A DNA stretch of 43,845 bases from a virus. This document shows positions 1 through 43,845 of the stretch, one piece after another. The notes under the pieces were generated by a model, which worked only from the letters and a program-made list of their open reading frames with translations, was not told the DNA's origin and searched no databases. Location: positions 1 to 43,845 of the IMG/VR virus record IMGVR_UViG_3300036900_000192, one strand, 5' to 3'. How positions within the stretch are numbered: the first letter of the stretch is position 1; each line of letters opens with the position of its first letter. The translations under genes and the position numbers were made by a program.

Positions 1-127
1 CCACGCGGGGTCGACCTGGCGCAGCCGGGCGGGCAGGTCGGCCAGCCGCACGCGGTCCGGCCCGGCGATCTCGGCCAGGTCGTCGAGCAGGTCCCGCGGG
101 GGCGCCCCGATCGCGGGCACATCCCGG
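1..127. repeat. terminal direct repeat marking a circular molecule
   Basis: Bases 1-127 are identical to bases 43719-43845. The translocase reading frame passes through the join without a shift, so the two ends are the same locus read twice. A 127-base overlap is what a k=127 assembler leaves on a closed circle, so this is more likely an assembly overlap than a biological terminal repeat. The non-redundant circle is 43,718 bp. Confidence 0.95.
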
Positions 128-1968
128 GCCTGGAGCCGGCCGCCGCGGAGCTTCACGGCCCTGGCGGCGATGACGGCGGCATCCTCGTCGCCGATGAAGT
201 GGGTGCGGATGACCGTGAACGTCTGCCCCCGCGGCGCGTCGAACGCGGTGACGTCGCCGGCGACCACGACCACGCCCTTATCGGCGCCCTGCCTGAGCTC
301 ATGCGGGGCCGCGCCTGCGGCCACGGCGTTCTCGCCCAGCGCCATGGCGGCCTGCGCCTCCGTGCCGACAACCAGCGACGCGCGGATGTGGTTGCCCTCG
401 CGGGTCCGCTTCGGCAGGTTCTCGTTCGTCGGGTCCTGCGTTCCTTCCCACGTCGTCACGCAGACCGCCCGGCCCTGGTCGTGAATCGCCTTGATCGCCT
501 GGAAGTACCTGCTGGTGTTCTTCGTGCCGCCGTAAGGGCGCCCGTCGTCGCCGGCCGCCCCGCAGCCGTACGCCTTCTGCGCCTCGTCGAAGATCAGCAC
601 CAGGGGATCGAACCGGGGGTCGGCGAGGATCTTCTCCTGCGTCCAGCCCGTCGCGGTCAGCTCCTGCATGAGCGCGGTCCGCTCCTGCATCTCCGTGACG
701 CCGGCCTCGGCCATGTGCGTGCCGCGCGCCACGTGCTCGTCAGTCGGCCCCTGGATCAGCACCTCTGCGAGCCCGTCGAACATGCCCCAGTCGCCGACCC
801 CCTTGAAGTCGGCGATCCAGAACCTGACCCGGCGCGACAGGGACAGCCACAGTGCCAGCGCCCGCAGCGCCGCCGTCTTCCCGTGGTTGCTGATGCCCGT
901 GACGAGGACGTGCCGCTGGAACACGCTCACCGTTGACGGCTCGCCGCGCAGGCTCTGCCCCCACGGGGCGCGCCCTGTGCGGTAGTCCGCCCGCACGGCG
1001 TGGTCAGTGACCAGCGGGGAAGGCCCGATCGGCTCGTCAAGGGCGCCGGAGTCGGCGATCCACAGGCGCACCGTGCGCGGGCGGCCCGGGACCGTGATGA
1101 ACAGCTCGTGGTTATGGCGGCCGACGTTCTCGGCGAGCTTCTCGCGCCGGCCGCGGACCTCTGACGTGGACACCCCGGTCGGCAGGTAGACGTCAACCTC
1201 GATGCCGCACCCGGCTGAGGTGATCAGGCCGAGCATCTGCGCCGCGCCGTCGTCCGTCGACTGGACGGCCTTCCGCAGCACCGGGAGGCCCAGGTCGCGC
1301 AGTGCGGTGGCCAGGATCGACGGGGTAACGGGGGCGCCTTCGTGCTCTTCCCGCTGGGCGGCCGTCATCAGCCACGAGGGCAGCTCGGCGCGGGTGCGGC
1401 CGAGGTGCCACAGCCGCGCGATGATGGCCAGCGGGACGCCGAACGACAGCACCCAGACGGCAACCGTCCAGACTGCCACCACGTCGCCGACGAGCGTGAA
1501 CAGGGTCTTCCACGGCCACAGCAGGTAGCCGGGGCTGTGGTGGTCGTAGGCCAGGGCGATGCCGGTCATCACCATCAGGAAGGCCCAGATCGCGAGCAGG
1601 TAGGGCGACAGCTTGGCCAGGTCGCGCAGCATCTCCACGTGGGCCTGCCGCCGCTCGGTGCGGCCCTTGCGCTCTAGCTCGGCCTGCTGGAGGAACTGGA
1701 GCGCGAGCGGCCCGTTGGCGGTGCCTGCCTGCTCGGCCAGTGCCGTGGCGAGGTTACGCCTGCGCCGCCGCTGGCGGGCGAGGGCGACCAGGCCGCCGGG
1801 GACGTACAGGGCGTGGCGCACGGTGGCGCGCGGCAGCGGGTGGCGGGTGATGACGTGCAGCACGTACACCGGCCGCCGCGGCTCGCCGACGATCACGCCG
1901 TCGATGACGTCGGCCAGCTCGTCATCTTCTGGCACGGCGGGCAGGTTCACGGGCTGCTCAGGCTGCAT
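1..1968 (-). CDS. FtsK/TraB-like DNA translocase (residues 1-656; continues at 43718)
   Basis: The full protein is 702 residues, with its ATG at 1968 and its stop at 43578 after crossing the circular junction. Two hydrophobic segments lie near residues 121-140 and 156-185. The motor domain carries Walker A GISNHGKT at 358-365 and Walker B LVLIFDEA at about 456-463. A basic, winged-helix-like C-terminus (about 620-702) resembles the DNA-reading domains of FtsK and TraB. Members of this family pump double-stranded DNA at the membrane; TraB does so in Streptomyces plasmid conjugation. The start overlaps the DUF2637 gene by 11 bases, so the two are probably co-translated. The family call is firm. 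Whether it serves conjugation, prophage segregation or something else is not shown by sequence. Confidence 0.88.
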   Translation of the reverse strand, partial: MQPEQPVNLPAVPEDDELADVIDGVIVGEPRRPVYVLHVITRHPLPRATVRHALYVPGGLVALARQRRRRRNLATALAEQAGTANGPLALQFLQQAELERKGRTERRQAHVEMLRDLAKLSPYLLAIWAFLMVMTGIALAYDHHSPGYLLWPWKTLFTLVGDVVAVWTVAVWVLSFGVPLAIIARLWHLGRTRAELPSWLMTAAQREEHEGAPVTPSILATALRDLGLPVLRKAVQSTDDGAAQMLGLITSAGCGIEVDVYLPTGVSTSEVRGRREKLAENVGRHNHELFITVPGRPRTVRLWIADSGALDEPIGPSPLVTDHAVRADYRTGRAPWGQSLRGEPSTVSVFQRHVLVTGISNHGKTAALRALALWLSLSRRVRFWIADFKGVGDWGMFDGLAEVLIQGPTDEHVARGTHMAEAGVTEMQERTALMQELTATGWTQEKILADPRFDPLVLIFDEAQKAYGCGAAGDDGRPYGGTKNTSRYFQAIKAIHDQGRAVCVTTWEGTQDPTNENLPKRTREGNHIRASLVVGTEAQAAMALGENAVAAGAAPHELRQGADKGVVVVAGDVTAFDAPRGQTFTVIRTHFIGDEDAAVIAARAVKLRGGRLQARDVPAIGAPPRDLLDDLAEIAGPDRVRLADLPARLRQVDPAW

Positions 1969-2608
1969 CGGCGCTCGCCGTGTCCAGCTCCGCGAGCACC
2001 CGCTCGCGTACTTCCGTCGCCGCCTGCCGGCTCAGCCCGAACTTCGTCGCGAGCGCGTTCACGGACCACGGGTTCCCGGCCGCGAGGGTGGCCCGCATGG
2101 ACGCCTCCGCCGCGCTCTCGGCGGTCGACGGGACCCGCGACGGCACTTCGCTCACCTGCGGCAGTTCAAGATTCGCCGTCACGTTTGAGGCACGGCGCGA
2201 CGACGCGCGGACGAGCATCATCAGCAGCTCGTAGCAGCCGACGAAGGCGAGCGCGGGCCATGACGCGATCAGCGCGCCGAGCCACCCGGACGGCAGCCCG
2301 GCGAGGACGTTGACGGCGAGGGTCGCGCCGATGCCGGCGGCGAGCAGGACCCATGCGAGCGGGGGCGGTTCCTCGCGGTGGCGGGCGGCGTCGAGCAGCA
2401 CCATGGACGACGCGATGATGAGGCCGTCGATCGTGACGGGGTACCAGCGGCCGATGATTCCGGGCTCGCCGTGGACGGTGACGACGGCGACGGCGTGGCG
2501 GTAGGAGACCCACCCGGCGACCGCGGCGACGGAGAGCACGGCGGTGACCGCGGTGCCGCGGGTGAGGCTGTCACTGGCGGCTGCGGCGGGGGTGTCTGTA
2601 GGCTCCAT
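1958..2608 (-). CDS. DUF2637-type membrane protein with C-terminal helix-turn-helix
   Basis: The protein has 216 residues. Four hydrophobic segments fill roughly residues 18-130, in the style of DUF2637 proteins found beside FtsK/TraB genes in actinobacterial integrative elements (Spd-like spread proteins). The C-terminal 50 residues (NPWSVNALATKFGLSRQAAT) look like a small helix-turn-helix. GGAGAGG lies just upstream of the ATG. It is the first gene of the minus-strand operon, overlaps the translocase gene, and is divergent from the GntR genes. A membrane partner of the translocase is the natural inference. Confidence 0.75.
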   Translation of the reverse strand: MEPTDTPAAAASDSLTRGTAVTAVLSVAAVAGWVSYRHAVAVVTVHGEPGIIGRWYPVTIDGLIIASSMVLLDAARHREEPPPLAWVLLAAGIGATLAVNVLAGLPSGWLGALIASWPALAFVGCYELLMMLVRASSRRASNVTANLELPQVSEVPSRVPSTAESAAEASMRATLAAGNPWSVNALATKFGLSRQAATEVRERVLAELDTASADAA

Positions 2609-2658
2609 CTGGGCCTCTCCAGGTGATGTCTGGTTGTAGGTGAGGGCTTCGCCCCCGG

Positions 2659-2690
2659 GACGTCAGGTTGGTTCGCGCCGACCTGGCGTC
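2659..2690 (-). promoter_or_regulatory. imperfect stem-loop in the leader of the DUF2637 gene
   Basis: GACGTCAGGT (2659-2668) pairs with ACCTGGCGTC (2681-2690) with one mismatch around a 12-base loop, 50 bases before the DUF2637 start. It could be an operator or an RNA leader hairpin. A smaller hairpin GGGC-TTC-GCCC lies at about 2644-2654. Confidence 0.35.
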
Positions 2691-2709
2691 CCGCCGTCAT
2701 TTCAGGCGG

Positions 2710-2739
2710 TTGTCAAGTAAAAGGTATTCCAACTATGGC
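2710..2739 (+). promoter_or_regulatory. candidate promoter for the first GntR gene
   Basis: TTGTCA (2710-2715) and TATGGC (2734-2739) are separated by 18 bases, 41 bases before the GntR ATG. The TTGTCA reads as TTGACA on the other strand, so a divergent promoter for the minus-strand operon may share this region, though no good -10 is visible there. Confidence 0.4.
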
Positions 2740-2748
2740 AGGTACACC

Positions 2749-2764
2749 AGCTATGCCCTGACAC
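2749..2764 (+). promoter_or_regulatory. shared GntR operator candidate, copy 1
   Basis: AGCTATGCCCTGACAC matches AGCCATGCCCTGCCAC at 3080-3095 in 14 of 16 positions. Each copy lies about 10-17 bases before a GntR gene. Autoregulation or cross-regulation by the two GntR proteins is inferred. Confidence 0.45.
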
Positions 2765-2780
2765 GGCTAGCATTTCAGGG

Positions 2781-3041
2781 ATGCCTAGCATGATCATCAT
2801 GCAGCCGCTCGTCATCGATACCCGCAGTTCAGTGCCCAGTTACCGCCAGCTGGCGGACCAGCTGCGCGCTGCTGTCGAATCCGGGGAAATCGCGCCCGAC
2901 GAGCCGCTCCCGTCGCTCACCCGCATCCGCCAGGAGACCGGCCTCGCCGTCGGCACCATCCAGAAAGGCATCGGCGTCCTGGTCGACGACGGCTACGCCT
3001 ACACCGTCCCCGGCCGCGGCACGTTCGCCCGCCCTGCGTGA
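2781..3041 (+). CDS. small GntR-family transcriptional regulator 1
   Basis: The protein has 86 residues and is essentially only the winged helix-turn-helix DNA-binding domain of the GntR family: PSYRQLADQLRAAVESGEI, then LPSLTRIRQETGLAVGTIQK, then a wing ending GRGTF. No effector domain follows. Such short GntR proteins (KorA/KorSA type) repress transfer genes in Streptomyces plasmids and integrative elements. Its position divergent from the translocase operon fits that role. The ATG at 2781 is used; ATGs at 2790 and 2799 are alternatives. Confidence 0.8.
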   Translation: MPSMIIMQPLVIDTRSSVPSYRQLADQLRAAVESGEIAPDEPLPSLTRIRQETGLAVGTIQKGIGVLVDDGYAYTVPGRGTFARPA

Positions 3042-3070
3042 CCATGCGCTACCATGCGCGGCCATGGGCG
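3041..3070 (+). repeat. three tandem 10-bp repeats (RCCATGSGCN)
   Basis: ACCATGCGCT, ACCATGCGCG and GCCATGGGCG follow each other at exactly 10-bp spacing, immediately after the first GntR stop and before the second GntR gene. Copies would lie on one face of the helix, so this is a plausible regulator-binding array. Confidence 0.5.
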
Positions 3071-3079
3071 GGGACTCCC

Positions 3080-3095
3080 AGCCATGCCCTGCCAC
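3080..3095 (+). promoter_or_regulatory. shared GntR operator candidate, copy 2
   Basis: AGCCATGCCCTGCCAC is the partner of the 2749-2764 copy (14/16 identical), 9 bases before the second GntR ATG, where it could block transcription or translation. Confidence 0.45.
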
Positions 3096-3104
3096 TGTTG
3101 AGCG

Positions 3105-3347
3105 ATGCGATCCGTAGACCGCAGTTCACGAACCCCCCCGTGGCAGCAGATCGCCGCCGCGCTGCGCGAGGAGATCACCCGGGGCCGCTACGGGCCTGAC
3201 GACCGGCTCCCGTCCGTCGCCGAGACCGCCGCGGCGTGGAGCGTCAACCGCAAGACCGCGAACAAGGCACTGCTCGCCCTCGCCGCGGAAGGGCTGATCG
3301 AGACGGAAGAGGGCATGGGCTACTACGTCAGGCCGGATGTGTCATAG
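3105..3347 (+). CDS. small GntR-family transcriptional regulator 2
   Basis: The protein has 80 residues and is again only the GntR winged-helix domain: PPWQQIAAALREEITRGRYG, LPSVAETAAAWSVNRKTANKA, and a wing ending GMGYYVRP. It is related to its upstream neighbour and may be an old duplication. Its stop codon lies inside the left arm of the predicted attP. It could regulate the integrase, the transfer operon, or both. Confidence 0.8.
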   Translation: MRSVDRSSRTPPWQQIAAALREEITRGRYGPDDRLPSVAETAAAWSVNRKTANKALLALAAEGLIETEEGMGYYVRPDVS

Positions 3348-3385
3348 GCCGCAGGTCGCTGGAACGACGCTCCGGATATGACACA
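3338..3385. other. attP: predicted attP for the serine integrase
   Basis: TGTGTCATA (3338-3346) and TATGACACA (3377-3385) are perfect 9-bp inverted arms around 30 bp. Within the spacer, GTCG and CGAC also mirror each other, so about 16 of 24 positions match between half-sites. The dyad centre falls at 3361/3362, where the bases are GG. Serine integrases recognise about 50-bp imperfect dyads, usually beside int with a 2-bp crossover core. This site ends 8 bp before the integrase start. The assignment is inferred. Confidence 0.65.
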
Positions 3386-3393
3386 CTTAGCCT

Positions 3394-4878
3394 GTGGCTA
3401 CCGGGACATCTGATGAATGGCTGTTGTACCTGCGTAAGAGCGTCGGCTACGCGGGCATAAGCCGCCAGCGCGCCAGCACCACGGACCACCTGGCCCGCCG
3501 CGGCGGTACCGTGGCGGCCGAGTTCTCCGACTCCGACCGCACCGCGTTCCGGTCCATCCGCGACGACATCGACGCCCCGATGCCCTACCGGCCGCGGTTC
3601 GCCGCGATGCTGGAGGAGATGGCGCGGCGTCCCGGCGTCGGCGTCGCCGCCTGGCACGCCGACCGGCTCGGCCGTGACCCGGAGGCGACCGAGATCCTGA
3701 TCCGCGCCTGCCGCCGCGGCGGCCACCTGATCAGCACCACCCGCGGCGGCGACTACGACGTCACCACCGCCAACGGGCGCAAGCACCTGCGGGACGACAT
3801 CAACGCGGCGACCCACGAGGTTGACCACAACACCGAGCGGCTGGTGGAGGCCAAGGCGGAGTACGCGGCGGAGGGCCGCTACCTGGGCGGCCTGCGGCCG
3901 TTCGGCTGGCGGACGACCGGGGAGCCCGGCGTCCTGGAGCTGGACGAGGCGGAGGCGGAGGCGGTCCGGAGGGCGTGCGGCGAGCTGCTTGCCGGGACGG
4001 CGGTCCGGGCGATCGCGCGGCAGTGGAACGAGGCGGGGCTGACCGGGACGGGCGGCGGCCGGTGGACGACCAGCACCGTGCACAAGGTGCTGTCGCGGCC
4101 GCGGAACGCCGGGCTGGCCGAGCACCGCGGGCGCGTCTTCGCCGTCGACGGCGGGGTGAAGTGGCCGGCCATCCTCGACGAGGAGACGTGGCGGGCCGTC
4201 GCCGCGGTGCTGTCCGACCCGGGGCGGCGGTCCAACCACGGCGGGACGGCGCCGTCTCACCTGCTGTCGGGCATCGCGCTGTGCGGCGGCTGCGGGCTGG
4301 CCGTCGTCGCCGGGAAGTCGGCGGACGGGACGCCGCGCTACCGGTGCTCGCGGCATTCCCGCGGGCTGCCGCGCCGCCCGGGCCCGCACGCCTCGCGGTG
4401 CGCCGCCGACGTCGACAGGCTCATCGCGTACCTGGCCGTGGGGCGGATGAAGCGGGACGACGCCGCGAGGCTGCTGCGGGAGGACCGCGGCGGGGAGCGC
4501 CCGGCGCTGCTGGCCCGGCGCGCTGTGCTGGAGGCGCGCAAGGCCGAGCAGTGGCGCCTGTACCAGGCCGGGGTGATCGACGACCTGGAGCTGGCGGACG
4601 GGCGCCGGCAGGTCCGTGAGGGCCTGGCGGACGTGGAGGCGCAGCTGCGGGCGATCGAGGCCGGGGACGTGATCGCGCCGTTCCTGGGCGACCCGGAGGG
4701 CACGTGGCGGCGGGCGCCGCTGGAGCTGAAGCGCGCTGTCGTCTCCGCGCTGATGCACGTGACCCTCATGCCGGGGGCGAAGTTCTCCCGGCCGCCCGGC
4801 TGGAAGCAGGGTGACGGGCAGTTTGACCCGCGGCTGGTCGACGTGCGGTGGGCGCGGCGGCTGCCGTCTGACGGCTAG
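3394..4878 (+). CDS. int: large serine recombinase (phage integrase)
   Basis: The 494-residue protein starts at GTG 3394. The N-terminal catalytic domain carries YLRKS, with Arg14 and the probable nucleophile Ser16, and a DRLGRD motif near residue 89. A recombinase domain follows (about 165-270), then a zinc ribbon with Cys297, Cys300, Cys318 and Cys336, and then a helical region of the kind that forms the coiled coil controlling direction. It would join attP to a chromosomal attB. Its stop shares CTAG with the opposing gene. Excision would need a directionality factor, which I cannot identify. Confidence 0.93.
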   Translation: MATGTSDEWLLYLRKSVGYAGISRQRASTTDHLARRGGTVAAEFSDSDRTAFRSIRDDIDAPMPYRPRFAAMLEEMARRPGVGVAAWHADRLGRDPEATEILIRACRRGGHLISTTRGGDYDVTTANGRKHLRDDINAATHEVDHNTERLVEAKAEYAAEGRYLGGLRPFGWRTTGEPGVLELDEAEAEAVRRACGELLAGTAVRAIARQWNEAGLTGTGGGRWTTSTVHKVLSRPRNAGLAEHRGRVFAVDGGVKWPAILDEETWRAVAAVLSDPGRRSNHGGTAPSHLLSGIALCGGCGLAVVAGKSADGTPRYRCSRHSRGLPRRPGPHASRCAADVDRLIAYLAVGRMKRDDAARLLREDRGGERPALLARRAVLEARKAEQWRLYQAGVIDDLELADGRRQVREGLADVEAQLRAIEAGDVIAPFLGDPEGTWRRAPLELKRAVVSALMHVTLMPGAKFSRPPGWKQGDGQFDPRLVDVRWARRLPSDG

Positions 4879-5180
4879 GACGCGGTGAAGCTCTTGCCGT
4901 CCGGGGAGACGGTGACCGTGTACGCGCCGGAGGTGCCGCCGAGGAAGTAGACGAAGCACATGTAGGTCCCGGTGTAGGTGTTCCTGGCGCACGAGGCGGT
5001 GTCGGAGTGCTCGCGCGCCTTCATCGCCTGGGCGAGCTGAACCGGGTCGCGGTAGTCGGAGTGCCCCGGGGTGATCCCGGGGACGGAGACGCCCGCGGCC
5101 GGCAGGACCGCCCGCAGCACTCCCCACGCGATGAGCACGGCGGCTGCGATGAGCGCGACGGGAATCCAGCGACGGCGCAT
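4875..5180 (-). CDS. small single-span membrane protein with two-Cys extracellular domain
   Basis: The 101-residue reading from ATG 5180 gives MRRRWIPVALIAAAVLIAWG, a positive N-terminus and one membrane span or signal anchor, then an exported domain with CARNTYTGTYMC, where two cysteines could form a disulphide. The shape recalls DUF4333-like actinobacterial surface proteins, but I do not claim that family. The palindrome CTAG at 4875-4878 gives both this stop and the integrase stop. It sits beside the lysogeny genes, so a role in the lysogen (for example exclusion) is possible. Confidence 0.6.
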   Translation of the reverse strand: MRRRWIPVALIAAAVLIAWGVLRAVLPAAGVSVPGITPGHSDYRDPVQLAQAMKAREHSDTASCARNTYTGTYMCFVYFLGGTSGAYTVTVSPDGKSFTAS

Positions 5181-5287
5181 CACGTTTGTCCGCCTGATCC
5201 CGTATTGGGAGGGAATGCGCGCTGATCCTGCACGTGCCGCTGCACGTGCCGATCTCTTGCGCGGTCGCCGGGGTCGCTCCAGGTCAT
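5180..5287 (-). CDS. 35-residue gene translationally coupled to the membrane protein
   Basis: ATG at 5287 follows a GGAG about 10 bases upstream. The reading ends in TGA, whose last base is the A of the membrane protein's ATG (TGATG), a typical coupling arrangement. The peptide (MTWSDPGDRARDRHVQRHVQ...) is hydrophilic and carries a doubled HVQR from the tandem DNA repeat beneath it. It matches nothing I recognise and may be only a leader. Confidence 0.45.
   Translation of the reverse strand: MTWSDPGDRARDRHVQRHVQDQRAFPPNTGSGGQT
5228..5251. repeat. tandem 12-bp repeat containing GCACGTGC
   Basis: CTGCACGTGCCG occurs twice in direct tandem. Each copy contains the palindrome GCACGTGC. A related palindrome CTGCACGTGCAG lies at 6214-6225 inside the repressor switch, so a common binding protein is possible. 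Confidence 0.45.
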
Positions 5288-5409
5288 AACGATTTTCTCC
5301 GTCCGTGGCGGGATTCCCGCAGGTGAGGGGTCTGGAAGGGGGATGGGAGGGCATGGGATACCGCGATTTCACAACTGGCACTTGCGCGCGGCTAAATAAC
5401 GCGAGTAGT

Positions 5410-5457
5410 TTAACGAAACGTTAAGAAGATCGTAAGCAAATACCCGCATTTGCTTAC
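5410..5457. promoter_or_regulatory. AT-rich control island with two perfect palindromes
   Basis: TTAACG-AAA-CGTTAA occupies 5410-5424. A perfect 10-bp inverted repeat, GTAAGCAAAT (5432-5441) and ATTTGCTTAC (5448-5457), follows with a 6-bp spacer. The stretch 5376-5460 is far richer in A/T than anything around it. It lies between divergent genes (minus 5287, plus 5478), so a two-way promoter with operators is the simplest reading. Confidence 0.5.
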
Positions 5458-5477
5458 CTTGGGTGGGGGAGCGCTTT

Positions 5478-5732
5478 ATGAGCGGGCTACGCATTGCGTC
5501 AGTGGTTACGGCAGTTATCGCGGCGGCGCTGTGGGGTATCGCGGCAATCCTCGCCGGGCGCTCCCTGGCGATCGACCTCGCGGCCGCGGGGACGGTGACC
5601 CTCAGCGGCGTCGTCTTCACCGTCGCCTACCAGGTCCGGGACCGCGACAAGAACGCGCTGGTGCGCGCGATGGCGGAGGTCACGATACGGCGCGGCCAGG
5701 CTCCGACTCAGCCTCTTCGCCAGGTGAGCTGA
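5478..5732 (+). CDS. small two-span membrane protein
   Basis: The 84-residue reading starts at ATG 5478 behind GGGTGGGGG; a GTG at 5463 is possible but less well placed. Two hydrophobic segments (about residues 5-25 and 32-52) are followed by a charged tail, YQVRDRDKNALVRAMAEV. Its end overlaps the oppositely oriented repressor by 53 bp. It is the first gene after the AT-rich island. Function is unknown; a superinfection or membrane role in lysogeny is possible. Confidence 0.6.
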   Translation: MSGLRIASVVTAVIAAALWGIAAILAGRSLAIDLAAAGTVTLSGVVFTVAYQVRDRDKNALVRAMAEVTIRRGQAPTQPLRQVS

Positions 5733-6108
5733 GGACGCGCTCGAACTCGGCCAGGACGGCACGCCCGGCCTCGCCGCGTTTTGCCAGCTCACGGCGCACG
5801 CGGTCGGCGGTGTCCTGGCCGAGTTCTTCGGTCAGGACATCGGGGGGCGGGGGGTCCTTCGGCTCGGCCCAGGCGTAGCCCGACGCTTCTACCAGCTCGC
5901 GGGCAAGGTCGGGATGCTTGCGCCAGACGGCGGCGGCGAGGCTGCGGACGGGATCATAGCCGGGGCGGTTCTCGCCCCGGCTCCACCTGTTGACTTGTGA
6001 GCGGTTAACGCCTGCCAGCCGCGCCATGCGCGACTGCGGTATTCCCGCGTCACTCAACGCGGCGAGGGCGGCAGTAACGCGGGTGCCGCTCCACTCGTGA
6101 GAGTGCAT
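5680..6108 (-). CDS. phage repressor-like HTH protein
   Basis: The protein has 142 residues with an N-terminal helix-turn-helix of XRE type (SDAGIPQSRMARLAGVNRSQ, then VNRWSRGENRPG). A helical, acidic C-terminal region follows and may serve oligomerisation; no protease-type LexA domain is seen. The start codon lies inside operator copy 1 (6103-6116). TTGCGC and TAAAGT, spaced 16 bases, lie just before the ATG, so the message is probably leaderless. With the divergent gene at 6285 it forms the likely lysis-lysogeny switch. Confidence 0.72.
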   Translation of the reverse strand: MHSHEWSGTRVTAALAALSDAGIPQSRMARLAGVNRSQVNRWSRGENRPGYDPVRSLAAAVWRKHPDLARELVEASGYAWAEPKDPPPPDVLTEELGQDTADRVRRELAKRGEAGRAVLAEFERVLSSPGEEAESEPGRAVS

Positions 6109-6292
6109 GCACGCACTTTAACCCGCTCATGCATGCGCGCAACAGGTTCCGTGTGCGAACTACGTTCATGTAATTAGTGCGTGCATGCACAGTTTTGGCA
6201 GATTCCGTTGCGCCTGCACGTGCAGATGCAGGCAGCTCGCCGGAAGTCTTGCGATGCGAGCTTGCACAGGAGTAGGTTGCGTGTATGCACAC
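6103..6292. promoter_or_regulatory. four-copy operator region of the lysogeny switch
   Basis: GTGCATGCACGCAC at 6103-6116 has its exact reverse complement GTGCGTGCATGCAC at 6177-6190. Related copies are TCATGCATGCGCGC at 6127-6140 and GCGTGTATGCACAC at 6279-6292. The outer copies cover the start codons of the two divergent genes. The arrangement is what mutual repression by the two HTH proteins would need. The palindrome CTGCACGTGCAG (6214-6225) may bind another factor. Confidence 0.65.
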
Positions 6293-6515
6293 ACCGACCG
6301 CCGCAGTGATCAGGCTCCGCGAGGACGCCTTCAGCGCCTGGGCGGCTAGCCGGGGACTGGAGAGCGCCAGCGCCGCCGCCGAGTTCCTCGGCGTCAGCCA
6401 CACCACCCTCACCCGCGTACTGAGCGGCGAGACCGATCCGGGCGAGAAGTTCATCGCCGCCGCTCTCGCCGCGACCGGCAGCAAGTTCGAGGAGCTTTTC
6501 GAGGTGGCGTCCTGA
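6285..6515 (+). CDS. small HTH protein opposite the repressor (Cro- or excise-like)
   Basis: The protein has 76 residues. Residues 24-60 (SASAAAEFLGVSHTTLTRVL) form a clear helix-turn-helix. AGGAG lies 12 bases before the ATG at 6285, and the ATG is inside operator copy 4. It is divergent from the repressor and begins the rightward early operon, as Cro does in lambda-like phages. A recombination-directionality role cannot be excluded. The stop overlaps the next start (TGATG). Confidence 0.65.
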   Translation: MHTPTAAVIRLREDAFSAWAASRGLESASAAAEFLGVSHTTLTRVLSGETDPGEKFIAAALAATGSKFEELFEVAS

Positions 6516-6652
6516 TGGACGAGCTGCCGCCGCACGTCAAGGCCTACGCCGACGCGCTGCTCGCCGCCGCCCCGCCGCTCACCGACGAGGCCGCCGCAGC
6601 CATCCGCGCGCTCGCCCCGTACATGCCTGCCCGCGAGATGCAGGCGGCGTAA
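6515..6652 (+). CDS. 45-residue hypothetical protein
   Basis: ATG at 6515 overlaps the TGA of the HTH gene, so the two are coupled. The peptide MDELPPHVKAYADALLAAAP... is short, helical and acidic-neutral with no recognisable motif. A strong hairpin follows it. Similar tiny genes follow regulators in actinobacterial elements, but I cannot name a function. Confidence 0.55.
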   Translation: MDELPPHVKAYADALLAAAPPLTDEAAAAIRALAPYMPAREMQAA

Positions 6653-6656
6653 AACA

Positions 6657-6685
6657 GGCGGCCCCGCTAGCACAACGGGGCCGCC
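6657..6685 (+). terminator. GC-rich hairpin, possible terminator or attenuator
   Basis: GGCGGCCCCG (6657-6666) and CGGGGCCGCC (6676-6685) are perfect 10-bp inverted arms around 9 bases. It starts 5 bases after the stop of the 45-residue gene. There is no T-run, as is common for actinobacterial terminators. It would separate the switch from the early operon or lower read-through. Confidence 0.55.
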
Positions 6686-6759
6686 ACCAACGGCGCGAGC
6701 ACGCGCCAGCCCCGGCCGGAGCACCGCCGGGACACCTCCAAGTAAAGCAGGAGCAAGCA

Positions 6760-7089
6760 ATGCCAGAACCGACCAAGGCCGACCTCAAGGCCGCAGTCGC
6801 CAAGCTCACCGAGGAAGTCGCCGCGCTGTACGACATCTTCGCCGCAGCGCGCGAGGCATCCGACGCGGGCGCGGACGTCCACTACCTATTCGGCTACGTC
6901 AGCGGCATCGGGAGCCAGCCGTGGGAGCACGGCAACGTCCCGGTGCTGCGCGACTTCGCCGGGGCACTCCGGCTCAAGGGGCGCGAGGCGGACGCGCCGC
7001 GCGGCCTCGCGTCGTGCGGCCACCCGGCTAACGACGACGGCGAGTGCGACTGCTCGTCCTGGCCGGAGCGCGCGGTGATGGCGCGATGA
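6760..7089 (+). CDS. hypothetical early protein with C-terminal Cys/His cluster
   Basis: The protein has 109 residues, with AGGAG nine bases before the ATG. The N-terminal half is helical (KADLKAAVAKLTEEVAALYD, a possible coiled coil). The C-terminus holds ASCGHPANDDGECDCSSW, four candidate metal ligands. It is the first gene of a long run in which nearly every stop overlaps the next start. Function is unknown. Confidence 0.65.
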   Translation: MPEPTKADLKAAVAKLTEEVAALYDIFAAAREASDAGADVHYLFGYVSGIGSQPWEHGNVPVLRDFAGALRLKGREADAPRGLASCGHPANDDGECDCSSWPERAVMAR

Positions 7090-7283
7090 GGCACGACATC
7101 CCCGTCAAGTGCAAGTGCTCCCACCCGCGCGCCCGCCACGCTGTCGCCGCGCGGGGCTACGCGTCGTGCGACCGCCCCGGCTGCGGGTGCACGGCCTTCC
7201 GCACGAGCGCACCGGCGATAGCGGCCCCGCCCCGGGTTGTCCGCGGCGTCGTCGTGGTCGCGCCGCTGGCGGTGACGTCATGA
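7086..7283 (+). CDS. small Cys-rich protein
   Basis: The 65-residue protein starts at ATG 7086, which overlaps the preceding TGA. It begins MRHDIPVKCKCSHPRARHAV and continues CDRPGCGCTAF, so six cysteines and two histidines could bind zinc. The C-terminal 25 residues are hydrophobic. It is probably a small DNA- or protein-binding accessory protein; no family is recognised. Confidence 0.55.
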   Translation: MRHDIPVKCKCSHPRARHAVAARGYASCDRPGCGCTAFRTSAPAIAAPPRVVRGVVVVAPLAVTS

Positions 7284-7408
7284 CCGCCTGGTACGCCGAC
7301 GAGCAGCTGTTCGCCTGCTGCACGCACTGCGTCCCTGAGGACGACTGCGACAACGACCACCGCGGCCCGTGCCCCGCAGGCTGCAACGAGCCACGGGAGG
7401 AATCATGA
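7280..7408 (+). CDS. 42-residue Cys-rich protein
   Basis: It runs from ATG 7280, overlapping the previous TGA, to 7408. The peptide MTAWYADEQLFACCTHCVPE... has six cysteines and several acidic residues. It is too short for a domain call, but metal binding is likely. Its end overlaps the next ATG. Confidence 0.5.
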   Translation: MTAWYADEQLFACCTHCVPEDDCDNDHRGPCPAGCNEPREES

Positions 7409-8025
7409 CCGGGCTGCTGATCTTCGGCGTGTGCATGCTTACTCTCGGCGCGTTCGGTGTCGGCGTCGCGTCCGGGCCCTGGCTCAGGAGCGCGCTCCGC
7501 AAGTCGGCCGGCAGGCTGCGCGAGCTCCCGCCGCTGCAAGAGCACCACGGGCACCACCGGGCAGGCGCCGCGCCGTCAGCGCTGCTCACCTCCGAGCAGG
7601 TCACCGGCCACGCGGACGTCATGCGCGAGCTGGCCGAGCCGTACCTGCCGCCGTCACCGGCCGGAGAGCACCCCTACCCGCACTACGTGACGCCGGGGGA
7701 GTGGCGGTCGTACGTCAACGCCGGGCGCGCCGTGGAGCCCGTCCGCACCGCAGAGCACCCGCCGTGGACTGGCAGCCAGCCCGCGCTCACCCCTGAGGTA
7801 GAGGAAGCCGAGCTTGACCGGCAGCGGTACATCCGCGCCCGCCTTGACGAGTGCGGCGCCGTCCCGACCATGGACGACCTGCGCGAGATCCTCGGCACCC
7901 TGCGCCAGCCGGACGTTACCGAGTCGGTCAGCGCATGGCGGACGGACGCCGCGCCCGTGTACGGGCAGGCGCCTCAGGACCGCGTGGAAGAGGCCGAGCG
8001 GCAGGATGCGGGGCTGCTGAGGTGA
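7405..8025 (+). CDS. membrane-anchored hypothetical protein
   Basis: The 206-residue reading starts at ATG 7405 behind GGGAGG. An N-terminal hydrophobic segment (LLIFGVCMLTLGAFGVGVAS) is followed by a cytoplasmic-looking charged and proline-rich region to the end (VEEAELDRQRYIRARLDECG). It is one of several early operon proteins with a single N-terminal span. Function is unknown. Confidence 0.6.
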   Translation: MTGLLIFGVCMLTLGAFGVGVASGPWLRSALRKSAGRLRELPPLQEHHGHHRAGAAPSALLTSEQVTGHADVMRELAEPYLPPSPAGEHPYPHYVTPGEWRSYVNAGRAVEPVRTAEHPPWTGSQPALTPEVEEAELDRQRYIRARLDECGAVPTMDDLREILGTLRQPDVTESVSAWRTDAAPVYGQAPQDRVEEAERQDAGLLR

Positions 8026-8225
8026 GCGCCGGAACATGCTGGGCTGACCCTCTCAGCCGAGCCGAGCGCCGCAGGGTTGCCGCCTTGCTCGCACGTGCCT
8101 GCCACCGCTTCTACAACACCCCGCCCGGCAATGCGGGCGCGATGCTCTCCCAGGTCATCGCCTCGGCTGAGATGTCAGACCTGCACCTGGACGTGACGGA
8201 GCGGGCGGAGGTGCCATCCTCATGA
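8022..8225 (+). CDS. 67-residue hypothetical protein
   Basis: GTG at 8022 overlaps the preceding TGA. The peptide (MSAGTCWADPLSRAERRRVA...) is helical with a basic patch near residues 14-25. No motif is recognised. Its place in an unbroken chain of overlapping genes supports it as real. Confidence 0.5.
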   Translation: MSAGTCWADPLSRAERRRVAALLARACHRFYNTPPGNAGAMLSQVIASAEMSDLHLDVTERAEVPSS

Positions 8226-8380
8226 CCGCCGGCCTGATCGCGGTCGGCGCGACCGCCGCAGCCGTCGCCCTCATCGAGAAGCTCCCCGCGCTCGCCGGCA
8301 TCTGGGCGAAGGACCGCCAGGACAAGCGGGCCAAGGCCAAGGACATGGCGGCGCTTGAGGCGAAGGCAGGTGAGCAGTGA
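8222..8380 (+). CDS. 52-residue single-span membrane peptide
   Basis: ATG at 8222 overlaps the stop of the gene before it, and the end overlaps the next GTG. A hydrophobic N-terminus (GLIAVGATAAAVALIEKLPA) is followed by a lysine-rich tail. The shape is a small membrane anchor; its role is unknown. Confidence 0.5.
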   Translation: MTAGLIAVGATAAAVALIEKLPALAGIWAKDRQDKRAKAKDMAALEAKAGEQ

Positions 8381-8646
8381 GCCTCCGTCACGGTCACCTG
8401 CCCGGCAGCCAGGCCCGCAACGGCCTCCCGCCGCGTACCGACTACACCTACCAGGGCACCGGCAAGGACCGCGGGCCGAACCTCAGCGCCGAGCAGCTCG
8501 CGCCCTACCAGGGCGGCTACGAGCAGTGGCTGCCCCAGTTCGCCCGCGGGCTGAACAGGCCGCGCCGGAGCACGGACCCGTGCCCGGGCTGCGGCTACAA
8601 GAGCGGCGGCCGGAACTGCCAGGTTCTGTGCGGAGGCGCGCGATGA
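8377..8646 (+). CDS. 89-residue protein with C-terminal Cys cluster
   Basis: GTG at 8377 overlaps the previous TGA. The body is rich in Gly, Pro and Tyr, and the C-terminus has CPGCGYKSGGRNCQVLCGG, a likely zinc-binding group. It resembles the other small Cys-rich early proteins here but shows no sequence repeat with them. Function is unknown. Confidence 0.5.
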   Translation: MSLRHGHLPGSQARNGLPPRTDYTYQGTGKDRGPNLSAEQLAPYQGGYEQWLPQFARGLNRPRRSTDPCPGCGYKSGGRNCQVLCGGAR

Positions 8647-9023
8647 GCAACCACAAGACGCCCCGCGTCCACCTCGACCATGACGGCCGCGCCCGCTGCG
8701 GCAGGCCCCCTGGCGTGCAGCTCACCCCCGACGAGGCCGCCGTCACCTGCGAGTACTGCCTCAACCTGCTCGCCGGCGTCCACGGCATCGGCAACCGGCA
8801 GCCCGACAGCGAGCACGGCACGCGCGCCCGCTACCGCTGGCACCTGCGCCACGAAGGACCGCCCGTCCGCTGCGAGTCCTGCCTGCAAGCCGAGCGGAGG
8901 CGCAGCGACCGCGCCAGGGACAGGGACAACGCCCGCCGCCGCGAGCGGTACGCCGAAGCCCGCGCAGCCGGGCTGACCTCCCGGCAGGCCAGCCAGCGCA
9001 AAGACCTCCGGAGGGCAGCGTGA
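8643..9023 (+). CDS. 126-residue zinc-finger-like basic protein
   Basis: ATG at 8643 overlaps the previous stop. Two CxxC pairs are present: CEYCLNLL near residue 37 and CESCLQAERR near residue 81, with histidines between them. The C-terminal 45 residues are strongly basic (RARDRDNARRRERYAEARAA). Nucleic-acid binding is the likely role. Upstream of the recombination genes, it may be a recombination or anti-host factor; that is inference. Confidence 0.55.
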   Translation: MSNHKTPRVHLDHDGRARCGRPPGVQLTPDEAAVTCEYCLNLLAGVHGIGNRQPDSEHGTRARYRWHLRHEGPPVRCESCLQAERRRSDRARDRDNARRRERYAEARAAGLTSRQASQRKDLRRAA

Positions 9024-9244
9024 CCTGGCTCACCGTGTACCGCGAGGCCGCCGGGTGGCTCGTCGCCGCCCAGGCAGCCTGCCTCGCCTGGTTCGGCTGG
9101 CTGGTAAGGCACAGGCCCCGGGCGCGGCTCAGGCCTGAGCCCGCCATCGACGACGCGGTGCGGATGCTCCGCCGCTGGACCGACGAGGCCGTAGACGCCG
9201 AGCTGGAGCAGATGACCGGCGAGGGAGGCGGGCAGGATGGCTGA
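9020..9244 (+). CDS. 74-residue membrane-anchored protein
   Basis: GTG at 9020 overlaps the previous TGA. One hydrophobic segment (WLVAAQAACLAWFGWLV) is followed by a basic stretch and an acidic helix. It overlaps the exonuclease gene start by 8 bases. Function is unknown. Confidence 0.5.
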   Translation: MTWLTVYREAAGWLVAAQAACLAWFGWLVRHRPRARLRPEPAIDDAVRMLRRWTDEAVDAELEQMTGEGGGQDG

Positions 9245-10307
9245 CCTCATCCCGACCGCCAGCGAGGCCGAGTGGCTGGCCGCGCGCCGCAAGGGCATCA
9301 CCGCGTCGGAGATCGCCGCGCTGATGGGCATCTCGCCCTGGTCATCCCCGTACAAGCTCTATCACCAGAAGCTCGGCCTCCTGCCGGCCGACGAGGTGAC
9401 CCCGGCGATGGAGCGCGGCAACGTCCTGGAGCCCTACGTCGTGGAGAAGTTCGCCGCGGCGCACCCGGAGTTCGCGGTGCTCGGCACCGGCCGCGAGCTG
9501 TACGCCCACCCGTCGCGCCCCTGGCAGATGGCCACGCCGGACCGCATGGTGCACGACGTCGTGGAGGTTGACCGCTGCACCTGCGGCACCGGCCCGATGG
9601 GCTACTACGGCATGCACGAGCGTCACTGCGGCTGGGAACTGGACAGGCCGGTTGCCGTCCTGGAGACCAAGACCACCACCGACATGAGCGAGTGGGGCGA
9701 GCCCGGCACCGACGAGATCCCCGTCCACTACCGCTCGCAGGTGCTCTGGCAGATGGACGTGATGGGCGTCAGCCGTGCCTACGTGGCCGTGCTCGACATC
9801 AGGCAGTGGGAGGTGTCCGAGTACGCCGTCAGCCACATCGACGGCTGCGGGCCCGGCCGCTACCTGCTCGCCTACCCGTCGCTCGCCTGCCCGGCCTGCG
9901 ATGACGTCGTGCTCATGCGCGAGAAGGCGCAGGAGTTCATCAAGCAGATGGAATCCGGCGACATCCCCGACGCCGACTGGAGCGCGGCCACGGCCTACGC
10001 GCTCAAGCAGCTGCACCCGTCCCTTGAGGACCGTGACGCGCACATCGGACGCCGCCTGGAGATCTCTTACCGCGCCGCCATCCGGCACTACAAGGACGCC
10101 GAGCAGCGCAAGGACGAGATGACCAACCGTCTCCGCGAAGCCATGGGCAGCGCCAGCCGCGCCGTTGCCGCCGGCACGGTCGGCAGCGACGGCAAGCGCG
10201 TCGTCATCGCCACCCGCCAGGTCTATGACCAGGCAGCCAAGACCATCGAGCGCAAGGCGTCGACCGTCGACAAGCTCGTTCCCGCCAAGCAGAAGAAGGA
10301 ATCATGA
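9237..10307 (+). CDS. YqaJ-type viral exonuclease
   Basis: The protein has 356 residues. The N-terminal RRKGITASEIAALMGISPWS and ERGNVLEPYV are typical of YqaJ/lambda-exonuclease-like PD-(D/E)XK nucleases. The catalytic core E143-T-K145 lies in VLETKTTTDMSEWG, and YRSQVLWQMDVMGV follows. Extra Cys/His groups (CTCGTG...HC and CPAC) interrupt the core. It would resect DNA ends to give single strands for the RecT protein, whose gene overlaps its stop by 4 bases. Together they form a phage recombination pair. Confidence 0.88.
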   Translation: MADLIPTASEAEWLAARRKGITASEIAALMGISPWSSPYKLYHQKLGLLPADEVTPAMERGNVLEPYVVEKFAAAHPEFAVLGTGRELYAHPSRPWQMATPDRMVHDVVEVDRCTCGTGPMGYYGMHERHCGWELDRPVAVLETKTTTDMSEWGEPGTDEIPVHYRSQVLWQMDVMGVSRAYVAVLDIRQWEVSEYAVSHIDGCGPGRYLLAYPSLACPACDDVVLMREKAQEFIKQMESGDIPDADWSAATAYALKQLHPSLEDRDAHIGRRLEISYRAAIRHYKDAEQRKDEMTNRLREAMGSASRAVAAGTVGSDGKRVVIATRQVYDQAAKTIERKASTVDKLVPAKQKKES

Positions 10308-11446
10308 CGGCCCAGACCGTGACCGCGGCTGCCGAAGAGCAGTCCCGCGACCTGAAGCTCATCAACTGGCTGCGCGCCCAGCAGGACGACCTTGCCATGG
10401 CCGCCGCCAGCCACCTCAAGCCCGCCACCATCGTCCGCGTCGCCCAGGGCGCGCTCCGCAAGGACCCCAAGCTGATGGCGGCCGCGATCGCCAACCCGCA
10501 GTCGCTGCTGTACTGCCTGCTCGACGCCGCCCGGCTCGGCCACGAGGCCGGGACCGACCAGTACTGGCTGATCCCGTTCGGCCAGGAGGTCACCGGCATC
10601 GAGGGGTACAAGGGCGTCATCGAGCGGATGTACCGGGCGGGCGGCGTGTCCACCGTGCACGCCGAGGTCGTACGCCAGAAGGACGTCTACCGCGGGCTCG
10701 GCTCGCGGCAGCCCCCGGTGCACGAGTACGACGAGTTCGCCGACGAGGACGACCGCGGCCCGCTCCGCGGCGTCTACGCCTACGCGATCATGGCCGACGG
10801 CACGTGCTCCCAGGTGATCCGGGCAGGCAAGGCCGAGGTCATGAAGCACAAGGCCGTGTCACGCGGCTCCGACCGCGCCGACTCCCCCTGGCAGAAGTGG
10901 CCGGTGCCGATGTGGAAGAAGGTGCCGCTGTCGGCCCTGGAACCGTACGTGCCGACCAGCAGCGAGTGGCTGATGACCCGCGCCCGCGCCGAGGCCACCG
11001 CCCAGGGGCGGCCGGTCATCACCCAGGGATGGGCACCTCCGATCCCCGCCGCGGCCGCAGCAGCGCCGCGCCAGCTCGTCGCCGGGAGCGTCGAGCCCCA
11101 GGACGTCCCGCCCGCGGGCGAGCAGCCATCCCCCCCGGCTGCGCAGGCTGACCCCGTGCCTGCACCCCCCGGTCCCGCGGGCGGGACCCCCGGCGACGAG
11201 CGGCACAAGGCCCTCGTCGGCGTCGCGCAGCAGCACTTCAGGCGGCTCGGCTACGCCGACGCGGACAAGCAGGACCGGCTACGCCACGCCACCGACCTCG
11301 TGCTCGGCACCGAGGTGCCCGCGGTCAGCTCGTTCAACGACCTCACCCACGGCGAGCTGGAAGACCTCAACCGGATCGTGGAGCGGCTCAAGGACCGCGC
11401 GGCGCTCAACCGGATGCTGAAGAGCGGCGAGGTGAACGGTGAGTGA
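10304..11446 (+). CDS. recT: RecT-family single-strand annealing protein
   Basis: The 380-residue protein starts at an ATG overlapping the exonuclease stop (ATGA). Residues 1-240 match the RecT/RedB pattern: ANPQSLLYCLLDAARLGHEA, then GIEGYKGVIERMYRAGG, then VMKHKAVSRGS. A Pro/Ala-rich linker (about 245-295) leads to a C-terminal helical tail. It anneals complementary single strands for recombination or circularisation. It works with the neighbouring exonuclease. Confidence 0.9.
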   Translation: MTAQTVTAAAEEQSRDLKLINWLRAQQDDLAMAAASHLKPATIVRVAQGALRKDPKLMAAAIANPQSLLYCLLDAARLGHEAGTDQYWLIPFGQEVTGIEGYKGVIERMYRAGGVSTVHAEVVRQKDVYRGLGSRQPPVHEYDEFADEDDRGPLRGVYAYAIMADGTCSQVIRAGKAEVMKHKAVSRGSDRADSPWQKWPVPMWKKVPLSALEPYVPTSSEWLMTRARAEATAQGRPVITQGWAPPIPAAAAAAPRQLVAGSVEPQDVPPAGEQPSPPAAQADPVPAPPGPAGGTPGDERHKALVGVAQQHFRRLGYADADKQDRLRHATDLVLGTEVPAVSSFNDLTHGELEDLNRIVERLKDRAALNRMLKSGEVNGE

Positions 11447-11630
11447 CGTCCTGCTCGGCACGGTGCCCGACTCGGACGGCGACCCGGTTGAGGTGTGGCG
11501 CAACCATGACGGCACCGTGTCGCTGATCCTGACGGTCCGCGACGAGGACGCGCTCACCTTCGCGCCGGGCGGGCTGGACGCCGTGCGCGAGCTGCTCGAC
11601 CGCGAGGCGATGCCGGGACAGGTGAGCTGA
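11439..11630 (+). CDS. 63-residue acidic protein
   Basis: GTG at 11439 overlaps the recT end by 8 bases. The sequence (GTVPDSDGDPVEVWRNHDGT...) predicts a small beta-rich acidic domain with a C-terminal helix. No family is recognised. A helper of the recombination pair is possible from position only. Confidence 0.5.
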   Translation: MSDVLLGTVPDSDGDPVEVWRNHDGTVSLILTVRDEDALTFAPGGLDAVRELLDREAMPGQVS

Positions 11631-12208
11631 TGGACGTCACCGAGAGCGAGCTCGCGTGGGCCCTGCGGACCACGAAGATCATGGTTCACGACAAGGACGG
11701 CCTGGCCGACCTCGCCGGGTGCTTCGACGCCGGCACGCTGGTCACGCGGGGGAAAGGTGCCGTCTGGCTGCCGGAAGAGCACGCCGTGATGCTGCTGCGG
11801 AAGATCGAGGGCGAGCAGAAGCGCCGCCGCGCCGAGGAAGCCGAGTGCCGCGCCGAGGGGGCGCGCTGCGACCGCGAGGGCGGACCGTGCACCTGCCCGT
11901 GTGACCCGGAAGCCGAGGCCGCCGCGCTCCGCGAGCCGCACCCGACCGGGCCGCGCCTCGCCGACGCCGACCTGTGCGCCCGCTGCGGCAACCAGTTCAA
12001 GCCCGGCCTGATCTGCGACGCGTGCCGCGAAGACGTGGTTGACGCCCACGTCTGCTGCGAGCACGTGCCCGGTGACGGCGAACTAGCGGTGCTCGTCACC
12101 GTCAAGCGCGAGCTGGACCGCCTCTGCCTCAAGCCGGAGGGCACCATGCGCCGCGTGCTCGCCTACCTGACCGACAGCTACGGCTACGTGCTGGCCGACG
12201 AGGACTGA
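11630..12208 (+). CDS. 192-residue Cys-rich early protein
   Basis: ATG at 11630 shares its first base with the preceding stop. The protein holds CTCPC, CARCGNQFKPGLICDAC and CCEH groups, consistent with zinc binding in the middle, and a charged helical stretch at about 60-80. A GC-rich hairpin follows, so it may end this transcription segment. Function is unknown. Confidence 0.55.
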   Translation: MDVTESELAWALRTTKIMVHDKDGLADLAGCFDAGTLVTRGKGAVWLPEEHAVMLLRKIEGEQKRRRAEEAECRAEGARCDREGGPCTCPCDPEAEAAALREPHPTGPRLADADLCARCGNQFKPGLICDACREDVVDAHVCCEHVPGDGELAVLVTVKRELDRLCLKPEGTMRRVLAYLTDSYGYVLADED

Positions 12209-12213
12209 CCCCC

Positions 12214-12247
12214 TGGCCGCGCCTGCGCCCCGGCGCGGGCGCGGCCA
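12214..12247 (+). terminator. strong GC hairpin, possible terminator
   Basis: TGGCCGCGCC (12214-12223) pairs with GGCGCGGCCA (12238-12247), and inside it GCGCC pairs with GGCGC, giving an almost fully paired stem with a 2-base loop. It lies 5 bases after a stop codon and before a new Shine-Dalgarno (GAAGGAG at 12256). Confidence 0.6.
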
Positions 12248-12266
12248 ACGTACCCGAAGGAGACCG

Positions 12267-12713
12267 ATGAACCGGCACCAGCAAGCCGCGATCGACCGGC
12301 ACTGCCGCCTGTCGATCGAGACGATGCACCACGGGTTCGCCAGGCCGCTGCCCGGCGGCCTGTCCGTCGTGCTGACGGTGAACAGCGGCTATGAATGAAT
12401 CGAGGCGGGATTCGGCGGGCCGGTCTGGCACGCGAGCATCGCAACGCGCAGTCTCCCTATCCGTGCTGTCCTTGAGCGGGAAGCCGAGCGGCAGCTTGCC
12501 GGTGTCGGCGATCCGTCGCTCGGCGAGTGGCGCGAGTCCGGCGGCAGGTTCTTCCACCTGCGCCGCAGGCTCAGCGAGGCCGAGCAGCGCAAGGTGGGCC
12601 CGGCACTGGATATCCGGCGCACACCGGAGGCCGTCAGGCGCGCTCTGCGGCTCGGCGGGATGCTCGCCTACGCACCGCCTGAAGTCATCGCCGACGAGAT
12701 CGGCGAGCTGTGA
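12267..12713 (+). pseudogene. small gene split by an in-frame TGA (or read through)
   Basis: ATG 12267 with GAAGGAG upstream encodes 43 residues to TGA 12396-12398. The same frame then stays open for 104 more codons to TGA 12711, with protein-like composition (FFHLRRRLSEAEQRKVGPAL). No good internal start exists just after the first TGA. The whole would be a 148-residue protein, with the TGA where a Trp-like codon would fit (GYE-stop-IEAGFGG). A nonsense mutation, a base error or stop read-through are the choices. Other genes here use TGA as a normal stop. Confidence 0.55.
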
Positions 12714-12754
12714 CGGGAAGCCCGCCGTCACCGTCGCCCGGGAGCAGGCGAGCC

Positions 12755-12937
12755 GTGGCAGGTAAGCGGAAGCCGATCAACCACGGCACCTACGGCGGCT
12801 ACCAGACCCACGTCAAGCGCCGCGACGTGCCGTGCGACGCCTGCTGCCGTGGCCTGGCCGACTACAGGCGCCGCTACCGGAACGTGCGCAGGTGCGCGCC
12901 GGGCCTGGGCTGGCCGCTGGAGGCGAGCCGTGGCTAG
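12755..12937 (+). CDS. 60-residue basic Cys-containing protein
   Basis: The start is taken at GTG 12755 in the repeated initiation cassette; an upstream GTG at 12710 overlapping the previous stop is an alternative that would add a low-complexity tail. The protein (MAGKRKPINHGTYGGYQTHV...) has CDACC near residue 29 and is strongly basic, with RRRYRNVRR. It ends in EASRG. Nucleic-acid binding is likely. Confidence 0.5.
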   Translation: MAGKRKPINHGTYGGYQTHVKRRDVPCDACCRGLADYRRRYRNVRRCAPGLGWPLEASRG

Positions 12938-13142
12938 GCCCCGGCCGCCGCGCCCGGAGCCGCTGACCCCGGAAGAGGAAGCGGCGCTCAGGCAAGCCGG
13001 CGCCGCGCACCTCGTCGACCTCTACGAGGTGCTCACCGGCACCGGGAAGCACGCCGATCACGAGCGGGAGCAGATAGGCCGCTGCGTGTTCTGCTCGTGC
13101 GGTACCCGCGTGCAGGGACGGATGGAGGCGAGCCGTGGCTAG
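12930..13142 (+). CDS. 70-residue protein with zinc-like CxxCxC
   Basis: GTG 12930 lies in the first full copy of the initiation cassette and overlaps the previous stop by 8 bases. A Pro/Arg-rich N-terminus is followed by an acidic helix (LTPEEEAALRQAGAAHLVDL), then H-rich KHADHEREQIGRCVFCSCG. It ends in EASRG like its neighbour because of the shared repeat. Function is unknown. Confidence 0.5.
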   Translation: MARPRPPRPEPLTPEEEAALRQAGAAHLVDLYEVLTGTGKHADHEREQIGRCVFCSCGTRVQGRMEASRG

Positions 13143-13284
13143 CGCCCTGGTCACAACCGCCCGCTGCCTGCACCCGGGGTGCGGCTGGTCGGCGGCAGGC
13201 CCGTGGGCGGACGTCGACAAGGCGGCGGCGCACACCGAGAAGCCGCCGAAGCACGCGACGTCGACCGAGACGAGGGCGACGTGA
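13135..13284 (+). CDS. 49-residue C2H2-like zinc-finger peptide
   Basis: GTG 13135 is in the second full copy of the cassette. CLHPGC followed by HTEKPPKH gives C-x4-C-...-H-x6-H spacing, and the TEKP-like linker recalls C2H2 fingers. It is probably a tiny DNA- or protein-binding factor. Its TGA overlaps the methyltransferase GTG. Confidence 0.5.
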   Translation: MASALVTTARCLHPGCGWSAAGPWADVDKAAAHTEKPPKHATSTETRAT

Positions 13285-13793
13285 GCGCGCTCTTTGAGCT
13301 GACCGCCGCCGACGTGGCCACGACGAACGACGACTGGTACACGCCCCGGTGGATCTTCGAGGCGGCCGGGGTCACGTTCGACATGGACGTGTGCGCGCCG
13401 GTCGCGCCGGAGTTCCGTACCTGCCCCGCGCGGCGCTACCTGACCGTTCTTGACGACGGTCTCACTGCCCCGTGGGACGGGCTGGTGTGGATGAACCCGC
13501 CGTTCAGCAACCTGCGGCCCTGGCTGGCCAGGTGGCGCGGCCACGCCGACGGGCTGGCACTCGTGCCGGGCCTGCCGCGCGCATGGCTCGGCGGCGTCCT
13601 GCGGGGCGCTGACGCTCTCACGGTGACCTGCCCGGCTTTCCTGCGGCCCGGAGGGGCACGCGGTGACCTGCCCGTCGTGTCGTTCATCCTCGGGCGCGGA
13701 GCTGGAGCGGAGCTAGTGTCCCGCATCGCGGAGGCGGCGGACAGCGAGGTCTTCGCCGCCCGCCGCCTCTCACAGGGGGTGCTGGCGTGCTAG
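13281..13793 (+). CDS. phage DNA N6-adenine methyltransferase (Dam-like)
   Basis: The protein has 170 residues. It contains DDWYTPRWIFEAAG, DMDVCAP and the catalytic NPPF motif at residues 72-75 (WMNPPFSNLRPWLARW), the set found in the phage Dam family. It would move a methyl group from S-adenosylmethionine to adenine N6. No matching restriction enzyme is nearby, so self-protection of phage DNA or timing control is likely. GTG 13281 overlaps the preceding stop. Confidence 0.85.
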   Translation: MSALFELTAADVATTNDDWYTPRWIFEAAGVTFDMDVCAPVAPEFRTCPARRYLTVLDDGLTAPWDGLVWMNPPFSNLRPWLARWRGHADGLALVPGLPRAWLGGVLRGADALTVTCPAFLRPGGARGDLPVVSFILGRGAGAELVSRIAEAADSEVFAARRLSQGVLAC

Positions 13794-13963
13794 GCGTCCT
13801 GCGCCGCCGCGTCCCGCCGCCGCCGCAGCAGCCCGCGCCGGACGGCCCGCAGCCCGGTGACCTCGACGCCGCCCCGCCGCCGCCGCACCCGGACGTGATC
13901 GTTTTCGGCGACTGGCACCCGCCGGCCGCGCTCGGGTTCGCGGTGCGGGAGGTGACCGGTTGA
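13787..13963 (+). CDS. 58-residue proline-rich peptide
   Basis: GTG 13787 overlaps the methyltransferase end. The peptide has two proline runs (RRRVPPPPQQPAPDG, AAPPPPHPD) and no motif. It is the last plus-strand gene before the oppositely oriented RHH gene. The composition makes the call uncertain, but the coupling is typical of this operon. Confidence 0.4.
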   Translation: MLGVLRRRVPPPPQQPAPDGPQPGDLDAAPPPPHPDVIVFGDWHPPAALGFAVREVTG

Positions 13964-13968
13964 GCGCG

Positions 13969-14133
13969 CTAGGCGTCTGTCTTGCGCGGCGGCGTGGCCA
14001 CGTACCGCTTCAGGTACGCCACGATCACGCCGGTCAGCGTCCTGCCCTCGGCTGCCGCCTTGGCCTGAGCGGCACGCCACAAGTCCGTGTCTACGCGGAT
14101 CGCGCGGTTCGGCGTCTTCGGCTTGTTGGGCAC
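13969..14133 (-). CDS. ribbon-helix-helix regulator
   Basis: The 54-residue reading starts at GTG 14133: MPNKPKTPNRAIRVDTDLWR, then AAQAKAAAEGRTLTGVIVAY. A beta strand (RAIRVD) followed by two helices is the RHH/Arc-type DNA-binding fold. It is divergent from the replication initiator, and palindromes between them fit RHH operators. No toxin gene accompanies it, so it is more likely an autoregulated repressor of the replication genes than an antitoxin. Confidence 0.65.
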   Translation of the reverse strand: MPNKPKTPNRAIRVDTDLWRAAQAKAAAEGRTLTGVIVAYLKRYVATPPRKTDA

Positions 14134-14148
14134 ACGGCGAATCGTACC

Positions 14149-14223
14149 CGGTGCATGTGCGCCCTGTCGTGTCTGAGTTGCCTGGTGCATGTACACCAGA
14201 GTAGCTTGGTGTATGTACACCAG
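14149..14223. promoter_or_regulatory. RHH operator cluster
   Basis: CTGGTGCATGTACACCAG (14182-14199) and TTGGTGTATGTACACCAG (14206-14223) are palindromes whose starts are 24 bp apart. A weaker relative, CCGGTGCATGTGCGCCCT, lies at 14149-14166. The cluster fills the gap between the RHH gene and the replication initiator, so both could be controlled here. Confidence 0.6.
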
Positions 14224-14271
14224 GCAAGTTGAGGCTTGGTCCGGAGGGACGAGGGAGACGGGAAGGCGTGG

Positions 14272-15084
14272 ATGGCAACCGGCGCGGCGAAATTGGCTTG
14301 GGAGAACTCGCGCGCCCAGAACGGATCACTGCTTCTCGTAATGGCGATCGCATTCGAGCTTGAGGCTAAGGGGAATTGCATCATGACCGTCGCGGAACTG
14401 GCCGGAAAGGCGCGGCTAAGTGAGCGCGCCGTTCAGGCTGCGACCGTGGACCTGACCAAACTAGGCGAACTGACGGTCACGCGGCGTGCCGAAGGGCACC
14501 GGAACGGCTACGCGCTGTCGATGCTCAGGGGTGCAGAATCTGCACCCCTACCGGCTGGTAGCCCCGCAGAATCTGCACCCCCGCAGATTCTGCACCCCGC
14601 AGAATCTGCACCCCTCAAACCGAAAGCTGCCGGTCAAGCCAGGGGCGCAAAATCTGCACCCCTCGAAATCTCCGACATGTTTGTAGTTAGTACAGGTAGT
14701 CATGTGGCTGAGGTTAAAGACGTGCCGGCAAAGCCGCCACGGCGCCGAAGCGACGGGCGCGAAGACGTCGACCGGCTCTGCAGCCACCTCGCCGACCGCA
14801 TCGCGGCCAACGGCTGCAAGCGCCCTAATCCCAATCAGAAATGGCGCGACGCCGCACGGCTCATGCTCGACGCCGACGGCCGCACCGAAAAGCAGGTGCA
14901 CAACATGATCGACTGGTGCCAGGACAGCGAATTCTGGCGCGGCAATATCCTCTCGATGCCAAAGCTCCGCGAGAAATACGACCAGCTCAAAATGCAGGCA
15001 ATGCGCCCCGCAAGGCAAGCGAACGGGAACGAGAACCTCGGCTACGTCGCCGCCTTCCTCAAGAGAAACGGAGCGGGCGAATGA
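14272..15084 (+). CDS. replication initiator with internal origin (lambda O-like)
   Basis: The 270-residue protein starts at ATG 14272; GGGAGACGGGAAGG lies upstream and a GTG at 14236 is an alternative. Residues about 10-85 form a winged-helix DNA-binding domain (IMTVAELAGKARLSERAVQA). Residues 86-131 are encoded by iterons and repeat AESAPL. The C-terminal part (150-260, EKQVHNMIDWCQDSEFW) matches helicase-recruiting domains of phage initiators. It probably binds the iterons inside its own gene and loads host DnaB with the next gene's product. No phage helicase or polymerase is encoded. Confidence 0.75.
   Translation: MATGAAKLAWENSRAQNGSLLLVMAIAFELEAKGNCIMTVAELAGKARLSERAVQAATVDLTKLGELTVTRRAEGHRNGYALSMLRGAESAPLPAGSPAESAPPQILHPAESAPLKPKAAGQARGAKSAPLEISDMFVVSTGSHVAEVKDVPAKPPRRRSDGREDVDRLCSHLADRIAANGCKRPNPNQKWRDAARLMLDADGRTEKQVHNMIDWCQDSEFWRGNILSMPKLREKYDQLKMQAMRPARQANGNENLGYVAAFLKRNGAGE
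14527..14720. other. ori: predicted replication origin: five iterons plus AT-rich segment
   Basis: GCAGAATCTGCACCCC occurs at 14533-14548, 14566-14581 and 14599-14614. Variants lie at 14583-14598 (T at the centre) and 14647-14662 (GCAAAATC...). Each core is a palindrome, GCAGA-A-TCTGC. The first copy extends to a 23-bp palindrome with 11-bp arms (14527-14549). The next 58 bases (14663-14720) are about 41% G+C by hand count, far below the surroundings, and could be the unwinding element. The layout matches lambda's origin inside gene O. Confidence 0.72.
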
Positions 15085-15497
15085 GCCCCCAGGAAACCGC
15101 GATGCTCGTCGCCTACGTCGCCGGGGCGTGCCCCCAGCAGAAAATGAACGCACTCACCCCCGACGCATGGCACGACATCCTCGGCCACCTCGAATACGCG
15201 GAATGCCGCCATGCCGCCCGCACCGTCGCCGCCCGCCAGCCGTTCGTCGCCCCGTCCGAGATCATCGCCGAGATCGCCGCCGCCCGCAGCACGCGCCACC
15301 CGCACAGCGAGGCATGCCGGCGCGGCGACCACGGCGAGTGGTGCCGCGTGAGCTGGTGCGGCTGCACCTGCCACCCCGCCGCCGTCGCGGCCGTCAGCAG
15401 CCCCGCACCGGCGCGCACCGCCGTCCCCGGCGCCCAGCGTGACAGCGAGCCTCGCCAGATCAGCGCGGGCGACCTCCCCGTCCGCAGGCCATCGTGA
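15081..15497 (+). CDS. probable helicase loader (G39P-like)
   Basis: The protein has 138 residues. Residues 8-68 (LVAYVAGACPQQ, DAWHDILGHLEYAECRHA, RQPFVAPSEIIAEIAAAR) follow the helical pattern of phage G39P-type loader/inhibitor proteins that deliver the replicative helicase. The C-terminal part has a Cys/His cluster (HSEACRRGDHGEWCRVSWCG). ATG 15081 overlaps the initiator stop. With the initiator it would recruit host DnaB. The family match is by pattern only. Confidence 0.5.
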   Translation: MSPQETAMLVAYVAGACPQQKMNALTPDAWHDILGHLEYAECRHAARTVAARQPFVAPSEIIAEIAAARSTRHPHSEACRRGDHGEWCRVSWCGCTCHPAAVAAVSSPAPARTAVPGAQRDSEPRQISAGDLPVRRPS

Positions 15498-15826
15498 GCG
15501 GCGTCTGCGGAGTCTGCGGCGACACCGGCCACTACGCCGCCGCCTGCCCCGTCGCAGACGACGTGCTCGACACCCGGCCGCCCTGGTGCGGCCAGTGCGA
15601 CCAGCGCACCCGGCTCGCCACCATCGACGTGGAGCGCGGCACCGTCCGCAAGTGCCAGGCGTGCCACCCCACCGCGCAGAAGCGCCCCGACCAGCACCGG
15701 CGCTGCGGCGGGTGCGGGACCACCGTCTACCGGTGGGACACCTCCCAGTGCGGGTCGCACCAGGAGATCGGAAAGAGCCTGGAATGCACCCGCGCCGAAT
15801 GCCAGTGCCACCCGGCAGCCGCATGA
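15494..15826 (+). CDS. zinc-knuckle protein
   Basis: The protein has 110 residues from GTG 15494. CGVCGDTGHYAAAC is a CCHC zinc-knuckle-like motif. CGQC, CQAC, CGGC and CTRAECQC pairs follow, so several zinc ions could be bound. Single-strand nucleic-acid binding is typical of such proteins, and the place after the replication genes fits. No exact family is recognised. Confidence 0.6.
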   Translation: MSGVCGVCGDTGHYAAACPVADDVLDTRPPWCGQCDQRTRLATIDVERGTVRKCQACHPTAQKRPDQHRRCGGCGTTVYRWDTSQCGSHQEIGKSLECTRAECQCHPAAA

Positions 15827-15906
15827 CGCCGCCCGGCAAGGCGCGGCTGATAAAGCACGAGAACGAACTGTGGAAAGACGTACAGCGAAAGGTGAAAGCG
15901 AAATGA
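15823..15906 (+). CDS. 27-residue basic peptide
   Basis: ATG 15823 overlaps the previous TGA and its own TGA overlaps the next ATG. The peptide (MTPPGKARLIKHENELWKDV...) is basic and helical. It is very short and may serve mainly to couple translation. Confidence 0.4.
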   Translation: MTPPGKARLIKHENELWKDVQRKVKAK

Positions 15907-16238
15907 GCGAGGAATACACCGTCGCGGATTACATGATCCGCGAGCAGGCCGCAACACGTCACCGCGCCGTGGCCGATGTCGTGCAGTGGTTCGGCTTCAG
16001 CCACCTGCCTACCGGGCTGCCGCGCGGCGTCGCCGAGCGGTGCGCCGAGCTGGCCAGCAGCATCCTCGACGTGATCCCGGTTGACGACCCTGAGCTGACG
16101 CGCGGCCTGTCGGCGCTGGTGCAGGTCAAGGATCACTTCGTGCGGGCCGCGATCGTCGCGCAGCGCGAGGCCGCGAGCAGTGCCCGCGGCGCCCTGGACG
16201 CGCAGAGCCTCCACGACTCGCCCGGCGAGGACCTGTGA
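15903..16238 (+). CDS. possible Acb2/Tad1-like anti-defence protein
   Basis: The protein has 111 residues and is all helical. The segment from about residue 28 (WFGFSHLPTGLPRGVAERCA, then ELASSILDVIPVDDPELTRG, then LVQVKDHFVRAAIVAQ) resembles the small helical-hairpin proteins of actinophages related to Acb2/Tad1, with the final helix pattern L-x3-K-(D/E)-x3-R-A. Acb2/Tad1 proteins soak up cyclic nucleotides used by CBASS and Thoeris immunity. The resemblance is from memory of the family pattern. If wrong, this is simply an unknown helical early protein. Confidence 0.42.
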   Translation: MSEEYTVADYMIREQAATRHRAVADVVQWFGFSHLPTGLPRGVAERCAELASSILDVIPVDDPELTRGLSALVQVKDHFVRAAIVAQREAASSARGALDAQSLHDSPGEDL

Positions 16239-17035
16239 GCGCCGCCGCGCCAGGGCAGGCGAGCGCGGGACGGTGGTTTCACCTCGGCTGCGGCGGAACG
16301 GTCACCTTCGACATCTCAGGCGGATGGTGCGGCGTGTGCGAAGCCGAAGGGCTGAGCGACGGCGACTACGCGCAGCAGGGACTATCACCTGAGGCCGAGC
16401 GCGACTACGCCGAGTTCTCCGCATGGTGGCAGGCCAAGGGCTACCCGGACGGCATCTCGCTCGACTTCAGCGACGCCCGCGACGCCTTCGCCTCCGGGAT
16501 GCGGGCCGCGCGAGCCATCGCCGCGCGGGAGCCGGACGCGGGCACCACCGCCGCCCAGTGGCGCCAGGGCCGCAGTCAGCCCCGCAACGTCTACGCCCGC
16601 ACCGGCGGCGACTGGACCGGCGACCAGCTCATCGGCCACTTCGACACGGACGAGCTCGCCGCAGAGGCCTGCCGGGCGCACAACAGCGCGCGGGAGCCGG
16701 ACGCGGCGGACGGCAATGCGCCCGAGCTGCGGATCACCGACTGCAGCGCCCACGACGACGCCCTGCACATCCAGATCAACACCGGCCATAACTGGCTCTG
16801 CGCGGTCGCGCTGGCGTCGATCCTCGCCGAGTACGAGCCGCAGCCCGAAGAGCCGCAGCCCGAAGAGCCGCAGCCCGCGCCCGGGCTGGCCGCCAGGTAC
16901 GACCGGCTCTACGCCGGCATGACCAGCATCGCCGAAGGACTCGAGCAGCGCGCCGACGTAAACCGGCCGTCCAAGGTCACCGAGATCTGCGACGGCATCG
17001 CCGCGTCGCTCCGCAAGCTGCTGGAGCGCAAGTGA
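16235..17035 (+). CDS. 266-residue modular early protein with EPQPE repeats
   Basis: GTG 16235 overlaps the previous stop. An N-terminal zinc-ribbon-like part (LGCGGTVTFDISGGWCGVCE) is followed by a mixed domain with two REPDA segments, and then a tandem repeat EPQPEEPQPEEPQPA from 15-bp DNA repeats at about 16836-16880. The C-terminus is a helix of about 55 residues. It looks assembled from pieces; function is unknown. Confidence 0.55.
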   Translation: MSAAAPGQASAGRWFHLGCGGTVTFDISGGWCGVCEAEGLSDGDYAQQGLSPEAERDYAEFSAWWQAKGYPDGISLDFSDARDAFASGMRAARAIAAREPDAGTTAAQWRQGRSQPRNVYARTGGDWTGDQLIGHFDTDELAAEACRAHNSAREPDAADGNAPELRITDCSAHDDALHIQINTGHNWLCAVALASILAEYEPQPEEPQPEEPQPAPGLAARYDRLYAGMTSIAEGLEQRADVNRPSKVTEICDGIAASLRKLLERK

Positions 17036-17451
17036 CCGGCATCGGCGAGCGGCTCGAGGACGACTGGGACGCGGCCGTCACCAAGGTCCGCGAATTGACC
17101 GGCCACCCCGAACCCGTACCGCCAATCCAAGCCATCCCGACAAGTCAGGAGAACCACGTGCCCATCGGAACCGAGTTCCACCGCATCGCGACCATCCTCG
17201 AAACCTTCGGCGAAGACGCCATCGCCATCTTCGAGGCCATCGCCGGCAACCCCGAGACCAGGGCCGCCGCGATCACCCTCGCCAACCTCGCCGGGCTCCC
17301 GCTCACCGGCAGCACCATCACCGCCGGCGTCGCCGGGCTCGGCATGATCCAGAACGTCTGGCACGCCGCCCAGCAGGCCGTGATCGCCGATCAGCAGGCG
17401 CACGGCACGCAGCAGGGCACGCCCGTCGCGACGCCCGCGATGGTGAAGTGA
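17032..17451 (+). CDS. hydrophobic-helix hypothetical protein
   Basis: GTG 17032 overlaps the previous stop and gives 139 residues. A second in-frame GTG at 17158 has a much better ribosome site (CAGGAGAACCAC), so a shorter 97-residue form may be the main product. The core (TLANLAGLPLTGSTITAGVA) is helical and could touch the membrane. Function is unknown. Confidence 0.5.
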   Translation: MTGIGERLEDDWDAAVTKVRELTGHPEPVPPIQAIPTSQENHVPIGTEFHRIATILETFGEDAIAIFEAIAGNPETRAAAITLANLAGLPLTGSTITAGVAGLGMIQNVWHAAQQAVIADQQAHGTQQGTPVATPAMVK

Positions 17452-17552
17452 TGGCCGCTGCGGCTATCGCCGTCAGCGCGCTCGCGCTCACCCTGAGCAC
17501 GGCGAGCTTCCTGTTCACCGTCCAGATGAACCGCCCGCGGCGCCAGCGGTGA
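17451..17552 (+). CDS. 33-residue single-span membrane peptide
   Basis: ATG 17451 shares a base with the previous TGA. The peptide is one hydrophobic span (AIAVSALALTLSTASFLFTV) with a basic tail, NRPRRQR. It overlaps the next GTG. Function is unknown. Confidence 0.45.
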   Translation: MAAAAIAVSALALTLSTASFLFTVQMNRPRRQR

Positions 17553-18310
17553 CCGCTCCCGCGTGCGGCTCGTGCACCGCGCCCGTCCCGGACGGATACC
17601 TCTGCTCGGGCTGCACGCGGGACCTCGCCGAGCTACTGCTCACCGCCGCCTCGATCGCCAGTGACCTTGACGACGCGATCGCCCGGCTGCTACGGCGCGG
17701 ATCAGGCGGACGCCGGTCCGAAACAGAGGCGCCGCTGCCCGTTGACATGGCGGCCAGCGACGCCAAAGCCGATCTTCAGCACAAGCTCGACTTCTGGTCG
17801 CTCCGCACATGGCGCAGGTCGGTCATGCAGGCCGAGTACCCTCCCGGCGGCATCGCGCGGCGCGCGCAGTGGCTGGCCGTGTACCTCGCGGCGGCACGCC
17901 AGGACCCTCACGCCGGACGGCTGCACAATGACATCCGCCGCGTTGTCCATCACGCCCTGGCCGTCATCGACCAGAGGCCCGAGCGCGCCCCCGCCGGCCA
18001 GTGCGACAACTGCGGCCGGCAGCTGCTCGCCGAGCTCGGCGCCGAGAGCGTCACCTGCGCCTGCGGCATGACCGCCCTCGCCCTCCAGGACAAGCGCCGT
18101 GAGCGCGCCGCGGCCGCCGACGTGCTCGGCACCGCCGCCGAGATCAGCGGCGCCCTCGAGCGCATCGGCATCCGCATACCGCGCGGCACCATCACCTCGT
18201 GGGCGTCGCGGGGGCGGCTGCTGCCACGTCCTGGTGGCGCGTACGCGCTGTCGGATGTCTTGGCGTTGCACGCGCAGAGCCAGCAGCCACGGCCGAAAGT
18301 GAGAGGATGA
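17549..18310 (+). CDS. zinc-ribbon plus HTH DNA-binding protein
   Basis: The protein has 253 residues. CGSCTAPVPDGYLCSGC at the N-terminus and CDNCGRQLLAELGAESVTCACG near 151-172 are zinc ribbons. The C-terminus (RIGIRIPRGTITSWASRGRL, then GGAYALSDVLALHA) is a MerR/excisionase-type helix-turn-helix. Such proteins are common late in the early operon of actinophages and may switch on late genes. That role is inferred. Confidence 0.65.
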   Translation: MTAPACGSCTAPVPDGYLCSGCTRDLAELLLTAASIASDLDDAIARLLRRGSGGRRSETEAPLPVDMAASDAKADLQHKLDFWSLRTWRRSVMQAEYPPGGIARRAQWLAVYLAAARQDPHAGRLHNDIRRVVHHALAVIDQRPERAPAGQCDNCGRQLLAELGAESVTCACGMTALALQDKRRERAAAADVLGTAAEISGALERIGIRIPRGTITSWASRGRLLPRPGGAYALSDVLALHAQSQQPRPKVRG

Positions 18311-18597
18311 ACGGCATGGCCAGGATCGAGAACCTAGACCACTTCATGCGCGAGATAACGGCCGACGAGCCGGTGCCGCTGCCGGACGAGCACATCCGCC
18401 AGTACAAGCTGCACGTCGCGCCTGATGTCTACACTGCCATCCGCGAAGCCGACAGCGGTCAACAGACCGGCTTCATCGCTTCGCCCTTCTACGGCGTAGC
18501 CGAGGTTAAAGTGACCGGCACTCTGGGTAGCGGCGAGTGGATACTCAGGCGTGATGGCCGGAAGATCAACGCCGGAAACATCAACACGCAACCGTAG
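18307..18597 (+). CDS. 96-residue hypothetical protein
   Basis: ATG 18307 overlaps the previous TGA; an ATG at 18316 is also possible. The sequence is mixed alpha/beta (DEHIRQYKLHVAPDVYTAIR, FIASPFYGVAEVKVTGTL). No motif is recognised. It is the last gene of the early operon before a hairpin and the tRNA-like gene. Confidence 0.5.
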   Translation: MNGMARIENLDHFMREITADEPVPLPDEHIRQYKLHVAPDVYTAIREADSGQQTGFIASPFYGVAEVKVTGTLGSGEWILRRDGRKINAGNINTQP

Positions 18598-18690
18598 CTT
18601 GCGCCCTGACTTGCCTACTTGACAACTTGCATCAATACTGTTCCTAACGTGACCGCAGTGGCCCTGGGAGACCCGGGGCCACTTTGCGTT
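18598..18690 (+). promoter_or_regulatory. spacer with TTGACA and a strong terminator-like hairpin
   Basis: A consensus -35 hexamer TTGACA lies at 18619-18624, but the -10 is unclear (TAACGT is 20 bases away). At 18658-18682 GTGGCCCTGGG pairs with CCCGGGGCCAC around AGA, 11 pairs with one G-T, followed by CTTTGCGTT. The early operon probably ends here. A promoter for the downstream genes may overlap. Confidence 0.45.
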
Positions 18691-18785
18691 GGTGCGGAAG
18701 CGCAGCGGACAGAGCGCCGTCTGACTACCGGCAGCACCGCTGCCAGGGGAAGCGGAGGCCGCGGGTTCGAATCCCGCCCGCGCCA
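18691..18785 (+). tRNA. tRNA-like gene with long variable arm; anticodon unclear
   Basis: The acceptor stem pairs GGTGCGG (18691-18697) with CCGCGCC (18778-18784). The D stem is GCGC/GCGC, and the T arm GCGGG-TTCGAAT-CCCGC (18761-18777) is perfect. CCGCT/AGCGG (18737-18755) can form a long variable arm, for about 95 nt in all. The expected anticodon arm (GTCTG-ACTACCG-GCAGC) does not pair well, there is no U at position 33 in that register, and position 8 is A instead of U. GGCAGC-ACC-GCTGCC is a competing hairpin. It may be a decayed or unusual tRNA. Confidence 0.55.
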
Positions 18786-18802
18786 CAAGCCCGGAGGTGA
18801 CC

Positions 18803-19147
18803 ATGACAACTGCCAAGGTCACCCTGATCATCGACAGCGCCGACGCCACGGGCACCCTCCTCACCCGCGGCGCTATCCGGATCATCCCTTCCCAGCGGGT
18901 CAGCGACACCGCAGACGGCCTGCTGGTGGAGACCGCGGCCGTCCGCGTGCCGCTCACCGGCTGCGGCACGGCGCCCAGCGTGAACCTGTTCCCGAATGAC
19001 CTCATCGGCCCGCAGGGAGTCAGCGCGCCCGACTGGTCGTACACCATCCACTACGACAGCTGCCCCGGCAACCCGCAGCCCTGGTCATTCCACCTGCTGA
19101 GCGCCGGCGGCAGCACGCAGCGGCTGTCGTCGCTCACCGCCTTGTGA
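18803..19147 (+). CDS. virion-type beta domain protein
   Basis: The protein has 114 residues; GGAGGTGA lies 7 bases before the ATG. The pattern GTLLTRGAIRIIPSQR, then VRVPLTGCGTAPSVNLFPND, then DWSYTIHYDSCPG and PWSFHLLSAGG matches a beta-sandwich module often found in actinophage tail or fibre proteins. It heads the glycosyltransferase cluster, so it may be a surface protein that is modified. That link is inference. Confidence 0.5.
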   Translation: MTTAKVTLIIDSADATGTLLTRGAIRIIPSQRVSDTADGLLVETAAVRVPLTGCGTAPSVNLFPNDLIGPQGVSAPDWSYTIHYDSCPGNPQPWSFHLLSAGGSTQRLSSLTAL

Positions 19148-20106
19148 CGGGAGTTCACTTGCGCATTGCCGTTACCGGCGCCGCCGGCTACATCGGCGGT
19201 CACCTGTGCCGGGAACTGACCGCCCGCGGCCATGAGGTCTACGCCATGGACAAGCGGTGGCGGGACGTCGCGGCAGGCGAGTACGAGACGTGGGGGTTTG
19301 ACCTCGCCGACGACGAGTCACGCAAGGTGTGGCTGGCCGTGCGCCCGGACGTGGTGGTGCACCTCGCGGCACTGTACGGCCGCGTCTGGGGTGAAGCCGA
19401 CCTGATCGCGACGGCGGCGCAGAACGCGGGCATCACAGCCGCCGTCGCCCGTGACACCGCCAAGGCCAGCGCGCGCCTGGTCTACGTCTCCTCCAGCGAG
19501 GTCTACGGGTCGGCCGCCGGCAGTCCCGGCGCGATGCTGGCCCCGCTGAACATGTACGGCCTGACCAAGAAGTGGGGCGAGGAAGCCGCGCGGCTCTACT
19601 GCCCGGACGGCCTCGTGATCGCCCGGCTGAACATGCCCTACGGGCCGCCCGTCACCGACCCGGAGCGCGGCACTTCCCCGCCGCACTCCGGCCGCGCCGG
19701 GCCGTCCGGCTACAACATGCTGCACACCTTCCTGTGGCAGGCCGCCAACGGGCTGCCCGTCACGGTGCACCGCGGCGCCGAGCGGTCCATGACGTGGATC
19801 GGCGACGCCGTCGCAGGCCTCGCGCAGCTCACCGAAACAGAGGGGCTCAGCTGGCCGGCCTGGGACGTGTGCCGCGACGACGACTACCGCAGCGTGGCCG
19901 ACATCGCCGCCCTCGCCGTGAAGCTCGCCGGGTCGCAGTCGGAAGTCCGCGAAGTGGAGATGCCGGAAGGGATCACCCCGCGTAAGCGCCTCGGCTCCTC
20001 GCCGCTGCGCCACCTCGGCTGGGAGCCGAAGGTGAGCCTTGAGGACGGCATGGTGATGTCGCTGCCGCACTTCGCCCGCTACGACGCCGGCGGCGTGTTC
20101 CGGTGA
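19144..20106 (+). CDS. NAD-dependent epimerase/dehydratase (extended SDR)
   Basis: The 320-residue reading starts at GTG 19144; a TTG at 19159 is also possible. The Rossmann motif GAAGYIGG starts at residue 12. The catalytic YxxxK is Tyr138 to Lys142, with SSSEVYG just before it. The fold fits sugar-nucleotide epimerases or dehydratases that use NAD. It probably prepares an activated sugar for the five glycosyltransferase-like genes that follow, all overlapping by a few bases. The exact sugar cannot be told. Confidence 0.85.
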   Translation: MTGVHLRIAVTGAAGYIGGHLCRELTARGHEVYAMDKRWRDVAAGEYETWGFDLADDESRKVWLAVRPDVVVHLAALYGRVWGEADLIATAAQNAGITAAVARDTAKASARLVYVSSSEVYGSAAGSPGAMLAPLNMYGLTKKWGEEAARLYCPDGLVIARLNMPYGPPVTDPERGTSPPHSGRAGPSGYNMLHTFLWQAANGLPVTVHRGAERSMTWIGDAVAGLAQLTETEGLSWPAWDVCRDDDYRSVADIAALAVKLAGSQSEVREVEMPEGITPRKRLGSSPLRHLGWEPKVSLEDGMVMSLPHFARYDAGGVFR

Positions 20107-20771
20107 CCCCGCTGCTGTCGGTGCTGATCGCGACCGTCCCGCACCGGGCGGAGAAGCTCGCGCAGCTGCTCGGCGTCCTGCTGCCGCAGGCTGAGAAGTG
20201 GCATTTCGAGGTGATCGGCCTGCGCAACGCCGGCGACAAGCCGCTCGGCGAGTACCGTGCCGCGCTGCTTGACGAGGCGCGCGGCACCTACGCGTGCTTC
20301 GTCGACGACGACGACACGGTCCCGGGCTGCTACGCCGCCGCGATCTTCAAGGCGGCCGTGAACAACCCGGACGTGATCGGGTTCGAGCAGCAGTGCAGCG
20401 GCTACGGCATGGCGGCGTCGCGCTGCTCGATCAGCCTCCGTTGGGTTAACCCGCCGCAAGAGGCCATCGCCGGGTGGTACCTGCGCAGCGTCTCGCACGT
20501 CTGCCCGGTCAGGACGGAACTCGCCCGCCAGGCACCGTGGACGTCGATGCTGCCGCACACCGGAGAGGACATGGACTGGGCGCGGCGCATGACGCCGCTG
20601 CTCAGGGACCGCGGCAGCAACGAGGCGTACATCGACCGGGTGATGTACCACTACCAGTGGACCGCGGCCGACAGCACGCAGTTCGGGATGCGCGACCGCT
20701 ACCGCGGCCACGAACCCGGCCCGCTGCCGTCGTTCCCGGCGCCGTTCAGGTGGCACGAGTGGTCCCGCTGA
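20103..20771 (+). CDS. GT2-like glycosyltransferase
   Basis: The protein has 222 residues. It starts LLSVLIATVPHRAEKL, typical of GT-A family 2 enzymes, and has a metal/nucleotide-binding cluster FVDDDDTVPGC near residue 62. GEDMDWARRM later in the chain resembles the acceptor-side ED motif. It would move a sugar from a nucleotide donor to an unknown acceptor. GTG 20103 overlaps the epimerase stop. Confidence 0.72.
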   Translation: MTPLLSVLIATVPHRAEKLAQLLGVLLPQAEKWHFEVIGLRNAGDKPLGEYRAALLDEARGTYACFVDDDDTVPGCYAAAIFKAAVNNPDVIGFEQQCSGYGMAASRCSISLRWVNPPQEAIAGWYLRSVSHVCPVRTELARQAPWTSMLPHTGEDMDWARRMTPLLRDRGSNEAYIDRVMYHYQWTAADSTQFGMRDRYRGHEPGPLPSFPAPFRWHEWSR

Positions 20772-21379
20772 TCACCGTCGTCATCCCGACCGTCGACGGC
20801 CGCGAGGACCAGCTGGCACGGACGCTCGGCGCGTACGCGTCGCAGGCGCCCGGCGCCTACCGGCTGAACGTGATCGTGGTGCACAATCTCCCGTGCGTCG
20901 GCGCGGCATGGCAGCAAGGCGCCGGCAGCGCCACCGGTGACTACCTGCACCTGGGCAACGACGACACCGAGCCGCATCCCGGCTGGCATCTCCCGGCGAT
21001 CGAGAGCGCGGACGCCGGGATGCTGCCCGCACCGCAGGTTTACGGGCCCGCTGGCGAGCCGCAGTCGCTGCCCGAGTGGGGCAAGCTCGCCGCCGACGGC
21101 ACGCCCGTCTCGATGAGCACCATCCCGTTCTGCACGATGGCGCAGTGGGAGAAGATCGGCCCGCTGGACACCCGGCTGCACTACTACGCGGATGATTTCT
21201 TCAGCTTCCGCGGCAAGCTGGCCGGCTACCCGGTGGTGCTCCGCAGCGGCTACGCGTTCACCCACCAGTGGGCGCAGCCGGGCCGCGGCGCCGGGATGAG
21301 CGAGGGCGGCCGGATGGTTCATGACCTGCCGCTGTACCAGCAGTCATGCGCCCGGGCCGCGGCGGGTGACTGGCCGTGA
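20759..21379 (+). CDS. GT2-like glycosyltransferase
   Basis: Starts are GTG 20759 or GTG 20750; both overlap the preceding gene. The roughly 206-residue protein begins VPLITVVIPTVDGREDQLAR and carries LGNDDTEPHPGW, a GT-A type DxD-like site. It is a compact family 2 enzyme, likely made together with its neighbours. Confidence 0.7.
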   Translation: MVPLITVVIPTVDGREDQLARTLGAYASQAPGAYRLNVIVVHNLPCVGAAWQQGAGSATGDYLHLGNDDTEPHPGWHLPAIESADAGMLPAPQVYGPAGEPQSLPEWGKLAADGTPVSMSTIPFCTMAQWEKIGPLDTRLHYYADDFFSFRGKLAGYPVVLRSGYAFTHQWAQPGRGAGMSEGGRMVHDLPLYQQSCARAAAGDWP

Positions 21380-22017
21380 ACATCCGGCACTACTACCACC
21401 TGTACGCCGACGGCGAGTGGGAGCTGCCCGTCGCCGGGCACTTCGGCGCGCTGGCCGACGCGGGCCTGCACGCTGAGACCGTCGTGGGCATTGTCGGCGC
21501 CGAGCCGAACCGCAACCGCGCCCGGGAAGCGGTCCGCATCCTGTGCCAGACAGACGGCCTGCCGCTCCCTGTCCGCTACGTGGAGGCGTACCAGGGCTGG
21601 GAGCAGCACACCCTGCGCGAGATGCGCCGTGACGCGCTTGAGCTCCCCGAGTTCTACGCGCTGTACTGCCACACCAAGGGCGCGGCCAACCCGGCGCCGT
21701 CGCAGGACCGCTGGCGGCAGGCGATGACCACCGCGCTCGTCGGGGGCTGGCAGAAGTGCACCGAGCTGCTCGCCGGCCATGACAGCGTGGGATGCCACCG
21801 GTACGTGCCGCCGCCGCCAAGGGACAACCCGTTCTACGCGGGGAACTTCTGGTGGGCGCGCTCGCCGGTGCTGGCCGGCCTGCCTGACCCGATGTCGGAT
21901 GACGTGATCCACAACCACGGTGACGAGCGGTGGACCTCTCACCGCTACGCCGCCGAGATCTGGCTCCAGCCGTGGGAGCGGTGGGCCGACGTGCTGCCCG
22001 GCACGGTGAGCTACTGA
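21376..22017 (+). CDS. glycosyltransferase-like protein
   Basis: The protein has 213 residues from GTG 21376. It has the phage-type pattern FYALYCHTKGAANPAPSQDR, W-x-M, then NPFYAGNFWWARSP, also seen in polysaccharide-type glycosyltransferases. No clean DxD is visible in the N-terminal part, so it may use a different metal site. Its neighbours support a role in the same glycan pathway. Confidence 0.6.
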   Translation: MNIRHYYHLYADGEWELPVAGHFGALADAGLHAETVVGIVGAEPNRNRAREAVRILCQTDGLPLPVRYVEAYQGWEQHTLREMRRDALELPEFYALYCHTKGAANPAPSQDRWRQAMTTALVGGWQKCTELLAGHDSVGCHRYVPPPPRDNPFYAGNFWWARSPVLAGLPDPMSDDVIHNHGDERWTSHRYAAEIWLQPWERWADVLPGTVSY

Positions 22018-22694
22018 TGCTCGCCGTCGTGATCTTCCGCGACCGGGTCACCTACGCGGCCCGCTGCACCGCCGCCCTGCAAGCCGCCGGCCTTGACGTC
22101 GTGATCGCCGACCACGGCACCACATACCCGGCCGCGCTGGACTGGCTCGCCGGGCTCGAGCGGTCCGGCGTCCCGGTGCACTACGACGGCGACGCCCACG
22201 CCCACGTCCTGTGGCAGCGCCCGTGGTTCCGCGAGCTCGCCGCCGCCGGCCCGTACATCGTCACCGACCCCGACGTCGTGCCGTCCGAGGACTGCCCGCC
22301 CGACTGGCCGGACGTCCTGGCGGAGGCACTGAGGGAAAACCCGGCGCTCGAGCGCGCCGGGCTCGCCCTGCGGATCGACAACCTGCCTGAGCACAACCCG
22401 GCCAGGGCCGACGTGATCGGGTGGGAGTCGCAGTTCTGGGAGCGCCCGCTACTGCCCGGCTTCTACGCCGCGGCGCTCGACACGACGCTCGCGGTGCACC
22501 AGCCGCTCACGCCGGCGACCGAGGGCCACGCCACCGGCCGCGCCGTCCGGAGCGGCTTCCCGTACACCGCCGACCACCTCGCGTGGCACGAGGACCCGCA
22601 GAACCTGCCCGAAGACGTCGCCTGGTACTACGCCCGCCTCGAGCGGCGCGTCTGCCGGTGCGGCGCCGGGGTCTCCCACTGGGCGCCGAAGTGA
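22017..22694 (+). CDS. glycosyltransferase-like protein with DPD motif
   Basis: The protein has 225 residues. It begins MLAVVIFRDRVTYAARCTAA and contains YIVTDPDVVPSEDCPPDWPD, a DxD-type metal site, as in small actinophage glycosyltransferases. A C-terminal CRCGAG could bind metal. ATG 22017 shares a base with the previous TGA. Confidence 0.65.
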   Translation: MLAVVIFRDRVTYAARCTAALQAAGLDVVIADHGTTYPAALDWLAGLERSGVPVHYDGDAHAHVLWQRPWFRELAAAGPYIVTDPDVVPSEDCPPDWPDVLAEALRENPALERAGLALRIDNLPEHNPARADVIGWESQFWERPLLPGFYAAALDTTLAVHQPLTPATEGHATGRAVRSGFPYTADHLAWHEDPQNLPEDVAWYYARLERRVCRCGAGVSHWAPK

Positions 22695-23218
22695 AGTGGG
22701 TCCGGACCTGGCCCGAACGGATACCGCCGTTCCGCGGCTACGTGGTCGACATGATGGAGCGCGCCGTCATGGACACCGACTACTTTCCGGTCCTGGCCGC
22801 GCTCGACGCCGACACGGTCATCATCGAGTGGGACCTGGCGGTCTCGCTCGAGGACATGCTGGCGTTCACCGCCGCGTGCGAGGCCGACCCGGGCACGGTC
22901 CGGGTAGCACCGTACCGGCTCTACCACCGCAAGCGCGACGGCCAGCCGGTACCGGTCTGGGCGCACCAGTCCGCATGGCACTACGCGCCGCTCACCGGCA
23001 GGCACATCGGCGACGGCGAGCCGGCCTGCGACTGGTTCGGCCTCGGCCTCGCCTACCTGCCGCTCGCCGTGGTGCAGAAGTTCCTCGCCAGTAACCCTGT
23101 GCGGCCGGTCACCGACAAGACGTTCAGCCAGTGGCATCATGACGCAGGCCTCGGCATGGTGCCGGTTGAGTGGGGCGTGCGCCCGGTGCACCTGCACTAC
23201 GAGCTGCCCGGTGCCTAA
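22691..23218 (+). CDS. glycosyltransferase-like protein
   Basis: The 175-residue reading starts at GTG 22691, overlapping the previous TGA. It has DADTVIIEWDLAVSLEDML, with an acidic pair where a DxD would lie, then DWFGLGLAYLPLAVVQKF and VEWGVRPVHLHY. It resembles the downstream glycosyltransferase-type genes of actinophages. It is the last of the cluster and overlaps the HNH gene. Confidence 0.55.
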   Translation: MKWVRTWPERIPPFRGYVVDMMERAVMDTDYFPVLAALDADTVIIEWDLAVSLEDMLAFTAACEADPGTVRVAPYRLYHRKRDGQPVPVWAHQSAWHYAPLTGRHIGDGEPACDWFGLGLAYLPLAVVQKFLASNPVRPVTDKTFSQWHHDAGLGMVPVEWGVRPVHLHYELPGA

Positions 23219-23552
23219 CGGCCGGTGGTCCGGCTCGACCCGGCGGCAGCGGCTGCCGGCGAACTGGCCGCAGCTCTGCCGCGAGGCACGCGAGCTGTAC
23301 GGCACCAGCTGCTACCTCTGCGGTCACGGCGACGCGGTCGACACCGACCACCTGATCGCGGGCGACAACCATGACGTGGCCAACCTGCGGGCCATCTGCG
23401 GCCGCGGCTGCCAGGAGTGCCGCGCACTGGCCCGCACGCCGTGCCACGTCGTCAAGTCGAGCCGCGAAGGCGGCAAAGCCGCGCAAGCGGCAAGACCCAG
23501 GCGGAACCGCGAACCCGAGCGACACCCAGGAATGAGGCAACCATGGCCATGA
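23211..23552 (+). CDS. HNH endonuclease next to the terminase
   Basis: The 113-residue protein starts at GTG 23211, overlapping the previous stop. CYLCGHG, DTDHLIAGDNHDVANLRAIC and PCHVVKSSREGG supply the two zinc pairs and the H-N-H set; a short insertion (GRGCQECRALART) separates the last two elements. HNH proteins beside terminase in cos-type phages help cut the packaging site. That role fits here, with the terminase genes 570 bases on. Confidence 0.78.
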   Translation: MPNGRWSGSTRRQRLPANWPQLCREARELYGTSCYLCGHGDAVDTDHLIAGDNHDVANLRAICGRGCQECRALARTPCHVVKSSREGGKAAQAARPRRNREPERHPGMRQPWP

Positions 23553-23809
23553 AGCCGATGCCGCGCATGACATCCGGCCCGAACGCCGGCGCACCGGTCC
23601 CCAAGAAGTACCGCGCACTGCCCGCGTCCGACTTCGCCCTGTCCAAGGGCAGGTACCCGGACAACACGGTCAAGCGCGCACGCAACGCCCTCGCCAGGGT
23701 GGCGCAGAACGGCACCCCCGCGCAGCAGGCCACCGTCAAGGCCGCAGTCGCACGCAAGTACCCGGCGATCAAGGTCGCCGGCAAGAAGCCCATGCGCAAG
23801 GGAATGTAA
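23543..23809 (+). CDS. basic 88-residue protein (DUF6582-like)
   Basis: Start ATG 23543 has AGGAATGAGG upstream. The core LPASDFALSKGRYPDNTVKR, then ARNALARVAQNGTP, then KAAVARKYPAI matches the short DUF6582-type pattern common in actinophages. It is rich in lysine and arginine. Function is unknown. Confidence 0.6.
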   Translation: MAMKPMPRMTSGPNAGAPVPKKYRALPASDFALSKGRYPDNTVKRARNALARVAQNGTPAQQATVKAAVARKYPAIKVAGKKPMRKGM

Positions 23810-23811
23810 CC

Positions 23812-23991
23812 GTGCCCGGCCAGCACAGCGTCCGCAGCCAGGCCCAGCAGCGCTACCTCTTCGCCACGCACAAGACCTTCGCAAAGCGCTGGTCGGTAGC
23901 AGCAGGCGAGACCGGCCCGAAGGGCAACCCGGCATCGAGAGCTGCCTACCATCGCCTGCCAGTCCGCAAGGGAATCCGCAAGCGAGCATGA
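23812..23991 (+). CDS. 59-residue basic protein
   Basis: GTG 23812 lies 2 bases after the previous stop. The peptide (VPGQHSVRSQAQQRYLFATH...) is basic with an R-K-rich end. It may be related to its neighbour in role, as small basic packaging-side proteins often are. No domain is recognised. Confidence 0.5.
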   Translation: MPGQHSVRSQAQQRYLFATHKTFAKRWSVAAGETGPKGNPASRAAYHRLPVRKGIRKRA

Positions 23992-24120
23992 GAGTGGTCA
24001 CGATCAGTAACCACCCCGGGGTTACCCCTCCCCCCTGCCAGCACCTTCACCGGCCTCGCATAGCACCTCGGCTTTTACGTACGTATCGTCACGTTTTCGA
24101 TTAACGGAAAGTAATCATCA
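23992..24120. other. intergenic segment, candidate packaging (cos) region
   Basis: GTAACC (24007-24012) and GGTTAC (24020-24025) are inverted around CCCCGGGG (24014-24021), then comes a C-rich stretch and the palindrome TACGTACGTA (24076-24085) within A/T-rich DNA. It lies between HNH and the small terminase, where cos sites are usual. No gene is seen. The last 60 bases could also hold a late promoter. Confidence 0.4.
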
Positions 24121-24477
24121 ATGAATGAGAAGCCGCCGACCGGGCTGGGCGCCAAGGCGCGCAAGTTCTGGCTTGCCGCGGTTTCGGAGTTCGGTTTCAG
24201 GCTTGACGAGCTGCGCGTGCTCGAGGACGCGTGCCGCGAGATGGACCTGATCGACCGGATGGAGAAGGAGCAGCGCGGCAGGCCCCTGATTGCGCGCGGC
24301 TCGCAGGGCCAGGAAGTGGCGGCGCCCCTGATCCAGGAGCTGAGGCAGCACCGGGCGACGCTGGCGCGGCTGCTGTCGCAGCTGGCGATCCCGGATGAGG
24401 GCGCCGAGGGCGGCGACGCGTCGCGGTCGGCGGCGGCCCGCGAGCTGATCATGGCCCGGTGGCGGCGTGGCTCATAG
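24121..24477 (+). CDS. terminase small subunit (P27-like)
   Basis: The protein has 118 residues. The pattern PPTGLGAKARKFWLAAVSEF, then LDELRVLEDACREMDLIDRM, fits P27-family small terminases, which recognise phage DNA and bring it to the motor. A helical middle and a basic C-terminus follow. The large terminase start overlaps its end by 11 bases. Confidence 0.8.
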   Translation: MNEKPPTGLGAKARKFWLAAVSEFGFRLDELRVLEDACREMDLIDRMEKEQRGRPLIARGSQGQEVAAPLIQELRQHRATLARLLSQLAIPDEGAEGGDASRSAAARELIMARWRRGS

Positions 24478-26296
24478 GCAGGCCGCGGACGACACCGCGG
24501 AGGTGACCGCGGCGGTCGTCGGCTGGTACCGCGGAGAGCTGGCCGAGCCTGCGCGGTTCCCGTGGTCGGGTTCGCGGGCGAGCTGGCGGGAGAAGCCGGG
24601 TTCTCCGCTGGTGCTGCCGGTGCCGGAGCTGATCGGGCCGAGCTGGCAGACGCGAGAGGGCCGCTGGCTGCTGCCGGAGTACAGCCTCGGGTGGGGGATG
24701 CTGGGCTGGTACGGGACGTGGCTGCAGTTGTCGCCGGGGGTTGCGTGGCGGCACACGCTTGAGCAGGCGCGGTGGACGCTGTGGTGGTACGCGGTTGACG
24801 GGCGCGGCCGGTTCACGCACCGGGACGCGGTTTTGCAGCGGCTGAAGGGGTGGGGGAAGGACCCGCTGGCGGCGGCTTTGTGCGCGGGGGAGATGCTGGG
24901 CCCGTGCCGGTTCGCCGGGTGGGATGCGGACGGCCAGCCGATAGGTGAGCCGCACCCGCAGCCGTGGGTGCAGACGGCGGCGACGTCGCTCGAGCAGACG
25001 AAGAACACGATGCTGCTGTTCCAGTACCTGTTCACCCCGGCGGCGGTCGCGAAGTGGCGTTTGCAGGTGCTGAAGGAGAAGGTGCACGGCGCAGGCGGGG
25101 CGCTGATCGAGGCGGTCACGTCGTCCCCGGCGACGCTTGAGGGCGCGCGGAGCACGTTCGTGCTGATGAACGAGACGCAGCACTGGAATGCGTCCAACTC
25201 GGGCCATGACATGGCGGACGTGATCGAGCGGAACGTGACGAAGAGCCCGGACGGGGCGGCGCGGACGCTGGCGATCACGAACGCGCCGATGCCGGGCGAG
25301 GACAGCGTGGCTGAGCGGACGCGGGACGCGTGGGAGCTGGCACAGTCGGGGAAGGCGGCGGATGTCGGCCTGATGTACGACTCGGTTGAGCCGCCGGCGG
25401 GGGCGCCGCTGCCGGAGGTCGGCAATGAGCAGGCTGAGGAGTTCGCCCGTGAGGTGATCCGGGCGGTGCGGGGTGACTCGACGTGGCTGGACGTGGACCG
25501 GATCTTGCAGTCGATGCAGGACGTGCGGAACGCGCCGAGCAGGTCGCGGCGGTTCTGGTACAACGAGCTCCATTCGCCGGAGGACGCGTGGTGCGCGCGG
25601 GCCGAGTGGGAGGCGTGCAAGGTCGAGGGCCTGGAGCTGGCTGACGGCGACTGGATTGTCCTGTTCGGTGACGGGAGCAAGAGCGACGACGCGACGGCGC
25701 TGGTCGGCTGCCGGATGGATGACGGTGCAGTGTTCCTGCTGGGCTGCTGGCAGCGCCCGCAGCACGCGAAGGACTGGCGGGTCGACCGGGCTGAGGTTGA
25801 CGGGGCGGTGACGGACGCGCACGGGCGGTTCCGGGTGTGCGGCTTCTTCTGGGACCCGGCGCCGGGCACCGATGAGGAGACGGGCGACCGCTACTGGGAC
25901 GATCTGGTGACGGAGTGGGCGCTGCGCTGGGGCGAGACGTACTTCACGAGGGCGAGCGATAAGCACGCGGTGAGCTGGCCGATGGACAAGAACCACCCGG
26001 CGAACGTGCGCGACTTCACCGTCGCGGCCGGACAGGGGCGGGCGGACGTGACGCGGCGCGACCTGCCGCACGACGGGAAGCGGCTGCTGCGGATCCACGT
26101 GTGCAACATGCGCCGGCGCCTGAACAAGTGGGGCGTCTCGGTTGGCAAGGAGCACCGTGAGTCGTCGGCGAAGATCGACGCCGGCGTGTGCGTGATCGGC
26201 GCGCGGATGCTGCGCCGCCGGGTGCAGCTGTCTAAGGAGTGGATGCGCGAGCTCCGTAAGGCGCGCGGTCAGGGAAGGGTGGTGGTTTTCCGGTGA
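24467..26296 (+). CDS. terminase large subunit
   Basis: The 609-residue protein starts at GTG 24467. The ATPase half has a Walker A-like GWGKD at residues 128-132 and a Walker B-like STFVLMNE near 230. The nuclease half begins around IVLFGDGSKSDDATA, with acidic residues that bind metal. It cuts and pumps the genome into heads through the portal. The long open frames on the opposite strand here are shadows. Confidence 0.88.
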   Translation: MAHRQAADDTAEVTAAVVGWYRGELAEPARFPWSGSRASWREKPGSPLVLPVPELIGPSWQTREGRWLLPEYSLGWGMLGWYGTWLQLSPGVAWRHTLEQARWTLWWYAVDGRGRFTHRDAVLQRLKGWGKDPLAAALCAGEMLGPCRFAGWDADGQPIGEPHPQPWVQTAATSLEQTKNTMLLFQYLFTPAAVAKWRLQVLKEKVHGAGGALIEAVTSSPATLEGARSTFVLMNETQHWNASNSGHDMADVIERNVTKSPDGAARTLAITNAPMPGEDSVAERTRDAWELAQSGKAADVGLMYDSVEPPAGAPLPEVGNEQAEEFAREVIRAVRGDSTWLDVDRILQSMQDVRNAPSRSRRFWYNELHSPEDAWCARAEWEACKVEGLELADGDWIVLFGDGSKSDDATALVGCRMDDGAVFLLGCWQRPQHAKDWRVDRAEVDGAVTDAHGRFRVCGFFWDPAPGTDEETGDRYWDDLVTEWALRWGETYFTRASDKHAVSWPMDKNHPANVRDFTVAAGQGRADVTRRDLPHDGKRLLRIHVCNMRRRLNKWGVSVGKEHRESSAKIDAGVCVIGARMLRRRVQLSKEWMRELRKARGQGRVVVFR

Positions 26297-26481
26297 TCGA
26301 GCCGCCGTGCAGTTTCCGGGCTGTCTTTCACTGGCCGACGTTCTACCGGTACCGCGTGGGCTTGCGTGGCTTGCGCGTGACGCCGAACCGCTATGGCCAC
26401 GCCGTGATCGGCCTGGCGCTGGTTGCCGGCCGTTATGCCTACTGCGTGAAGTGGGCGGACGCGAGGGCGGTTTTCCGGTGA
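26293..26481 (+). CDS. 62-residue small protein between terminase and portal
   Basis: GTG 26293 overlaps the terminase stop and the end overlaps the portal GTG. The same TTTTCCGGTGA end/start joint occurs at both junctions. The peptide is aromatic- and arginine-rich with a hydrophobic stretch (AVIGLALVAGRYAYCV). Function is unknown. Confidence 0.45.
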   Translation: MIEPPCSFRAVFHWPTFYRYRVGLRGLRVTPNRYGHAVIGLALVAGRYAYCVKWADARAVFR

Positions 26482-28025
26482 GCATCCTGTGGGAGACGCC
26501 GCTGTCACTCGGCATGCCGCTCGACCTGGCGAACGATGTCCTGTCGCCGGATGAGCAGGACATCGCCGACCGGCTGCTGATGCGGCTGAACCAGGACCTG
26601 CCGTACCTGAACGTGCGGGCGGAGTACTACGACGGCGAGCAGCGGATGCGGCACCTGGGCATATCGGTGCCGCCGGAGCTTGAGCACAAGCTGCGGGCGG
26701 CGGTCGGCTGGCCGCGGGTGATCGTCGACGCGATCAGGTACAAGCTGCGGGTCAGCGGGTTCCGGTACCCGTCGGCGCTTGAGGCGGACAGCGACATGTG
26801 GGACATCTGGACGGCGAACAAGATGCGCGCCAAGTCCCAGCTGGCGCACCTGGCGTGCCTGAAGTACGGCCGCTGCTTCCTGGTGGCCGGGTCTGAGGGC
26901 CCGCGGGGGATGCCGCTGATCACGGCGGAGAGCCCGACGACGATGGCGGCGGAGTTCGACGCGGCGACTCACCAGGTGACGGCGGCGCTGCAGCTGTACC
27001 GGTATTACGGGGCGCAGGCGGCGGCACTGTACCTGCCGGGTCAGACGATTCACCTGGTGCGCCAGGCGACGGTGCCGGGGGGCACTGTACAGCAGTGGGA
27101 GCTGAGCAGCCGGGACGTGCACGGCCTGGAGCAGCCGCCGGTGACGATGATGGCGAACCGGGCCGAGCTCGAGGACCTGTACGGGCGCAGCGAGATCACC
27201 CCGGAGGTCATGAGCATCACCGACGCGGCGTGCCGCCGGCTGCTCGGCATGGACGTGGCCAGCGAGTTCTTCGGCACTTTGCAGCGGTACATCATCGGCG
27301 CGGCGATGAGCAACTTCCAGACGCCGGACGGTGACCCGATCGCGGCGTGGGAGAGCTACATCGGCCGGCTGCTGGTGCTGGAGCGGGATGAGGAAGGCAA
27401 CGTGCCGGCGGTGGGCACGTTCAGCGCTAACTCGCCGCAGCCGCTGATCGACGTTTTGCAGCTGTACGCGCGCCTCATGTCCTCGGTGTCGCGGGTAAGC
27501 GCGCACCGCTTCGGCCTTTCGACGGATAACCCGGTGTCGGCGGAGGCGATCAAGGCGGAGGACGCGCAGCTTGACGAGCTGGCGGTCAGCAAGCAGGAAG
27601 CCTATTCGGACCCGTGGATGGCGTGCATGCAGCATGCGCTGGCGATCGGGAACGGCGGGAGCCTGCCGGGTGACGCCCGGTACCTGGAGGTGCTGTGGGC
27701 GTCGCCGTCGGTGCCGTCCCCGGCGGTGCTGGCGCAGGCGGCGCTGGCGAAGGTACAGGCGGGCATGGTGCCGTCAACCTCGGACGTGCTGCTTGAGGAG
27801 GTCGGTTACTCGCCGCCGCAGATCAAGCGGATCGAGGCGGACCGCAAGCGGGCGGCGTCGCAGGAGGACCTGGCGGCGATCGCGGACGCCCTGTCCACCG
27901 GGACCCTGGCCAAGGAGCTCGGCGCGGAGGCGGGGACGATGAACCCGGCACAGGCAGAGAAGACGGCGGCGGGGAACGCGGCGGGTGCCGGTGGCACAGC
28001 AGGCCAGCAGCCAGCCGGCCGCTGA
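26478..28025 (+). CDS. portal protein
   Basis: The 515-residue protein starts at GTG 26478. Order and features fit SPP1/HK97-type phage portals: an N-terminal alpha/beta part (YYDGEQRMRHLG), a long helical stem (FGLSTDNPVSAEAIKAEDAQ) and a C-terminal low-complexity tail. It forms the ring in the head vertex through which DNA moves. The MuF-like gene overlaps its end. Confidence 0.88.
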   Translation: MSILWETPLSLGMPLDLANDVLSPDEQDIADRLLMRLNQDLPYLNVRAEYYDGEQRMRHLGISVPPELEHKLRAAVGWPRVIVDAIRYKLRVSGFRYPSALEADSDMWDIWTANKMRAKSQLAHLACLKYGRCFLVAGSEGPRGMPLITAESPTTMAAEFDAATHQVTAALQLYRYYGAQAAALYLPGQTIHLVRQATVPGGTVQQWELSSRDVHGLEQPPVTMMANRAELEDLYGRSEITPEVMSITDAACRRLLGMDVASEFFGTLQRYIIGAAMSNFQTPDGDPIAAWESYIGRLLVLERDEEGNVPAVGTFSANSPQPLIDVLQLYARLMSSVSRVSAHRFGLSTDNPVSAEAIKAEDAQLDELAVSKQEAYSDPWMACMQHALAIGNGGSLPGDARYLEVLWASPSVPSPAVLAQAALAKVQAGMVPSTSDVLLEEVGYSPPQIKRIEADRKRAASQEDLAAIADALSTGTLAKELGAEAGTMNPAQAEKTAAGNAAGAGGTAGQQPAGR

Positions 28026-28716
28026 CTACCAGCGGCGCCAGGCGCTGCTCGCATCCGCGCTGGCGGTGCAGGTGGACGCGGCATTCACGTCGCTACTGGT
28101 GATCGGTGACCTGCGGGCGTCGCTGCCGGTCTTGTCGGCCGGGGTGGCGGCGCTGGTGCAGCGGTACGGGTCCGCGTCAGCGGGGATCGCCGCGTCGTAC
28201 TACGACCAGGCGCGCGCCGCGGCCGCGGTCAAGGGCGCGTTCCACGTGGTTCCCGCTTCGCCGGCCGGCCTGGATCAGGTTACGCAGTCGGTGCGGTTCG
28301 CGACGCGGACCCTGTGGAGCTCGCGGCCCGACACCGCCCCGGCGAAGGCGATGACGCGGGCAGTCGCCGAGCGGCACGTGATGGACGCGGGCCGGGACAC
28401 GATCACGGCGGCCGTTGCGGGGGACCGGCAGGCGCGCGGGTGGGCGCGGGTGACGCGGCCGGGGTGCTGCTACTTCTGCGCGATGCTCGCAACCAGGGGC
28501 GGCGCGTACCTGTCGAAGCAGAGCGCCGAGTTCAAGAAGGGCACCGACGAGCCCTACCACGACCACTGCCACTGCGTGCCTGAGCCGGTTTTCGGGGCGT
28601 ACGAGATGACGGCCGATGCCCGCGCCTGGCAGGCACTGTGGCGCTCGTCGACGAAGGGCCTCTCGGGTGATGAGGCCGTTAAGGCTTTCCGGCAGGCGTT
28701 CGAAGGCCGGGATTAG
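27985..28716 (+). CDS. MuF-like minor head protein
   Basis: The protein has 243 residues; GTG 27985 or 27991 could be the start. The C-terminal RPGCCYFCAMLATRGGAYLS, then DEPYHDHCHCVPEPVF, is the Cys/His signature of MuF/capsid maturation-type proteins of actinophages. The N-terminal part is helical. It is thought to be packaged in the head or to help its assembly. No protease active site is evident. Confidence 0.75.
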   Translation: MPVAQQASSQPAADYQRRQALLASALAVQVDAAFTSLLVIGDLRASLPVLSAGVAALVQRYGSASAGIAASYYDQARAAAAVKGAFHVVPASPAGLDQVTQSVRFATRTLWSSRPDTAPAKAMTRAVAERHVMDAGRDTITAAVAGDRQARGWARVTRPGCCYFCAMLATRGGAYLSKQSAEFKKGTDEPYHDHCHCVPEPVFGAYEMTADARAWQALWRSSTKGLSGDEAVKAFRQAFEGRD

Positions 28717-28731
28717 GCCCCGAAACGGGGC
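28717..28731 (+). other. short hairpin between MuF and scaffold genes
   Basis: GCCCCG-AAA-CGGGGC forms a 6-pair stem with a 3-base loop right after the MuF stop. Without a T-run it may be a weak terminator or an mRNA processing/stability element that tunes scaffold and capsid output. Confidence 0.4.
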
Positions 28732-28756
28732 GAAACCATCCGAAACGGAGGGTGAA

Positions 28757-29365
28757 ATGGCTGAAGACGGCCAGCAGGACCAGGACCAGGACGCAGCCGC
28801 GGACGCGGGCCAGCAGGGCGCCGGCGCAACGCCGGACACCGACTGGGAAGCCGAGGCGAAGAAGTGGCAGGCCCTGTCCAAGAAGAACGAGGACCGCGCC
28901 AAGGCGAACTCGGCAGCCGCAAAGAAGCTCGCAGACCTCGAGGCGGAGAACCAGTCCGACCTCGAGCGGGCGCAGGCCGAGCGTGACGCGGCCCGCGCCG
29001 AGATCACCGCGGCCCGCGAGGGCGTCGCGGCGGCGCGGCTCGAGGCGGCGCTGACCGGCCTCGTCGACGACCCGGCGGCCGAGGTCGCCGACCTGAACAT
29101 CAGCCGTTTCCTCGGCGATGACGGCCAGGTCGACCCGGAGAAGGTGTCGGCACTCAAGGCGCGGTACGCGTCGCGCGTGCCGCCGTCCGGCCCGCGGGCC
29201 CCGGCGCCGAACCCGGCGCAGGGCAACGGCACGCGGCAGCTGACGCTCCCGCAGATGGTCGCCGAGCTTGAGGCCAAGCCGGGCAAGTCGCGGGCCGAGC
29301 AGGTGGAGCTGGGGCGCCTGAAGGCGCGGCAGCTCATGCAAGTCAAGCAGCAGCAGCAGGGCTAG
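28757..29365 (+). CDS. scaffolding protein
   Basis: The protein has 202 residues, with CGGAGGGTGAA just before the ATG. It is acidic and Gln-rich at the N-terminus, a long coiled coil in the middle (LADLEAENQSDLERAQAERD) and basic at the C-terminus (LGRLKARQLMQVKQQQQG). This layout and its place just before the capsid gene are typical of scaffolds that guide capsid shell assembly. Confidence 0.82.
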   Translation: MAEDGQQDQDQDAAADAGQQGAGATPDTDWEAEAKKWQALSKKNEDRAKANSAAAKKLADLEAENQSDLERAQAERDAARAEITAAREGVAAARLEAALTGLVDDPAAEVADLNISRFLGDDGQVDPEKVSALKARYASRVPPSGPRAPAPNPAQGNGTRQLTLPQMVAELEAKPGKSRAEQVELGRLKARQLMQVKQQQQG

Positions 29366-29400
29366 GGCGCGGTGCCCGGCCCGGAAAAGAGAGGTAAGTC

Positions 29401-30363
29401 ATGGCGGTTAGCGGCCAGGGCACCACGTACAACCTTCCCAACTACCACGGGCGCTTGTTCGAAGTCTCCCCGACGGCGACCCCGTTCCTGAGCATGATCG
29501 GCGGGATCAACGGGGCCAAGACGATCCACAGCAAGACGTGGGAATGGCAGACGATCGGCGTGCGCAGCGCGTCGAACAACAACGTGGCGGCGGAAGGCGC
29601 GGCGGCGCCGACGGCGAGCGAGCAGGCACGGTCGAACGTCTTCAGCGTCACCGAGATCCACCACTCCAAGATCGACATCAGCTACTCCAAGCAGGCCGCG
29701 ACCGCGCAGTACGCCGGCCAGAACGTGGGCCCGGAGTTCGACGACGCGGTGATCGCCGAGGTGCAGCTGCAGATCGACCAGGAGCTCAAGGCGATCGGCC
29801 TCGACCTGGAGAAGAGCTTCCTGTCTGGCGTCTACCAGCTGCCGACGGACAACAACAGCAACCGGCAGACCCGCGGCATCCTGTCGGCGATCACCACGAA
29901 CCTGTGCACCGGCTCCGGTGCGGCGCTCACCACCGCGATGATCGAGACGACCCTGCTGAAGTCGATGTGGGACCACGGCGCCCCGCTCGACCAGGACAAC
30001 ACCGTGTTCATCTGCGACAGCGAGTCTGCCGGGTACATCAACAAGCTGTACTCGACGAGCTCGTCGCTGTCGGCGCCGACCCGTGACCGCACCATCGGCG
30101 GCATGGCGATCAAGACGATCACCACGATCTTCGGCACGTTCGGCGTGGTCATGGACAGGTCGATGCCCGCCAAGACGCTGCTGGTCGCGGACCTGTCGGT
30201 GTGCTTCCCGGTGTTCACCGAGGTCCCGAACAAGGGGATCTTGTTCACCGAGCCCCTGGCCAAGACGGGCTCGTCGGACCCGTACCAGATCTACGGCGAG
30301 ATCGGCCTGGAGTACGGGCCGGAGATCTACCACGGCGCGCTCGTCAGCTACGCCGCGGCGTAA
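29401..30363 (+). CDS. major capsid protein (HK97 fold)
   Basis: The protein has 320 residues. It begins MAVSGQGTTYNLPNYHGRLF and has E-loop and P-domain-like segments (EWQTIGVRSASNNNVAAEGA; LIASNVIAE-type helix near 120). The pattern resembles the HK97-fold SU10-type/DUF5309-like major capsid group of actinophages. It is preceded by the scaffold and followed by connectors. The ATG has GAGAGG upstream. Confidence 0.85.
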   Translation: MAVSGQGTTYNLPNYHGRLFEVSPTATPFLSMIGGINGAKTIHSKTWEWQTIGVRSASNNNVAAEGAAAPTASEQARSNVFSVTEIHHSKIDISYSKQAATAQYAGQNVGPEFDDAVIAEVQLQIDQELKAIGLDLEKSFLSGVYQLPTDNNSNRQTRGILSAITTNLCTGSGAALTTAMIETTLLKSMWDHGAPLDQDNTVFICDSESAGYINKLYSTSSSLSAPTRDRTIGGMAIKTITTIFGTFGVVMDRSMPAKTLLVADLSVCFPVFTEVPNKGILFTEPLAKTGSSDPYQIYGEIGLEYGPEIYHGALVSYAAA

Positions 30364-30366
30364 CTG

Positions 30367-30777
30367 GTGACCACGCTCGCGACGACGGCGCAGCTCGCGC
30401 TCAAGCTCGGCGTCACGCTCGACGACGACCGCGCGCAGCAGGCCCTCGACGAGGCCGAGGCTCTCCTGCTCGGCGTCGTCAGCCCGCTGCCCGCTGCCGC
30501 GTGGGTGATCGAGCTGCGGATGGCGGCGCGGGCGTTCCCGAACCCGGCGGCGGCCGCGGCGATGTCGGCGGCGGGCGCGTCGGTGTCGTTCCCGTCGCCG
30601 GGCGGGGTGTACCTGAGCCGGTACGACAAGGCGGACCTGCGCCGCATGGCCAATTCAGGTAAGGGCGCGTTCAGCGTGAACACCGCACCCGATGCCGGGA
30701 AGGGCTATGTCGACCCGCTGGCGCCGGGCACCGTCGACGAGGCGGAGCGGTTCGTGCTGGACCAGGGCATCTTGTGA
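30367..30777 (+). CDS. head-tail connector protein
   Basis: The protein has 136 residues from GTG 30367. The helical N-terminus (TTAQLALKLGVTLDDDRAQQ, ALDEAEALLLGVV) is typical of gp6-like connector adaptors. It would sit under the portal ring. Confidence 0.68.
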   Translation: MTTLATTAQLALKLGVTLDDDRAQQALDEAEALLLGVVSPLPAAAWVIELRMAARAFPNPAAAAAMSAAGASVSFPSPGGVYLSRYDKADLRRMANSGKGAFSVNTAPDAGKGYVDPLAPGTVDEAERFVLDQGIL

Positions 30778-31061
30778 GGTACGAGCCGGATCACGCGGGC
30801 CTCGGCGAGCTGCTGCGCTCAGCCGGCATGCAGGAAGTCGTGCGGGGTGTCGCCGGGACCGCGATGGCGGACGCCGTCGCGACCGCGCCGTTCCGCACCG
30901 GCGAGTACAAGTCCTCGTTCTCGGTGCACGTCACCGACGCGGGCGGCCGGAAAGGCGACCGGGCGGAAGCTGACGTGGTCAACGACAGCGGTCACGCGGT
31001 CCTCGTCGAGTGGACCGACGGTTTCCACACGCTGCGGAACAGCGCGGAGAGGCTGGCCTAG
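30774..31061 (+). CDS. HK97 gp10-like head-tail joining protein
   Basis: The protein has 95 residues from GTG 30774. The pattern ATAPFRTGEYKSSFSVHVTD, then ADVVNDSGHAVLVEWTDGFH, is the common core of HK97gp10-family tail-joining proteins. It is followed by the tail terminator-like gene, sharing one base with it. Confidence 0.72.
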   Translation: MRYEPDHAGLGELLRSAGMQEVVRGVAGTAMADAVATAPFRTGEYKSSFSVHVTDAGGRKGDRAEADVVNDSGHAVLVEWTDGFHTLRNSAERLA

Positions 31062-31459
31062 TGGGCGACTTCCCTGACCCTGAGCTGGCCGTGATCGACG
31101 CGGTGAGTGCCCGGTTCGCCGCCGGGATCACTTACGCGGGCGCGCGGACGCTGGTGAGCATCCAGGCCGGGAAGATGCCGGCGGTCCGGGCGAGGCGCAC
31201 CGGCGACGCAGGCTCAGACGAGATCACGGACCGCTCGCTCATCGAGCTGGCTGTGTTCGCCGAGGACGCGGACACGGCCAAGTCGCTCGCCGAGGGCTGC
31301 CGCCAGGACCTGGTGACTGAGCCGGGCATCAGCACCGGCCACGGGCTGATCGACTTCGTGCGCCAGGACGATGGCCCACGGCTGGCCACGTCGCCGGACA
31401 CGCCGCAGCGGCAGGCGGTGACCTCGGTTTACGCCGTGTCGATGCGCAGGGGCGCATGA
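31061..31459 (+). CDS. probable tail terminator protein
   Basis: The protein has 132 residues from GTG 31061. Position between the gp10-like joining gene and the tail tube gene, size, and the alpha/beta pattern (GADTLV-type strand, IELAVFAEDADTAKSLAEGC) fit tail terminator (gpU/Ne1-like) proteins that stop tube growth. The sequence match itself is weak. Confidence 0.6.
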   Translation: MGDFPDPELAVIDAVSARFAAGITYAGARTLVSIQAGKMPAVRARRTGDAGSDEITDRSLIELAVFAEDADTAKSLAEGCRQDLVTEPGISTGHGLIDFVRQDDGPRLATSPDTPQRQAVTSVYAVSMRRGA

Positions 31460-31508
31460 CCACCGCGCCTCATGAACTGACGAGTTACTTCACGGAAAGG
31501 CAGTGCCA

Positions 31509-32159
31509 ATGCCCGGGACCACATTCGCCGCGCTGACCGCGCCGAACGACGCCAACGTCCGCAAGCCGCTCAAGGGCGGCATCATCTTCGGCCCCATGAG
31601 CGCGACGCTCCCGGCGGCGCTCACGTCGGGCTCGCCGCCGGCGCTGCAGTCGCTGACCGGCTGGACGGGGCCGCTGGGACGGCTCACCACCGACGGCGCG
31701 ACCCGCGGCACCGCGGTCACCGCCTCCGACACGACCGGCTGGGGTGAGGGCGTGCCGGCCCGGGTCGACGTGATCGCCAGGGTCCGGACGCTGAAGTTCG
31801 GCGCCCTCGAGGTCAACAAGAACGTGCTGTCGTTCTTCTTCCAGGCCGACCCGGCGACCCTCGTCCCCGATGCGACCACGGGCGAGCTCGCGGTTACCGA
31901 CACCGGTGACCTGAGCCTGGTCAGCTACCGGATGATGCTGCTGATGCAGGACGGCGCGGCCGGCAGCGAGTTCTGGTTCGCGGACCTGCTGCCCAAGGCG
32001 TCGATCACGAACTTCGAGGACCTCGTCTTCAAGCCGGACACCGCGGTCATCCACGGTGCCACGGTCACCGCGTACATCGACTCCACGGCCGGGTACGCCT
32101 ACCGCAACATCTGGTCGGGCCCGGGCTGGCTGGCGAACAAGACGGCGATGGGCTTCTGA
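31509..32159 (+). CDS. major tail tube protein
   Basis: The 216-residue reading starts at ATG 31509, with GGAAAGG before it; an in-frame GTG lies at 31503. It begins MPGTTFAALTAPNDANVRKP and is beta-rich, with the ALEVNKNVLSFFFQADPATL and FEDLVFKPDTAVIHGATVTA segments usual in actinophage tail tube proteins. The tail chaperones follow directly. Confidence 0.75.
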   Translation: MPGTTFAALTAPNDANVRKPLKGGIIFGPMSATLPAALTSGSPPALQSLTGWTGPLGRLTTDGATRGTAVTASDTTGWGEGVPARVDVIARVRTLKFGALEVNKNVLSFFFQADPATLVPDATTGELAVTDTGDLSLVSYRMMLLMQDGAAGSEFWFADLLPKASITNFEDLVFKPDTAVIHGATVTAYIDSTAGYAYRNIWSGPGWLANKTAMGF

Positions 32160-32160
32160 C

Positions 32161-32454
32161 ATGACGAGGCTCTCCGAGCTGGTCGCGCAGGCGGCCAGGG
32201 AACCGTACGAGCTCGACCTGGAGGACGGCGGTCCGGTCATCGAGGTCCCGCAGCCGACGTGGGGCGGCTGGGTCGCGGCGCTCGCGCTGGACACCGACAC
32301 CGCGATCTTCGCGGCGCTGGGCGTGTCGCCGGAGGACGCGCAGCGGGTCAGCGACGCGGTGAACGGGGCGCCGATGAGCGTCCCCGGCCAGCTGATCGAT
32401 GACATGCGGAACCACTTCCGCCTGGGAAAGCAGAAGCCCTCGCCGCCCTCGTAG
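32161..32454 (+). CDS. tail assembly chaperone, short form (gpG-like)
   Basis: The protein has 97 residues. Its place between tail tube and tape measure and the slippery site near its end identify it as the zero-frame chaperone. It reads MTRLSELVAQAAREPYELDL and ends KQKPSPPS. It works with the longer frameshift form to load the tape measure during tail growth. Confidence 0.82.
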   Translation: MTRLSELVAQAAREPYELDLEDGGPVIEVPQPTWGGWVAALALDTDTAIFAALGVSPEDAQRVSDAVNGAPMSVPGQLIDDMRNHFRLGKQKPSPPS

Positions 32455-32927
32455 AGCGCTACGAGGACGCGGTGAGGGTGACGCTGCGCCGGTTCGGCGG
32501 CGGCGCCGGCCTTGACGACGTGCTGGCCGGCAGGGTCAGCGTCGATGAGGCCTATGCGCTGCTGACGCTGTCGCCGCGGACGTCGCCGCTGTGGGCGGCC
32601 GTGTACGCCGACCCGGAGTTCGAGCCGGCGGCTGCCCTCGGCGAGGTGCCGCTGAGCGATTACAGCCCGGAGGCCGAGGCGATCGCGGCCGTCCATGACG
32701 AGGTGCAGGCGCTGCGGCGGCTGGTGCACGAACTGTTCGCGCAGGCCCCGCACCCGCAGTTCACCCCGTACCGGCGTCCCGGCGACGCGCGCCGCGCCAC
32801 GGCGCACGCGGCCGACGACGCCGAGGCGTCGCTGGCGTGGGACGCCATCGTGGCACAGCTGATACCAGAGTGGGGAGGCGCGGGTGTCTTACCGGGCCGG
32901 CAGCGCCTTCGTCTCCATCAAGCCTGA
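32161..32927 (+). CDS. tail assembly chaperone, -1 frameshift form (gpGT-like)
   Basis: At 32424-32430 the heptamer GGGAAAG is read as G GGA AAG. Slipping back one base continues in the -1 frame as AEALAALVERYEDAVRVTLR and on to 32927, giving about 255 residues. The second frame has no good start of its own. The same heptamer is used by lambda and many siphophages for this gene pair. Frameshift efficiency cannot be judged. Confidence 0.82.
32424..32430 (+). other. programmed -1 ribosomal frameshift site
   Basis: GGGAAAG in the register G GGA AAG, 24 bases before the zero-frame stop, is a classic X XXY YYZ-like slippery heptamer. The downstream -1 frame is open for 165 codons. Confidence 0.82.
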
Positions 32928-35469
32928 CCTCACGGGATTCAGCGAGGACGTCGACAAGCAGCTCTCTGGGCTCGATGAGCAGTTCGCCGCGGCGGGCGAC
33001 AAGGCCGGAAAGGCGTTCGGTGACGCCTTCCAGGACCGGCTGCGGGCCAGCTTCGCTAACCTGCCTGACGCCAAGGTCACCGCGGACGCCGACACCGCCC
33101 CGGCGCGCGCCAAGCTGGACGAGCTGACCAAGAAGCCGTGGACCGTCAAGGTCCAGGCCGTCGCCGACAAGACCGCCGGCAAGACGGGCACACTCGCCGA
33201 CCTGGCGAACCTGTGGGGCCTCGGCGCGGCCGCGGGCGTGGCGCTGGGCCCGTCGGCGCTCGGCCTGACGGCCGGGCTCGCGGGGATCGGTGCCGGGTTC
33301 GCCGCGGCCGCGGGCGACGCCGGGGCGTTCGGCGTCATCGCGAAGGGCATGTTCACCGACGTCACGACGGCGCAGGCCGCGCTGACGACCGCTACGGCGG
33401 CCTACAACAAGGCGACGACGGATGCCGGGCGCGCGTCGGCGCTCAAGGCCGAGCAGGCGGCACTGGCCGGGCTTACCCCGGCTGAGAAGCAGCTGGCGAC
33501 CGAGCTGAACGCCCTGTCGGCCGCGTGGAAGCAGCTGCAGAAAGCCGAGCAGCCGGTAGTCGGGGCGGCCATTGCCCCGTGGCTGAAGACCGCGATCGAC
33601 GGCATGGGGCTGCTGAAGCCGCTGATCAGCGACGGCGCGCAGGCGATCGAGCTGCTCGGCAACGAGGCTGACCAGGCGCTTTCCTCGCCGTTCTGGCAGA
33701 AGTTCAGCAGCACGTTCGGGCAGACGGGCGAGGAAGCGCTGCAGGTTTTCGGCACCGCCGCAGGCCAGGTGGCCGACGGGCTGGCTCACTTCTTCGTGGC
33801 GTTCGCGCCGGATATCGATAACCTGCTGCCCGGCATCGACAAGCTGTCGGGGGCGTTCGACAGCTGGGCGAAGTCGGTTAACGACCAGGGGCTTAACAGC
33901 TTCCTGACCAAGACGTTCAGCCCTGCGAACGTGCACGCCCTGGCGACCGACGGCAAGGAGCTGGCGAGCTTCGTCGAGCAGGTCGCGAAGGCCAGCCAGG
34001 ACATGTCGCCGCTGGCGTTCGCCGGGCTCGGCAACGTGATGACGATCCTGGGGTCCCTGACGCCGGGTGAGATCGAGGCGCTGACCGGGCTGTTCCTGGC
34101 CATCAAGACGATCGGCACGATCAGCTCCGGCATTTCCGCCGTGGCCGGCTTCGTCGGCGGCCTGCAGTCCGCTGCGGGCAAGATCAGCGGGTTCTTCGGC
34201 GGGGCGGAGGTGACGGCCGAGTCCGAGGCAGAGGGGGCTGCTGCCGGGGACGCGGGCGGCACCGCGGCGGCAACCGGGTTCACGACCACCTTCGCGGCCG
34301 AGGTCAACGCGGCGCTTCCCGGCATCTTCACCGAGGTCGGCGCGACGGGCGCCGCCGAGGCGGGCACCGCGGGCACCGCGTGGGGCACCGCTGCCGCTAC
34401 CGCCTTCGCTGCCTCGCTCGGCGCCGAGGACGCTGTCGACGTGACGGCGGTGTTCGCCGGGATCGGCACCGAGGCCAGTATCGAGGCCGGCGCCGCCGGG
34501 GCTGCTGCGGGCACGGCGTTCGCCGGCGGGTTCGCCGAGTCCCTGGGGGCCATCGGGGCGGCGGTCGCGGCGGCGCTTCCGGAGGCCGGCGGCCTGGCGC
34601 TGCTCGGCGCGGGCATCGCCGGGGCGGCGCTCGGCCTGGCGCTCGGCACCGGGTTCACCATCGGGTTCGGCGCGTCCGGGGCGAAGGACGCGGCCAGCGG
34701 CCTGATGAACGACGTCAAGTCGTCTGCGGCCGGCGCTAACTCATGGCTGCAGCCGGCCGGGCAGCAGGCCGGGCAGGGGTTCGTCACCGGGTTCGATTCC
34801 GAGGGTGCGGCGATCCGGGCGTCGGTCGGGCAGGTCAAGGCGTGGACGCAGGCCGCGGCGGCCGGCAGTAACACGTGGATCCAGCCGCACGGGCAGCAGG
34901 CTGCCCAGGGGTTCGCGACCGGGTTCGCGGCCGAGCACGCGGCGATCAACTCCGGCGCGGCGGCACTGAAGGGATGGGTGACGAGCTCGCTCCCGGCGCC
35001 GGCCAGCTGGCTGGTGAACGCTGGCATCAGCGCGGCGCAGGGGTTCCTGAACGGGCTGGTCAGCGAGGCCGGGGCGATCTACAACGAGGCCGCCAGCATC
35101 GCGAACACGGTGGAGAACACGATCCGGTCGGCGCTCGGGATCAACTCGCCCGCGAAGGTGATGATCCCGCTGGGCAGCGCGGTGCCGGAGGGCGTCGCCG
35201 TCGGCATGGACCAGGGGACGGCGTTCGTGACCGACGCGGGCGCGCGCCTGGCGGACGTGACCGCGTCGTCGCTGGCCGGCCTGGCGCAGGCGCAGTCGCT
35301 GGCGGCGCTCGGCGTCCCGTCGCTGCCCGGCATCGGGTCGCCTGCGGTCAGGGGCGCGTCGCTGTCGCTCCAGGTGACCGGATCGCCCGGCGGCACGCTC
35401 GACCGGCTCTTCCTTGACTGGCTGCAGGAGATGAACTCCCGCGGCCAGCTGACCCTCACGACCCCCTAG
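32884..35469 (+). CDS. tape measure protein
   Basis: The 861-residue protein starts at GTG 32884 and overlaps the chaperone end. N-terminal GSAFVSIKPDLTGFSEDVDK is a usual tape measure opening. Long helical and hydrophobic Ala/Gly-rich stretches fill about 560-700, and later GLVSEAGAIYNEAASIANTV, SALGINSPAKVM and GVAVGMDQG are typical tape measure motifs. Using 1.5 angstrom per residue, the tail would be near 130 nm. Confidence 0.9.
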   Translation: MSYRAGSAFVSIKPDLTGFSEDVDKQLSGLDEQFAAAGDKAGKAFGDAFQDRLRASFANLPDAKVTADADTAPARAKLDELTKKPWTVKVQAVADKTAGKTGTLADLANLWGLGAAAGVALGPSALGLTAGLAGIGAGFAAAAGDAGAFGVIAKGMFTDVTTAQAALTTATAAYNKATTDAGRASALKAEQAALAGLTPAEKQLATELNALSAAWKQLQKAEQPVVGAAIAPWLKTAIDGMGLLKPLISDGAQAIELLGNEADQALSSPFWQKFSSTFGQTGEEALQVFGTAAGQVADGLAHFFVAFAPDIDNLLPGIDKLSGAFDSWAKSVNDQGLNSFLTKTFSPANVHALATDGKELASFVEQVAKASQDMSPLAFAGLGNVMTILGSLTPGEIEALTGLFLAIKTIGTISSGISAVAGFVGGLQSAAGKISGFFGGAEVTAESEAEGAAAGDAGGTAAATGFTTTFAAEVNAALPGIFTEVGATGAAEAGTAGTAWGTAAATAFAASLGAEDAVDVTAVFAGIGTEASIEAGAAGAAAGTAFAGGFAESLGAIGAAVAAALPEAGGLALLGAGIAGAALGLALGTGFTIGFGASGAKDAASGLMNDVKSSAAGANSWLQPAGQQAGQGFVTGFDSEGAAIRASVGQVKAWTQAAAAGSNTWIQPHGQQAAQGFATGFAAEHAAINSGAAALKGWVTSSLPAPASWLVNAGISAAQGFLNGLVSEAGAIYNEAASIANTVENTIRSALGINSPAKVMIPLGSAVPEGVAVGMDQGTAFVTDAGARLADVTASSLAGLAQAQSLAALGVPSLPGIGSPAVRGASLSLQVTGSPGGTLDRLFLDWLQEMNSRGQLTLTTP

Positions 35470-35478
35470 GAGACACAG

Positions 35479-35745
35479 GTGGCAGAGATCAGCGTTGCGC
35501 ATGACTGCGAGGGCGGCGGCGATGCTGTCGGCGGCGTCGTGCCCGTGCACCGGAAGGCGTCGAGCAGCTGCTGCGGCGCGGTCCTCGCCGAGGGCGGCAG
35601 CGACGAGGCCGGCTACGCCTGCACCGGGTGCGGGCAGCCGTGCGAGAAGGTGATGGGCCCGCGTACCGCGCACTGGACGTGCCACTGCGGGACGCGCCGC
35701 TCGCAGGTGATCAGTGACCCGGTCGACCACCCTGCGGAGGGCTGA
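35479..35745 (+). CDS. 88-residue Cys-rich tail-region protein
   Basis: GTG 35479 has AGGAGACACAG upstream. Seven cysteines (SSSCCGAV, CTGCGQPCEKV, WTCHCGTRR) could bind zinc or form disulphides. It lies directly after the tape measure among tail genes, so it may be a small virion or assembly protein. No family is recognised. Confidence 0.5.
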   Translation: MAEISVAHDCEGGGDAVGGVVPVHRKASSSCCGAVLAEGGSDEAGYACTGCGQPCEKVMGPRTAHWTCHCGTRRSQVISDPVDHPAEG

Positions 35746-35748
35746 GTC

Positions 35749-36120
35749 ATGGCAGACGGCGTTTCGGCGGCGACGGGCACCAGCATGTGCACGACCGCGG
35801 TGGCGAACTGGACGTGGACGCAGCTGCACAAGGGCGCACCCGGGGCGGCCGGGACGTCCAACGTGTCGTCGGTGACGACCAGGAAGGCGACGACCTGGGC
35901 GAGCGCGTCGGGGTCGAGCGTGAGCGCGAACGGCACCCTCCCCAAGTGGACGTCGTGGGCGGGCACCAACGGGGAGGCGCAGACGGCCATCAGCGGCTGG
36001 GACGCCTCGTCGTCGGGGAACTTCCAGGCGGCCGTCACCCTGTCCGCCAGCGTGACGATGAACACCGGCGACGAGCTCGACCTGACCGCGATCACCGTCG
36101 CGGTCCCGAACGCGAGCTAG
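35749..36120 (+). CDS. Ser/Thr-rich virion protein
   Basis: The protein has 123 residues and is rich in Ser, Thr, Ala and Trp (WTWTQLHKGAPGAAGTSNVS; TWASASGSSVSANGTL). The repetitive beta-strand composition suits a tail surface or fibre protein. A target for the glycosylation genes is possible but not shown. Confidence 0.5.
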   Translation: MADGVSAATGTSMCTTAVANWTWTQLHKGAPGAAGTSNVSSVTTRKATTWASASGSSVSANGTLPKWTSWAGTNGEAQTAISGWDASSSGNFQAAVTLSASVTMNTGDELDLTAITVAVPNAS

Positions 36121-36135
36121 CCGCGTCCCGATCCG

Positions 36136-36852
36136 ATGTCCCTAGCCGAGTCCGCCGGCGGCGCGGCAACATGGCCGACTAACTCCGGCGTCGCCACCAC
36201 CGGGACGATCACCCCTGCGTCTAACGACCTCCTGGCGGCTATCGCCGTCTGCGGCAACGGCAACAACGCCGCCGCGACCAGCATCGCCATGAGCGGTACC
36301 GGCGCAATGAACGGCACCTGGACGCTGCTGGGCCACCTGTACCTGACGACCGGCCCGATGGCCGCGATCTTCGTCAAGGACGCCGGGGCGTCCCCGTCCA
36401 GCGGCACGGCAACGGCCACGTTCTCCTCGCCTACCGAGGGCAGCGGCCTGCAGGTCCGGAGGTTCGCCGGGGCACTGCCTGCTGCCAGCCAGACCGGTGT
36501 CGTGGTTACCGGCGGGTCGGCGGGGGGCGGCGTCTTCACTCTCGCCACGGGAACCGGGCTGACCACGGGCAGCCAGGTGGTCGGCGGGTTCGCGGACTCC
36601 ACCAGCTCCGTTGCCCTCACCGCCAACGGCTCCACGACGATCTACAACCAGGGCAATGGCAGCGGCGGCGACACCGAGGCCGCGATCGAGGCGTCGTCAC
36701 TCAGCACCGCCGGCGTCAGCATGACGCTCGGGTTCACCAATACCGGGGCGTCGAGCACCAGCCTCGTGCTGGTCGAGATCCTGCCTGCCCCCGGGGCGGT
36801 CCTGCGGCCCGTCGTCCTCAGGCAGGCCGTCAGGCGAGCCGCCTACTACTAG
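36136..36852 (+). CDS. Ser/Thr/Gly-rich virion protein
   Basis: The protein has 238 residues from ATG 36136, with no clear ribosome site. It is beta-rich, with many Gly, Ser, Thr and Ala (TGTITPASNDLLAAIAVCGN; EIPLPG-type end RPVVLRQAVRRAAYY). It is likely a tail surface or decoration protein. A basic C-terminus is typical of anchoring. Confidence 0.55.
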   Translation: MSLAESAGGAATWPTNSGVATTGTITPASNDLLAAIAVCGNGNNAAATSIAMSGTGAMNGTWTLLGHLYLTTGPMAAIFVKDAGASPSSGTATATFSSPTEGSGLQVRRFAGALPAASQTGVVVTGGSAGGGVFTLATGTGLTTGSQVVGGFADSTSSVALTANGSTTIYNQGNGSGGDTEAAIEASSLSTAGVSMTLGFTNTGASSTSLVLVEILPAPGAVLRPVVLRQAVRRAAYY

Positions 36853-36863
36853 GGAGAGCAGCG

Positions 36864-37412
36864 ATGTCTGTCAGGTACGTGGTTTACAACTCGGCGCAGG
36901 CCACCACCGCCGCGCCGGTCAAGCAGCCCACCGGTACGGCCATCCGGACCATGATGCAGCTCGCGCCGCTGGTGTCCAGCTTCCCGGTCACGGTCATCGA
37001 GTGGGGGTGCTCGTTCGACGGGTCGGCGCTCGCCACGCCCGGCCAGGTGGAGCTGTTCGCGTGCACCGGCGCGGCGACCATGTCCAGCGCTTACGCCGCC
37101 GCTGACATCCAGCCGTACGGCGACCACGCGCTGATCACGCCGGCGAACACGGCAGGCACGTCCGGGTCTCCGCTGTCCCTTGGCACCGCACTGTCCGGGT
37201 TCGCGACGGCGGCGGTGACCGAGGGGACGGTGGCGAACTACCGCAGCTTCGACCTCCAGATGATCGACCCGGTCAACCAGTACGTGAAGCAGTTCCCGCT
37301 CGGCCGCGAGCCGCAGCTGGGCGGCAACAGCGCGACTCAGGAGTTCCTGCGCTGCCGGATGACGTTCGGCGCGAGCGTGAACGCCTACATCTACGTGGTC
37401 TTTGAAATCTAG
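36864..37412 (+). CDS. structural-type tail protein
   Basis: The protein has 182 residues with GGGAGAG before the ATG. Beta-rich stretches (VTVIEWGCSFDGSALATPGQ; FEI end) and position suggest a minor tail or host-contact protein. The -35 of the next gene's promoter lies inside its 3' end. Confidence 0.5.
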   Translation: MSVRYVVYNSAQATTAAPVKQPTGTAIRTMMQLAPLVSSFPVTVIEWGCSFDGSALATPGQVELFACTGAATMSSAYAAADIQPYGDHALITPANTAGTSGSPLSLGTALSGFATAAVTEGTVANYRSFDLQMIDPVNQYVKQFPLGREPQLGGNSATQEFLRCRMTFGASVNAYIYVVFEI

Positions 37413-37436
37413 GTTATTTCTGTGTAAGCTTTGCCT
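37402..37436 (+). promoter_or_regulatory. promoter of the homing endonuclease gene
   Basis: TTGAAA (37402-37407) and TAAGCT (37425-37430) are 17 bases apart, a close match to sigma-70-type boxes. The expected start of transcription falls on or next to the ATG at 37437, so the message would be leaderless. It is one of the few A/T-rich spots in the tail region. Confidence 0.55.
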
Positions 37437-37943
37437 ATGAGCAGAGTACGCACGCGGCAGGTAAGCGCAGGTCAAGTCTTCGGACGCTGGACAGTGGAGG
37501 TGGCTGATGACGGAGGTGTACCGCACAGAGCGCACTGCCGCTGCGCCTGCGGCACACTGCGCTGGGTCATCATCACCAACCTGGTCCGTGGCTATACCAC
37601 GTCCTGCGGCTGCCGGAAGCGGGAAGAGCTGTCCGCAAAGCCGCACGCGGTCAAGCACGGGCTGTCTGAGCACCCGCTGTACGACTGCTGGGCGCAGATG
37701 GTGCAGCGGTGCACTAACCCGGAGAACAGGTCTTTCAAGAACTACGGGGCGCGCGACATACGCGTTTACGGGCCGTGGTTCAGCGTGGCCGAGTTCATCG
37801 CGTGGATCACGGCCAACCTGGGGGAACGCCCTGACGGCTGCTCGCTTGACCGCATCAACAATGACGGGCACTACGAGCCGGGTAATGTCCGCTGGTCTAC
37901 CAGTTCTGCGCAGGCGCGAAACCGGCGGTCACGCTGGCGTTAG
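37437..37943 (+). CDS. HNH homing endonuclease
   Basis: The 168-residue protein starts at ATG 37437. CRCACGTLRWVIITNLVRGY, then SCGCRKREELSAKPHAVKHG, then CSLDRINNDGHYEPGNVRWS followed by AQARNRR is the pattern of HNH enzymes with a DNA-binding zinc part that are common as free-standing homing genes in phages. It has its own promoter and interrupts the tail operon. It would cut genomes lacking it to spread itself. Confidence 0.8.
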   Translation: MSRVRTRQVSAGQVFGRWTVEVADDGGVPHRAHCRCACGTLRWVIITNLVRGYTTSCGCRKREELSAKPHAVKHGLSEHPLYDCWAQMVQRCTNPENRSFKNYGARDIRVYGPWFSVAEFIAWITANLGERPDGCSLDRINNDGHYEPGNVRWSTSSAQARNRRSRWR

Positions 37944-37964
37944 CAGGCAGGCCGGAGGTGAGCA

Positions 37965-40715
37965 GTGCCGCGTCTAGGCCGCAGCAGGCCTGCTAGCAAC
38001 TACCGGCCGCTGACCCGGCGTGCGCTGACCGGGTCGCACACGGCGTCCGCGTCGCTGACGGTCACCCCGGTGTTCACCGCGGTCCCGCAGGCGGTCCACG
38101 TCGCCACGGCGTCCCTCACGGTCACCCCGTCGTTCACCGCCGCCGGGGGTGCCGTACGCCCCCGCACGGCGTCCCTCACGGTCACCCCCTCGTTCACGGC
38201 CACGTCGGCGGTCAAGACCGCCGCGTCGCTGACCGTCACCCCGGTACTGAGCGCGGCAGCATCCGGCTTCGCGCCGTGGCCCGGCGGCCCGCTCTTCCTG
38301 GCCGCCGAGATCCTGCTGTCCGGCACGTGGAACAACGCGACGAGCTCGCTACGCGGCGGCTCGCAGGTCAGCGTGACGCGCGCTCGGTCCGGTGAGCAGG
38401 CCAAGGCAGCCCCCGGCATAGCGAAGCTCAGCCTCGACGACGACGACGGCACGTGGACGCCCGGCGGCTCCGGCGCGGACGCGACCTGGGGCCTCCAGTC
38501 GCCCGTGCGCGTGTTCGCCCCCGCGCTGGGCAGTTACCTGCGGCTCGACGGTCCCGGCGGCATCCCGGCCTCGCCGCAGTACGCGAGCACCGCCGATAAC
38601 AGCGCGCTGCACGTCACCGGCTCCCTTGAGGCGCGCATCATGCTGCAGCTGACGGACTGGCGCCCGGCGACGCTCATGGCCCGCTACGGCGCCTCCGGCA
38701 CCCCCTCGTGGATCTGGGGGATCCTCGCCGACGGGACGCTCCAGTGGGGCTGGTACGACTCCGGCGGCACGGTCCACGTCGCTGTGTCCACCGCCGCAGT
38801 CCCGTTCACCCGCGCCACCCTGGCGCTGCGCGTCACCCTGAACACCACGACCGGCGCGACCACGTTCTACACCTCCGGCGACATCGACGGGACGTGGACG
38901 CAGCTCGGCAGCACCGTCACCAGCTCGGCGACCTCCGTGCGCGCCGGAGACCAGCCGCTCACCGTCGGCTGGTCGGCGTACGGGGGCGCCCAGGGGCAAC
39001 TCCTCGGCCAGGTCTACGCGGCCCGGCTGTACAACGGGATCGGCGGGACCGTCGTCGCGAACCCGCTGTTCTCGGCGCAGAACGCGGGTGACACGTCATG
39101 GACGGACTCCGCCTCCCGGTCCTGGTCGCTGACCGCCTCGGAGATCAGCGGCCGCGACTACCGGCACTTCGGCACCGCGACCGTCATCCAGCCGGAATGG
39201 CCCGACGACAGCGGGCGCTCCCCCCTGACCGTGCAGGTGCAGTCAGGCGGCACCCTGGAGCGGCTGGCACCGAGCGGCCAGCCGGCCTGGTCGGCGATGC
39301 GCCGCTACTACGAGCAGCTGCCGGCCGCCAAGAGGCCCGTCATCCTGTTCCCCTTCGAGGACGGGCAGCAGTCCGCGCAGCTGGCCGACGTCATCAGCGG
39401 CAACCCGATGCCCTTCTCCGCAGGCTCCATCACCTCAAGTGACGACACCAGCTTCGTCAGCTGTGCCCCGCTGGCGGTATTCGCCGACCTCGGCGCGACC
39501 GGCATCGTGCCCGCCTACACGCCCGGCGCCACGAGCTCGGTGAGCATCCTGGCGAACGTCACCGCGGTCACGCTGCAGAACCCGTTCTTCTCGTTCGTCC
39601 TGTCCAACGGCACCGTCGTGCTGCAGGTTAACGTCGAGACGGACGGCCGGGTGCGGATGCTGACGTCAGGCGGGGGCACCCTCGACACGGGGCTGTTCAC
39701 GCTGGGCAGCAGCGTCATCGGCCGGCCCCTGGCGTGGCGGGCCGACCTGACGGTATCCGGCGGCGTCATCCAGGCCAAGCTGACGGTCATCGACGCGAGC
39801 GGCACTACGGCCAGTCACGGCCCCGTCAGCACCGGCGTCTCCGGCACCACCCAGGTCAAGGACGTGAGCGTCAACGGGACCGCCAGCCTGACCTGGACCG
39901 GCGGGTTCCTCGGCGTGCAGGCGGCCGCCGACGACATCAGCGTCCTGGCGCCGGTCCTGGCCGGGCACGCGGGCGAACTCGCCGCTAACCGCTTCAGCCG
40001 CCTGTGCACCGAGGGCGGCATCTGGCCGCGGGTGCTCGGCAGCCCGTCGTCGACGGAGGCGATGGGCCCGCAGCCCGCCGCGACCACGCTGCAGCTGATG
40101 CAGGAGTGCGAGGACGCCGACGGCGGCGGCATCTACGAGCCGCGGGAAACCTCCGGGCTGGCTTACCGGACGCAGGCGAGCATGACCGGGCAGGCCGCGG
40201 TCGTGACGGCGACTATTGACAAGCTGCCCGGGCGCGGCACCCGGCTGAAGCTGGCACCGAAACTCGACAACTCGTTCACGGCCAATGACGTGACCGTGGT
40301 GCGGCAGACCGCCGCGGGCACCGGCTCGAGTGCCCGGTCGGTGCTCGATGACGGCAGCAAGATGAGCATCTCGGACCCCGTCGACGGCGGCTCGGGGCAA
40401 TGGGCTGCCTCCGGCCCGGTGAACGTGAACGCCGACAGCCAGCTGCAGGCCATCGCCGACCGCAGGCTCGCCCGCGGCACCGTCCCGGGCACCCGCTTCC
40501 CGCAGGTGCCCTGGGCGCTGGTGCTGCTCGATGACGGCCTGCGGGCGGCGCTGCGGGCGCTGGACTGGGGTGACCGCTTCACGGTGACGGGCATGCCGGC
40601 CGGGTTCGCGGACCTCGACCAGCTCGCCTGGGGGTTCAGCGAGGTGTTCGCGTCGCGGTCGCCGGTGGACTGGGACATCACGGTCAACACGGTGCCAGCG
40701 AGCCCGTGGTCATGA
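37965..40715 (+). CDS. large minor tail protein with N-terminal repeats
   Basis: The protein has 916 residues from GTG 37965, GGAGG upstream. Residues 29-96 hold four ASLTVTP units (from residues 29, 49, 69 and 87). A LamG/concanavalin-like region follows (about 180-370, with GTWTQLGSTVTSSATSVRAG and VYAARLYNGIGG), then a beta-rich middle and a C-terminal domain (VNADSQLQAIADRRLARGTV, WGDRFTVTG) like actinophage tail-tip proteins. Glycan or host-surface contact is the likely job. Confidence 0.72.
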   Translation: MPRLGRSRPASNYRPLTRRALTGSHTASASLTVTPVFTAVPQAVHVATASLTVTPSFTAAGGAVRPRTASLTVTPSFTATSAVKTAASLTVTPVLSAAASGFAPWPGGPLFLAAEILLSGTWNNATSSLRGGSQVSVTRARSGEQAKAAPGIAKLSLDDDDGTWTPGGSGADATWGLQSPVRVFAPALGSYLRLDGPGGIPASPQYASTADNSALHVTGSLEARIMLQLTDWRPATLMARYGASGTPSWIWGILADGTLQWGWYDSGGTVHVAVSTAAVPFTRATLALRVTLNTTTGATTFYTSGDIDGTWTQLGSTVTSSATSVRAGDQPLTVGWSAYGGAQGQLLGQVYAARLYNGIGGTVVANPLFSAQNAGDTSWTDSASRSWSLTASEISGRDYRHFGTATVIQPEWPDDSGRSPLTVQVQSGGTLERLAPSGQPAWSAMRRYYEQLPAAKRPVILFPFEDGQQSAQLADVISGNPMPFSAGSITSSDDTSFVSCAPLAVFADLGATGIVPAYTPGATSSVSILANVTAVTLQNPFFSFVLSNGTVVLQVNVETDGRVRMLTSGGGTLDTGLFTLGSSVIGRPLAWRADLTVSGGVIQAKLTVIDASGTTASHGPVSTGVSGTTQVKDVSVNGTASLTWTGGFLGVQAAADDISVLAPVLAGHAGELAANRFSRLCTEGGIWPRVLGSPSSTEAMGPQPAATTLQLMQECEDADGGGIYEPRETSGLAYRTQASMTGQAAVVTATIDKLPGRGTRLKLAPKLDNSFTANDVTVVRQTAAGTGSSARSVLDDGSKMSISDPVDGGSGQWAASGPVNVNADSQLQAIADRRLARGTVPGTRFPQVPWALVLLDDGLRAALRALDWGDRFTVTGMPAGFADLDQLAWGFSEVFASRSPVDWDITVNTVPASPWS
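38049..38252 (+). repeat. repeats encoding four ASLTVTP units
   Basis: Four DNA copies of GCGTCSCTSACGGTCACCCC-like units give ASLTVTPVFTA-type peptides spaced 20, 20 and 18 residues. Copies two and three are nearly identical in DNA (TCCCTCACGGTCACCCC), which points to recent tandem duplication. Confidence 0.65.
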
Positions 40716-40727
40716 GAGAGGGGCGAA

Positions 40728-40984
40728 GTGCGTTGGTGGCTGACAACCTGGCAGGTGCTGCGAGACATCGGGCTAACCGGCCTGGGAGCGTGGATCGTCT
40801 ACCGGCAGGTGTACGCGTCCAGCCCGAATACCCCGCTGCTCATCTTCGCCGGGGCCTGCTTCTGGCCGGCGGCGCGGTCCGCCGTCATCACGATCTTGTC
40901 CGGGCGTGGGTCGTCCTCGGAGTCACCGCGCCCCCGGTCGGGGCTCTCATCGGGCTCCTTGCCGCCTGGTGGTGGCACCGATGA
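40728..40984 (+). CDS. holin-like membrane protein, apparently frameshifted
   Basis: GTG 40728 follows GAGAGGGG. The start frame reads RWWLTTWQVLRDIGLTGLGA..., with two membrane spans up to about 40890. After that this frame turns low-complexity to 41105. The -1 frame instead gives a third span (AWVVLGVTAPPVGALIGLLA) and ends at 40984 in TGA overlapping the next ATG. No start codon serves that frame, so a -1 shift near 40890, programmed or an error, is likely. Place before the lysin suggests a holin. Confidence 0.55.
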
Positions 40985-41301
40985 GCCAGGTTCATTACCC
41001 GGACCGCGTGAGGCGGTTCCGCTACGCCTTCGTAGTCCTGGCGGCGCTCACGCTCGTGAGCGCCGCTGCGTCGATCTTGTTCACGGTCACCTACTACCAG
41101 CGTGAGCAGGCTGCGCAGCGCGCAGCCAGCGCCGCGTTCGAGCGGAAGCTGTGCACGTCCCTTAACGCGCTCGCGGCGCTGAGCCCGCCACCGGGCAGCC
41201 CCGGCGACAACCCGTCGCGGGCGTACCTGCTGCAGCAGCACCAGGTGCTTGCCGAGCTCGGCCCGGACGTCGGGTGCGGGTCAACCAGGAGGAAGTCATG
41301 A
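40981..41301 (+). CDS. membrane-anchored lysis-cassette protein
   Basis: The 106-residue protein starts at ATG 40981. One membrane span (YAFVVLAALTLVSAAASILF) is followed by a coiled-coil-like stretch (TYYQREQAAQRAASAAFERK) and a Cys pair (CTSLNA, VGCGS). It lies between the holin-like gene and the lysin and could be a second holin or a helper. The lysin's ribosome site is inside its end. Confidence 0.55.
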   Translation: MSQVHYPDRVRRFRYAFVVLAALTLVSAAASILFTVTYYQREQAAQRAASAAFERKLCTSLNALAALSPPPGSPGDNPSRAYLLQQHQVLAELGPDVGCGSTRRKS

Positions 41302-42122
41302 CGCTAGCCATGGCCGACAGCGCCGAGAGCCTGTCGCTCCCGGCCGGCCTGCCCGCGTACGCGAGTTACGTTGACGGCGGGATCGGCGACCAGCCGAACT
41401 ACGAGCGGGTCTGTGCCGCGCACCCGGGCGCGCGTCACCTGTCGATCGCGCTGAGTGCGGCGCATAATGCCGACTGCCTTGACGTGGAGCCTGGCGCGGC
41501 CAGCCCGCCCGACTTCCCGCAGTGGTACGCCCGCCAGCTGGCGCGCGGCACCGCCCGTCCCGTGGTGTACGCCAGCGTCGCCGCGATGCGCGAGGGCATC
41601 CTGCCCATGCTCGCCGTCCGGGACATCCCCCGCGCCATGGTGCGCCTGTGGACCGCCCACTACGGGCAGGGTGAGCACATCTGCGGTCCGAAGACCTGCG
41701 GCGAGCTGCCGGTCGACGCGGACGGCACGCAGTGGACGGACGCCTACCGGACGCCCGGCGGGGTGGTCGACATGTCGCTGCTCGCTGACGGCTTCTTCGG
41801 TGCCCCCACGCCCCCGGCGACGGTTAATTGGGTGTTCGCACCGGTGCGGGGCCTGGTCGGCACGTACGGGCCGCACTCGCTGCGGCTCACCTGGTCTTCG
41901 CCTGGCCAGCCCGCGCCGGAGGCGGTGCACCACTACCAGGTGACGGTGCGGCTCAAGGGGCGTGACATCCGCGGTTTCCCGGTGACGGTGCCCAAGACCG
42001 CCGTCCAGGAGAGCATCCAGTGGAACGGGGTGGAGCAGGGCACCTACGACGAGGCGATGGTGCGGGCGGTCGCGGTCGACGGGCACGCGTCGCCGTGGTC
42101 TACGGTGCGGTTCGCGCGGTGA
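41298..42122 (+). CDS. probable endolysin (GH25-like fold) with Fn3-like C-terminus
   Basis: The 274-residue protein starts at ATG 41298 after CCAGGAGGAAG; an ATG at 41274 is less likely. YASYVDGGIGDQPNYERVCA, LDVEPGAASPPDFPQWY (D62, E64), VRLWTAHYG and GTQWTD match a lysozyme-like TIM-barrel family of actinophages with the DxE acid pair. Residues about 190-274 look like a fibronectin-3 or carbohydrate-binding fold. It would cut host peptidoglycan. It lies next to the holin-like gene. Confidence 0.62.
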   Translation: MTLAMADSAESLSLPAGLPAYASYVDGGIGDQPNYERVCAAHPGARHLSIALSAAHNADCLDVEPGAASPPDFPQWYARQLARGTARPVVYASVAAMREGILPMLAVRDIPRAMVRLWTAHYGQGEHICGPKTCGELPVDADGTQWTDAYRTPGGVVDMSLLADGFFGAPTPPATVNWVFAPVRGLVGTYGPHSLRLTWSSPGQPAPEAVHHYQVTVRLKGRDIRGFPVTVPKTAVQESIQWNGVEQGTYDEAMVRAVAVDGHASPWSTVRFAR

Positions 42123-42126
42123 CGTG

Positions 42127-42399
42127 ATGCTCGCCCTGGTCCTGTCCGCGTCGCTGTCCACTGTCTGCTGCGTGTTCTGGGTGGCCCTGGCGGCAGGGTG
42201 GGCGCTTGGGTACGCGCACCGGGGGCTGGTCGGCTGCCGGCCGCTCCGGTGGGCGGCGGCGGCGTGGCGGTGGTGGGCGCGGGTGACGTGGCGGCTGCTG
42301 ATCGGGCGGCAGGACCCGCATGCCGGCTGGTACGTGGACCGTGACCGGGTGCCCGGTGCCTGCGAGCCGGAGTACCCGAGCTTCAGGCGGGCGCGCTAA
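42127..42399 (+). CDS. small membrane protein at the end of the lysis cassette
   Basis: The 90-residue reading starts at ATG 42127. One or two hydrophobic segments at the N-terminus (LVLSASLSTVCCVFWVALAA) are followed by Trp/Arg-rich sequence. It overlaps the opposing gene by 4 bases at its stop. A lysis accessory role is possible from position only. Confidence 0.5.
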   Translation: MLALVLSASLSTVCCVFWVALAAGWALGYAHRGLVGCRPLRWAAAAWRWWARVTWRLLIGRQDPHAGWYVDRDRVPGACEPEYPSFRRAR

Positions 42400-42572
42400 C
42401 GTCCGAGCAGCATGTGCCACTCGTCGTGACGGGCGACGTTCACCACCAGCGCGCCGCAGCGCAGGCACGCCAGCGGCGGATGGCCGCCGTCCGCCTCGCC
42501 GTAGCCCAGCAGCGGGCCGGGCGTGATCACGATCTCGTACTTCGGCAGGTGACTGTTGGGATCGTCGTCCAT
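42396..42572 (-). CDS. 58-residue C2H2-like zinc peptide
   Basis: ATG 42572 is used. ACLRCGALVVNVARHDEWH gives CxxC and HxxxH at zinc-finger spacing, a pattern seen in small actinophage proteins. It is the last gene of the minus-strand operon and ends against the plus-strand late genes. Function is unknown. Confidence 0.55.
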   Translation of the reverse strand: MDDDPNSHLPKYEIVITPGPLLGYGEADGGHPPLACLRCGALVVNVARHDEWHMLLGR

Positions 42573-42576
42573 GCCG

Positions 42577-42696
42577 TCAACCTTCCCTTTCCAGCAGCGC
42601 CTCAAGCTGCGCCTCCGCCTCAGCGTCTCCCGCCTCCCGCAGGTCGCGCACGAGCTGGTCAGCCAGCCACACGGGCAGCCGGGCAACATCAGGCAT
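42577..42696 (-). CDS. 39-residue acidic helical peptide
   Basis: ATG 42696 to TGA 42577 encodes MPDVARLPVWLADQLVRDLR..., an amphipathic helix, 4 bases before the next gene's start. It follows the three GGTAGAG repeats. No family is recognised. Confidence 0.5.
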   Translation of the reverse strand: MPDVARLPVWLADQLVRDLREAGDAEAEAQLEALLEREG

Positions 42697-42707
42697 GCGG
42701 GAACTCC

Positions 42708-42732
42708 GGTAGAGGCGGGTAGAGCGGTAGAG
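42708..42732. repeat. three GGTAGAG repeats
   Basis: GGTAGAG occurs at 42708-42714, 42718-42724 and 42726-42732, just upstream of the minus-strand 39-residue gene (as CTCTACC on that strand). It may be a regulator site or a minor repeat. Confidence 0.4.
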
Positions 42733-42750
42733 GGCGCGAGCGCGCTGAGG

Positions 42751-42972
42751 CTAGGTTAGCGTCTCCCCGGCGTGCTTCCACGGCCGGTCCAGGCTCTCCC
42801 GCCGCAGCCACTCCCTGCACCGGCACAGCGCCTGAGCCGGGTAAGCCAGCTCGTTCAGCGGGTTCAGCGGCTGGTTAACATACGGGCCCCCCACCGTGTA
42901 CGAGGTACCTGGCAGCGGCTCAGCCGCATGGGACGCCACGTCCGGGGCACCCGGGCCGCTCGCCGCCGTCAC
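42751..42972 (-). CDS. 73-residue hypothetical protein
   Basis: The GTG at 42972 overlaps the stop of the gene before it. The sequence (MTAASGPGAPDVASHAAEPL..., CRCREWLRRESLDRPWKHAG) has a low-complexity first half and a charged helical end. It belongs to the small-gene tail of the translocase operon. Function is unknown. Confidence 0.5.
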   Translation of the reverse strand: MTAASGPGAPDVASHAAEPLPGTSYTVGGPYVNQPLNPLNELAYPAQALCRCREWLRRESLDRPWKHAGETLT

Positions 42973-43190
42973 GTCGGCTCGTCCTCGCCGCCGATCTTCC
43001 CGGCCTGCACCCGCGCCATCACGATCAGCAGCTCGTCCAGCGAGTGCGCGCTCACCTCGTCCCGCGACGCCACGAACTCATCGTGCGCCCCGTCGTAGCG
43101 GATGTGCCAGCCGTCCCGCATCGCCCGGTCAAGCTGCCTGCTCCGCAGCGCCTGGCTGCCGTCGTACGTCCCCGCGCCCGGTCCTGACAT
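42969..43190 (-). CDS. 73-residue hypothetical protein
   Basis: ATG 43190 overlaps the preceding stop. The peptide (MSGPGAGTYDGSQALRSRQL, DRAMRDGWHIRYDGAHDEFV) ends with an acidic helix (HSLDELLIVMARVQAGK). A small alpha/beta fold is likely; no family is recognised. Confidence 0.5.
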   Translation of the reverse strand: MSGPGAGTYDGSQALRSRQLDRAMRDGWHIRYDGAHDEFVASRDEVSAHSLDELLIVMARVQAGKIGGEDEPT

Positions 43191-43405
43191 CACCGCCCGC
43201 CCTCGCGCATCTCGGCCTCGTACGCCGCCAGGTGCTCGCGGTCCCACTCCCGGCTGGCCGCAAGGGTGTACAGCTCGGACTCGTACTTCGGCTTGTGCAC
43301 CACGGGCGCGTCTTCCACGGGTTGCTCCCGTCCGCGTTCCGGCTTGGTTTCCGTCCGGTCGTGGACGACCATCAGTGGTCGCCTGGCGCTGCTGAACAGT
43401 CCCAT
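43190..43405 (-). CDS. 71-residue charged protein
   Basis: ATG 43405 has GAGAGGAACGGGAA upstream. The sequence is very charged (HDRTETKPERGREQPVEDAP) with a helical C-terminus (REWDREHLAAYEAEMREGG). It starts a set of small genes after the CGGGTTAG array and may be transcribed with the translocase operon or from its own promoter. Confidence 0.55.
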   Translation of the reverse strand: MGLFSSARRPLMVVHDRTETKPERGREQPVEDAPVVHKPKYESELYTLAASREWDREHLAAYEAEMREGGR

Positions 43406-43418
43406 TTCCCGTTCCTCT

Positions 43419-43527
43419 CGGGTTAGCTGCCGTGGCAGCGGGTTAGGTTTCCAACCCCGGCCATTCCGGGGCTAACAAGCTTCTGACCTGCGATTGTTAG
43501 CCGGGTTAGATGCCCGGCGCGGGTTAG
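43419..43527. repeat. four CGGGTTAG repeats; candidate clt/TRS locus
   Basis: CGGGTTAG is exact at 43419-43426, 43439-43446, 43502-43509 and 43520-43527, all in one direction. The inverted pair GGCTAACAA (43470-43478) and TTGTTAGCC (43494-43502) and the hairpin CCCCGG-CCATT-CCGGGG (43455-43471) lie between them. The array starts 51 bases after the translocase stop. In Streptomyces plasmids TraB reads 8-bp TRS repeats (GACCCGGA in pSVH1) at the clt site near its gene. The same use here is inferred. Confidence 0.55.
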
Positions 43528-43577
43528 CCGACGCTCGCCCGGTGCCCCCTGGAAGCGCAAATTGAAGACAGCCACGG

Positions 43578-43845
43578 CTAACTCACCTCTCGCTCCGCGA
43601 TCGCCCGTCGCAGGTCGGCCGGGTCCAGCATCGGCACGTTGCCCGGGTTCGTGGTGCGCACGCCGAGCTCGTCGAGCTGCTGCCGCAGCCGCTTGCCGTC
43701 GAGTCCGCGGTATGGCAGCCACGCGGGGTCGACCTGGCGCAGCCGGGCGGGCAGGTCGGCCAGCCGCACGCGGTCCGGCCCGGCGATCTCGGCCAGGTCG
43801 TCGAGCAGGTCCCGCGGGGGCGCCCCGATCGCGGGCACATCCCGG
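43578..43845 (-). CDS. FtsK/TraB-like translocase, C-terminal end
   Basis: This is the 3' end of the gene described at 1-1968 (bases 43719-43845 repeat 1-127). The unique part, 43578-43718, encodes the last 46 residues, LPYRGLDGKRLRQQLDELGV...MLDPADLRRAIAEREVS, a winged-helix-like DNA-reading domain. The frame is continuous through the join: 656 codons in 1-1968 and 47 with the stop here. Confidence 0.85.
   Translation of the reverse strand, partial: RDVPAIGAPPRDLLDDLAEIAGPDRVRLADLPARLRQVDPAWLPYRGLDGKRLRQQLDELGVRTTNPGNVPMLDPADLRRAIAEREVS

Follow-up and report, generated by a model that had tools for sequence, protein, structure and literature searches.

Organisation of the window

The window, by which we mean the whole stretch of 43,845 nucleotides analysed here, comes from an IMG/VR virus record. 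Its first 127 bp are the same as its last 127 bp (terminal overlap), so that it closes to a circular phage genome of 43,718 bp. An ftsK-like gene crosses the junction of this circle, next to genes for a DUF2637 membrane protein, two short GntR regulators and a serine integrase. The principal genes are as follows.

1..1968, minus strand: N-terminal 656 codons of ftsK/tra (PF01580, Walker A and B intact)
1958..2608, minus strand: DUF2637 (SpdB-like) membrane protein, 216 aa (PF10935, E = 2e-11)
2781..3041, plus strand: short GntR regulator 1, 86 aa, divergent from the DUF2637-ftsK operon (PF00392, E = 1e-9)
3105..3347, plus strand: short GntR regulator 2, 80 aa (PF00392, E = 5e-16)
3394..4878, plus strand: large serine integrase (PF00239 and PF07508; phrog_95, E = 2e-61)
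14236..15084, plus strand: lambda-O-like replication initiator with internal iteron repeats (14521-14660)
24121..26296, plus strand: terminase small and large subunits (phrog_1496, phrog_9)
26307..30363, plus strand: portal, head maturation protease, scaffold and major head protein (phrog_104, phrog_193, phrog_4708, phrog_1328)
30367..35469, plus strand: head-tail adaptor, tail terminator, major tail protein, tail chaperone and tape measure
43578..43845, minus strand: 3' part of ftsK/tra, coding for the C-terminal winged-helix-type domain (43719-43845 duplicates window 1-127)

The window is the complete genome of a temperate actinobacterial phage of siphovirus type (Caudoviricetes), with terminase, portal, major capsid, tape measure and integrase all present. 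The initial annotation had described a full capsid, tail and lysis set; the packaging, head and tail genes are indeed there, but no holin or endolysin was matched among the window proteins scanned. RecE/RecT-like genes are found too. AICEs are defined by the combination of Int, Tra and a Rep of the RepSA, RepAM or Prim-Pol type (PMC3218068). The window has Int and Tra, but its initiator is lambda-O-like, and searches of the window for Prim-Pol, DUF3631 and P4-type primase gave no significant match. Judged from these genes, its replication would be of phage type and not that of an AICE Rep. At least five copies of GCAGAATCTGCACCCC-type iterons lie at 14521-14660, within the initiator gene (14236-15084), and this array is probably the phage replication origin. 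Elsewhere in the genome there is a tRNA-like gene at 18691-18786 (ARAGORN; Rfam tRNA, 37 bits), to which no anticodon was assigned, and the early region at 19144-20771 has one gene for a nucleotide-sugar epimerase and another that may encode a glycosyltransferase-like protein.

The putative transfer cassette

The ftsK gene runs from 1968 to 1 and then from 43718 to 43578, giving a product of 702 aa. This protein has the features of the TraB type, namely an FtsK/SpoIIIE-type ATPase (PF01580, E = 2.5e-7; phrog_1358, E = 5e-18) in which Walker A (GISNHGKT, residue 358) and Walker B (VLIFDE, residue 457) are both intact, preceded by two hydrophobic segments at the N-terminus. The AlphaFold (AF2) model has a mean pLDDT of 81, and its top matches in the PDB are the FtsK motors of E. 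coli and P. aeruginosa (2ius/6t8o) and the conjugation coupling protein TcpA (6o1w). The C-terminal domain is modelled with a pLDDT of 83 and is winged-helix-like, with winged-helix DNA-binding proteins as its top PDB matches (Z up to 6.7). Structure prediction of this domain had been suggested as a check against TraB and FtsK-gamma. It yields a winged-helix-like model; FtsK-gamma was not singled out, the PDB matches being generic winged-helix ones below the level that separates families.

The end of the DUF2637 gene overlaps the start of ftsK by 11 bp, and the two form an operon. Simple hydropathy analysis of the DUF2637 protein gives a single confident membrane segment (residues 87-105). It is taken as the Spd membrane protein of the cassette, a function proposed solely from its position and membrane character; pSVH1 SpdB2 gives no DUF2637 match in Pfam. 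Both GntR genes, and the serine integrase beyond them, are divergent from the operon. The combination of DUF2637, an FtsK motor and two divergent short GntR proteins, first read from the sequence alone, is thus upheld by the profile matches (PF10935, PF01580 and PF00392). The module had been placed at 1-2608, but it extends across the junction to about 43400, and its most informative part is the repeat cluster at 43419-43527.

A putative clt behind ftsK

The region directly behind ftsK has a repeat cluster in the position seen in pSVH1 and in relatives of the window:

43416..43577, minus strand: putative clt region
43520..43527, minus strand: CTAACCCG repeat 1, putative TraB recognition sequence
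43502..43509, minus strand: CTAACCCG repeat 2
43439..43446, minus strand: CTAACCCG repeat 3
43419..43426, minus strand: CTAACCCG repeat 4
43483..43491, minus strand: GCAGGTCAG element (reverse complement CTGACCTGC)

The four copies of CTAACCCG lie within 110 bp on the 3' side of ftsK (in the 160 bp behind the gene), against a whole-genome expectation of 0.62, and the window has only one further exact copy. No 8-mer reached four copies per 200 bp in 30 shuffled controls, although a few other repeat families do so in the real genome. The CTAACCCG repeats had been spotted by eye ahead of these statistics, and the independent test is the cross-species one given below. The window has what characterises a clt, a cluster of direct repeats beside tra, and pSVH1 served as control of the method: the identical scan on the 3' side of its traB returned four copies of GACCCGGA. 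This is presumably the TraB recognition sequence of pSVH1, which was reportedly published by Vogelmann and co-workers in 2011. The same scan of pSG5 found no exact 8-mer repeat cluster. Repeats in the window are mostly direct, whereas many relatives have inverted copies as well. PMC3583192 bears out that the motifs are repeated and 8 bp long, and describes the clt of pWTY27 as 16 bp of traA together with 159 bp that contain four TGACACC.

A second element, CTGACCTGC, is common to the 3' side of tra in AICEs, prophages, pSVH1 (L082), pSG5 (L083) and the window (43483-43491). In either orientation it occurs exactly in 18 of 51 regions 3' of tra, compared with 2.4% of control windows. The shorter GCAGGTC was considered as a universal element and discarded, being present in only 14/51; the longer CTGACCTGC is better supported.

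Repeat type and the C-terminal domain

The cross-species comparison covered 52 loci, consisting of the window and its relatives, with random windows from the same loci as controls. At least three copies of some 8-mer were found in the 220 bp after ftsK in 26 of these loci, which are related and so not independent, against 4.7% of control windows. There are three types of repeat behind ftsK, and these match three types of FtsK C-terminal domain: KSDG-like domains go with GGGAGG (mean of 4.65 copies), DGYP domains with AGTGA (4.8) and TNxGN domains with CTAAC (5.0). The exceptions, with few or zero copies, are three of the DGYP loci and a small number of the KSDG-like ones. For 34 relatives, a partial Mantel test relates repeat type to the C-terminal domain when the motor is held constant (r = 0.68, p = 0.0002), whereas repeat type and motor, with the C-terminal domain held constant, give r = 0.06 and p = 0.20.

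The CTAAC group, which was defined once the repeats had been seen, has four members (the window, L044, L053 and L062). They share a C-terminal type, with 46-49% identity to the window, but a clade of their motors is strongly disfavoured (delta lnL 144, p-AU 1e-42). Because the C-terminal type and the repeats are shared by proteins whose motors do not form a clade, the domain appears to have been exchanged along with its repeats, as would be expected if one reads the other. At the level of sequence, docking specificity is supported by this covariation.

Two further loci, L045 and L070, combine a DGYP domain with both GGGAGG and AGTGA repeats in the 220 bp that follow ftsK, and are possible intermediates in a change of specificity. 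Behind the L025-type FtsK (G007), a different clade described below, the repeats are weak, and no clt is claimed for that clade.

Origin of the FtsK-like protein

In a tree of 63 rows, the window FtsK falls in a 99/99 clade with 51 AICE and prophage rows, on a long branch. Outside this clade are E. coli FtsK, the one chromosomal sequence in the tree, and the TraB proteins of pSVH1 and pSG5. The window protein is therefore not grouped with chromosomal FtsK, as far as that single row represents it, which was the check proposed by the initial annotation; its grouping with the Tra proteins of AICEs and prophages supports the earlier view that a Streptomyces-type transfer module is present in a real phage. 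The pair of DUF2637 and FtsK had also been called the module of integrative elements. The Tra is indeed of AICE type, but the pair is not restricted to AICEs, and prophages have it too.

When the motor alone is used, the window lies in a 100/99 group whose 17 other members are all viral contigs, again with a long window branch. The nearest annotated relative is the Tra of a 13.5-kb plasmid of Streptomyces sp. NBC_00859 (NZ_CP108827), 52-59% identical to the window FtsK over most of its length. This plasmid has an AICE gene set, with SpdB, an RRQRL protein, DUF6257, prim-pol, DUF3631 and a site-specific integrase. Relatives in ten GTDB genomes also lie mostly among AICE genes. The isolated phages of INPHARED gave only remote relatives of the window FtsK, with no close one, and no DUF2637. 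The AICE and prophage labels require several changes on the tree, which suggests repeated exchange of FtsK between phages and AICEs.

A quite unlikely explanation, in our judgement, is that the protein belongs to ordinary phage biology, as a packaging or ejection motor or in takeover of the chromosome, with no link to transfer. FtsK-like genes are indeed annotated in some phages (phrog_1358, Gilgamesh gp10, Geobacillus phages), and these resemble the window in that a tailed phage carries an FtsK/SpoIIIE motor. However, the Gilgamesh and Geobacillus phage proteins are only about 25% identical to the window FtsK and are not closely related to it. In addition, the window has its own terminase, and neither FtsK nor DUF2637 was found in a related phage (L024/L033, G006) that has the GntR-GntR-integrase block.

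Occurrence in other prophages

An alignment-based scan of IMG/VR for FtsK returned 41 records, to which seven records with the L025-type FtsK were added. A phage portal is present in 28 and a terminase in 27 of these 48 records. A search for the DUF2637-FtsK pair in other prophages had been recommended. In at least 18 IMG/VR (pro)phage records, whose heads are of many kinds, such an ftsK precedes TerL by 2-7 kb and shares its strand, and in most of them TerL, portal, protease and capsid follow, still on that strand. Behind ftsK, 16 of these 18 ftsK-terminase prophages have at least three GGGAGG/AGTGA motifs.

These records also bear on whether an AICE merely adjoins a prophage, or was misjoined with one in assembly. 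Provirus boundaries in IMG/VR are predictions, and some records, such as L060/G033, do resemble an AICE beside a prophage. Yet the window closes as a single circle through ftsK, and on this ground an assembly artefact was rejected for the window itself; the block of recombinase, GntR, DUF2637 and FtsK is found again in an independent phage contig (L025/L030); and ftsK stands ahead of TerL again and again, in 18 records that differ widely in their heads. An artefact of assembly or provirus boundary is accordingly very improbable.

The FtsK proteins of L009 and L047 are 94% identical while their TerL proteins are only 39% identical, and dN/dS between related viral-contig copies of FtsK is 0.09-0.43, indicating purifying selection. 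Because near-identical alleles accompany unrelated terminases and dN/dS is low, ftsK seems to be both exchanged and kept under selection. L025/L030 (G007) has an integrase 94-95% and a GntR2 90% identical to those of the window, and DUF2637-ftsK in the same place; its FtsK, however, is of another clade, 25% identical to the window FtsK, and its head proteins are of a different kind. Comparison of L025/L030 with the related phage L033, in which the pair was not found, therefore marks the cassette as an exchangeable accessory beside the integrase. In L025 the other FtsK clade occupies this slot at 6668-9251, beside the 94% identical integrase, an allele replacement.

Such allelic variety in one slot is accessory-like, and PHROGs lists phage FtsK-like proteins (phrog_1358) under moron/host takeover. 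The cassette could thus be a moron directed at competitors, disturbing AICEs or plasmids already resident in the host, or else a gene for defence or exclusion. We think this unlikely: the repeats lie in cis and are matched to the element's own protein, which would be superfluous for a weapon acting in trans, and the membrane partner is retained in the operon.

Proposed mechanism

On the basis of gene content and order, motor integrity, tree placement, repeats at the clt position, covariation, recurrence in prophages and purifying selection, all of which were computed, we consider it probable that this temperate siphovirus carries an intact dsDNA transfer cassette of the actinobacterial TraB type (TraB/SpdB/clt). 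Docking, pumping, transfer and regulation we infer by analogy with TraB systems (PMC4170104, PMC3583192). The GntR repressor or repressors would keep the divergent spdB-tra operon silent until derepression. The FtsK-like protein would then form a hexamer, anchored in the membrane by its two N-terminal helices, with a RecA-type motor and a C-terminal winged-helix domain. Through this winged helix it may dock on the CTAACCCG repeats in the putative clt that follows its gene, and it would pump the excised circular phage genome, double-stranded and unprocessed, across a membrane to an adjacent hyphal compartment or a mating partner, with the DUF2637/SpdB-like membrane protein possibly assisting spread. 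The outcome would be a second, particle-free route of spread for the phage, besides virions.

It is plausible, though we lean against it, that the same pump and putative clt serve instead for maintenance or spread of the prophage within the mycelium (segregation, resistance to loss) and not for transfer between individuals. Plasmid SpdB proteins are tied to intramycelial spread and stability (PMC4170104), mycelial hosts possess cross-walls, and virions already serve long-range spread; on the other hand, the AICE relatives that share this module are, as a group, self-transmissible. The sequence offers nothing to separate these two uses.

A more tentative proposal, which could nearly as easily hold as fail, is that there is a widespread and unrecognised class of integrating actinophages that spread in two modes, by virions and by TraB/SpdB transfer acting on their own clt, with swappable C-domain/clt cassettes setting specificity.

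Relationship to known systems

The window cassette resembles the AICE module (pSAM2/pMEA-type Tra, SpdB, GntR) in its GntR control, SpdB-type protein and repeats 3' of tra. It differs in the genome that carries it, which has a serine integrase besides genes for O-like replication, packaging, head and tail, and no significant match to Prim-Pol, DUF3631 or a P4-type primase, and in the repeat itself, which is CTAACCCG in the window and AGGGAGGC in an AICE-type system. In the open-access literature, a 2022 study of AICEs leaves the clt motif undescribed even for pSAM2 (PMC9513070).

With the plasmids pSVH1, pSG5 and pWTY27, the window shares an FtsK-like TraB and a clt of short repeats directly behind its gene. 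The layout of pSVH1, with GntR divergent from SpdB-TraB-clt, is that of the window, but the motor of its TraB is only about 25% identical to that of the window FtsK, and the repeat sequence and the carrier differ.

The precedent for a combination of phage and transfer genes is the Streptomyces plasmid-phage pZL12 (phage ZL12, NC_013420), which has phage genes, an FtsK-like gene and a GntR regulator. Its transfer requires tra and two adjacent genes (PMC3583192), and its transfer and lytic cycle were the subject of a 2010 study, going by the title cited in PMC4487206. However, pZL12 is a 90-kb plasmid that has ParAB and maintains itself as a plasmid, whereas the window is a temperate phage whose genome carries an integrase and a Tra of AICE type; the FtsK-like gp071 of ZL12 gave no significant match to the window FtsK. 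What is new here is the presence of an AICE-type Tra/SpdB/clt cassette in an integrating temperate phage, the recurrence of this cassette in many prophages, and the pairing of protein and repeat. Work on phage-plasmids has found interconversion mostly through loss of phage genes (PMC10879196), and a survey of actinobacterial prophages in the open-access literature mentions neither FtsK nor conjugation (PMC10023795).

From the pairing of repeat and C-terminal domain, clt sites can readily be predicted for Tra proteins of AICE type, and a swap of either repeats or C-terminal domains in laboratory Streptomyces would put transfer specificity to a direct test. Phages and conjugative elements are usually seen as separate strategies, but here both sets of genes coexist repeatedly in integrating phages, and some phages may spread both as particles and by direct transfer from cell to cell.

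Follow-up and report, generated by a model that had tools for sequence, protein, structure and literature searches.

A probable replication origin of palindromic iterons within the initiator gene of an uncultured phage

Described origins within initiator genes and the locus in the window

The O protein of bacteriophage λ binds the iterons of its origin with its N-terminal part. The λ origin is located in the middle of gene O and is composed of inverted-repeat iterons with an adjoining AT-rich tract (PMC7466680). Likewise, oriL of bacteriophage SPP1 sits in gene 38 (PMC6316719), so that direct repeats and an AT-rich unwinding element lie within the gene of the initiator gp38. SPP1 possesses in addition a second origin, oriR, its own loader gp39 and the helicase gp40. 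By analogy to λ, the origin used by mycobacteriophage RepA was suggested to lie within its gene or immediately upstream, and no repeats were found (PMC7157519). In the PLE satellites of Vibrio cholerae phages, the iteron-binding domain of RepA covaries with the origin, replication is restricted to cognate pairs and modules have been swapped experimentally; here, the origin is intergenic (PMC8263062).

The DNA analysed in this study, referred to as the window, comprises 43,845 nucleotides of an uncultured virus (IMG/VR record IMGVR_UViG_3300036900_000192). Judged from its sequence, the region 14272–15084 very probably encodes a phage replication initiator which carries the origin in its own coding sequence, where it would be bound, melted and loaded with a helicase (Table 1). 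By its anatomy the locus is best read as an O-type in-gene origin like λ ori or SPP1 oriL. It shares with λ the mid-gene position, several inverted-repeat iterons and the adjoining AT-rich tract, and this supports the λ-like layout that had been proposed in the initial annotation. The iteron sequence differs from that of λ, and since no Pfam model matches the protein (0 families at E up to 1), it lies outside the Pfam family of λ O (Phage_rep_O). Unlike in SPP1, neither a second array nor a DnaB gene was found in the window, and among the window genes scanned no P-type gene was recognised and no helicase loader gene was identified.

According to the proposed mechanism, the N-terminal winged helix would bind the five iterons, most likely as one dimer per 11-bp palindromic core, with the one-sided ACCCC flank setting the direction. 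The resulting complex would open the AT-rich stretch next to the array, and recruitment of the host replicative helicase would fall to the C-terminal domain. This narrows the likely origin of an uncultured, probably actinobacterial phage down to about 200 bp. In outline this kind of origin is ordinary, and it is the family-level result that is of interest.

Table 1. Positions of the initiator gene, its domains and the putative origin elements in the window
Feature	Position	Strand	Remarks
Replication initiator gene, O-like, 270 aa	14272..15084	+	phrog_391 match
N-terminal winged helix-turn-helix, residues 1–85	14272..14526	+	putative iteron-binding domain; recognition helix about residues 51–64
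Iteron 1	14528..14548 (core 14533–14543)	+	GGGGTGCAGAATCTGCACCCC; codes AESAPL
Iteron 2	14566..14581	+	GCAGAATCTGCACCCC; codes AESAPP
Iteron 3	14583..14598	+	GCAGATTCTGCACCCC; PQILHP via another frame
Iteron 4	14599..14614	+	GCAGAATCTGCACCCC; codes AESAPL
Iteron 5	14647..14662	+	GCAAAATCTGCACCCC; GGGG upstream; codes AKSAPL
AT-rich stretch, putative DNA unwinding element	14664..14720	.	composition; same position AT-rich across the family
C-terminal helical domain, residues 163–270	14758..15081	+	putative helicase/replisome recruitment

Initiator domains, iteron array and AT-rich stretch

The initiator is enclosed by an open reading frame spanning positions 14236–15084, in which the ATG at 14272 is the probable start. 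Its initial assignment as an initiator is borne out by a full-length match to phrog_391 (‘replication initiation O-like’; residues 5–253, E 2.3e-32), a family that also matches all 18 relatives tested. AlphaFold2 predicts with confidence a winged helix comprising residues 1–85 (pLDDT mostly 92–97 through residue 80) and a helical C-terminal domain (residues 164–244). The linker between them (residues ∼89–152), which is home to the iterons, is of low confidence and probably disordered. Residues 169–252 match phrog_2514 (‘DnaD-like helicase loader’, E 6e-24), and the C-terminal part also matches phrog_4880 (‘replisome organizer’, E 4e-18). The Pfam family HTH_36 is matched by 14 of 18 aligned relatives.

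Foldseek searches retrieved generic winged-helix matches only, none of them with E <0.001. The top match is TubR, a centromere-binding winged helix, which would suit a centromere-like partition or copy-control site made up of the repeats. However, this match is weak (E 0.018), the protein family bears an initiator annotation and the phage has a serine-type integrase. A clear partition gene was not found among the window genes scanned, which form a part of the total, and a role in partition or copy control is considered highly improbable.

The iteron array, GCA(G/A)A(A/T)TCTGC followed by ACCCC, occurs five times at positions 14533–14662 within the coding sequence, as the initial annotation had claimed. 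The cores start at positions 14533, 14566, 14583, 14599 and 14647, giving spacings of 33, 17, 16 and 48 bp. Since the commonest spacings among 78 non-redundant relatives are 17 and 22 bp, the spacing of 16–17 bp is typical and that of 33 bp corresponds to about twice this value. No further core was found elsewhere in the 43.8 kb. The 16-mer GCAGAATCTGCACCCC has seven matches in the window (up to three mismatches, both strands) compared to 0.70 expected, a count reached by none of 100 dinucleotide shuffles. The 11-bp core is an exact odd palindrome in four of the five copies, and in the core of iteron 5 (GCAAAATCTGC) one palindrome pair is broken. A longer palindrome of 21 bp with one unpaired central base is restricted to iteron 1. 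Thus, the suggestion that every repeat is a palindrome applies to the 11-bp core of most copies, but not to copy 5, and to the longer palindrome in copy 1 only. Similarly, the AESAPL unit ascribed to the repeats is encoded by two copies, while the others encode AESAPP, PQILHP in another frame, and AKSAPL. Due to the one-sided ACCCC flank the iterons are directional, and all five face the AT-rich stretch.

The choice of codons shows that selection acts on the DNA of the iterons, in agreement with the initial annotation. Among 200,000 synonymous-codon resamplings, none contained more than two cores. The iteron segment relies on codons seldom used by this genome, among them GCA (6% of Ala) and TCT (4% of Ser), and its codon score lies 10.4 sd below synonymous resampling. 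In the AT-rich segment, codon choice is 8.6 sd off genome usage, and the remainder of the initiator gene is also off, to a lesser extent (4.8 and 3.5 sd); all these figures are approximate, since the codon table was built from heuristically chosen ORFs. A repeat selected as protein, namely as a low-complexity AESAP/proline linker, would fit the proline-rich composition of the linker and its low-confidence, disordered state in the model. Against this, the same DNA is read in three frames as AESAPL, PQNLHP and RRICTP, rare codons are used and the array is lost on synonymous resampling. Across 78 non-redundant genes, the sites are distributed over frame 0 (229 sites), frame 2 (84) and frame 1 (43), and 61 of these genes use more than one reading frame. 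Use of all three frames excludes a purely protein-level cause; on this ground and that of the rare codons, the protein-level repeat, which is already contradicted and has next to no probability, was rejected.

The AT-rich segment that had been noted directly behind the repeats is real. It contains 55% AT in 60 bp, which places it among the top 0.3% of windows in a genome of 71% GC, and its third-codon GC is 0.37 compared to 0.90 expected. Position and composition define it as a tract adjoining the iterons, and the same is seen across the family. In 75 non-redundant genes, the 40 nt past the last iteron display an AT excess of 0.13–0.14 and a third-codon AT excess of 0.29–0.35, which returns to background by about 60–120 nt. 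Upstream of the iterons a small AT excess is limited to the first 20 nt.

As an origin marker, GC skew gave no signal at 14.6 kb, where a mark had been predicted. Instead, the minimum of the cumulative skew lies near 24 kb and does not decide the origin position. The curve turns sharply at 24000–24500, where the late genes (terminase) begin, a turn that probably reflects gene content and not an origin.

Distribution of the iteron and modularity of the initiators

Relatives were collected with a pattern of two iteron copies, and paired iterons were found in 52 other viral contigs. Nearly all of their cores are located inside the ORF of a helix-turn-helix initiator, in the linker. Two contigs (L029 and L045) were excluded because such an ORF was not recognised there. 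Under single linkage, the parts of the proteins preceding the iterons cluster into a single group of 48, whereas the parts following them fall into nine groups, which may still be very remotely homologous. The iteron is thus linked to the N-terminal domain, and it is conserved across diverse phages. Conservation despite protein drift, which the initial annotation had anticipated, is found in the closest relatives: their N-terminal domains are 45–48% identical to that of the window, and the core is kept.

The same iteron was identified in a Vibrio phage, in a Massilia plasmid and, next to a DnaB gene, in a Streptomyces plasmid. Its presence in these replicons and in the 52 contigs implies that the iteron spans replicons of different bacterial phyla and is not a new sequence, contrary to what had been supposed. 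In the literature searched, mostly papers outside subscription, no description of this iteron family was found. The Streptomyces replicon (L065, NZ_CP109133.1) carries the iterons in a gene adjoining DnaB (positions 2628–4984); deposited as a linear 36-kb ‘plasmid’, it may be a phage-like replicon.

Comparison with individual phages separates the two halves of the protein. The Pseudomonas phages MD8 and TC7 and the Vibrio phage vB_VpM-pA2SJ1 share the N-terminal domain family and have iterons in the linker. The core of the Vibrio phage is identical to that of the window (GCAGAWTCTGC), whereas the Pseudomonas iterons are variants of the GCAGATGCTGC type. In MD8 and TC7 the C-terminal domains look different, and among the Pseudomonas records read, gene P directly follows the initiator gene in these two. 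Conversely, the C-terminal domain is also present in initiators of Streptomyces and Gordonia phages. In the Streptomyces phages Austintatious and Alderaan and the Gordonia phage ClubL it is 43–71% identical to that of the window, but these proteins have another N-terminal domain and such iterons are not visible in the gene.

When viral and genome contigs were searched with single proteins, C-terminal relatives alone were returned. Narrower alignments, searched independently of the iteron, yielded 80 C-terminal and 80 N-terminal relatives. Among the matches listed, no such cores were found in genes which share only the C-terminal domain and have a different N-terminus; the exception among the C-terminal relatives, L077, stops at the contig end ahead of its N-terminus. 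In a further initiator gene (L079, match at 1501–2268), which is close to the N-terminal domain of the contig L052 and to the C-terminal domain of the window, a wholly different repeat coding for TPVKMTG units is present and the recognition helix is changed, reading SDKGVRRS. Judged by its sequence, this gene would be a natural example of a switched origin.

Half-site variation, recognition helix and genomic context

Among the N-terminal relatives, the iteron often has another sequence within the same build, G-N4-W-N4′-C plus ACCCC, with half-sites such as GAACG, GCCAA, GCAAA, GACTT and others; the variants visible are limited to this frame, since it is assumed by the iteron caller. The half-sites covary with the recognition helix. 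Of 9 genes with D51, 8 have A as base 2 of the half-site, compared to 3 of 69 others, and C as base 3 is found without exception in the 4 genes with R56 and in none of 74 others (Fisher, 6e-8 for base 2 with residue 51 and 7e-7 for base 3 with residue 56). Among the eight most associated columns, six belong to the recognition helix at identity cut-offs of 70–85% and four at 60%. At a cut-off of 50%, which leaves 20 very distant sequences, none of the eight does and the association is gone. In the best tree, which has few well-supported branches, repeated origins are seen for the D51 and R56 states; a phylogeny-strict pair test of the residue-base association was not significant, with too few well-supported pairs. 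Column 18, located outside the recognition helix, is also highly associated with half-site bases, and this residue may contact DNA or merely mark clades.

Taken together, the members of this very widespread family would form a large and apparently undescribed initiator class, in which residues 51 and 56 set bases 2 and 3 and the N-terminal domain plus iterons act as a portable unit, combined with some nine types of C-terminal domain in phages of different bacterial phyla. This interpretation of the sequences is regarded as moderately likely. If true, the DNA specificity of a winged helix could be read from each gene, since the binding sites come with it. With both partners of protein-DNA recognition present in every gene, the family amounts to a natural data set on site choice by winged helices, and the arrangement offers a sequence-only route to the origins of uncultured phages. 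Moreover, mutual interference in replication is conceivable between phages with a common iteron.

The same residue-base association would be obtained from binding alone, as expected if the repeats were operators through which the initiator regulates its own transcription, with the origin located elsewhere; the winged-helix fold resembles that of transcription regulators. However, the sites are positioned about 260 bp from the start, inside the coding region, and the AT-rich tract is next to them across the family. The protein belongs to a family of annotated replication initiators, a consensus scan found no promoter-like site nearby, and a separate operator-like pair sits 5′ of the gene. Regulation of this kind is therefore thought unlikely, in contrast to the preferred in-gene origin.

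The palindromes might also act as hairpins in RNA or single-stranded DNA, either in mRNA control or as a single-strand initiation structure. The strand folds at −75.7 kcal/mol compared to −42.6 kcal/mol for shuffles (z −8.4), and a 9-bp stem is possible for iteron 1 alone. Yet good folding is expected of any palindromic array, and the one-sided ACCCC flank of the middle copies cannot pair within the copy. In addition, the half-sites vary with the DNA-recognition helix. Owing to the flank asymmetry and this variation, RNA hairpins were rejected, and hairpins in general are very unlikely to account for the array.

Concerning the genomic context of the putative origin, the phage is, by its sequence, probably temperate and actinobacterial. 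The window encodes a serine-type integrase, RecE, RecT, terminase, portal and major head proteins, the portal being nearest to those of Rhodococcus and Gordonia phages, and has a GC content of about 71%. Two near-palindromic TGGTGNATGTACACCA sites, which look like candidate operators for an Arc-like repressor, are found at 14183–14198 and 14207–14222, between the divergent gene of this repressor (13969–14220, minus strand; phrog_6506) and the initiator gene. The ORF 16235–17035 contains the 15-bp sequence GAGCCGCAGCCCGAA in nearly three perfect copies, at 16835–16877. Finally, adjoining genes at 19144–20771 match a nucleotide-sugar epimerase type and a glycosyltransferase type, representing phage-borne sugar genes.
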